From the NCBI GenBank assembly GCA_003132445.1, contig PKXU01000122.1, forward strand, positions 99,635 through 136,506: DNA of 36,872 bases, in the 5' to 3' direction. Made by a program: the position numbers and the translations under genes. Shown here piece by piece: positions 1 to 36,872 of this stretch. The stretch comes from Acidobacteriaceae bacterium. Its GTDB lineage: Bacteria > Acidobacteriota > Terriglobia > Terriglobales > Acidobacteriaceae. The notes under the pieces are model-generated. The model worked only from the letters and a program-made list of their open reading frames with translations. It had not been told where the DNA came from and ran no database searches. The first letter of the stretch is position 1. Each line of letters begins with the position of its first letter.

Positions 1-310
1 GCCTGCTTGCATCTCATGACCTCTCACAATTCTTTACAATCCCGCGCCGTTTCCGCGAAACGTCTCCCGCTAAGATTGAAGTGAAATATTTTTCTATCCC
101 GCAGCCAACACCGGCATCCATGGAAAGTCTGATCGTGAAACAATAATTTTCCCGTCTCGTGCGCAGTGCACTATTGAGGAAGATTTTTTTCAAGACGGAT
201 TTACTCAAGGACCTGTGAATTAAAGACTTGTTTATTCAGAGGCGCGCTGTTGAAGCGCTGATTTATTCCCCGATCCCGGTTGTAAGGATCGTCGATTCAA
301 GGAGAAACCG
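1..310. other. Gene-poor left edge and leader of the TolC-like gene
   Basis: No recognisable gene is visible here. A short open frame on the plus strand runs from the window edge to about position 146 and a 64-codon frame exists on the minus strand, but neither has a recognisable domain or a good ribosome-binding site. The last bases before 311 contain AAGGAGA, a good Shine-Dalgarno for the next gene. Promoter elements could not be assigned with confidence. Confidence 0.5.
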
Positions 311-2425
311 ATGCTTGTACCACGTTCGATTCGTAGGCTGGCGATGCTGCCACTATGTGCCGCGGCCGCCATAATTTTTGCAATCGCTCCTGCTTCACTT
401 CGGGCGCAACAAGCCGCGACCCCGTCATCGGCACAATCCATGCCTCCCGCGGCGCCCCAGCCCGCTGCGCCCACGGTGCAATTGAAGGACTATTCAGTTC
501 CCCGCTCGGCATTTCCTCACTTCCTGCATCCCTATGAGGTGCAGAAAGTGCCGCAGCCGAATCTGGGTAATTCGGCGCGCATTGACTCGATCATGAAAGA
601 CGGAAAAATTTATCTCTCCATCAATGACGCGGTTGCGCTCGCCTTGGAAAACAATCTCGATCTCGACATTGCCCGCTATAACCTAAACATCGCCGATGCC
701 GACCTGCTGCGCGCGAAATCAGGCGCCGCCATCCTCGGCGTAAACACCGGCATCGTGCAGAACACGCCCGGCGGCGGCGTTGGCGGCTTGGGCGGCACAG
801 TCGGCTCTGGCACCGGCGGCACCACCGTGGCCGCTGGCGGCGCTGGCACCGGGACCAACGGCCTGGTCAGCTCAACTCTCGGCATTGGCGCGCCCATCAC
901 TAGTTTCGATCCCGCACTCACGGGCACACTGCAGCTTGACAAGAACGATACGGAATCGGTCAGCATCTTCAGCCCAGTCCCGGTCGTGGCGCAAAATACC
1001 TACACGTCAAATTTCGGCTACACGCAAGGCTTCGCATGGGGTGGCGCTCTGACCGGAGCCTTCAACAACACCCACGTCACTACCAACAATCCCACCAGCC
1101 TGCTGACGCCGCAATTGGGCTCGAACTTTCAGTTCCGTTTCACGCAAAACCTCTTGCAAGGTTGGGGAACTTTGCCCAACACGCGATTCATCCGTATCGC
1201 CAAGAACAACCGTGAAATTTCTGACGTAGCCTTTCGTCTGCAAATTATCACCACCGTCGACCAGATCGAAAACATGTACTGGGACCTGGTCTATGCCTAC
1301 GAGAATGTTCGCGTGCAGCAAGAATCGCTGACTTATGCGCAGAAGGCACTCGACGACTCCAAACGCCAGGCGCAGGTCGGCACCGCGCCTCCCATTCAAG
1401 TTGTAAGTTCGCAGAGCACGGTCGCTACCGATCAACAGAATCTGATTGTGGCGCAGAACAATTTGCAGCTTCAACAACTGCTCATGAAGAACGCTCTCAG
1501 CCGCAGCATTGAAGATCCCGTGCTCGCCGAAGCCGATGTAATTCCCATATCGACCATGGAACTGCCGCAGCAAGAGCCGGTCACTCCGGTTCAGGACATG
1601 ATTAACGACGCTCTGCGCCATCGCGCCGAACTGGTCGAATCGCGCATCGATCTGCAATCGCGCGACATCAACAGCAAGGCCGTACGCAATGCGCTGCTGC
1701 CAACGCTGCAGGCATTCGCCTATTACGGCGGCTCCGGCGTCGGCGGAGATGTAAACTCGCTGGTGCCCAGCTGCTCCAGCACGAGCAGCGCCTTATGTTT
1801 CAATCCCGTTAACGCCCCACCGCCATTTCAAAAATCCACCACAGTGGGCTATGGCGCAACCTTGAGCCAGATGGTAAATTCCACTGCGCCCGACAAAGGC
1901 GTGGGATTGTCGCTGAATATTCCCATTCGCAATCGACTGGCGCAATCCAACCAGGTACGAGCCGAGCTGGAATATCGCCAGGCCCAGGTGCGGGAGTTGC
2001 AGCTTGAAAATCAAGTGCGGGTGGAGGTGCGCAACGCCCAGTTTGATGTGCGACAGAATCGGGTTTCCGTGCAGGCCGCACAATCGGCCGTCGACCTAGC
2101 GCGGCAGACGCTGGACGCCGATCAGCAGAAGCTGAAAGTTGGCCTGACTACGCAGACAGCGATTTTGCAGGACGCCGCTACCTTGACCACGGGCGAATCA
2201 AATCTCGTTTCGGCCAAAGCCGCCTACGAAAAGTCAGTCATTGAACTCGATCGCGCCACCGGATTGCTGCTCGATCACGCTGGAATCAACGTTGCCGACG
2301 CCGCTCGCGGCCAGGTCACGCACTTGCCCAACGTGCCTTACGTGGCCCCGCGCCCGGATGCTGCGCCAGTGAGCCCGCCGTCTTCCGCGGCACCGGCGGC
2401 CAATCCGTCAGGCGGCCAAATGTAG
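311..2425 (+). CDS. TolC-family outer membrane efflux protein
   Basis: Outer-membrane channel component of a tripartite efflux or type I secretion system. The 704-residue protein starts with a signal peptide (hydrophobic about residues 11-30, cleavage near LRA-QQ). Two TolC-like halves are visible, each with long amphipathic helices: about residues 103-145 plus 290-400, and 425-470 plus 555-660. The helices carry the usual A/Q/L-rich heptad character and motifs such as DLDIARYNLNIADADLLRAK. It is longer than a typical TolC (about 450-500 residues) because of a Gly/Thr-rich insertion (about 152-184), extra barrel-like sequence up to about 290, and a Pro/Ala-rich tail. The ATG has AAGGAGA about 8 bases upstream. 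No membrane-fusion or RND partner gene is adjacent, so the substrate cannot be inferred. Confidence 0.9.
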   Translation: MLVPRSIRRLAMLPLCAAAAIIFAIAPASLRAQQAATPSSAQSMPPAAPQPAAPTVQLKDYSVPRSAFPHFLHPYEVQKVPQPNLGNSARIDSIMKDGKIYLSINDAVALALENNLDLDIARYNLNIADADLLRAKSGAAILGVNTGIVQNTPGGGVGGLGGTVGSGTGGTTVAAGGAGTGTNGLVSSTLGIGAPITSFDPALTGTLQLDKNDTESVSIFSPVPVVAQNTYTSNFGYTQGFAWGGALTGAFNNTHVTTNNPTSLLTPQLGSNFQFRFTQNLLQGWGTLPNTRFIRIAKNNREISDVAFRLQIITTVDQIENMYWDLVYAYENVRVQQESLTYAQKALDDSKRQAQVGTAPPIQVVSSQSTVATDQQNLIVAQNNLQLQQLLMKNALSRSIEDPVLAEADVIPISTMELPQQEPVTPVQDMINDALRHRAELVESRIDLQSRDINSKAVRNALLPTLQAFAYYGGSGVGGDVNSLVPSCSSTSSALCFNPVNAPPPFQKSTTVGYGATLSQMVNSTAPDKGVGLSLNIPIRNRLAQSNQVRAELEYRQAQVRELQLENQVRVEVRNAQFDVRQNRVSVQAAQSAVDLARQTLDADQQKLKVGLTTQTAILQDAATLTTGESNLVSAKAAYEKSVIELDRATGLLLDHAGINVADAARGQVTHLPNVPYVAPRPDAAPVSPPSSAAPAANPSGGQM

Positions 2426-2559
2426 CGTTGAGCTTCGGCACAGCATGGGCTCCTTGACGCAGGATGTCCCGGCCCGATGGCTGCTAGAAGCCGGAGACCG
2501 CCGGCGCAGTGGATTGATCAAAGTTGTGGCGGGAATTGGCGTTTCTGAATAAATGGGGC

Positions 2560-2579
2560 GACAGCCGCCCTCGGCTGTC
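2560..2579. repeat. Palindromic intergenic repeat (REP-like)
   Basis: Perfect 8-bp arms GACAGCCG and CGGCTGTC separated by CCCT. Short GC-rich dyads of this kind occur as dispersed repeats in many genomes; whether this one is multi-copy cannot be seen from one window. Confidence 0.5.
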
Positions 2580-2641
2580 GGGCCGAGCGATGCCCCGTGG
2601 TTCAATGTGACTGTCGATCTGCGCTCGGCTCCACCCTATAT

Positions 2642-2685
2642 TGTACGTACATTTGTGTAACTGTACATACACTCTTGTACATAAA
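2642..2685. promoter_or_regulatory. Three TGTAC-type operator-like repeats
   Basis: TGTACGTACA (2642-2651, a perfect palindrome), TGTACATACA (2662-2671) and TGTACATAAA (2676-2685) recur with 20- and 14-base spacing in a locally AT-rich stretch upstream of the glycosyltransferase gene. The arrangement resembles a multi-site operator, but the cognate regulator is unknown. Confidence 0.35.
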
Positions 2686-2706
2686 ATGTTCCGCAAGGAA
2701 CATTTT
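2683..2706. terminator. Perfect hairpin with GCAA tetraloop
   Basis: The arms AAAATGTTCC and GGAACATTTT are exactly complementary around a GCAA (GNRA) loop. The A-tract before and T-tract after the core make it terminator-like in either direction. It could end transcription from the TolC-like gene or be an RNA structure in the leader of the next gene. Confidence 0.4.
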
Positions 2707-2778
2707 GTAAACTAGCACCGCTTTTTGACACATAGATGGTAGACGGAAACGTCTCTTGCTCGTCAGCACTTGGCACGC

Positions 2779-4176
2779 ATGCCTGATACACTACGCCCGA
2801 TGGCGACATCTTCGCGCCCCGCTCTTCCCAGATTCTTCCTCTGGCTCCTGCCTTTATCTTTCCTGCTTCAGCTGGCTACTATCGCCATCTTCCATCAGTA
2901 CAAAACGCGCGCCGGCGACGAGCACTTCGAATTTGGCTGGGAAATGGGACGCGTCGCTCGCTCTATCGCTCTGGGCCAGGGCTTCAGCAGTCCCTACGAA
3001 GGCAATACCGGAGCGACAGCCTGGGAACCGCCGCTCTACCCGTACCTAATGGCCGGAGTGTTTAGAATTTTTGGCGTCTACACTCAGGCGTCTGCCTGGG
3101 CATTGCTCAGCATCAACAGCCTGTTCGCCGCGCTAACTTGCATTCCGATTTTTTTTATTGCGCATCGAACCTTCGGCGAACGGATAGCCGTGTGGTCGGC
3201 AGGAACGTGGGCGCTCTGTCCCTACGTCTGGTATTGGTCGGTGCATTGGATCTGGGACACAACTTTCACGCCGCTCGTACTCGCGTGCCTGTTTCTCCTG
3301 GCACTCAAGCTACAGCAAGACCGCGTAGTCTCGGACGCATTCGTCCGGGGCGTCAGCGACGACTCGCGAGACTCGAGCCTCGCTTCGCCGGGCGGACGAA
3401 TGCGTCCTCCCCTACGCAAGGCAGACTGGCGCAGCTGGATACTTTTCGGCGCACTGTTCGGCATCGGAGCTTTGGCCAACCCCACCATGCTGGCGTTCCT
3501 GCCCTTCAGCGGCCTGTGGGTCTGGCGACAGCGCTACCGGCGTGGCATTCCGTCTCTCGCCGGCGTCGCGCTGGCTTCTGTCGTATTTTTTCTGGTGCTG
3601 ACTCCGTGGGTGGTTCGCAACTACGAAGTCTTCGGACGCTTCGTTTTTCTTCGCGATGATTTCGGATTGCAAATCCGCCTGGGCAACGGCCCTTATGCTG
3701 ACGGAATGCTGATGGCCTACCTCCAGCCCAATCTCAATAAACTGGAGCTCGAGAAGTTTCAGCAGATGGGCGAGATCGCGTATGCGGAAAGGTGCAAACG
3801 TATCGCCTTCGATTGGATCCGCACCCACCCCGTACGCTTCGCGGTCATCAGCCTGAAGCGCTTCTTCTATTACTGGAACGGCGTGCCGCGGGCGACGAAC
3901 AGCCTTGCTCCCGTTGACTTTCGCACGTCAGCATTTCTGGCAATATCGGTGCTCGCGCTGTGGGGACTCGGACGCGCACTGCGCCAGAAGCGGCCCGCAG
4001 CATGGCTTTTCGCGGGACTGGTGCTGACCTATCCCACGATCTACTACTTCGTATTTCCCCACGCACGTTATCGCCATCCCATCGAACCCGAGTTGGTGAT
4101 CCTGATCGTGTTCTTATTGTCGGAGATAAAGCAGCGTGATCAATTGCAGCCGAAAAGCGGCAGTGGCATCATCTAA
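2779..4176 (+). CDS. GT-C fold glycosyltransferase (family 39/ArnT-like membrane protein)
   Basis: Multi-spanning inner-membrane protein, about 465 residues, resembling family-39 glycosyltransferases that move a sugar from a polyprenyl-phosphate donor on the outer face of the membrane. The first membrane segment (about residues 13-35) is followed by a polar loop with an acidic pair (GDEHFEFGWEMGR) and the motif AWEPPLYPYL, typical of the first GT-C loop. About eight more hydrophobic segments follow. The ATG at 2779 is preferred; a TTG at 2770 and an ATG at 2800 are also possible, and no strong Shine-Dalgarno decides. Residues about 182-213 are encoded by an inserted palindromic element (listed separately) in a loop between two membrane segments. 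The next gene is also a glycosyltransferase, suggesting envelope glycan or lipid glycosylation. The exact substrate is unknown. Confidence 0.75.
   Translation: MPDTLRPMATSSRPALPRFFLWLLPLSFLLQLATIAIFHQYKTRAGDEHFEFGWEMGRVARSIALGQGFSSPYEGNTGATAWEPPLYPYLMAGVFRIFGVYTQASAWALLSINSLFAALTCIPIFFIAHRTFGERIAVWSAGTWALCPYVWYWSVHWIWDTTFTPLVLACLFLLALKLQQDRVVSDAFVRGVSDDSRDSSLASPGGRMRPPLRKADWRSWILFGALFGIGALANPTMLAFLPFSGLWVWRQRYRRGIPSLAGVALASVVFFLVLTPWVVRNYEVFGRFVFLRDDFGLQIRLGNGPYADGMLMAYLQPNLNKLELEKFQQMGEIAYAERCKRIAFDWIRTHPVRFAVISLKRFFYYWNGVPRATNSLAPVDFRTSAFLAISVLALWGLGRALRQKRPAAWLFAGLVLTYPTIYYFVFPHARYRHPIEPELVILIVFLLSEIKQRDQLQPKSGSGII
3323..3417. repeat. Palindromic element inserted in frame in a coding sequence
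   Basis: A 95-base segment bounded by GCGTAG (3323-3328) and its complement CTACGC (3412-3417). It contains a perfect 15-bp inverted repeat, GGACGCATTCGTCCG (3333-3347) against CGGACGAATGCGTCC (3393-3407). The centre holds the smaller dyads CTCGCGAG and CTCGAG. It is read through without a stop and adds about 32 polar residues rich in D, S and R to the glycosyltransferase between two hydrophobic segments. The nested dyad structure is that of a small non-autonomous repeat (REP/MITE type). Confidence 0.75.
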
Positions 4177-4196
4177 CGCCGTCCCCCTCTAGTATT

Positions 4197-4241
4197 GTCA
4201 TCCTGAGCGCAGCCGCTTTTCAGGCGGAGCGAAGGATCTCC
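4197..4241. repeat. Dispersed-repeat-like sequence
   Basis: The stretch starting GTCATCCTGAGCG and ending GCGAAGGATCT resembles a short intergenic repeat seen many times in acidobacterial and other genomes. It contains an imperfect dyad, GCCGC / GGCGG, around TTTTCA. It fills part of the 181-base gap between the two glycosyltransferase genes. Assignment rests on recall of the motif rather than a copy count. Confidence 0.45.
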
Positions 4242-4357
4242 CCCAGTTGGGTCCCGCGTTGGGAAGGAGGCCATCAAAATCGCGACCAGCCCCCGTGTGA
4301 GACAATTTCGAGTCCGCGCAGCAAAGCCGCGAGTCGTGAACGGCCGCATTTCCACCT

Positions 4358-5194
4358 ATGAATCTCTCCGTTGTCATCATTACTTTTAACGAAGAAGCCA
4401 ACATCGGCCGCACGCTAGAAAGCGTGAAACCACTGGTCGCCGACGGCAAAGGAGAAATCATCGTCGTCGACTCCGGCTCAACTGACCGGACAGTTGAGAT
4501 CGCAAAGTCATTCGGTGCGAAAGTCTTCGTCGACGAATGGAAAGGCTATGCCGCGCAGAAGAACTCTGCCATCGACAAGGCGACCGGAGATTGGATTCTG
4601 AGTCTGGATGCGGACGAGGTAGTGGAACGCGATTTAGCGTCGCTGGTTGCTTATGTGATTTCAAAGAGGCAACCGCATCCGAAGCAGGAACTCCTGAGTG
4701 CGATGGGTGTGACGACATCTCATGCCGACCTCCAGGGATTCTGGATTCAACGCCGGAACTTGTTCCTGGGCCGATGGCTCCGGCATGGGGGCTTCTGGCC
4801 TGATCTGAAGCTGCGATTATTTCGCAAAGGCTCAGGAAGATTTGAAAATCGTGCGGTGCACGAAGATATTGCATTTGCAGGTAAAGCTGGGCGACTCAAA
4901 GGCGTGCTCAGTGCGCTAGTGCACCACTCCTACCCTACGCTCTCCGACTACATCGATCATATGAACCGCTATTCGTCGCTGGGCGCGGAGATGGTGGTTG
5001 CGAAACGTAACGGCAGAGTACGGTTCAGCGTGATCAACATCGTTCTGCGCCCGCTGGCGACGTTCCTCTACAACTATTTCCTCCGTCTCGGCTTCCTCGA
5101 CGGCCGCGAAGGCCTGCTGCTGCATCTCTACCACGCGGTATATGTTTCCTGGAAATACGCCAAGGCGTGGGAACTCTCGCGGAAGCAGCCGTGA
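4358..5194 (+). CDS. Family 2 glycosyltransferase (WaaE/KdtX-like)
   Basis: Cytoplasmic GT-A fold glycosyltransferase, 278 residues, the usual length for the WaaE/KdtX-type group that adds sugars to the LPS core or related glycolipids. The N-terminus [20 protein letters not shown] is the nucleotide-binding start. [10 protein letters not shown], the KNSAI segment and LSLDADEVV (about residues 82-90, the DxD-type metal site) are characteristic. The C-terminus holds a hydrophobic and aromatic segment (about 222-262) that probably contacts the membrane. It follows the GT-C gene by 181 bases, so the two may act in one envelope pathway. The acceptor and sugar cannot be read from the sequence. Confidence 0.85.
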
Positions 5195-5204
5195 TGGTCC
5201 CTTA

Positions 5205-5263
5205 GACGTTGCAATCAACGTCTCTACAGAAACTTATCGTAGAGACGTAGCTTGCTACGTCTC
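5205..5263. repeat. Compound palindromic repeat (REP-like)
   Basis: Three overlapping perfect dyads lie in 59 bases: GACGTTG-CAAT-CAACGTC (5205-5222); ACGTCTCTAC (5218-5227) against GTAGAGACGT (5239-5248); and GAGACGTAGC (5242-5251) against GCTACGTCTC (5254-5263) with a two-base loop. The arms overlap, so the RNA could adopt mutually exclusive structures. It sits just after the GT2 stop codon and before the mutase gene, where it may act as a transcript end or stabiliser. Confidence 0.65.
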
Positions 5264-5363
5264 AGCGTGCACCGGCAAACCGACCGGTCGTTTGAATGCC
5301 GCTCACCCGCCTTGCTCACACGCTCTCACTTCCCTATCATCGAATCAGAGCAGTGGGGTTCGC

Positions 5364-7172
5364 ATGGCAAAGAAGCCGTCTCGTCCGTCCAACCAGCCGC
5401 AAGTGGCCGAGAGTCCAATCGGCGACGTGTTGGAGAACCGTCATCCTTCCGACTCCGAAAGACAATGGGCTGAGAAAACGCTCGCGCCTACGCTGGAAAA
5501 ATCTCCCGAGCGGCCCATCGGCGCTCCCACCGGCGTGAACCTCGACGAGCATGGCCATGCGCGCTTCACCACGATTTCTGGCGTACCCATTCGCCGCCTA
5601 TACACGCAAGCCGATCTACCCGAGGACTGGAGCGCAGAAAGCTATCTCGGCTATCCCGGCCAACCGCCCTACACGCGCGGCATTCACGCCACGGGATATC
5701 GCGGCAAACTTTTTACCATGCGGCAATTCTCGGGCTTCGCCTCGCCCGAAGAAACCAACCAGCGCTACAAATATTTGCTTGAGCATGGCGGCAGCGGACT
5801 CTCCGTCGCCTTCGATCTGCCTACGCTCATGGGCTACGACTCCGACCATCCTGCCAGCGAGGGCGAGGTGGGCAAGTGCGGCGTGGCCATCGATTCGCTC
5901 GAAGACATGGAGATTCTTTTCGGCGGCATCGATTTGGAAAAGACGACGGTTTCGATGACCATCAATTCGCCTGCGTCTGTGCTGTGGGCAATGTACCTGG
6001 TGGTCGCGGAAAAGCAGGGCGCCGACTGGAAGAAAATTTCCGGCACCATTCAGAACGACATCCTTAAGGAATACATTGCACAAAAGGAATACATTTATCC
6101 GCCGGCTCCTTCGATGCGGCTGGTCATCGACACCTTTGAGTTCGGTTCGATATTCACGCCGCGTTTCAACACAATTTCAATCAGCGGATATCACATTCGC
6201 GAAGCGGGATCAACCGCTCTGCAGGAACTCGCATTTACCTTGTATGACGGCGTCGAATACGTAGAATGGGCACGCCGCCGCGGGCTCGATGTGGACGAGT
6301 TCGGTCCCCGTTTGAGCTTCTTCTTCAACGCGCACAATGATTTCTTTGAAGAGATCGCCAAGTATCGTGCCGCGCGCAAGATCTGGTATCGGGTGATGAA
6401 AGAGCGCTTCGAGGCCAAGAATCAGCGCACCTGGCTGATGCGTTTCCATACCCAGACTGCCGGAGTTTCTTTGCCGGCGCAGCAACCCATGAACAACATC
6501 GCGCGCGTGGCTATTCAAGCGCTGGCGGCAGTTCTTGGCGGGACACAGTCGCTGCATACCGATTCGTACGACGAGGCGCTTGCCCTGCCCACCGAAGAGG
6601 CGGCGCGCATCGCGTTGCGCACGCAACAGATTATTGCTTATGAGTCCGGAGTCACGCAGACGGTCGATCCGCTAGGCGGCTCCTATTTCCTGGAAACTCT
6701 GACTCTGCAAATGGAAAACGGCGCCTTCGATTATTTCGGCAAGCTGGACGCTATGGGCGGCATGGTGAAAGCCATTGAGCGCGGTTACCCGCAAAAAGAA
6801 ATTGCCGAAGCTTCGTATCAGTATCAGCGCGCAGTGGAAGCGCGTGAGAAGGTGATCGTCGGTGCCAACGAATTCGTCATCGAAGAGGAGTCTCCGCACA
6901 TTCTCTACATCGATGAAAGCGTGGCTCGCCAGCAATCTGCGAAATTAAAAACTCTGCGCGCCCGCCGCTCCAATGATGAGGTACATCGAGCGTTGGAGGC
7001 GCTGAAAAAAGCGGCTGCGCAGGAGCCGCGCGCCGGCACTGACGGCAACGTTTCTGCCGCGAATACCATGCCCTACATCGTCGACGCGGTGCGCGCTTAT
7101 GCCACGGTGGGCGAAATCTGCGAAGCCTTGCGGCAGGTCTATGGCACATATACCGAAGTTAGTATCACTTAA
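5364..7172 (+). CDS. Methylmalonyl-CoA mutase large (catalytic) subunit, no B12-binding domain
   Basis: Acyl-CoA mutase TIM-barrel subunit that interconverts methylmalonyl-CoA and succinyl-CoA, or a related branched acyl-CoA, with adenosylcobalamin. The 602 residues contain family signatures in order: a [15 protein letters not shown] segment near residue 120, [18 protein letters not shown], then [19 protein letters not shown] and [15 protein letters not shown]. The protein ends without the DxHxxG cobalamin-binding domain, so a separate small subunit is needed; none is present here. The frame is open upstream to 5142, but that part crosses the palindromic repeat and has no family similarity, so the ATG at 5364 (MAKKPSRP) is chosen. 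The first 60 or so residues are a variable extension. Ethylmalonyl- or isobutyryl-type specificity cannot be excluded. Confidence 0.9.
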
Positions 7173-7320
7173 GCCAGAAGATTTTTCGAGCTCGGCGCGC
7201 TCTAAAACTCGTGGGCGCGAACGCGCTCGCGATTAGCATGGAAGCAAACCTGAAACTCAATCGGGAACTCAACGGAAATCCAACTGAAAGATTCAAGAAG
7301 AAGCTCCAACAGGAAACTCA

Positions 7321-9399
7321 ATGCGAAATCCAAGATTTTCAAATTTCGTCTTAATCGGCAAATCATTACTTTGCGTGGCGATGTGTGCCCTGGTGGGGAG
7401 CGCGCAAAATGCATCCGCGCCAGAAGACCACGGAATCGCTGTCGCTAACATCGATATCTCGGTCAAGCCGGGAGATGATTTTTACCTGTACGCCAACGGC
7501 AATTGGATCAAGCGCACTGAAATTCCGCCCGATCGCGCCGAGGTCGACGTCTTTACCAAGCTGGGCGACCTCAGCAATAAGCGTACTGCGGACTTGATCG
7601 AAGAGATTGCCAAGTCCAACCCGCCCGCAGGCTCGGGCGCGCGCAAAGTTGCGGATCTCTTCAACTCTTACATGGACGAAGCCGCGATCGAGGCCAAAGG
7701 CCTCGCGCCTCTTCGCCCGCACCTGGACGCAATCGCGGCCATCCATGACAAGCGCGAATTGGCTCACGCCCTGGGTGAAACTTTGCGCGCCGACGTCGAC
7801 GCGCTCAATAACACCAACTTTCACACTCAAAATCTTTTTGGATTGTGGGTCGCTCCCGGCTTCAATGATTCGGAGCACTACAAAGCCTATCTGCTGCAAG
7901 GCGGACTACAACTGCCCGACCGCGAAGATTATCTGGACGACAAGGAACGCACGCGCCATCTTCGCGCCCAGTATCAAACTCACGTTGCCGCCATGCTCAA
8001 GCTGGCTGGATTCACCGACACCGATGCCCGCGCGACTCGCATCCTCGAACTCGAGCACGCTATCGCGCAGAGCCATCGCAGTCTGGCCGACAACGAAGAT
8101 ATCTACAAGGCCAACAACACCTGGACTCTGGCTGATTTTTCAGCCAAGGCTCCCGGTCTGGACTGGACCGAGTATTTCCGCGCAGCCGGCCTCGACCAGC
8201 AAAGCAGCTTCCTTGTCTGGCAGCCCGAAGCCTTCACCGGCGAGTCCGCCTTGGTGGCTTCCACCTCGCTCGACACCTGGAAGGACTGGCTTGCATTCCA
8301 CTTAATCGATACTTACGCAGGGGTGCTGCCGAAAGCCTGGGTGGACGAACGCTTTGCGTTTTTCGGCAAGATTCTCTCCGGCACCACCCAGCAGCGCCCA
8401 CGCTGGCAACGCGGGGTCGCGGTAGTGAATGGATTGTTGGGCGACGCTGTCGGCCAAATCTACGCGCAGCGCTATTTTTCGCCACAAGCCAAAGCGCAGG
8501 CGCAAGACATGGTAGCGAATCTGATTGCCGCGTTTCGCCAACGTATTGAAGCGCTTCCCTGGATGAATCCCGCGACCAAGGCCGAGGCCGAGGCCAAGCT
8601 TTCAACGTTGTATGTGGGAATTGGCTATCCGGAAACCTGGCACGACTATTCCAACTTCGAAGTAAAGCCCGACGATATCTTCGGCAACATCTGGCGCGGC
8701 AACCTGGCCGAATATCAGCGTCAGATCGCGCGCCTGGGCAAGCCGATTGACCGCAAGGAATGGTCGATGACGCCGCAGACCGTAAACGCTGTGAATCTGC
8801 CGCTGCAAAATGCGCTTAATTTTCCTGCGGCGATTTTGCAGCCTCCGTTTTTCGATCCTCTGGCTCCGGCTATGGCTAACTACGGCGCCATCGGAACCGT
8901 AATCGGACATGAAATCAGCCATACCTTCGATACCGAAGGAAGCACATTCGATTCCAAAGGCCGGCTGAGAAACTGGTGGACTGCCGCCGATCTTAAGCAT
9001 TTCGAAGCCGCTACGGCACAACTGGCGGCGCAGTACGATACCTACAAACCCTTTCCCGATCTCTCGGTGAATGGCAAGCAGACGCTGGCGGAAAATATCG
9101 CCGACGTCGCCGGCATCTCCGCTGCCTACGACGGTTATGAGGCTTCTCTCTCACGTAAGATCGGGCCCGCGCAGAATGGTTTCTCCGCCGACCAGCAGTT
9201 CTTCATCGCCTTCGCGCAGAATTGGGGATCGAAGCTGCGGGAGGCTGCGCTGCGCCAGGACGTGATAACCGATTCGCACGCCCCGGCCGAATATCGTGCG
9301 GCGACGGTCCGCAATATCGACGCCTGGTACACCGCCTTCAATGTGAAGCCGGGGGACAAACTTTATCTGGCGCCGCCCGATCGCGTGCGCATCTGGTAA
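7321..9399 (+). CDS. M13 family zinc metallopeptidase (neprilysin/PepO-like), exported
   Basis: Zinc endopeptidase that cleaves small peptides, probably periplasmic. The 692 residues match the family's usual size. A signal peptide covers about residues 1-29 (hydrophobic core from FVLIGKSLLCVAMCALVGSA). The N-terminal M13 domain starts with PGDDFYLYANGNWIKRTEIP. The catalytic domain shows the zinc motif HEISH (within GHEISHTFDTEG) and the third-ligand motif ENIAD, followed by the usual SAYDGYEA-type helix. The substrate-strand motif usually read as NAYY is here NAVNLP, a change near the substrate-binding Asn-Ala pair. AGGAA lies just upstream of the ATG. It stands alone between the mutase and TPR genes. 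Confidence 0.9.
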   Translation: MRNPRFSNFVLIGKSLLCVAMCALVGSAQNASAPEDHGIAVANIDISVKPGDDFYLYANGNWIKRTEIPPDRAEVDVFTKLGDLSNKRTADLIEEIAKSNPPAGSGARKVADLFNSYMDEAAIEAKGLAPLRPHLDAIAAIHDKRELAHALGETLRADVDALNNTNFHTQNLFGLWVAPGFNDSEHYKAYLLQGGLQLPDREDYLDDKERTRHLRAQYQTHVAAMLKLAGFTDTDARATRILELEHAIAQSHRSLADNEDIYKANNTWTLADFSAKAPGLDWTEYFRAAGLDQQSSFLVWQPEAFTGESALVASTSLDTWKDWLAFHLIDTYAGVLPKAWVDERFAFFGKILSGTTQQRPRWQRGVAVVNGLLGDAVGQIYAQRYFSPQAKAQAQDMVANLIAAFRQRIEALPWMNPATKAEAEAKLSTLYVGIGYPETWHDYSNFEVKPDDIFGNIWRGNLAEYQRQIARLGKPIDRKEWSMTPQTVNAVNLPLQNALNFPAAILQPPFFDPLAPAMANYGAIGTVIGHEISHTFDTEGSTFDSKGRLRNWWTAADLKHFEAATAQLAAQYDTYKPFPDLSVNGKQTLAENIADVAGISAAYDGYEASLSRKIGPAQNGFSADQQFFIAFAQNWGSKLREAALRQDVITDSHAPAEYRAATVRNIDAWYTAFNVKPGDKLYLAPPDRVRIW

Positions 9400-9576
9400 A
9401 GCAGGTTAGCGGGGGGCTAGCGAGGCCGCTTCCCTAGCTTCTTCAGTCACCAGATTATTGCCACCGCAGCTGTGGAGAAACCCCCGATCCTCGGCCATAA
9501 CACCCGTTTCCTGCCAGTTGTTTGCCGTTGTTCGTCGTAAGCGATTGAAAACGCAGCCTGGCTATAAACATGGAAT

Positions 9577-9592
9577 TGGCAGCCGGCGTGCA
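9577..9592 (+). promoter_or_regulatory. Candidate sigma-54 promoter before the TPR gene
   Basis: TGGCAGCCGGCGTGCA has the -24 GG and -12 GC with exactly 10 bases between, and matches TGGCA exactly with TGCA at -12; the consensus TTGCA is here GTGCA. Transcription would start near 9603, giving a leader of about 65 bases before 9669. In a GC-rich genome GG-N10-GC occurs by chance fairly often. Confidence 0.3.
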
Positions 9593-9668
9593 TATTGAGA
9601 AGTACCCTCGTGTGAGGGCAGACGTCCGTTGTGGCTGACGAACTCCGCTCTGGAGAGAAGACGAGATT

Positions 9669-10313
9669 ATGGCGAACGAGGTGGGAGCCGACGCATCCGG
9701 CAATTGGAGGACAGCCCAGGTCTATGCGATGGCGAGTATCTGCCTGGTCATCGGGTTGGCTTTGGGGTATTTGTACCGTGGGTCAGCATCACGCCCGATG
9801 CAAACCTCGCAGGCTGCGATGATAGATGCTCCGGCGAGCGCGCAGTCACAAATGCCCAGCTTGGACGACATGAAGCACATGGCCGACAAGAAGGCCGAAC
9901 CTCTGCTAGCCAAACTGAAGAACGATCCCAACAACTCTGGGCTGCTGAACCAGATCGGGATACTCTACAAAGCAACTCATCAGTTCAGGGAGGCGACTGA
10001 GTATTTCCAGAAATCAGTCGATGCCGACCCTAAGAACGTGGCCGCGCGCACGGATCTGGCATCCTGTCTCTATTACGAGGGTGACGCCGACGGCGCCATC
10101 CAGCAACTCCAGCAATCTCTCAGCTACAACCCCAAGGATGCCAATTCACTTTTTAATCTGGGGATGATCCGCATGCAGAAGAAAAACGATCCCGCGGGCG
10201 CGATCGACGCATGGCGGCAGTTGCTGAAATTGAACCCCACGCTGGCCGAAGACAAGAAGGCCGCAGTCCAGAAACTAATTGTGGAAGCCCGCCAACCGAA
10301 GCCCAGTAACTAG
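9669..10313 (+). CDS. Membrane-anchored TPR protein
   Basis: A 214-residue protein with one N-terminal membrane segment (about 17-36, VYAMASICLVIGLALGYLY), a linker to about residue 70, and then roughly three tetratricopeptide repeats (about 91-192). These show the A-x-x-Y/F-x-x-x-L-x-x-x-P spacing, for example ATEYFQKSVDADPKN and AIQQLQQSLSYNPKD. The domain would face the periplasm and serve as a protein-protein scaffold. The layout resembles the C-terminal half of CcmI/CycH-type cytochrome c maturation proteins, but that is only a topological likeness. An in-frame upstream start was not favoured because the membrane segment sits properly from this ATG. Confidence 0.75.
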   Translation: MANEVGADASGNWRTAQVYAMASICLVIGLALGYLYRGSASRPMQTSQAAMIDAPASAQSQMPSLDDMKHMADKKAEPLLAKLKNDPNNSGLLNQIGILYKATHQFREATEYFQKSVDADPKNVAARTDLASCLYYEGDADGAIQQLQQSLSYNPKDANSLFNLGMIRMQKKNDPAGAIDAWRQLLKLNPTLAEDKKAAVQKLIVEARQPKPSN

Positions 10314-10520
10314 CCACTCTCGGAAATTACTTCCCGTACACAACTGCCTGCGTTGATTTTCAATCGTGTGGCCCCGCTAGATTGGCGCACTCTCAGAAAC
10401 CTCTGCATTCCAGTGGTCCGCGGCAACCCTTCCACCGTATCGTGCTACGAAAGTAAGGAAGAAATATCCGCCGTAGGGGCGGCGTGCTAAAGTTTTCTGC
10501 CAAAGGACGATGTAGTTGGT

Positions 10521-11447
10521 ATGTCGATTCCTGTGGGTCGTCGGCATTACTGGCCGCTTTCTTCGCTTCTGCTGTTTTGCGTCGGAACTTCTCCGACCGT
10601 TGCCGGGGATCCGGCCAAACTCATTTACCGCAGCAACGTCACCGAAGTGCGCCTGAACTTTTCTGCCGCGGACCAGAACAATCACGGCGTGGCCACGTTG
10701 CAGGCCAGTGACTTTGCTGTGGTTGATAGCGATGTTGTCGTCCGCAATTTTCAGAGCTTTACTCGCTCGGATTGGACCAAACTCGAAATTGCAATTCTCA
10801 TTGACGCCAGCGAGTCTGTGACTCCGCGCTTTAGCCAGGAGATGGCTGACATTCTGCACCTGGTTTCGAGTGCTGAGGGCGTGCCTCCCGAAAACCTTTC
10901 TATTTTTTCTTTTGAGGGTTCCCGTCCAGCTCTTCTTTGTGCCGGAGATTGCCGCGCCTCACAAGCTGCCGGAAGACTTCCGGAGGTACGCGCTCACGGA
11001 CTGACTCCGTTGTTTGACACCATCGTATTCGCGGAGGACTATCTCGCCCATCACGGCGACGCACGCGCCGAGAAAACACTTATCGTGTTCTCGGACGGCG
11101 TAGACTCCGTCAGTCAAGATTCTTTGGGAGATGCACTCGACGCTTCCGTGAGGAGCGAGGTTCAGTTGGATTGTATTGACCTGAACAAGAGCGCTTACGG
11201 ATCACAGGGGGCCGCGATTCTACGCAATCTCGCCAGCGCAACCGGAGGGCGTTATTTCTCGCCGCCAGAAGGGACCACCGGTGTACTGAATGCATTACTT
11301 GAAGAGTTGCGAGCAAATTATATTGTTACTTACAGATTACCCAGTCGCGCCCCCGGATTTCACGCTGTCCGGATTCTTCCGACTCACAATCTCAAGCTGC
11401 AGTTCCGGAGCAGAATCGGGTACTACTATCCCAACCAAGTCCAGTGA
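10521..11447 (+). CDS. VWFA-related domain protein, exported (acidobacterial family)
   Basis: Secreted protein with a von Willebrand A domain of the kind expanded in Acidobacteriota. After a signal peptide (about residues 1-31) comes an N-terminal beta domain (LIYRSNVTEVRLNFSAADQ...). The VWA domain starts at about residue 90 with a complete MIDAS: DASES in ILIDASESV, the Thr of GLTPLFD, and the acidic FSDGVDS loop. The C-terminus (YIVTYRLPSRAPGFHAVRIL) is the usual family ending. The 308 residues match the family's length. It probably binds a divalent metal and a protein partner, but the partner is unknown. A small secreted protein follows 10 bases later, probably co-transcribed. Confidence 0.85.
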   Translation: MSIPVGRRHYWPLSSLLLFCVGTSPTVAGDPAKLIYRSNVTEVRLNFSAADQNNHGVATLQASDFAVVDSDVVVRNFQSFTRSDWTKLEIAILIDASESVTPRFSQEMADILHLVSSAEGVPPENLSIFSFEGSRPALLCAGDCRASQAAGRLPEVRAHGLTPLFDTIVFAEDYLAHHGDARAEKTLIVFSDGVDSVSQDSLGDALDASVRSEVQLDCIDLNKSAYGSQGAAILRNLASATGGRYFSPPEGTTGVLNALLEELRANYIVTYRLPSRAPGFHAVRILPTHNLKLQFRSRIGYYYPNQVQ

Positions 11448-11457
11448 TTGGAGGCCT

Positions 11458-11820
11458 ATGAAACGCGCGCTGTTCTGCATTGTCGTGTTCGCTTTTCCAG
11501 TTTTTCTTTCAGCCCAAGACCACTCTTCACAGCAGGGCACCATCATCCGCATGCGCATGACGGATTGCATGGGGCCGCAGCACGGGTTCATGGCAGCCAT
11601 GTCAGGTGCGAGTAAGGTGGAATCGGGTGCGCTCTGCCCCGAATACGTTCTGGCGGGGGAGAAAGTGGTGTATATCATCAGCGGCAAGACCTCCGATCAG
11701 CTCATCCCTCTCGCGGAAATCACGCGATTCCGCCTTCAGAAAAACGAGATGCTGATACGCATCGATGACGCCTCCAAAGAATCGCACTTCCACATCAAGG
11801 CCATGGTCCTGCGCCCGTAA
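11458..11820 (+). CDS. Small secreted protein of unknown function
   Basis: A 120-residue protein with a clear signal peptide (MKRALFCIVVFAFPVFLSA-QD). The mature part of about 100 residues has two cysteines (TDCMG and ALCPE, possibly a disulfide), a Met-rich stretch (MRMTDCMGPQHGFMAAMSG) and beta-rich sequence to the end. The ATG 10 bases after the upstream stop, preceded by TTGGAGG, is chosen over an upstream in-frame start inside the VWA gene. I do not recognise the family. Its position suggests that it works with the VWA protein. Confidence 0.65.
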   Translation: MKRALFCIVVFAFPVFLSAQDHSSQQGTIIRMRMTDCMGPQHGFMAAMSGASKVESGALCPEYVLAGEKVVYIISGKTSDQLIPLAEITRFRLQKNEMLIRIDDASKESHFHIKAMVLRP

Positions 11821-11948
11821 TGGGATCGTAATCAAATGATGGAAGAAGCGGAGGCTAGCGCGATGAGCAGCCACCACTTAGATACTGCAAGGATACGGGA
11901 GCAGTAGTAGAGAAAGAGAGGTCCGAAACGGATTGGTTCTCAGTTCTT

Positions 11949-11990
11949 AGTTCTCAGTTCGCAGCAAGACATCACTGAGAACTGAGAACT
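11949..11990. terminator. Inverted repeat between convergent genes
   Basis: Perfect 12-bp arms, AGTTCTCAGTTC (11949-11960) and GAACTGAGAACT (11979-11990), with an 18-base loop, preceded by a further partial copy (GTTCTCAGTTCTT). It lies in the gap between the small secreted protein and the minus-strand carrier-protein gene, where a bidirectional transcript end is expected. It lacks a strong U-tract and could equally be a dispersed repeat. Confidence 0.4.
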
Positions 11991-12040
11991 TGTTTCCATC
12001 CCCACGGCGCGGGGATTTCGACGGCACGATTCCAGTCAGG

Positions 12041-12298
12041 CTACTTCCGAGGCTTCCCCACTCGCTGCGCGGTCGCGAACATTTTCGCCACGGTGTCTAA
12101 GTCTTTCGGTTGCACCTTTCCCGCCGGGATGCGCATGTGTGTCAGGTCTTCGAGCTTCAGCAACAGATCGATCAGGGACATCGAGTCGATCAGACCCGAG
12201 GAAACCAGCGGAGTGTTTTCATCCAAAGTCACTCCCGGCTTTCGGATTAACTGAACAATGTGTTGAATCATCTGCTGCGCTTCTGCAGTCACGAACAT
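12041..12298 (-). CDS. Acyl carrier protein
   Basis: An 85-residue carrier protein of the ACP/PCP fold. The phosphopantetheine site is Ser39 in SGLIDSMSLIDLLLKLE, where DS followed by a hydrophobic residue is the canonical signature. Helix 1 covers about residues 5-20 and the C-terminal helix about 66-80. The start lies 6 bases after the stop of the fatty acyl-AMP ligase, and GGAGAGA overlaps that stop codon, so the two are translationally coupled. It would carry the acyl group activated by the ligase, in the role DltC plays in teichoic-acid alanylation. Confidence 0.85.
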   Translation of the reverse strand: MFVTAEAQQMIQHIVQLIRKPGVTLDENTPLVSSGLIDSMSLIDLLLKLEDLTHMRIPAGKVQPKDLDTVAKMFATAQRVGKPRK

Positions 12299-12304
12299 TC
12301 TCTC

Positions 12305-14002
12305 CTAAGAATCGACGCCGAGTTCGGGATGCTCCTGGAACAGCTTTTCGCGAGTCGCGGAACGTGCCGGCTTCCCCGCCGTGCTCTTCACGATCCACTT
12401 GGGCGGCTTTAAGAAAATCGAGCGAATCGCGACTCCCATACCGGCTACGACCAGGCTGCGAAGCTCTCGTTCGATCTCGGCCGCGCCGGTCAGCAACTCG
12501 TCGCGTTCCACCTCCGCGACCACGACGATGTCTTCGGTCCCGAGGTCGGGATTGTACACGCCCATGGCGATCACCCGGCCGTCATGGATGGCCGAGTGGC
12601 CCTCGACGATCTCCTCAATGTCCTGGGGATAAATATTCTCGCCCCCGATAATCAGCAGGTCTTTCTTCCGCCCGACGACATAGAGTTCTCCGTCACGGCA
12701 AAAACCCAAGTCACCGGTGCGGTACCAGCCGGCGACGAGGGCTTGCGCGGTGAGATCGGGACGGTTGTAGTAACCGTCGAACAGGCAGTCACTCTTGACC
12801 AGAATCTCGCCGACGCAGCTCTCGCCGAGGATAGTACCGGCATCGGAGAGGATACGAATTTCATGATGGGGCAGTAATCGGCCCGATGATGTAAATGCCA
12901 TCGCGCCGGGAGTTCCCTCCACTGCCGGGACAATTCGATGGGCACCGCGAAATTGCACACCATCAGCGCAAAGGCGCGCCGGGCCATGGGATCCATCGAT
13001 GGAAGATTGCGTCACGGCAAATACGTTCTCCGCCATAGCGTACGACGAGTGTAGGGCTGCACTCTTGAGTCCCGCGGCCGCGAAGGCATTCTCGAATTCA
13101 AGCATGCTATTGGCGCGGACCGGCTCGGAGCAATTGATCAATGCGCGCACCGATGACAGATCGTATTGCGCCCAGCGGGAGGGTGGCGTCCGCCTAGGTA
13201 GGAACTGAAAGGCAAAATTCGGCATCCACGCGAGGGTACACTTGTGCTCGCTGATGATCTGCAGCATGGTTCTCGGATGCATCACCCAGTCCATCGGCGA
13301 CTGCATGACCAGCGGAATGTGACAAACCATGGGCAACATGAAGCAGGCGATTAGCCCCATGTCATGGTAGAGCGGCAGCCAGCTGTAGATGCGGTCCGTT
13401 TTCCCGTCAATCTTCAGGGCCCTGCTTAGATGCTCCAGTTGGCGCAGTCCGGCCGCGTGAGTGAGAGCAACCCCCTTCTGCAATCCGGTCGTGCCGGCAG
13501 AGTGTTGAATGAAGGCGAGGCTGTCGGGCTCGATCTTCGGAGTTAGGATTTCCGTGTCCCCTTGAGCGGGCGTTCCGACGCCGATTCGTATTAGTTTGGT
13601 TTCCGCACCCAGGGACACATGGCCGAGCATATCGTCAGGAAATTCTTGGTCGATGACGACCACCCGCGCCTTGAGGTTCGCGGTAACGCCCGCGAGTCCG
13701 GAGCGATATTTCGCGGGCTCGATTTTGAAATTGGGATAGGCGAGAAAGGTGGGAACCGCGCCCAGCATCATCGCCCCTACAAACGTCGTCATCGCCGGAA
13801 TGCGCTGGGGCATGATGATCACGACCCGATCGCCCGCCGCCACGCGGTGATCGCGCAGGATATTGGCCTGCTGCCGAGCCCGCAAGCGGAACTCAGCAAA
13901 TGTTAGGGTCTGCTGTTCGTCCTCGTCGACCCAGGCCGTCACGAATGGACGATTGGCCGGAGCCGCGGCGAGGGCCTCGAGCAGATTGCGGTAGCGAAGC
14001 AC
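12305..14002 (-). CDS. Fatty acyl-AMP ligase / acyl-ACP synthetase
   Basis: ANL-superfamily adenylating enzyme, 565 residues, that activates a carboxylic acid with ATP and loads it on the neighbouring carrier protein. Motifs in order: the P-loop HSAGTTGLQKG (about 167-177), SWLPLYHDMGLIA (about 207-219), which is typical of fatty acyl-AMP ligases, WYRTGDLGF with the ribose-binding Asp, GRKKDLLIIGGENIYPQDIE, and the C-terminal Lys in KSTAGKPARS. The motif set favours a fatty-acyl substrate over an amino acid. The start appears to be GTG at 14002 with no strong Shine-Dalgarno; a later start is possible. It is divergent from the MBOAT gene and co-transcribed with the carrier protein. Confidence 0.85.
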   Translation of the reverse strand: MLRYRNLLEALAAAPANRPFVTAWVDEDEQQTLTFAEFRLRARQQANILRDHRVAAGDRVVIIMPQRIPAMTTFVGAMMLGAVPTFLAYPNFKIEPAKYRSGLAGVTANLKARVVVIDQEFPDDMLGHVSLGAETKLIRIGVGTPAQGDTEILTPKIEPDSLAFIQHSAGTTGLQKGVALTHAAGLRQLEHLSRALKIDGKTDRIYSWLPLYHDMGLIACFMLPMVCHIPLVMQSPMDWVMHPRTMLQIISEHKCTLAWMPNFAFQFLPRRTPPSRWAQYDLSSVRALINCSEPVRANSMLEFENAFAAAGLKSAALHSSYAMAENVFAVTQSSIDGSHGPARLCADGVQFRGAHRIVPAVEGTPGAMAFTSSGRLLPHHEIRILSDAGTILGESCVGEILVKSDCLFDGYYNRPDLTAQALVAGWYRTGDLGFCRDGELYVVGRKKDLLIIGGENIYPQDIEEIVEGHSAIHDGRVIAMGVYNPDLGTEDIVVVAEVERDELLTGAAEIERELRSLVVAGMGVAIRSIFLKPPKWIVKSTAGKPARSATREKLFQEHPELGVDS

Positions 14003-14017
14003 ACGTCATTGTAGTAG

Positions 14018-15559
14018 ATGAAGTTCGGCTTCCTTGTTTCCCGTGCAGCCGCCCATTATTCTTGTTCGCTGGTCCAGGGCGGTTATCTTCCGCATGGAGG
14101 AAAGTTGCTCCAACCGATTCTGTATGGTCTGCTGTTCCTGCTTTGCGTCGTGATTTTCGCCAAGGTGCGCTCACGCCGAGCGCGCCAGTCCGCTCTTCTG
14201 ATCGCCAGCTATGTCCTCTACCTCACCTGGGGAGTTTGGTTCGGCGCCATTCTTCTCGCCTCCACGGTGATGAACTTCCTGGTCGGCCAATGGCTTCGCC
14301 GGAAACCTTCTGGGATCCCGCTCGCTCTCGGCATTCTTTTAAACCTGGCGCTATTGAGTATTTTTAAATACCTTCCCGAAGCCACAGTCCACCTCCCTTT
14401 TTCGTCACTGCAACGGTTCGCACACCTGGCGCTGCCCTTGGGGATTTCTTTCTGGACCTTTCAAGCGATGAGTTACCTGTTTGATCTGTATCGTGGCGAG
14501 GAACTCGATCCAACTTTCTTCGAGTTTGCGCTGTATATGGCTTTCTTCCCCGTTACGATCTCGGGCCCGATCTGCCGCATGCCCGATATGCTGCCGCAAT
14601 TTCGCTCCGAAGAACTCACGCCATGGAATGACATCACGCAGGGATTTCGCCGGATCGCCACCGGCGTCCTGATGATGCAACTAGCCAAATTATTGGGACA
14701 AGGAATTCTGGGCGGCGATGGGATCGTGAGCGGATTCGATCGCGTCACGCATTGGAGTGGCACGGACGTCTGGTGCCTGGCCGTCGGATACGGCCTGCAA
14801 CTCTTTCTCGATTTCGCCGGCTACTCGCACATCGCCATCGGCGCGGCCAAGGTGCTGGGGTTAACGGTGCCTGAAAATTTCGCGCGCCCATTTCAATCCA
14901 CCAGTCCTTCGATTTTCTGGACACGATGGCACATGTCGCTGTCGTTCTGGATCCGCGACTACATTTTCCTTCCGCTAGCCATGATGCGCCGTGAGATGTG
15001 GTGGCGGAATCTTTCGCTTGTGATCGCGATGGTGCTGTTCGGTTTATGGCACAGGGCCAGTTTGCTACTTCTGTTGTGGGGTTGCTATTACGGGGTACTT
15101 CTGGTGCTGCACCGTCAGGTACAACAAGTGCAGCGCAAGTTCGATTGGACGCCTGCCGCAGCCCTTTGGACGCCAATCTCATGGATCGCAACCATCGCTT
15201 TCATTAACCTGGGATGGATATTCTTCCGCGCCAACTCGCTGAATGAAGCTCGTGAAATGCTGTCGGCCATTCTTTCGCTGACAGGTTACAGCGCACATTT
15301 TCTGACTGGAAGCCTTTATCTCTGCATTGCAACTCTGGCGCTGGCGTATGCGATTGCGGTTTGGGTGAGCGACATCCTCGATCTCCACTCAGGTAAAGCG
15401 GAATCGCAGAAACCTGAACCCATGGGGATCATTGCTTTCCTGGCCCAGTGGCGCTGGTACTGGATCCCTCCTCTCTATGGATTGACGTTGCTCTTTGTGT
15501 TGTTCGTGACGGATGCTCAAAGTGAAAGCGCGGCGCAGTTCATGTATCGGGGATTTTGA
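14018..15559 (+). CDS. MBOAT-family O-acyltransferase (DltB/AlgI-like)
   Basis: Polytopic inner-membrane acyltransferase, up to 513 residues, that passes an acyl group from a carrier across the membrane to an extracytoplasmic hydroxyl. Typical MBOAT landmarks are FFPVTISGPICR, FWTRWHMSLSFWIRDYIFLPL and the catalytic-His segment FGLWHRASLLLLLWGCYYG; here the usual WHGA reads WHRA. The ATG at 14018 is only 15 bases from the divergent ligase start. A TTG at 14105, preceded by GGAGGAAAG, begins right at the first membrane segment and may be the true start (484 residues), leaving room for a shared promoter. The adjacent adenylating enzyme, carrier and SGNH protein suggest a Dlt-like pathway. The acceptor is unknown. 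Confidence 0.85.
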   Translation: MKFGFLVSRAAAHYSCSLVQGGYLPHGGKLLQPILYGLLFLLCVVIFAKVRSRRARQSALLIASYVLYLTWGVWFGAILLASTVMNFLVGQWLRRKPSGIPLALGILLNLALLSIFKYLPEATVHLPFSSLQRFAHLALPLGISFWTFQAMSYLFDLYRGEELDPTFFEFALYMAFFPVTISGPICRMPDMLPQFRSEELTPWNDITQGFRRIATGVLMMQLAKLLGQGILGGDGIVSGFDRVTHWSGTDVWCLAVGYGLQLFLDFAGYSHIAIGAAKVLGLTVPENFARPFQSTSPSIFWTRWHMSLSFWIRDYIFLPLAMMRREMWWRNLSLVIAMVLFGLWHRASLLLLLWGCYYGVLLVLHRQVQQVQRKFDWTPAAALWTPISWIATIAFINLGWIFFRANSLNEAREMLSAILSLTGYSAHFLTGSLYLCIATLALAYAIAVWVSDILDLHSGKAESQKPEPMGIIAFLAQWRWYWIPPLYGLTLLFVLFVTDAQSESAAQFMYRGF

Positions 15560-15663
15560 ACTGAAGTTGATCAGGCTACACGGAGTAAATACTCGCGCCC
15601 TGAGCTGGCATCAAGATGCAGCAGATCGTGATTTCCAACAAAAATCGTCTTCTCTGTTCGATT

Positions 15664-17349
15664 CTATTGGATTGGCCTACCGTCCGGCGTGACCACGGGA
15701 AATCCATCCCAAGGTTGCGCCATCTGTAACTGATTTAGCGCTCCGGCGGGGTTGTACTGAAAGAGGAAAAGCCCAAACTTGCGTCGAAGGATCTTATCGT
15801 CTGGCATTCTCATGATCGCCCATTGATACTGCGCCGCTGTCTGATTTGGATCTTCGTCCGGATTGTTCACCTTCATCATCAGCCGCAAGACTTGATCCGA
15901 ATGGTTTAGCTGATTCGTAAATGGCGGTTCTTGCAACCGTCGCAGCATCTCTGCGGCAACCCGGGAAGAATCATGGCTGGTAAATGCCAGCATCCGCTCA
16001 CACTCCTCCTGGGAAGGAACGTCTTCCGCTTGAAGTGATTTCCCAGCTTCAGGGGGAAGGGTGCTCGCGATTTGAAGAAACATTGCACGCGCGAGTAGGT
16101 AGTTACCATGCGGAGTCAGGTGAACGTGCTCGTACACAAGTTCGCTACCGATAATGCCGTGGGAACTTTCGTTGGCGAAAATCGCATCGGCGTCGACGAG
16201 TTTGACACCGGGAAGCGAAGACGCAACCGAGCGATTTATGTCATTGATCCGGCTGTCAGCACGAAAGCGAAGTGTGTCTAGATCGCGGGCACGAAGAAAA
16301 TGCTCCCTCGCTTTGCCGTCCTCTCCCAGGGCTTCCAGGCAACGTGCGATGCGGAACTCGAGTTCTGCATAGTCGTCGTCAATGCCAGCGGCGGAGAGAT
16401 ACAACTTCAATGCCTCCGCGTAGGAGCCGGAGCTCTCTTTCTCCGCTCCCTGTTGAACCAGCGCCGACCAGGAGTGCAAAGCATCCTGGCCCAGATCCTC
16501 TCGATGTAAAGATGCGAACGGAGCACAATCCTGCAGGTTGGTCGCCACAGTTGAGACGATGACCCTGGCGCCTGCGCGGCGAGCTACCTCGATCGTGTCA
16601 TACAGGTTCTGCTGGAAGTTGGCGTAGGCATACTTCATGAGCGGTGAACTAGCTCGAACCTGCTTGTCGAGAAACATCGCCATCCCGCCCCACTCCTGCT
16701 TCTGGGTGCCCACTTTGGTGAGAAGCTGTCCGATGCGAGTGGAGCGCAGAAAAATGGCGCTGCGAATGACCGGAAGGCTCATGCTGGAAGATGAAAGTGC
16801 CGTACCCGGACCATACGGTCCGACTACTTCGTTGTTGCCTGAGTAAATGATGAAGAGGTCCGGACGGTACTTGGCCAATCCTTTCGCGATTGGCAGCATG
16901 ACGTGCGAATTCATGGCGACGCTTCCCGTATTCACAACTTCGAACGTCATCGAGGGATAGCGTTCGCGTAGCATTACTTCCAAGTAGCGGCTGAATCCAT
17001 ACGCAGGATCGGGATCTCCCATGGCAGCGGATTCCCCAAGCACGAAGATTCTGTAGGTTTGCGGGCCTTTTTCAGCAGGAATCGCATACACCTGAGGAAG
17101 CTTAATCATGCCCGGCGGAAAGAAGGGCGCCGGAAAGAACAGGTTGTAGCAAGACGATGGACTGCCGTGCACCGTGCATGGTTCCATCAGTTCGGTGGAG
17201 TACCCGACTCCAAATAGCCGCAAGGCCACTTCCACTAATACGAGCACCAGGAACGGAATAAAAACGGCAATCGCGATACGTGGCGCCAAGCGGCGCCATT
17301 CGCCCTTTGCCTCAACCTGCCGTTTGGAGATTGATTGTTTTGAACTCAT
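15664..17349 (-). CDS. Membrane-anchored SGNH/GDSL-type protein with TPR-like segment
   Basis: About 561 residues from the ATG at 17349; in-frame starts at 17424 (ATG) and 17436 (TTG) would add 25-29 polar residues. One membrane segment near the N-terminus (IAIAVFIPFLVLVLVEVALRL) puts the rest outside the membrane. SGNH blocks are seen: FVLGESAAMG (nucleophile Ser, GES instead of GDS), the Asn block YSGNNEVVG, and a C-terminal VHLTPHG with the catalytic His. A helical repeat segment (EALKLYLSAAGIDD, then CLEALGEDGKAREHFLRARDLD) is inserted before the His block. The topology (one membrane anchor plus an external SGNH domain) matches DltD/AlgJ-type partners of MBOAT enzymes. It converges on the MBOAT gene with a 104-base gap. 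Confidence 0.75.
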   Translation of the reverse strand: MSSKQSISKRQVEAKGEWRRLAPRIAIAVFIPFLVLVLVEVALRLFGVGYSTELMEPCTVHGSPSSCYNLFFPAPFFPPGMIKLPQVYAIPAEKGPQTYRIFVLGESAAMGDPDPAYGFSRYLEVMLRERYPSMTFEVVNTGSVAMNSHVMLPIAKGLAKYRPDLFIIYSGNNEVVGPYGPGTALSSSSMSLPVIRSAIFLRSTRIGQLLTKVGTQKQEWGGMAMFLDKQVRASSPLMKYAYANFQQNLYDTIEVARRAGARVIVSTVATNLQDCAPFASLHREDLGQDALHSWSALVQQGAEKESSGSYAEALKLYLSAAGIDDDYAELEFRIARCLEALGEDGKAREHFLRARDLDTLRFRADSRINDINRSVASSLPGVKLVDADAIFANESSHGIIGSELVYEHVHLTPHGNYLLARAMFLQIASTLPPEAGKSLQAEDVPSQEECERMLAFTSHDSSRVAAEMLRRLQEPPFTNQLNHSDQVLRLMMKVNNPDEDPNQTAAQYQWAIMRMPDDKILRRKFGLFLFQYNPAGALNQLQMAQPWDGFPVVTPDGRPIQ

Positions 17350-17689
17350 CCCACTCGATTTCCGCGATGCCTGCGGCCCAGGTGCCCAGCCGCTCCTCGG
17401 ATTCACTCTCTTGTTTATACGCATGAGAGCCGCCAACTGCCGCGCTGGACGACTTAAACTAAATGATTACCCATCAATAATTTAGCGGCTTTGTCGATTG
17501 CTATGCGTCGGGAAGCGCCGCGGAAACGCGCTTTTCTTCGCACTCTGCGGGTGATTTAACGCGCTAGCGCGCTTAGCTGGTCCGCCTTCTCAAGGACTCC
17601 TCTGGATAAGCGGGCCACAATTGAGTCATGAGATTAAAGGATCGCTAGATGGTCAGCGTTCGATTCGATATTGAAAGTCGATCTGAAAT
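17350..17689. other. Divergent intergenic region
   Basis: Lies between the SGNH and PAP2 genes and probably carries both promoters. The clearest element is the 12-base palindrome CGCGCTAGCGCG at 17560-17571. Part of it (17350-17436) may be coding if the SGNH gene starts upstream. Nothing else was identified. Confidence 0.45.
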
Positions 17690-18760
17690 TTGCGAATCTG
17701 CTTCTTGCCGCGATCCTCAATTCTGCTCGTCCTATCCATCTCGATCGCTTGCGTCCTGCTGACCGCCTATGCGATGTCCACCGGACATCGGGGCATTGGG
17801 TATGCGGCGCTCGGTCAACTCAGTATCTGCTGCAGTTGGCTGCTCGCAAAACAAAAGCCCAGCCTTTGGCTACTCCTTCCGGGGGCATTCCTTGTACTGT
17901 TCTATGTTTGGAGGTCCCTTCTGCTTTCACCCTCGGCTCCTGTGGGAATGCAAGGCAGGACGTTCGATCTCTACGCTCTCTATGTGGATGGCAGCTTCGG
18001 ATTCCAACCAAGTATATGGCTTCATCACCTGTGTTCCTCAAAGATATTGCGGGGCTTTTTGCAGGGAATCTATGAGGGTCTGCCGTTTGCCATGGGACTC
18101 GCCTACGCATCATTCTTAGAGAATCAATCCAAAGCTCTGAAGGTGTTCTGCTGTTTCCTGCTGGCTGGGGTGCTGGCGGTGTTGTGCTATCGGCTTTTGC
18201 CCATTTGCGGACCTGCCTATCTTCCGTTCGGCGACGAATGCTTCTACTTTGACGGCAGTTGCTCCACCGCGTCTTTCTTCTCCGGGAGACCTTCGTTCAT
18301 CAACATCGATTCACAGTGGCCGCGCAACGGAATGCCGTCTCTGCACATGGGCTGGGCGCTCTTGATTTTGTGGTCCTATCAGGGGAAGAGCTGTCAAGGG
18401 AGGAGTTGTCGGGCAAAGAAACTTGGACGATGGCTAGCGCTCGCCTTCGTCTTGCTCACCGCCGTCTCAACCATGGTTTACGGCGAGCATTACCTGATTG
18501 ATCTTCTGGCTGCATTCTTTTTCTCTTTGATTCCGTGGTCACTCTGCATGGCCGACGGCTGGTCACGTCGAGGACTGGCATTGGCGGCGGGCGCTGTGGG
18601 ATATCTTGCCTGGGTGGTGCTGGTTCGCGACCACCCTGGTCTGTTCTGGGTGTCTCCGGTAATGCCTTGGGCAAGCTTATTGATCAGTTGTGCAGTCCCT
18701 CTCATGATTGTCTTCTGGCGTGGTGGTGGGCCCTCAGCGCAGGAATCATCTCATCAGTAA
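17690..18760 (+). CDS. PAP2-superfamily membrane protein (PAP2_3 / inositolphosphotransferase-like)
   Basis: A 356-residue membrane protein with about nine hydrophobic segments. Lipid phosphatase/phosphotransferase motifs are present: GPAY (first block), PSLHMGWALL (second block, catalytic His) and YGEHYLIDLLAA (third block, the HxxxD pair). This spacing fits the PAP2_3 group that includes Aur1-type phosphotransferases rather than classic PAP2 phosphatases, so it may transfer or remove a head group from a lipid. TTG at 17690 is the first start after an in-frame TGA (17684-17686); the next ATG is at 17772 and would remove the first membrane segment. A Gly/Ser/Lys-rich loop (about residues 228-245) with a short repeat (GKSCQGRSC) separates two helices. 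It is divergent from the SGNH gene and may belong to the same envelope pathway. Confidence 0.7.
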   Translation: MRICFLPRSSILLVLSISIACVLLTAYAMSTGHRGIGYAALGQLSICCSWLLAKQKPSLWLLLPGAFLVLFYVWRSLLLSPSAPVGMQGRTFDLYALYVDGSFGFQPSIWLHHLCSSKILRGFLQGIYEGLPFAMGLAYASFLENQSKALKVFCCFLLAGVLAVLCYRLLPICGPAYLPFGDECFYFDGSCSTASFFSGRPSFINIDSQWPRNGMPSLHMGWALLILWSYQGKSCQGRSCRAKKLGRWLALAFVLLTAVSTMVYGEHYLIDLLAAFFFSLIPWSLCMADGWSRRGLALAAGAVGYLAWVVLVRDHPGLFWVSPVMPWASLLISCAVPLMIVFWRGGGPSAQESSHQ

Positions 18761-18782
18761 TTGTCTGACGTTTAGGTGAAAC

Positions 18783-20702
18783 CTATTTCCTGCGAGCCCC
18801 GCTGTGCTGGGAAACGCTCCCGTCCGGATTATGGTTGTAGGTGTGGCAGGTCAAGGTGCAGGTGTTCGTGCTGCGGTTGTAACTGATCGGAGATGCGCCG
18901 TTCATCCCCACGACTTGCAAGTCAAAGTTGACCAGCCGCTCGCCGGTTATGTTGGCTGAAATTGCGCCCATACCGTGAGCGGTGTGGCAAGTGGAGCACG
19001 TGAATCCGGCGTTGATATGACTGGCGTGTTGCGTGAAACTGGCATTCGAAAGGATGTTCGTTAGATCGTGACACTTGGCGCAGAGCGCATATGGCCCCGT
19101 CGGGCCCAGATCTGGCGGAGCGAATAAATTGATGATGGTAGATCCCGGTCCCGCCCCTGCCGCCACCTGACTGAACTGGTACTGGCGTTCGAGAATGTGC
19201 GGATAGATCGAACCGTGCGGTCCGTTGGGGCCGGTTTGGCCAAATTCCCGGTTATCGTCACTGTTATGGCAATCCGTACAAAAAATCCGCACACCCATGA
19301 GACGGCTTTGACCGGTGCGACCGATATTGATCATGTTCGTCAGCAAACTTGGCTGCGGCAGCGCACTGGAGCGATCGTGCGTAACCGGATGACTGGAAGT
19401 TGCGGTCGCACTGAATTCCGGAATCACGTTCAGCGGATCCGGCGCAGCCACGTCCCGCGTCGGGAAATATCCAAATTTCGGCAATATCTGCGTGCCACTG
19501 CTGGTGCCGTGGCAACGCAGGCAATTCTCATACTGATTAATTGCAGGATCGAGTATCGTCACTCCATCAGAAGCGCTTACTCCCACCACGTCTGTCTCAG
19601 AGGTGCGAATCAGCGGAGGGGCGGCGAACGTCGTAACCTGATTGTCCGCGTGAGCGTTGTGACAGTCCGTACAGGTGGCGTGACGGTTGTTGTTCAGTAC
19701 GGCGGCTTCCGCAGGATCGTGAATGCTCGTGACCGTACCCGCAGGCAGCGGATGAGAGATCTTCGCGAGTTCGGAAGCGATGTCCGGAGCTACCGGCGTC
19801 AGATTCAAGCCGCCACTGTGGCAGGTCACACAATCCTGGCTGGTGGGGTCGAGGCTGGGCGCCGGCGGCGTGGCTGGCCGCAACAGCCGCGCCACTCCCT
19901 GGCCATTGTGCGGCATATGGCATGAAATGCAGGCGTTCTTTGCAACGGTGTCATAGGTCCCGACATGCGCGCCTACCGCAGGTGTGTTGGTCGCTCTCTG
20001 GTGGATACTTTGGGTCCAACCCGTGAGCGGATTTACCTGGCCAGTTACGGTTCGATTGGGATCATGGCACGCCAGACACAAGCGCCCCATAGAGCTATCC
20101 AACACCAGGAAATTCTGCGAGATTTTGTCGATGGCCTGAACATGAGGATTGTGGCAGCTGGTGCACTCGACATTGCCGTTAATGAGCTTCACGGCGTGCG
20201 TCAGATCTAAGGTGGTCCCATTCGCCACCAAGGTGCTCGCCAGATCAGGGGAATCCTTCATCGGCAGAACAAGGCTGAAGGGATGCGAATTCTGCATGTT
20301 GGTGCCCAATATGTCCTGCGGGTACATGGAACCGACGGTCGGCATTTTGCCGTAGGCGGTCGACTGTCCGATAGCTACGGTTCCATCGTGACAGCTAAGG
20401 CACAAACTGCTCGCGGCGCCCAGAGTGGGCTGGGTCTGGCCGGTCTGGTGGTAAGTAGTGCTGTTGTAGGGAGTGTAGGACTGCTTGGATAAGGTCTGGT
20501 TCCACAGAGCAGGTATGTCGCCGGCACCGCTGTGCGGCGCATGGCAGAATGTGCAACCCAACGCCCCAGGAGCCTGGATCGGCGATTTTCCGCCGACTGT
20601 GAGGTCATGCATGCCCAGCACGTCGCCGCCGGTTTGCGCGCGAGCTCCGCTGCCCGCGAAGATCGCGATCAGGAGGAGTGCGCAGATGAGACTGGCTTTC
20701 AA
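18783..20702 (-). CDS. Multihaem c-type cytochrome, 11 CxxCH plus one CX3CH
   Basis: Secreted cytochrome of about 639 residues. The TTG at 20702 is chosen: AGGAGG lies 6 bases upstream and translation yields a clean signal peptide (MKASLICALLLIAIFAGSGARA-QT). The open frame continues to 20756 but would overlap the preceding gene. Eleven CxxCH haem sites are visible (CTFCH, CLSCH, CTSCH, CLACH, CISCH, CVTCH, CTDCH, CLRCH, CTDCH, CAKCH, CSTCH), plus CTLTCH near the C-terminus with three residues between the cysteines. There is no lipobox, so it is not an obvious outer-membrane lipoprotein. Its first ~120 residues resemble the tetrahaem cytochrome of the same operon (DVLGxH, CHxPHSGA, CLSCHDG). 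It is the last gene of the operon and converges on the PAP2 gene; the probable role is an extracellular electron carrier. Confidence 0.85.
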   Translation of the reverse strand: MKASLICALLLIAIFAGSGARAQTGGDVLGMHDLTVGGKSPIQAPGALGCTFCHAPHSGAGDIPALWNQTLSKQSYTPYNSTTYHQTGQTQPTLGAASSLCLSCHDGTVAIGQSTAYGKMPTVGSMYPQDILGTNMQNSHPFSLVLPMKDSPDLASTLVANGTTLDLTHAVKLINGNVECTSCHNPHVQAIDKISQNFLVLDSSMGRLCLACHDPNRTVTGQVNPLTGWTQSIHQRATNTPAVGAHVGTYDTVAKNACISCHMPHNGQGVARLLRPATPPAPSLDPTSQDCVTCHSGGLNLTPVAPDIASELAKISHPLPAGTVTSIHDPAEAAVLNNNRHATCTDCHNAHADNQVTTFAAPPLIRTSETDVVGVSASDGVTILDPAINQYENCLRCHGTSSGTQILPKFGYFPTRDVAAPDPLNVIPEFSATATSSHPVTHDRSSALPQPSLLTNMINIGRTGQSRLMGVRIFCTDCHNSDDNREFGQTGPNGPHGSIYPHILERQYQFSQVAAGAGPGSTIINLFAPPDLGPTGPYALCAKCHDLTNILSNASFTQHASHINAGFTCSTCHTAHGMGAISANITGERLVNFDLQVVGMNGASPISYNRSTNTCTLTCHTYNHNPDGSVSQHSGARRK

Positions 20703-20747
20703 TGCATTCCTCCTCAATGCGTCCCCTCCTGTCAATGCGTTCCCCCC
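20699..20747 (-). repeat. Triplicated Shine-Dalgarno/start-like unit
   Basis: Three imperfect 15-16-base copies lie head to tail across the NHL stop and the cytochrome start. Each reads, on the minus strand, a purine-rich GGAGG-like run followed by GCATTGA (plus-strand units 20699-20713, 20714-20729, 20732-20747). The most upstream copy contains the NHL stop TGA. The most downstream has the best spacing and is taken as the real start (TTG, 20702). Confidence 0.6.
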
Positions 20748-21811
20748 TGGCCCCATTGCCCGATTCCGAAATAGCGGAAAACCTGGACCCGGCGGTTGAA
20801 ACTATCAACCACAAAAATCCGGTCGGAGCGGTCAATCGCCAATCCGGTCGGGAGTTGGAAATATCCGAGGCCGGTGCCTCTTCCGCCGAAGTAGTAGAGC
20901 AACTGACCCTCGTTGTTGAACACCTGCACCAGGCTGGACAAGCCGTCCACCACGTACAGATGGCCCTCGGAATCGAACCCGATCCCCTTGGGCCGGTATA
21001 ACCCTCCCATACCGTTGCCGATCTTGCCGACGGTGTGTTCGAATGTTCCGCTGCGGTCCATGATCTGTACCCGGAAGTTCATGGCGTCGACCACCGCGAG
21101 GTTCTTCCCATTCAGCAACAGTTCGGTGGGATAGTTGAACTCGCCTTCCGCAGTGCCGTTGTGCCCGATCTTTTCCATAACACTGCCGTCCATATCGAGG
21201 ACGAACACCTGGTCGCGCAAAGTGTCGGTGATGTAGATGCGCTTCGCTTCGGAGTCCACGGCAATGCCGGTCGGCCGCTTGAAGTAACCTTCTCCGCCCT
21301 TCAGGCTGTCCAGTGCGCGCCGGAACTTTCCGCCGGCATCGAAGACAAATATTTTTCCCGACTTGGAATCAGTCACGTAGATATTGTCCTTGGCGTCGAC
21401 GGCCACTCCCTGCGGGGCGCGCATCGGGTCCTTGCCCGCGTCTTTGCGTTCCAGAAACTTATATTTCTTCTGCTCGAAATCAAAAATGTGAACTCCGTAC
21501 GCTCCGGGATCAGTCACGATTAACCGGCCGTGCGAATCAACCGCAATGTCATACGGGCGAACCAGGCCCCTGTACTCGGGCGGACCGGCGATGACATCAA
21601 TGACTTTCTTCCAGAAGGCGCGCTTTATTTCCACGTCATGCGCTGAATTAAAAACGCGCTCGTAGACCAGCCTTCGCCCTCCATCCATCAGAATGTCGGG
21701 CGGGCCCGGTTCGACAGGATTATTCTTTTTTTCATTATTCTTTTTGTCTGCAGCGCTGGCGAAGGCTCCCACAAGGCAGATGATCCACGCCGCTCTCCAC
21801 CATCCGCGCAT
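20732..21811 (-). CDS. NHL-repeat beta-propeller protein, exported
   Basis: About 359 residues from the ATG at 21811, which gives a signal peptide (MRGWWRAAWIICLVGAFASA-AD). An upstream start at 21850 would overlap the barrel gene by 19 bases. Six NHL blades are visible from about residue 80 on, each with the pattern P-x-G-(I/V)-A-V-D...(I/L)-(Y/F)-V-x-D, for example MRAPQGVAVDAKDNIYVTDS, KRPTGIAVDSEAKRIYITDT and QLPTGLAIDRSDRIFVVDSFNRRVQVF. This makes a six-bladed propeller likely. Such propellers are frequent next to multihaem cytochromes in Geobacter-like electron-transfer clusters and may aid cytochrome assembly or surface docking. That role is inferred from context. Confidence 0.85.
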   Translation of the reverse strand: MRGWWRAAWIICLVGAFASAADKKNNEKKNNPVEPGPPDILMDGGRRLVYERVFNSAHDVEIKRAFWKKVIDVIAGPPEYRGLVRPYDIAVDSHGRLIVTDPGAYGVHIFDFEQKKYKFLERKDAGKDPMRAPQGVAVDAKDNIYVTDSKSGKIFVFDAGGKFRRALDSLKGGEGYFKRPTGIAVDSEAKRIYITDTLRDQVFVLDMDGSVMEKIGHNGTAEGEFNYPTELLLNGKNLAVVDAMNFRVQIMDRSGTFEHTVGKIGNGMGGLYRPKGIGFDSEGHLYVVDGLSSLVQVFNNEGQLLYYFGGRGTGLGYFQLPTGLAIDRSDRIFVVDSFNRRVQVFRYFGIGQWGQGGTH

Positions 21812-21831
21812 TACAATCCGGCACGCACCCG

Positions 21832-23679
21832 CTAGAAGAAACTGAACCATCGGTTCACTCCAACGTAGTATGAGTTTACATTCGCTGGTGGAGCGCCGGC
21901 GGCGGTGATGCTCTGGGAGAAACGGTTGAAGCCGGCGTTAAAACCTAAACGCCGGGCGTGATAGGTAGCGTTCGCGCTGAGCATTCCAGTGGAATTGTAG
22001 GAGTTTGTGGATACATTCGTCGTCGAACTGGTGGCCTTGGAATAGGAAGCCCAGAGGGTAAGCGAACGCTTCGGCGACGCTGTCGCCGTAGCCCCAACAC
22101 TGTGAGCGTTGAAAAGGATTTGAGAAGAAGTTGGCAAAAGCACTGCGGCAAGGGGCACACTCTGTAACCCATTCGATGTCAGTATCGAAGTTCCCGAGGA
22201 TAGCGAGTAATTGAAGTTCGTCGAGTACCGTCCGTTGCCCAGCGCGGTAAATACGTTTTCAGAGTGGTTGCCAGTGCCGCTTTGTCCCGTCAGCAAGCTC
22301 TGACCTCCTCCGACCCCGGCACTCCAATACCAGTGATCGGCGCGGCGATTGATGTGGCTGCTCCAGCGGTAATCCGACTGATTATACCCGACCAGCATGG
22401 TCGCTACGTTCTGCTGAAAAGCGAACTCGCCGCCGGTTTCCCAATGATTGAATCGACGCGACGCGCTCACTGCAGTGTTCAGACCTACGTTGCCATTTCC
22501 TTCCTCGGTAGAATTGTCGATCATTGAGACCGACCAGTTCAGAACTCCGAAGAGCGGGCGCCGGTAGTTCCCGTATAACGTGCCCGTAAAATAGGTCTCC
22601 TGGTAGCTTCCGCCAGAGTAGTCCTGCCCGACATGCGTAACGTTCGCCGCAGCGTAGAGACCGTTGTGAATCTCATAGCTGCCGCCTCCGGTTACCGTGT
22701 AGGTGTTCGAAGCCGCCCCGCCCAACAGGAGCGGAGGCGCGACCCCGTTACTCGCGATCGACTGGTTCAGCGACGCGTAGAGATTATCGGAGTACGATCC
22801 ACTGAACGACAGGCTCGACTTTATCGTGGGAATCAGAAATACGCCGCCGGTCACCGTATCCATCGTGCTTCGCCCCTCGTTGACTCCCTCGAAGGAATTG
22901 TCGAAATGGGTTTGCGACACGTCGCCATAAGTATTTCCGTGCCACGGCAGAGAGTGCGTAGCTTGAAAGCTCAAGACGTCGTTGCTGCCGGATGAATCGA
23001 TTTCCGGGGTTCCGACCATAAACCCTGGAATCTTCGAGTCGAGCGTAGTTTTTTGATACATGCCGGTGAGGTGAAAACCTGCCACGCTGTAATTCGACCG
23101 CAGGTTGAAATTTCGAGTGTCGCTGGTGCTGGTTTCACCGGCGCCCAGCACGGAGCCTGTGCCCGTGCCGGAAGTGAAGGCTGCGGTTAACGTGGGAAGA
23201 CCGGGAAGCAGTGCGCTCCAGGCAATGTTGTATCCATGCCCTTTGCCGTCGGTGGTGACGTTCGGGCCATCCGCCATCCCGAACATCGAACTCTTATTGC
23301 CGAAGTCGGAAAACCCTATGGTCCCGGGAAAGTGGGAACCGCTGAATATCTGAGACGTGACATTGACTCCGCTGGTATCGAAAATCGAATCCTGATCGGA
23401 ATTGGCTCTGGACTGGTTGTAATAGGGCCGCACATCGAAGGAAAAAAAACGAGGGTCGTAGTAGGAGCCGTCAACCGTCGCGTTGCCGCCGTACTGGAAG
23501 CCATGGTTGGACTCAATCTGATCACCCGAGGCGGCGTTGTAACCTCCGGTGAGGCTCCCATTTGCCATCATCCGGAGATTCCCAAACTGAAACTGGGCCA
23601 TCGCAGTCCCGGAGAGCACCAGCAGCCCCATCCCCAGTCCCAGTACAACCACCCATGCATTTCGAATGTACCGGCCCAC
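21832..23679 (-). CDS. Large outer-membrane beta-barrel (porin of a cytochrome conduit)
   Basis: A 615-residue protein starting with GTG (GGGAG 7 bases upstream). A signal peptide covers residues 1-28 (VVVLGLGMGLLVLSGTAMA-QF). The mature part is rich in alternating Tyr, Ser, Thr, Gly and Asn with no hydrophobic helix, consistent with 20 or more beta strands. It ends in NRWFSFF, and a terminal Phe is the usual signal for barrel assembly. Many strands carry the short-turn pattern expected of outer-membrane proteins. Placed between a prolyl isomerase of the SurA/PpiC class and multihaem cytochromes, it is the candidate pore that holds or surrounds a haem wire, as MtrB or OmbB do. Direct homology to those cannot be judged by eye. 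Confidence 0.75.
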   Translation of the reverse strand: MGRYIRNAWVVVLGLGMGLLVLSGTAMAQFQFGNLRMMANGSLTGGYNAASGDQIESNHGFQYGGNATVDGSYYDPRFFSFDVRPYYNQSRANSDQDSIFDTSGVNVTSQIFSGSHFPGTIGFSDFGNKSSMFGMADGPNVTTDGKGHGYNIAWSALLPGLPTLTAAFTSGTGTGSVLGAGETSTSDTRNFNLRSNYSVAGFHLTGMYQKTTLDSKIPGFMVGTPEIDSSGSNDVLSFQATHSLPWHGNTYGDVSQTHFDNSFEGVNEGRSTMDTVTGGVFLIPTIKSSLSFSGSYSDNLYASLNQSIASNGVAPPLLLGGAASNTYTVTGGGSYEIHNGLYAAANVTHVGQDYSGGSYQETYFTGTLYGNYRRPLFGVLNWSVSMIDNSTEEGNGNVGLNTAVSASRRFNHWETGGEFAFQQNVATMLVGYNQSDYRWSSHINRRADHWYWSAGVGGGQSLLTGQSGTGNHSENVFTALGNGRYSTNFNYSLSSGTSILTSNGLQSVPLAAVLLPTSSQILFNAHSVGATATASPKRSLTLWASYSKATSSTTNVSTNSYNSTGMLSANATYHARRLGFNAGFNRFSQSITAAGAPPANVNSYYVGVNRWFSFF

Positions 23680-23701
23680 TTGATATCTCCCGTCGATTGC
23701 C

Positions 23702-24769
23702 CTACATCAACCGCACGCTGGCGGTGCTCCTCAATTCCTTATCCAGTGCGGCGCGCAACTGTTCCCGCTTCTGCTTGGTGAGTTCTTCTTTCAATTTCGC
23801 CTTCACTTCCGCAAACGGCCGTTGGCCGGCGGGAGCATAGCTGTTCAGCCGAACGATGGTGTAAGCATCGTCCACTGCGATCAAACCGCTGACTTGTCCG
23901 GCTTTCATGCCGCGCAAAGTCTTCATTACTTGAGGAGGCAAGTCGGAGACTTGCACGGTCTTGTGCTCGCCCATGTTGACCCGGAAGTCGTCATCGGAAA
24001 GCTTCTCCGCCAATAATCCGAATTGCTCATAACTCTTGCTCGTGCTGGCCTGGCGGATCGCATCTTCGGCCCGTCTCTTGACCGAGATTGGCAGCTCTTT
24101 CCCGTTCTGTCGGGGAATGAGCGAAATGGTCTGAATGGCGAATGTTTCCGAACGGGCAAAGAATTTTGGATTCTTTACGTAGTAGGCCCGCGCCTGCGCG
24201 TCGGTGATTACCGCTTTGCTCTCCACTTGCGTGCGCAGCATCCAGTCGATCAGCAAAGAGCGCCGGACGCGCTGACGAAGAACTTTTTCCGAACCCTGGC
24301 ATTCGTCTGCCAGGTAAGCCTGGTACTGCTCCGCGCTGGAAAATTGCGCCTTGTAACTGCGCAGGCCGGAGGATACGGTTTGCGCCGTAATCGGCGCCTG
24401 GCGCTTTTGTGCCGCCTGATAAACCAGCTCCTCAAAAACGATCATCTCCAGTGCGCCCTGGCGGATTTGCGCTTCCTGTTCCTTGGGAAAGCCGTTGTGC
24501 ACGCGCGCGTAGGGAAAAATGGCAAACATCTCGCGCAGCAGGTCACGCTGGGTCAGCACCGTTCCATTCACCTTGGCCACGGGCTGGTCCATCGACATCG
24601 TCGGCGCCATCGCCGGAGCGGGAAGCGTGGTGGTGAGCGTGGCCGCGTGCGAAGCTACCTGCGCCGGCGCAGCCACAGCCAGCGCCATCAGAACCACACC
24701 GCAGAGCGCCATTCGGCAGATCGCAACTCTAGAGATCGTCACTCCGTAGATCGTCATCCGGTACTTCAT
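23702..24769 (-). CDS. SurA/PpiC-type peptidyl-prolyl cis-trans isomerase
   Basis: Periplasmic folding factor of 355 residues. A hydrophobic export signal covers about residues 12-36. The SurA-N-like domain begins at about residue 60 (VAKVNGTVLTQRDLLREMF...). A parvulin domain follows at about 190-310, with the segments ETFAIQTISL, YEQFGLLAEKLSDD and MKAGQVSGLIAVDDAYTIVRLNSY. A basic helical tail follows (KAKLKEELTKQKREQLRAAL). GAGG lies 7 bases before the ATG. It sits directly downstream of the tetrahaem cytochrome terminator and 22 bases upstream of the barrel gene, so its likely clients are the barrel and the secreted cytochromes. PpiC genes are recurring neighbours of nanowire-forming cytochromes. 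Confidence 0.85.
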   Translation of the reverse strand: MKYRMTIYGVTISRVAICRMALCGVVLMALAVAAPAQVASHAATLTTTLPAPAMAPTMSMDQPVAKVNGTVLTQRDLLREMFAIFPYARVHNGFPKEQEAQIRQGALEMIVFEELVYQAAQKRQAPITAQTVSSGLRSYKAQFSSAEQYQAYLADECQGSEKVLRQRVRRSLLIDWMLRTQVESKAVITDAQARAYYVKNPKFFARSETFAIQTISLIPRQNGKELPISVKRRAEDAIRQASTSKSYEQFGLLAEKLSDDDFRVNMGEHKTVQVSDLPPQVMKTLRGMKAGQVSGLIAVDDAYTIVRLNSYAPAGQRPFAEVKAKLKEELTKQKREQLRAALDKELRSTASVRLM

Positions 24770-24809
24770 CTGGATTCCTCTCTGCTGCTTTCAAGTCTGT
24801 GCTGCTTTC

Positions 24810-24838
24810 AAAAAAGGGGGAGAAGATTTCTCTCCCCC
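24810..24838 (-). terminator. Intrinsic terminator after the tetrahaem cytochrome gene
   Basis: On the minus strand an 8-bp perfect stem, GGGGGAGA / TCTCCCCC with a 7-base loop (24816-24838), is followed by TTTTTT (24815-24810). It lies 18 bases past the cytochrome stop codon and inside the operon, so it should act as a partial terminator that raises the upstream transcript over the downstream genes. Confidence 0.85.
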
Positions 24839-24856
24839 ATGTAAGGCGAAGCCCAC

Positions 24857-25882
24857 TTAGAACAGCGTGGGGATGCTGCCGCCGTTGGTTTCGTTCGACG
24901 TGTCAAAGTGGCACTGACGGCAGAACTGTGTCGTCGAGCTGGCCATGCCGCCGCCGTTGAAGGCCGTATTGGCCGTCACGTTATAAGGACCGTTGATGAA
25001 GAAGAACGTGCGATAGTGCTTGCCGCCGCCGTCGGCAGCGATCTGGGTGCCGTACGCGACGCCGGGTGTGGAGGTGTACACGTTCATTACGTGCTGATTG
25101 TGGCAAGTGGTGCAAACCACGAAGGCGCCCAATTGGCCGGTTGAGGGGGCCACAGCGACTCCGTAAGGATTGCTCCACTGGCCGGGGGCCAGCGCCGGCC
25201 AGCCGTAGTTGTTGACGAAGGTTGCGTACGGCGATCCGGCTGTGACGGAAAGTACGCCGCTGCCTTTGCCGTTGGGGGTGAATACCAGACCGGTGCAATT
25301 CACGTTAGGCGTGCAGCCTGAGCCTGTATCGGTTGAGATTTGCGCATTCGGCCCTACCGGGTGATCGTTGTTGTAATCGCCCACGGTGCCGCCATCGTTG
25401 CCGAGCAGGGTGGGAATCGGGTTGGTGCCGTAAACGGAAGGCAGTACGCCGATCTTCTGCTCGTAAGACTGGTTGGTCATCATGTTGGTCTGCGTGACGC
25501 TGCCGTCGTGGCAGCTCAAGCACATCAGCAAGCCACCGGTCTCAGCATCGCTGATTCCAGCCGACATGTTGCTGGGCAGGGTTACGTTGTAGGCACTTAA
25601 GGGGGCGTACGACGCGGGCTTGTCGCCGAACTGGAAGGTCTTGCCGTACAGAACGGCTACGTCCTGACCCCAGAGAGCGGTATCACCGCTGCTGACATCG
25701 GTTGTGGCTTGGCCGGAACCGCGCGCGCCGCTGTGCGGTGTGTGACAACCCGCGCAACCACGACCCTGGTTCTGGTGAGCGCCGAGAACATCGGTTGTTG
25801 GAATGTAAGCGTTGCCGTTTTGGGCGAGTGCCAAACTCGCTGCCATGACAACGAATAGAGCTACTAGCGAGAGTTTCTTCAT
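24857..25882 (-). CDS. Tetrahaem c-type cytochrome, candidate extracellular nanowire subunit
   Basis: Secreted 341-residue protein with a clean signal peptide (MKKLSLVALFVVMAASLALA-QN). Four haem sites: C43-H47 (CAGCH), C121-H125 (CLSCH), C257-H261 (CTTCH) and C321-H325 (CRQCH). Five other histidines (H36, H50, H174, H264, H289) could provide distal ligands, enough for bis-His ligation of all four haems. An extra Cys pair (C190, C196) may form a disulfide. The rest is a Gly/Ser/Thr/Asn/Tyr-rich, low-charge sequence suited to a packed extracellular filament. Four haems, size range and the company of PpiC, NHL and barrel genes resemble OmcE-type nanowire cytochromes. Regulation looks strong: AAAGGAGG precedes the ATG, the leader holds two dyads, and a terminator follows the gene. 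Confidence 0.85.
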   Translation of the reverse strand: MKKLSLVALFVVMAASLALAQNGNAYIPTTDVLGAHQNQGRGCAGCHTPHSGARGSGQATTDVSSGDTALWGQDVAVLYGKTFQFGDKPASYAPLSAYNVTLPSNMSAGISDAETGGLLMCLSCHDGSVTQTNMMTNQSYEQKIGVLPSVYGTNPIPTLLGNDGGTVGDYNNDHPVGPNAQISTDTGSGCTPNVNCTGLVFTPNGKGSGVLSVTAGSPYATFVNNYGWPALAPGQWSNPYGVAVAPSTGQLGAFVVCTTCHNQHVMNVYTSTPGVAYGTQIAADGGGKHYRTFFFINGPYNVTANTAFNGGGMASSTTQFCRQCHFDTSNETNGGSIPTLF

Positions 25883-25894
25883 ATAAATATTAAA

Positions 25895-25948
25895 ACCTCC
25901 TTTATTTGACAGCTGTTACAGCTACCACGTGGTACTGAAACCGGAGGT
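25895..25948 (-). promoter_or_regulatory. Structured leader of the tetrahaem cytochrome gene
   Basis: Reading the minus strand: ACCTCC (25948-25943), a 12-base palindrome TACCACGTGGTA (25934-25923), the dyad AGCTGT-A-ACAGCT (25923-25911), then the Shine-Dalgarno AAAGGAGGT (ending at 25895). The upstream ACCTCC is an exact complement of GGAGGT, so the leader can fold to hide the ribosome-binding site. The two dyads could instead be protein operators. The spacing from GGAGG to the ATG is long, about 13 bases. Confidence 0.45.
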
Positions 25949-25997
25949 CCTCTTCCGATTTCTTTTGGCTGTCCGCGGACAACCAAACTTGCTGCGC

Positions 25998-27293
25998 CTA
26001 CTGCGGCGCGGAATCCTTTGCCTTCACGGCCGGCTCTTGCTTCGAAGCCTGCGTCTCCACCGTTGCCGGGGTTATGCCGGCGCGTTTGCCCCTCAGTTCA
26101 GCATCGCGGCGCGCTTTCTCGGCGACGGCCTCCGCTTCGGTCACATAGCGGAACTGCTGCACCCGGCCCGGGTACTGTTCCGAGGTGAAAACCCGGTTGT
26201 TCTTCTTATCGGTGGTGATGCCGCACAGCGCGGCGAATTGTCCCGGCAGATTGCCGTGACCGCCGAGGTAGGTCAGCAGCCGGCCTTCTTTGTTGAACAC
26301 CTGCACACGATCCTGCATGCCATCCGCGACCCAGATGTGGTCGTCAGAATCGATGGCGACACCTTTCGGCCGCGCGAAGTAACCGGGACCGTCTCCAGCT
26401 TTGCCGAATTCCTTGATGAACTGGCCATCCGCATCGAAAACCTCGATGCGGTTGTTCATGGTGTCGGCGACGTACAAGTTGCCTTCGGAATCGACGGCCA
26501 CCCCGATCGGCTTGGAAAAGTCGCCGGGAGTGGTGAGTTCGTGGTTGTGTCCGGTAGTGCCGATCTTGCGGATCGGGTCCAGCGTGTCCGCGTCGTAGGC
26601 CAGCACCTGGTCAAGCCCTACGTCGGCAACGTAGAGAATCCGATTGTCGTTATCGATGGCAAGTCCGGAGGGGGCGCTAAGCCCGGTATTGATCTGACCA
26701 ATTACTTCGTTCGTGGGACTGAAGACGAGGACGCGTCGCATTTTGGCATCGGAGACAAAGAGGCGATCGCCGTCGTCGATCGCGAGTCCGATAATCCGGC
26801 CGAAGTTGGCATGAATGCCGTTCTTGATCATGTTCACGTCTTTGTTTTCGGTATTGAAGACGAAAATGGCGCCGACTTTTTCGTCGGCCACAAAAAGCTC
26901 TCCCTTGGAGTTGACGGCCATTCCGTAGGGTTCGATCAAAACGAAGTGGGGATGCTCGTCGCGTATTTCCTTCTCGGTTTGTGCGCCGGCCAGCCGGTCC
27001 ATCCAGGTCTGTTTCTTCTTTGCGCCGGGTTGCAGAGCAGCGAGATCGAGTTTCTCGCCGGAGTAGTAAGTCATGTATTTCACTCGCGCGATAGCCGGCG
27101 GCTGTGGCCACACGATCTTGGAAATGTCGAGCTTGTCGAGAAAGTTGGTGGGCGCCTTGTTATCCGTGGTCGCTTTCTTCTTTGGACCGGCGGAGAGTTG
27201 AAGCGGCAAAGCCAGCATCAGCGCCAGCAGCGCAAGAAGAATGTTGCAGGAGTGCCGGAGTGTGGGAACGCGAACTGAGTGGGCGGCAAACAT
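25998..27293 (-). CDS. NHL-repeat beta-propeller protein, exported (first copy)
   Basis: A 431-residue protein with a signal peptide (about residues 14-35, NILLALLALMLALPLQLSA-GP), a roughly 75-residue lead-in, then NHL blades from about residue 120 to 385. Examples are EPYGMAVNSKGELFVADEK, KPIGVAVDSEGNLYVADTMNNRIEVFDADG and RPKGVAIDSDDHIWVADGMQDRVQVFNKEG. A charged Ala/Glu/Lys-rich tail follows (about 390-431), absent from the second NHL protein. The ATG lies two bases after the stop of the 16-haem cytochrome, with AGGAG overlapping that stop, so the genes are coupled. The role in the cytochrome system (assembly, docking or scaffold) is inferred only from context. Confidence 0.85.
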   Translation of the reverse strand: MFAAHSVRVPTLRHSCNILLALLALMLALPLQLSAGPKKKATTDNKAPTNFLDKLDISKIVWPQPPAIARVKYMTYYSGEKLDLAALQPGAKKKQTWMDRLAGAQTEKEIRDEHPHFVLIEPYGMAVNSKGELFVADEKVGAIFVFNTENKDVNMIKNGIHANFGRIIGLAIDDGDRLFVSDAKMRRVLVFSPTNEVIGQINTGLSAPSGLAIDNDNRILYVADVGLDQVLAYDADTLDPIRKIGTTGHNHELTTPGDFSKPIGVAVDSEGNLYVADTMNNRIEVFDADGQFIKEFGKAGDGPGYFARPKGVAIDSDDHIWVADGMQDRVQVFNKEGRLLTYLGGHGNLPGQFAALCGITTDKKNNRVFTSEQYPGRVQQFRYVTEAEAVAEKARRDAELRGKRAGITPATVETQASKQEPAVKAKDSAPQ

Positions 27294-27295
27294 CG

Positions 27296-28804
27296 TTAGT
27301 CTCCTGATATGTTCCGCATGTTGGTGCGGTCTTTATGACAGCTGTCACAGAACGCCATGTTGTTGGCCCGGTCTTTCACCAGCAGATCCGCCTGGGCGGA
27401 AGAGTGCGGCTGGTGACAGGTCAGGCAGTTGATCTTGCGGCGTACCTTGGAGGAATCCTTGGGGTCCATCTGGTCCGCCACAGGATGGCCTTCAGTGGGA
27501 TGACCCAAGCCGTACTTGATGGGAAGGTGCATGGCGATCGCCGCGTACTTCTTGGGCATCGTCACCTTGCCGTTGAAGATGGTTACGAAATCGTCTGAAT
27601 CGGTCGGCCTGGCGTTATTCAGCGGACCGTGGCACTCCATGCAGAGATCGTTGCCCGCGACCCGCAGCAGCTTCGCATTGTCCGAGCCATGCGCTTCGTG
27701 ACAGGTCGAACATCCCTGCTCGAAGACGGGCTGGTGATGAACCTTCTTCTTGCCAGCGTCGGCTATATCGGAGTGGCAACCCAGGCAGATGTTGACCGCG
27801 TCCGTCTTCGGCAGTCCGGGCTGTGGGCTGGCGTGCGGATTGTGGCAGTCGAGGCATTCGCCGGCCTGCGCGCCGGGATGCGGAACCTTTGCGGTCTCGA
27901 TCTTCTTTTCTTGCTCGTCGTGGCAGGTAACGCAGAGCGCCTTGGCGTCGGCTTGCGTGAGGACCACCTTGCCGTCTTTCGCCGGAGCGTGACACAGGTC
28001 GCAACTCTTGTCGGCGAAGGGCGGGTGGGTGAACCTCGCCATCAGTTTCGGAGACGCGGACTGGTGCGGGTCATGACAGCTGACGCAGTTCGCCGTAGCG
28101 AAGGGCTGATCGTGATGCGCCTTCTGCAGGCTGGCGTCCTTGGCATCGTGGCAGTCGAGGCAGAGCGCCGGGGACGCCTTGGCCAGGTGAAACTGGTTCT
28201 GCATGGTCTGCTCGGGGCCGGTCTTGTGCGTGGTGTGGCAGGTGTCGCATCCCATGTCCAGAGCGGCGTGGCGGCTGCCCTTTTCTGGAACGTTCGTTCC
28301 TTGCATATGGCAAGTAAGGCAGAGATTGTCCTTCTTCTCTCCCGAGGTCGCTTTCAGAAGTTGGTTCTTGTTGTCCGAGGTATGGGGATCGTGGCACTGC
28401 AGGCAGTCGCGAACCGCCGGCTGGTGCACATGACCTTGGATCTTGGAGGCATCCTTATCGGCGTGGCAGGTCAGGCAAAGTTTGTAGGGAACGGCGGTGA
28501 TCAGCCTGACGTGGGTAATGTCTTTATTGACCCGGATTTCATGACAGCTCAGGCAGCCCATCGCGATCGCGGAGTGGACCGCCTTACCTTTAGTCTTGTC
28601 TTCGTGACAAGTAATGCAGGTGGAGGCATCGGCCTTGGGATCAAGGGGGACGGGGTGCGTCTTCGCCAGCAGACTTGGCGCAAACCCCAGCAGCACAATC
28701 AAGAGCAGCACAATAAAGATAAGGAATTGAGGTAAACCGGCCAGAGTTTGCACGAAGTTTGGACCGTTGATCGAGGCCCATCGGGTTTGACATTTCGGCA
28801 GCAT
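27296..28804 (-). CDS. Compact 16-haem c-type cytochrome (doubled-CxxCH type)
   Basis: About 502 residues; ATG at 28804 preferred over GTG at 28810 (AGGTGG lies just before). A long hydrophobic segment (FLIFIVLLLIVLLGFAPSLLA) is a signal peptide or anchor. Sixteen CxxCH sites follow between about residue 65 and the C-terminus: CITCH, CLSCH, CLTCH, CLQCH, CLTCH, CDTCH, CLDCH, CVSCH, CDLCH, CVTCH, CLDCH, CLGCH, CSTCH, CMECH, CLTCH, CDSCH. Many are followed by DPH, NPH, TTH or EAH, giving distal-His candidates in the paired-CxxCH pattern. One haem per about 30 residues is the density of MtrA-like periplasmic haem wires. As first gene of the operon it is the likely periplasmic partner that hands electrons to the outer-membrane barrel. 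Confidence 0.9.
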   Translation of the reverse strand: MLPKCQTRWASINGPNFVQTLAGLPQFLIFIVLLLIVLLGFAPSLLAKTHPVPLDPKADASTCITCHEDKTKGKAVHSAIAMGCLSCHEIRVNKDITHVRLITAVPYKLCLTCHADKDASKIQGHVHQPAVRDCLQCHDPHTSDNKNQLLKATSGEKKDNLCLTCHMQGTNVPEKGSRHAALDMGCDTCHTTHKTGPEQTMQNQFHLAKASPALCLDCHDAKDASLQKAHHDQPFATANCVSCHDPHQSASPKLMARFTHPPFADKSCDLCHAPAKDGKVVLTQADAKALCVTCHDEQEKKIETAKVPHPGAQAGECLDCHNPHASPQPGLPKTDAVNICLGCHSDIADAGKKKVHHQPVFEQGCSTCHEAHGSDNAKLLRVAGNDLCMECHGPLNNARPTDSDDFVTIFNGKVTMPKKYAAIAMHLPIKYGLGHPTEGHPVADQMDPKDSSKVRRKINCLTCHQPHSSAQADLLVKDRANNMAFCDSCHKDRTNMRNISGD

Positions 28805-28810
28805 GGCCAC

Positions 28811-29235
28811 CTGTGCATGTGCACGAGCCTCACCCTAACTCTGGGGCGAGAAGTTTTTTTTGCTCAAGCTGTAAGTTATTGCTACAGAGCAAGTTCGCCT
28901 CAGCGTGAAGGTTGTTGAAAATTTCTACAGGTCGAGTCTTGTGGCCCAAAGTGGGCTTTCTCCCACAGCGGGACTGGTCAAATGACCCAAGTGCGCCAAT
29001 GTTGGACAGCGGGCCTTGACAAGCAAATTTGGCGGGGTGCTGTGATTTGAATTACACACTCGCCGACGCTGGGTGAAATCTCAGCCCGGGTCGGCGGCGT
29101 TGAGTGTTATGGCCCATCCGCAGCCTCTAACAGAAATGAGAATCCAGCTTCAAGGAATTGATCACAAAGGACTTGGTCCTACAGCGTGACTGTGGCGCAG
29201 AACGTGCAGTGCCAGATGCGAGGAAGAGAACGATC
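28811..29235. promoter_or_regulatory. Divergent control region between cytochrome and resB operons
   Basis: About 425 bases without a credible gene, between two divergent operons. It holds an imperfect hairpin (TTGCT...CTGTA / TACAG-AGCAA, 28860-28892) next to a T8 run (28853-28860) near the cytochrome side. A larger dyad lies at 29056-29107: ACACTCGCCGAC against GTCGGC-GGCGTT-GAGTGT. A candidate sigma-54 site near resB is listed separately. Both operons probably start here and may share regulators. Confidence 0.55.
29193..29208 (+). promoter_or_regulatory. Candidate sigma-54 promoter for the resB operon
   Basis: TGGCGCAGAACGTGCA has GG-N10-GC spacing and TGCA at -12. It lies 28 bases before the preferred resB start, leaving a leader of about 16 bases with GAGGAAG. 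It matters because the last gene of this operon encodes a sigma-54 activator. Chance occurrence in GC-rich DNA is possible. Confidence 0.35.
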
Positions 29236-30735
29236 ATGGCGCTCCCATTTCGATCTTCGAGCCGCAAAATCTGGCAGACGCTGAGCTCCATTAAAACGGG
29301 CGTCGTTCTAATTATTCTGGTTGTCATCTTCTCTGCGGCTGGCACGGTTATCCTGCAGCGCCCCATGACCGATGCCGACGACATGCAGCGCGCCTACTCG
29401 CCGGCCATGCTGCGCTTTCTCGACGTCACGGGACTAACCGACATTTTCCACACGCGTTGGTTTATCGCCCTGCTGATTCTGGTGAGTTTCAGCATCATCG
29501 CGGCGTCGGTGCAGCGCTTCCCTAACGCCTGGCGATACTACGCGCGTCCCTATAAGAGTCCCGACGAAAGCTTTCGCAAAGTCCTTCCCACTCAGGCCCA
29601 AGTTCCACTCGCCAACTATGACGAGGAGCAAGGTCTAAGCGCCGCCGAACGCGCATTGAAAAACCTGGGCGTGCCAGCGGAGCGGATTGTTCGCAGCAAC
29701 AGTTTCTCGTTGTTTGCGGAGCGCAATCGCATCTCCGAGATGGCCGTCTACATCGTCCATGCCAGCCTGCTGTTGATCTTCCTGGGTTTCATTGTGGACT
29801 CGGTCTACGGATGGCGCGGCTTCCTGATGCTGAGTCCGGGAACCGCCAGCAACCAGGTTGAATTGAAGAACGGCGCGCTTCGGACTCTGCCATTTTCCAT
29901 CCGCTGCGACGGCACCGGCGAAGAGACCTACACCGACGGAAGCCCGAAGCGTTGGTGGTCAAAGCTTGCCGTAGTCGATGGAGGGCATGAGATTTCTCGC
30001 AAAGAAATTGTGGTGAACGATCCGCTGGTGTATCGCGGATTGCGCTTCTACCAGGCGAGTTGGGGCCGCACCGGCAAACTCGACAAGCTGATCGTGGACG
30101 CAACGCGCCTGAATGGCGCGACCCGCACAACGCAGGAAGTTTCTTTGTCGATGAACCAGACGGTGGCGCTTGATTCCGACACCAGTGTGCAACTGGTCGA
30201 TTTCATCCCTGACTTCGTGGTGCAGGACGGGCGTGTTTATGCTCGCAGCAAAGAGGTCGTCAACCCGGCGGTTCATCTGGTGGTGACTTCGCAAAAAAAC
30301 AACACCAGCGTGAACGTCTGGCTGCCGGAAATTCCCGGCGTCGACGAGAACGCGGCCTCCTCCTACAGTTTTGATCCGAAGGATTTGAAGACTGAGGTTT
30401 ACACCGGGCTGCAGGTTTCGCACGAGCCGGGCCAGTTTGCCGTGTGGGCAGGAGTCGTGTTGATGGCTTTGGGCCTGACATTTGTCTTTTACGTGGTTCA
30501 CATGCGGTTCTGGGTTGTTCCCGTGGTCGATGCGCAAGGCCACAGCGCGCTTTGGATCGGCGGAACTGCCAACCGCAATCGCGACGCATTCGAACTGAAG
30601 TTCAAAAAAGTCGTGGAACAGATTCAGCAAGAATTGAAGATCCAAGTCGCTGCGCCTTCAGCCTCGACGGCAGCGATTCCGCAAAGGACGATGTCGGGCA
30701 AGACGCTCTCGGGAATAACCACTGCCGGAAGGTGA
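29236..30735 (+). CDS. resB: Cytochrome c biogenesis protein ResB (Ccs1)
   Basis: System II cytochrome c maturation subunit that, with CcsA/ResC, moves haem across the membrane and attaches it to CxxCH apocytochromes. About 499 residues from the ATG at 29236 (MALPFRSSS), preferred over the upstream in-frame start at 29158 because the membrane segment follows properly. Typical features: the first membrane segment after KIWQTLSSIKTGVVLIILVVIFSAAGTV, then a segment around TRWFIALLILVSFSIIAASVQR, a third at MAVYIVHASLLLIFLGFIVDSVYGWRG, a large periplasmic domain with LVYRGLRFYQASW, and a last segment near residue 420 (FAVWAGVVLMALGLTFVFYV). The gene is followed by ccsA after 22 bases. Confidence 0.92.
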   Translation: MALPFRSSSRKIWQTLSSIKTGVVLIILVVIFSAAGTVILQRPMTDADDMQRAYSPAMLRFLDVTGLTDIFHTRWFIALLILVSFSIIAASVQRFPNAWRYYARPYKSPDESFRKVLPTQAQVPLANYDEEQGLSAAERALKNLGVPAERIVRSNSFSLFAERNRISEMAVYIVHASLLLIFLGFIVDSVYGWRGFLMLSPGTASNQVELKNGALRTLPFSIRCDGTGEETYTDGSPKRWWSKLAVVDGGHEISRKEIVVNDPLVYRGLRFYQASWGRTGKLDKLIVDATRLNGATRTTQEVSLSMNQTVALDSDTSVQLVDFIPDFVVQDGRVYARSKEVVNPAVHLVVTSQKNNTSVNVWLPEIPGVDENAASSYSFDPKDLKTEVYTGLQVSHEPGQFAVWAGVVLMALGLTFVFYVVHMRFWVVPVVDAQGHSALWIGGTANRNRDAFELKFKKVVEQIQQELKIQVAAPSASTAAIPQRTMSGKTLSGITTAGR

Positions 30736-30757
30736 GTCCGGCTACGGAGGATAAAGT

Positions 30758-32155
30758 ATGGCACGCGAAAGAGTAGAACAGCATCCCGCGACCGGCAACA
30801 CGCTGGTCGTAATGGTGGGATTAGGAATTGCGTTCCTGCTGTTCATTGCTTTTCTAAACGTGGTCAAGAGCGGAAACATTTTGAGCGAAGCCAATCTGCT
30901 CTATGCCGCGCTGGTTTTTTACGCCGGTGCGGGAGCGCTTTATCTTGGCTTCGGGGTCACGGGAACGGATGCTTACATCAAGTTCGCTTCGCTGATGACA
31001 TGGGCTGGGCTGCTGGCCAACACCGGAGCGGTCGCTCATCGCTGGTACGGAGCCGGCCATCCACCGTTCGCCAGCATCTACGAGATGCTGTTGAGTTTTG
31101 TATGGACTCTGGCCGCGCTGACGCTGATCGCGGAAAAACGCTATGGAGTCAAAGTGATCGGTACCGTGACCATGCCCGTCGCGATTGTCGGCGTCATCCT
31201 GATGCAGCTTCTGCCCAGCGAAGTTCGCCCTCTGGTTCCCGCATTGCAATCCACCTGGCTGCACGTGCACGTCACGCTCGCCATGCTGGCCTACGCCGCA
31301 TGCGCATTGAGTTTTGCCTTGGCCATGATGTTTCTCATTCAGGATAAAGTGAAGACTGAAGTTTTCCTCGCGGCCACCAGCGTATTCACGGTGGGAATTT
31401 ATGGCGCAATCCTGCTGCGCTTCGAAAAATGGGGCGGACTCAACGTGATCGCATGGGACGCCCAGAATAAAGCGGAAGTATTTATCTCGCGCGGGGTGCG
31501 GCTCTTCGTCACGATTCCCGATCTCGGTTGGCTGATGCTTCTGGTCTTTGCCGCGGTGCTTGCGCCGCTCGTGCTGTATATTCTGTCGCGAGTAAGAAAG
31601 AACGAAAGTTTGCTGGCCATTGCCGATCGCGCTGTCTTCCTGAGCATCCTGCTGCAATCGCTGGCGCTGGTGTTTTTCCTGCTGCGTGTGCGCAACGGAC
31701 AATATCCTTCGCTCGACGCCGACGGCCTCTATGCCACCAGTCTGGCCACCAGCCCGTTCATTCTGTCGGCCTTGGTGGGCGGAATCTTCGCCAACCTCCT
31801 TTATCTGCTGTTGCTCTGGCGGCGCCAGGATCTGGAAAGACTTCTGCCCGATGCTGACGCGCTCGACCGCATCACCTACAAAACTATTTGCATTGCCTTC
31901 CCCTTACTCACCCTGATGATCGCCGCCGGCGCCTACTGGGCTAACCGGGCCTGGGGTTCCTATTGGAATTGGGATCCTAAAGAGACCTGGGCGGCGATTA
32001 CCTGGCTGGTGTATGCCGGCTACTTGCACATGCGCATCACCCGCGGCTGGCGCGGACGGCGCGCTGCCTATTTCGCCATTCTGGGATTCGCAGTCGTAAT
32101 GTTCACTTTCTTCGGCGTTACTTATTTGCTACCCGGACTCCACGCATATGCCTGA
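30758..32155 (+). CDS. ccsA: Cytochrome c biogenesis protein CcsA/ResC (haem handling)
   Basis: Polytopic haem-delivery subunit of System II, 465 residues, with about eight or more membrane segments. The haem-binding WWD-type motif is complete near the C-terminus ([21 protein letters not shown]). The periplasmic and membrane histidines expected for haem relay are present, including [17 protein letters not shown] (near residues 105-125) and [14 protein letters not shown] (near residues 167-180). GGAGG precedes the ATG. It partners with the ResB encoded just upstream. Its end overlaps the histidine-kinase start by 8 bases, so all four genes of this strand are likely one operon. Confidence 0.92.
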
Positions 32156-33485
32156 AACGACAAAAGAGCAACTCGCCCCGGGTATCGGAATCGCATCCAA
32201 GCCAGCGGTTTCTGCGCGGTCGCGGACCGGCTTTTACAGCACGGCATACACATCCGCTGCTACGCCGGCAGATGCGATTGCGACGTCACCGATTCCTGCT
32301 GATTCAGCCTCCGCGGCAGAAATTTCCGGGAATTCCGATCTGCCCTGGCTTCGCATTAACTGGGAGATCAAAGCGCTGGTTCCAATCGCCTGCGTTTTAC
32401 TGGGCGGAATGCTGTTGTTCCTGCTGGCAACGCTCTCCTGGCGCGATCCCGAGCGCCACATCGTTTTGTTAGTGGCGGGCGCAGGCGCGGTCGCCATCTG
32501 CGGCGCGCTGCTCGTGGTGCTCACCTACACGGTGCAACGGCCGATGGTCGAATTGCAGCAAGAGATTGCGCAACTGGGCCGCGGCGATCTCAGTGCGGCC
32601 GTCAGTTTCGCCCGCCGCAACGACGAAATCGGCGATCTCGGCCGCAACTTCAACCGCATGGTTCAGCAACTCCGGGAAAGCCGGACTGAGATCGAACAAC
32701 TGCACCGCACTCAAATGTCGCGCGCCGAGCATCTCGCGACTCTGGGAGAAATGGCGACTGGCCTTGCGCACGAAATCCGAAATCCTTTGGCGGGGATTGC
32801 CGGCGTCATTGAAATCATTAGCCGCGACCTCCCTGCGACCAGTCCCGCGCGCTCCGTAGTGAAAGATGTTCGCCAGGAAATCGCTCGCATCAATCACATC
32901 GTCACCGACCTGCTGCAAACCGCGCGCCCGCATCCTCCCACCGTGCGCAGGAGCGACCTGAACACGACGGTCGAACACGCCGTGATGTTAGGCCGTCAGC
33001 AAGCCCAGGCGAGGGCCATTCAAATCGCGCTCTATAAAGATTCGTCACTGCCCGAGGTTGAACACGATAGCGATCAGATTCATCAATTGTTGCTGAATCT
33101 TCTTCTGAACGCTCTGCAGGCGATCGACGTACAGAGCAATGCTAGTCAGGGCAGTGTTGGTCAGGGCAATGTCGTTCAGAGCAATGACTCTCACCCCGAT
33201 CACGCAAAAGGAAAAATCACAGTCACCGTGAAGGGCCTGGGGAACGCTGCCCTGATTGAGGTGGCTGACAATGGCCGTGGCATTCCATCCGATCAATTGC
33301 CTAGCATCTTCCGCCCGTTTTACACCACCAAAGGCGAAGGCACCGGCCTGGGATTGTCTTTAGCCCGCCGGATCGTCGAGGACCATCAAGGCCGCATTGA
33401 CGTCGCCAGCGCGGTAGGCCAAGGCACAACCTTCGCGGTCGTGCTTCCGCTGCAGAGGGCGGCAGTGCCAGTCTCTGGGTCTTGA
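32148..33485 (+). CDS. Membrane histidine kinase with HAMP domain
   Basis: Two-component sensor kinase of 445 residues. A 70-residue Ala/Ser/Pro-rich cytoplasmic lead is followed by two membrane segments (about 77-96 and 105-127) with only a very short external loop, so it has no periplasmic sensor domain. A HAMP domain covers about 128-180, with an aspartate-containing [17 protein letters not shown]. The phospho-acceptor is His208 in [13 protein letters not shown]. The ATPase domain has an N box ([13 protein letters not shown]), G1 (VADNGRGIP) and G2 ([14 protein letters not shown]). Four near-identical pentapeptides (residues about 328-347) lie between the N and G1 boxes. It overlaps ccsA by 8 bases and precedes its likely partner regulator, suggesting that it senses membrane redox or quinone state. 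Confidence 0.9.
33129..33188 (+). repeat. Four 15-base tandem repeats in the kinase ATPase domain
   Basis: Four imperfect in-frame copies of a 15-base unit encode [15 protein letters not shown] and VQSND. They lengthen the loop between the N box and the G1 box. The unit is a multiple of three, so copy-number change would leave the frame intact. Confidence 0.75.
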
Positions 33486-33579
33486 TCGGGTCGCGTCTGC
33501 TATAAAGCCAGTCTCGCCCCCATCTCTGTTTATTCCATGACGTGCCGCCAACTTCCCTTCCGTAGTAAGCTAAACTAGC

Positions 33580-35064
33580 ATGCCTGCCGAGAAGATCCTC
33601 ATCATAGACGACGAGCGCCTGGTCCGCTGGTCGCTGCGTCAGAAGTGCGAAGAGTGGGGATACCACGTGGTGGAGGCCGCCGCCGGCGAAGCTGGCCTTC
33701 GCCAGGTGCAACAAGAATCTCCCGACCTGGTTCTGCTCGACGTACGTTTACCCGATTTGAACGGCATCCAGATTCTCGAACAGGTCAAGAAACATCCTGA
33801 CGCCCCAGCCGTCATCATGATCACCGCCGATCCGCAACTGGACGATGTGAAGACTGCGCTCAAACTGGACGCCTACGATTTCATCGGCAAGCCTCTCGAT
33901 TTCGAAGAATTACGCGTCACCATTCAGAATGCCCTGGAAGCTTCGCGGCTGCGCACCGAGGTGCAATCGCTACGGGGCGAGGTGCGGCGCAACGCGGGTT
34001 ATCACGAGGTCGTCGCGGTTTCACCCAAGTCAATGGAGCTGATGAGTTTCGTGCAAAAAGTAGCTGCCAGCGAGGCGACCACCATTCTCATTCAAGGCGA
34101 AAGCGGCACTGGCAAAGATCTGATCGCCAAGACCATTCACTATGAGAGCTCGCGGCAAAACGGTCCCTTCGTCGCCATTAACTGTTCCGCGATTCCCGAA
34201 ACGTTGATGGAAGCCGAACTTTTCGGCCACGAACGCGGCGCATTCACTGACGCCAAGCAGATGAAGAAAGGCCTATTCGAAACCGCCAACGGCGGCTCCC
34301 TGTTCCTGGATGAAATCGGCGAGCTTTCCCCATTGTTGCAAGCGAAACTTCTGCGTGTGCTGGAAGATCAAGTCATCCGCCGCGTAGGGGGCGTGCGCGA
34401 CATGCAGGTCGATGTGCGCGTGATCGCTGCGTCCAACCGCGATCTCGAAAAAGCCGTTCGCGAAGGCCACTTTCGCCAGGATCTTTATTATCGGCTGGCA
34501 ATTATCGCTGTCTTTATTCCTCCGTTGCGGGAGCGCACGGAAGACATCCTGCCGCTGGTGGATTTTTTTATTGGCTGGTACAACCGCAAGTTCAAGAAGT
34601 CGGTTCGCGGCATCGACGCGGAGACGCGGCGCTTGCTTCTGGCTCACAATTGGCCGGGCAATGTGCGCGAATTGAAGAACTCGATCGAGCGGGCCATGAT
34701 CCTTGAAGATGAACTGATTCTGCGGCCGGCTTATATGCCATTCGCCGTCGGCGAGGCAGCCCGCGGCGGATTGACCGCTTTCGAGCACAGCACCTCTCCG
34801 GGCAATGGCGGCAAACCGCTGCCCAACGGTCGCATGCTTCCCCGGCTCTATATTCCAGAGGAGGGAACATCGTTAGAAGAAGTGGAGCGAGCCATGGTGG
34901 AGCTCGCCATGCGACAGGCTAATAATAACCAGACACACGCTGCCCGCCTTCTGGACATCAGCCGCGACGCGCTGCGCTACAAGCTGAAGAAATTCGAACT
35001 CATTCCTGCGGGCGACGATGAACCGTCTGCAGAGCCAGTTCCTCCACAAAATTCGACTGGCTAA
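33580..35064 (+). CDS. NtrC-family sigma-54-dependent response regulator
   Basis: Three-domain activator of 494 residues. Receiver domain 1-120 with the acidic pair Asp10/Asp11, phospho-acceptor Asp54 (LLDVRLPDLNG) and Lys104. AAA+ domain about 140-385 with Walker A GESGTGKD (173-180), the sigma-54-contact loop GAFTDA (220-225, against the usual GAFTGA), Walker B GGSLFLDEIGELS and the sensor motif ending in NWPGNVRELKN. C-terminal Fis-type helix-turn-helix about 440-475 (NNQTHAARLLDISRDALRYKLKKF). It follows the kinase by 94 bases and is its likely partner. Candidate sigma-54 sites upstream of resB and of the TPR gene are possible targets. It ends 10 bases from the convergent diguanylate cyclase gene. 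Confidence 0.93.
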   Translation: MPAEKILIIDDERLVRWSLRQKCEEWGYHVVEAAAGEAGLRQVQQESPDLVLLDVRLPDLNGIQILEQVKKHPDAPAVIMITADPQLDDVKTALKLDAYDFIGKPLDFEELRVTIQNALEASRLRTEVQSLRGEVRRNAGYHEVVAVSPKSMELMSFVQKVAASEATTILIQGESGTGKDLIAKTIHYESSRQNGPFVAINCSAIPETLMEAELFGHERGAFTDAKQMKKGLFETANGGSLFLDEIGELSPLLQAKLLRVLEDQVIRRVGGVRDMQVDVRVIAASNRDLEKAVREGHFRQDLYYRLAIIAVFIPPLRERTEDILPLVDFFIGWYNRKFKKSVRGIDAETRRLLLAHNWPGNVRELKNSIERAMILEDELILRPAYMPFAVGEAARGGLTAFEHSTSPGNGGKPLPNGRMLPRLYIPEEGTSLEEVERAMVELAMRQANNNQTHAARLLDISRDALRYKLKKFELIPAGDDEPSAEPVPPQNSTG

Positions 35065-35074
35065 TCGAATTTCT

Positions 35075-36298
35075 CTACCAAAGATTTTCCGGATCTATCC
35101 CGCGGTGGTTTTGTCGCCTCCCGAATGCTTGCTCTGGTACAGCTCTGCTGATTACCGAATTCGCGTTGTCGGAATGAATCAGAACGGTCGCACCGATGGA
35201 TCCTGTCACTGATACCCGGGACAAACCCGCTTCGGTAGAAGACTCCGCAATCAGCACGCGGCAGCGCTCCGCAAGATCGCCCAAGGCTAAAGCGTCGATG
35301 TCCGGCGCCAGCACCAGGAACTCTTCCCCTCCCCAGCGTCCTACAATATCCACCGGCCGTAAGCCGCGGGATACGCTCTCGGCAATGGCCTTTAACAGCG
35401 CGTCTCCCATTTCGTGGCCGTGCGTGTCGTTGACCTTCTTGAAGTTGTCCAGATCGAACATCAGCACACTGCAGAGCCTTCCGACGCGTTGGTGATCCTG
35501 TAAAGCTTGTTCGACTTTCAACTCCATGTATCTCCGGTTGGACAGTCCCGTCAGCGCATCCCGAAACGCCAGTTGCTCCAGTTCAGTCACTCGCTTGTCA
35601 AATTTCAACCGCACCGTGGAATCGCTGAATACTTCGACCGCGCCCACGATATTGCCGGTGCTGTTTCGTATGGGCAATACGCGTACTGAAATTGGAACCC
35701 CATATCCCTGCTTATGCCTGAAAAGGAGCTCGGCCTCGCGCGGATTTCCATCTTGCATGACACTATCGACGGGACAGTCGCTGTTGCAGCGTTCTTTCCC
35801 GGTTTCGTCCACGCATGCCATCATCGAATCGCCGCACGCGTTGCCAATCACTTCACTGGCTGCATAACCCGCCAGCCGTTCTGCTGCGTTATTCCAATAG
35901 GTAATCTTCCGATCTTTGCTGAGGAAGGAGACCCCGTCGTTCATGCTGTCGAGCAGATTCTCGTAAAAAGCCGAAGAGAAGCGAATGCCCCACAATCCTT
36001 CGCACGATTCACGCGTCTCCACTCCATACACGCGTCCTTCGGCCTGCACGCCCAGGGGCGCAACCACGCGAGCCACGGCAGTATCGTTGGTTCCGATCCG
36101 CCGCATCTGAATCGCCTGGTCCGACTGCAGGAACCGCGTCAAAGACAGGCAACAGCCATAGCGGCTCACACGGGTTGTCTTGGTTCTCTCGGAAAAACGC
36201 TTACCTAACCGATCAATCCCTGCAACCTCCAGGGGAAAAGCAATTGAGACTCGGTCGCTTCTTCGGCGCGCTATGGTGCCTTGTAATAGAGAGCTCAT
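35075..36298 (-). CDS. Diguanylate cyclase with PilZ-like and Cys-rich PAS domains
   Basis: A 407-residue c-di-GMP synthase. The N-terminal ~105 residues look PilZ-like (RRRSDRVSIAFPLEV, then FSERTKTTRVSRYGCCLSL), though weakly. A PAS domain (about 110-228) starts with NLLDSMNDGVSFLSKDRKITYWN and carries four close cysteines (C155, C162, C171, C175). The GGDEF domain has the active-site GGEEF (323-327) and an intact inhibitory I-site, RPVD (314-317), five residues before it, so both activity and product feedback are expected. It has no membrane segment. It converges on the response regulator with a 10-base gap. It may link a redox or metal signal to biofilm or surface attachment. Confidence 0.88.
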   Translation of the reverse strand: MSSLLQGTIARRRSDRVSIAFPLEVAGIDRLGKRFSERTKTTRVSRYGCCLSLTRFLQSDQAIQMRRIGTNDTAVARVVAPLGVQAEGRVYGVETRESCEGLWGIRFSSAFYENLLDSMNDGVSFLSKDRKITYWNNAAERLAGYAASEVIGNACGDSMMACVDETGKERCNSDCPVDSVMQDGNPREAELLFRHKQGYGVPISVRVLPIRNSTGNIVGAVEVFSDSTVRLKFDKRVTELEQLAFRDALTGLSNRRYMELKVEQALQDHQRVGRLCSVLMFDLDNFKKVNDTHGHEMGDALLKAIAESVSRGLRPVDIVGRWGGEEFLVLAPDIDALALGDLAERCRVLIAESSTEAGLSRVSVTGSIGATVLIHSDNANSVISRAVPEQAFGRRQNHRGIDPENLW

Positions 36299-36415
36299 GC
36301 CTTAACCATTCGGCAGGATCTCAAAAAGCTCTACGGAGACAACCGCGGATTACCAGCCAACTCGGTTCATGACTTTCCCAATCCGGTTTCGGGAATGAGC
36401 CCAGGAGGCAAAAAC

Positions 36416-36514
36416 ATGAGCCAGCGTCACGATAGACAAGCTGGTCACCGACGATCCAAGTTATCAACGATCCAAGTTACAGAGGATCCAAGTTACAGAC
36501 GATCTAAGTTATAA
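36416..36514 (+). CDS. Possible small basic protein (32 residues)
   Basis: An ATG with AGGAGG at an ideal 7-base distance opens a 32-codon frame ending in TAA at 36512-36514. The product is basic (many Arg and Lys) and repeats the motif RRSKL twice because it crosses the 16-base tandem repeats in changing frames. No family is recognised. The ribosome-binding site is the main support; it may equally be a regulatory leader peptide or noise. Confidence 0.35.
   Translation: MSQRHDRQAGHRRSKLSTIQVTEDPSYRRSKL
36449..36512 (+). repeat. Four 16-base tandem repeats
   Basis: Units at 36449-36464, 36465-36480, 36481-36496 and 36497-36512 share GATCCAAGTTA (last copy GATCTAAGTTA) with few differences. 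They are contiguous, without spacers, so this is not a CRISPR array. The spacing of about 1.5 helix turns would place repeated protein-binding sites on alternating faces. Confidence 0.8.
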
Positions 36515-36651
36515 ATGACCATGGAGTTAGCCGGAAGGGACACTCTCTTCAAAGAACACCGGCTTTGCAGACGGGCGATTTTGGCGGAGGGAAGATGAAG
36601 ATAAGGATGCCACGTAATCCACAGATCTCGAAAGGAGAAAGTGGAGCGACG

Positions 36652-36872
36652 ATGAAAACGGAATTGCTGCGATTCAACGGCGCTGTGGAGCGGGATCCAG
36701 CCATCGATGCGTGGATGAAAGCGCATGCAGGTGAATTGGGAGCTATCGCGCATCAGTGGTTTGAGGTGATGCGAAAATGCGGGGACGAAGTCCGGGAGCT
36801 TTTGCATGACGGCTGTCCGGTTGCATGTTTGGGAGATGCGCCCTTCGGCTACGTCAATGTATTCACTTCGCA
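36652..36872 (+). CDS. DUF1801-type protein, 3' part outside the window
   Basis: The first 73 codons of a gene that runs off the right edge. The sequence MKTELLRFNGAVERDPAI, then WMKAHAGELGAIAHQWF and ELLHDGCPVACLGDAPFGYV resembles the start of the DUF1801 (YdhG-like) family of small proteins of unknown function. The ATG at 36652 has GGAG 5 bases upstream and fits the usual family start; an in-frame ATG at 36595 is an alternative. No function can be assigned. Confidence 0.65.
   Translation, partial: MKTELLRFNGAVERDPAIDAWMKAHAGELGAIAHQWFEVMRKCGDEVRELLHDGCPVACLGDAPFGYVNVFTS

Follow-up and report, generated by a model that had tools for sequence, protein, structure and literature searches.

A probable Uet-type outer-membrane electron conduit with an OmcE-type cytochrome in Acidobacteriaceae

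Introduction

The closest described counterpart of the locus analysed here is the "undecahaem electron transfer" (Uet) cluster, uetA-J, of Ca. Tenderia electrophaga and Gallionella (PMC10734462). In the portion of that paper available to us, its parts comprise an extracellular tetrahaem cytochrome (UetA), an isomerase (UetB), a barrel (UetC), three trihaem periplasmic cytochromes (UetD/E/G), NHL proteins (UetH/I) and an undecahaem cytochrome (UetJ), the last tabulated there with both 11 and 12 haem sites. A gene order A-B-C ... J would agree with how the genes are named and with the locus tags that the trihaem and undecahaem genes carry in Tenderia. Both hosts, bacteria that oxidise electrodes or iron, are described as electron-uptake organisms in the available text (PMC10734462, PMC12575090).

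Results

Gene content of the cluster

Seven open reading frames occupy positions 18783-28810 on the minus strand of the window (the whole stretch of 36,872 nucleotides that was analysed), in the transcription order, g1 to g7, given by the original prediction, and are separated by gaps of 2, 115, 87, 22, -19 and -25 nt. Its haem counts of 16, 4 and 12 sites were recovered as well, and Pfam matches agreed with its NHL (g2, g6), PpiC-type isomerase (SurA_N/PpiC; g4) and cytochrome (doubled CXXCH; g1, g3, g7) assignments. The cluster and its plus-strand neighbours are as follows:

27296..28810, minus strand: g1, 16-haem cytochrome, 504 aa, start codon uncertain (16 CXXCH; Paired_CXXCH_1, E = 1.8e-69)
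25998..27293, minus strand: g2, NHL beta-propeller, UetH/I-like (NHL, E = 5.3e-31)
24857..25882, minus strand: g3, tetrahaem OmcE/UetA-type cytochrome, candidate filament subunit (4 CXXCH; signal-like N-terminus)
23702..24769, minus strand: g4, SurA_N/PpiC-type peptidyl-prolyl isomerase, UetB-like, folding factor (Rotamase_2, E = 1.7e-12; SurA_N_3, E = 5.6e-9)
21832..23679, minus strand: g5, predicted outer-membrane beta-barrel, UetC-like, 615 aa, start codon uncertain (0 Cys; C-terminal Phe)
20732..21850, minus strand: g6, NHL beta-propeller, UetI/H-like, overlapping g5 by 19 nt (NHL, E = 7.2e-29)
18783..20756, minus strand: g7, UetJ-type dodecahaem cytochrome, start codon uncertain (11 CXXCH and 1 CX3CH)
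29158..30735, plus strand: ResB of cytochrome c maturation system II, divergent from g1 (PF05140, E = 1.3e-78)
30758..32155, plus strand: CcsA-type cytochrome c assembly protein (PF01578, E = 6.5e-48)
32148..33485, plus strand: sensor histidine kinase, possible regulator (HAMP, HisKA, HATPase)
33580..35064, plus strand: NtrC-like sigma-54 response regulator, possible regulator (PF00158, E = 1.2e-67)

Conservation in relatives

The nearest relatives of the cluster are from Acidobacteriaceae. Five of these hold all seven genes with equal CXXCH counts, so the cluster is not a chance assemblage. Gene order is identical in four of the five, the exception (L008) having g1-g2 about 5 kb downstream, and g2 adjoins g1 in every one; the genes thus stay together in relatives, as a single system would have it. 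The 19-nt overlap of g5 and g6 recurs in 26 of 32 locus rows, which include the window and two pairs (L010/L029 and L011/L044) that are seemingly the same contigs counted as separate loci.

The g7 family was found in many phyla. Companion genes were counted in those 61 of 88 g7 loci that include 7 kb or more of sequence upstream of g7, revealing a second NHL gene in 56, an isomerase gene in 23 and a barrel-sized haem-free ORF in 50, the last an undercount, as two loci (L031, L161) have a barrel that the selection rule missed. The barrel-sized ORF ends in F, W or Y in 48 of the 50 cases. In gammaproteobacteria, too, there are clusters that combine a g7 gene with NHL, barrel-sized and OmcE-like genes. 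Occallatibacter savannae AB23, a cultured heterotroph, carries g3-g7 together and g1 elsewhere in its genome; the stretch matched by g1 there contains one TGA.

The 16-haem cytochrome and the predicted barrel

In a search against the PDB, g1 matched 6r2q_A (E = 3.7e-15), the MtrA chain, while its score against the DmsE-type decahaem model TIGR03508 (186.2 bits) fell below the cut-off of 192.2. In profile comparison, g1 proved homologous to the 26-haem cytochrome that OmcS-nanowire clusters encode (P = 100, E = 5.8e-57, 372 columns), and it also scores against the 16-haem cytochrome of those clusters. We regard g1 as a probable periplasmic or trans-barrel wire; it occupies the place of the trihaem UetD/E/G proteins in a Uet-type parts list.

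The structure model of g5 predicts a wide, 28-strand barrel with an MtrB-like fold, MtrB being the best match among solved structures by structural alignment, and its width speaks for the barrel originally proposed. At the sequence level g5 diverges fast, with no Pfam family at E ≤ 1, no NCBIfam at E ≤ 0.1 and no PDB match at E ≤ 1. Pfam includes an MtrB model.

OmcE-related cytochromes

A search with the single g3 sequence did not find a relation to OmcE, which is seen via family profiles only: a profile of Acidobacteriaceae g3 proteins matched a tetrahaem profile from other phyla (P = 98.9, E = 1.2e-17, 137 columns), and the latter matched OmcE (7tfs; E = 9.9e-46). These comparisons place g3 in the OmcE nanowire family, as a divergent member. 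For g7, the single sequence sufficed (7tfs_A, E = 5.5e-12): its N-terminal stretch (about residues 40-234) is an OmcE-like tetrahaem domain, to which a part with eight haems is joined. Both g7 and the g3 family match OmcE first, rather than an OmcS-type filament cytochrome. Across 54 g7 proteins (the window, three relatives and 50 of the 76 listed), the 11 CXXCH motifs, the CX3CH motif and 13 non-motif histidines are all invariant, and a CX3CH lies near the C-terminus in 87 of the 88 loci, the remaining one (L037) ending at a contig edge. The claim that none of the cytochromes can be recognised as a named Omc/Mtr protein was therefore too strong, given that g7 leads to OmcE and g1 to the MtrA chain and the 26-haem cytochrome, and that profiles assign g3 to the OmcE family.

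These similarities could also belong to a porin-cytochrome conduit that makes no filament, with g3 and g7 acting as monomeric surface cytochromes on soluble or mineral substrates, as MtrC and OmcA do. Consistent with this, g7 and g1 pass PF22113 (MtrC/MtrF domains II/IV), and the Acidobacteriaceae g3 proteins are enlarged (298-358 aa) and resemble solved filaments only weakly. However, all seven g3 proteins have four CXXCH motifs and four invariant non-motif histidines at the positions kept in the filament family, and g7 gave no match to the OmcA/MtrC model TIGR03507 at E ≤ 0.1. Moreover, an OmcE-like tetrahaem gene, on either strand, shares the locus with g7 in 58 of the 61 loci, as counted with a tetrahaem profile built largely from the same loci and many of the same proteins. 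We give the filament-free conduit a real but minority chance. As a nanowire candidate, g3 is preferable to the 16-haem g1, and g7 is its likely partner.

Neighbouring genes and host physiology

The ResB gene beside the cluster is the sole one found in the genome, and ResB adjoins g1 in 12 of 22 distinct loci (g1 more than 45% identical, window included), some of the others ending at a locus edge. A relative of the histidine kinase lies between g7 and g1 in two split clusters (L008, L022), and copies of the response regulator, 78-83% identical, occur in L008, L022 and L033. The host genome contains three COX1-type oxidase genes above cut-off, while RuBisCO was not found in it (87% complete). 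Because the host therefore looks, by its genes, like an oxygen-respiring heterotroph, we favour an outward flow, with iron oxides, humics or other cells receiving the electrons under oxygen shortage.

That no RuBisCO was found in the 87% complete genome, together with the presence of g3-g7 in the heterotrophic relative O. savannae AB23, argues against a conduit that runs inward, with Fe(II), other minerals or partner cells as electron donors, as proposed for the Uet clusters of Tenderia and Gallionella. Such uptake, which we consider the less likely direction, finds support in the parts list itself, described in the available text for electron-uptake organisms (PMC10734462, PMC12575090).

Discussion

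Taken together, sequence comparison and the barrel model suggest that the operon probably encodes a Uet-type outer-membrane electron conduit with an OmcE-type filament cytochrome. In this scheme, g1 would move electrons across the periplasm, perhaps into the g5 barrel, like MtrA in MtrB, and g7 at the cell surface would relay them between the conduit and g3, which may polymerise into an OmcE-like filament or serve as a surface cytochrome. The isomerase g4 and the propellers g2 and g6 could assist folding, docking or export, and the adjoining ResB and CcsA would attach the haems. That the cluster is instead an OmcS-companion (Osc) / OetABI machine is highly improbable: g1 does show homology to the 26-haem cytochrome of such machines and a match to their 16-haem one, and isomerase, NHL and barrel are kinds of part that both share, but the window cluster has neither a 26-haem partner nor an OmcS-type hexahaem, the barrel profiles barely match (P = 31), and an 11-CXXCH protein was listed in none of eight comparison loci.

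For the Uet-type conduit, we tentatively propose that g7, and with it the UetJ family, is a base or cap subunit that links the outer-membrane conduit electrically to an OmcE-type filament. The first domain of g7 would have the filament-subunit fold and accept or donate one neighbour, and the eight-haem remainder would dock onto the barrel. The g7 family has 13 invariant non-motif histidines for 12 haems, as compared to four for four in g3; the one extra histidine fits a base role, since a subunit that donates one ligand to its neighbour without getting any in return has to carry exactly one more histidine. If true, OmcE-type nanowires with a dedicated anchor would be present in Acidobacteria, Planctomycetes, Verrucomicrobia, Bacteroidetes, Nitrospirae and Proteobacteria. 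Filament anchoring and electron entry into cytochrome filaments are a named open challenge in the available part of one paper (PMC12307469). A conserved protein that joins a filament-subunit domain to eight more haems, and whose gene in many phyla lies alongside a barrel gene and one of the filament type, makes the anchoring question directly testable. The locus further suggests the trait for soil and peat Acidobacteria, among them the named strain O. savannae AB23.

Compared with MtrCAB (6r2q), the g5 model is closest to MtrB and g1 matches chain A, whereas no Pfam family is listed for g5, g1 with its 16 haems falls under the DmsE cut-off, and no gene of the window cluster reaches the OmcA/MtrC cut-off. 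The N-terminal domain of g7, like the g3 family, shares with OmcE (7tfs, Geobacter; 9yuq) the four CXXCH motifs and histidines at the N-terminus, after haem 1, in DHP and after haem 3; in contrast, g3 is longer and divergent, and g7 carries eight extra haems. The OetABI / Osc loci of Desulfobacterota likewise combine a multihaem wire of the g1 type, a PPIase, a propeller, a large barrel and a nanowire cytochrome, but pair a 26-haem with a 16-haem cytochrome where the window cluster has only g1, and the desulfobacterotal locus L188 holds an OmcS-type hexahaem in contrast to the OmcE-type g3 and UetJ-type g7.

The likeness to Uet extends, by description and for the barrel by prediction, to g3 (UetA), g4 (UetB), g5 (UetC), g2 and g6 (UetH/I) and g7 (UetJ). 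The original prediction held this combination to be typical of extracellular electron-transfer loci; the parts do match, and the combination has in fact already been published as the Uet cluster (PMC10734462). All members compared of the g7 family keep a twelfth site (CX3CH), and UetJ is already tabulated with 11 and 12 sites (PMC10734462). The window cluster comes from another phylum than Tenderia and Gallionella and has no trihaem UetD/E/G gene. Measured against the available part of the Uet description, the window operon is a variant of the Uet cluster in which a 16-haem wire replaces the trihaem UetD/E/G proteins.

Operon layout and neighboring genes

The original prediction placed seven minus-strand genes in order at 18783-28810, and the window's open reading frames and translations bear this out. 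In transcription order (g1 to g7), followed by the upstream neighbors, these are:

g1, 27296..28810, minus strand: 16-haem cytochrome, 504 aa, 16 CXXCH
g2, minus strand: NHL propeller
g3, minus strand: tetrahaem cytochrome, 341 aa, 4 CXXCH
g4, minus strand: SurA/PpiC isomerase
g5, minus strand: barrel, 615 aa, cysteine-free, C-terminal Phe
g6, minus strand: NHL propeller
g7, 18783..20756, minus strand: cytochrome, 657 aa, 11 CXXCH and one CX3CH
nearest upstream, divergent: ResB and CcsA
32148-35064, beyond ResB/CcsA: histidine kinase, then sigma-54 response regulator

Intergenic distances from g1 to g7 are 2, 115, 87, 22, -19 and -25 nt. Family-model searches of all seven proteins gave no family assignment for g5. 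Judged by eye from the translations, none of the window's cytochromes has a lipoprotein signal, unlike MtrC and OmcB, which carry one. No sigma-54 pattern was found in the window upstream of g1, and the operon-adjacent ResB was the only copy found in the genome. Past the operon's end (14018-18760) lie an MBOAT acyltransferase, a 590-aa protein unmatched in Pfam at E<=1e-5, and a protein of PAP2 type. Elsewhere, the window's genome (87% complete) contains three COX1-type genes above cut-off, no detected RuBisCO and, at G000:C141:59101-62932, 13 listed CXXCH-type codon patterns on a single strand, perhaps a second multihaem locus.

Cytochrome relationships and proposed mechanism

As a single sequence g7 matched OmcE (7tfs_A) over residues 16-232 (E=5.5e-12), and its 54-sequence profile matched OmcE at E=1.1e-44 and 9yuq_N at E=2.2e-34, with the best other chain at 3.1e-15. 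In relation to OmcE, g3 is more divergent: its single sequence matched only 9yuq_N, and its Acidobacteriaceae profile matched 9yuq_N (E=1.3e-6) and had no match to OmcE at E<=0.01. That profile did match tetrahaem proteins of other phyla (P=98.9), which themselves matched OmcE at 9.9e-46 and OmcS much more weakly (3.6e-9). Chain A of 6r2q, which g1 matches, is MtrA (PMC12203936), although the molecule name in the structure file differs. g1 also has a homologue in the 26-haem cytochrome that certain clusters in the Desulforhopalus phylum encode. These clusters additionally carry a 16-haem cytochrome together with isomerase and propeller genes, and one of them (L188) contains an OmcS gene (E=1.9e-99).

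In the favored reading, electrons would pass between periplasm and surface through g1 and the g5 barrel to reach g7, and g7 would exchange them with g3, a probable filament subunit. The propellers and isomerase would help assembly; folding and secretion roles have been proposed for companion proteins of the OmcS cluster (PMC13194489, citing Shen 2025).

Conservation of the operon

Among the phylum's 347 genomes, a search with g5 matched six, counting that of the window; all six belong to one family. All seven genes are present in the five relatives' loci, each with CXXCH counts of 16, 4 and 11, and four of the five retain the complete order; in the fifth (L008), g1-g2 are displaced ~5 kb downstream and there is an additional g3 copy. 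Identity to the window is 51-67% for g1, g6 and g7 and 29-42% for g5, the fastest-changing of the four proteins compared. Including the window and counting same-contig pairs once, 22 distinct loci have a close g1; a divergent ResB adjoins it in 12 of them, and some of the remainder are truncated by the locus end. The sensor kinase and NtrC-like regulator (window 32148-35064) accompany the cluster even in split arrangements, with relatives of both in L008 and L022. In several relatives an opposite-strand g3-type tetrahaem gene directly follows g7, mostly as a second copy, and may be an alternative filament subunit. Such genes beyond g7 are:

L008:8187-9083, opposite strand: g3-type gene
L021:5137-6186, opposite strand: g3-type gene
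L025:11887-12747, opposite strand: g3-type gene
L026:9979-10845, opposite strand: g3-type gene
L028:11928-12809, opposite strand: g3-type gene

Distribution of g7

A scan based on the g7 alignment, covering 84,980 species genomes, confirmed at least 553 places, some of which may be OmcE-like proteins only, because the scan patterns fall in the OmcE-like domain. We retained the best 80 of these; all 80 have a g7-like protein with at least 9 CXXCH and, by title, they span Acidobacteria, Desulfobacterota, Pseudomonadota, Nitrospirae, Planctomycetes, Verrucomicrobia, Bacteroidetes and others. Within the phylum, 39 of 347 genomes matched g7 (E<=1e-20), 25 covering at least 500 of 626 positions by our count. 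For the class of the gammaproteobacterium L048 the figure was 37 of 321 (E<=1e-60), eleven covering at least 500 of 600 positions, again by our count. Other gammaproteobacterial matches (for example, G505, G415 and G412) form a separate family with open frames of ~820-960 aa, aligning only to about the first 300-355 of 600 g7 positions; this, too, is a large protein that begins with an OmcE-like part. In a tree of 54 g7 proteins, a branch with 100/100 support sets apart the side that holds all 25 labeled Acidobacteriota rows, so that g7 looks old within the phylum rather than recently acquired.

Of the 88 loci, 61 extend 7 kb or more upstream of g7, and neighborhoods were counted in these. An OmcE-like tetrahaem gene shares the locus in 58, an NHL gene is adjacent in 56, and a barrel-sized haem-free ORF and an isomerase occur in 50 and 23, respectively. 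The cytochromes of g7 loci that bear some resemblance to g1 carry from 4 (L065) to 19 (L052) CXXCH, with 5 common, and none was found between propeller and barrel in six gammaproteobacterial loci (L159-L164). Four deltaproteobacterial loci (L064, L065, L067 and L087), three of them of Desulfobulbales type, have a 13-haem and an 8-haem cytochrome after g7.

Histidine counts

The "undecahaem" class has a twelfth site, a CX3CH close to the C-terminus, that is invariant throughout the 54 aligned g7 proteins, among them the window's own (18783-20756). One OmcE haem takes its His ligand from the next subunit (PMC12203936). The 54 g7 proteins share 13 invariant non-motif His for 12 haems, with three more kept in 93-98%, versus exactly four for four haems in seven Acidobacteriaceae g3 proteins from six genomes. 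This parity could indicate that g7 caps or anchors an OmcE-type filament, but a fifth His, at LWNH, is retained in the 26 tetrahaem proteins from other phyla, and the argument is therefore only suggestive.

Comparison with published systems

The source paper for the undecahaem electron transfer (Uet) cluster of Tenderiales and Gallionella is reportedly Eddie 2022. Among the papers searched, none paired a Uet protein name with OmcE. The text of PMC13264449 contains the words undecaheme, OmcE and Acidobacteri, making an earlier mention in this phylum possible. Related descriptions include an operon of 16-haem and 26-haem cytochromes, isomerase and propeller (PMC5539420), OetABI (PMC10553843), Tenderia transcript data (PMC5371394) and the uetA-J naming (PMC12575090). 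Uet has the same parts list as the window operon (PMC10734462) but also the trihaem UetD/E/G, which the window operon lacks; we therefore call the latter a Uet-type variant rather than a member of Uet.
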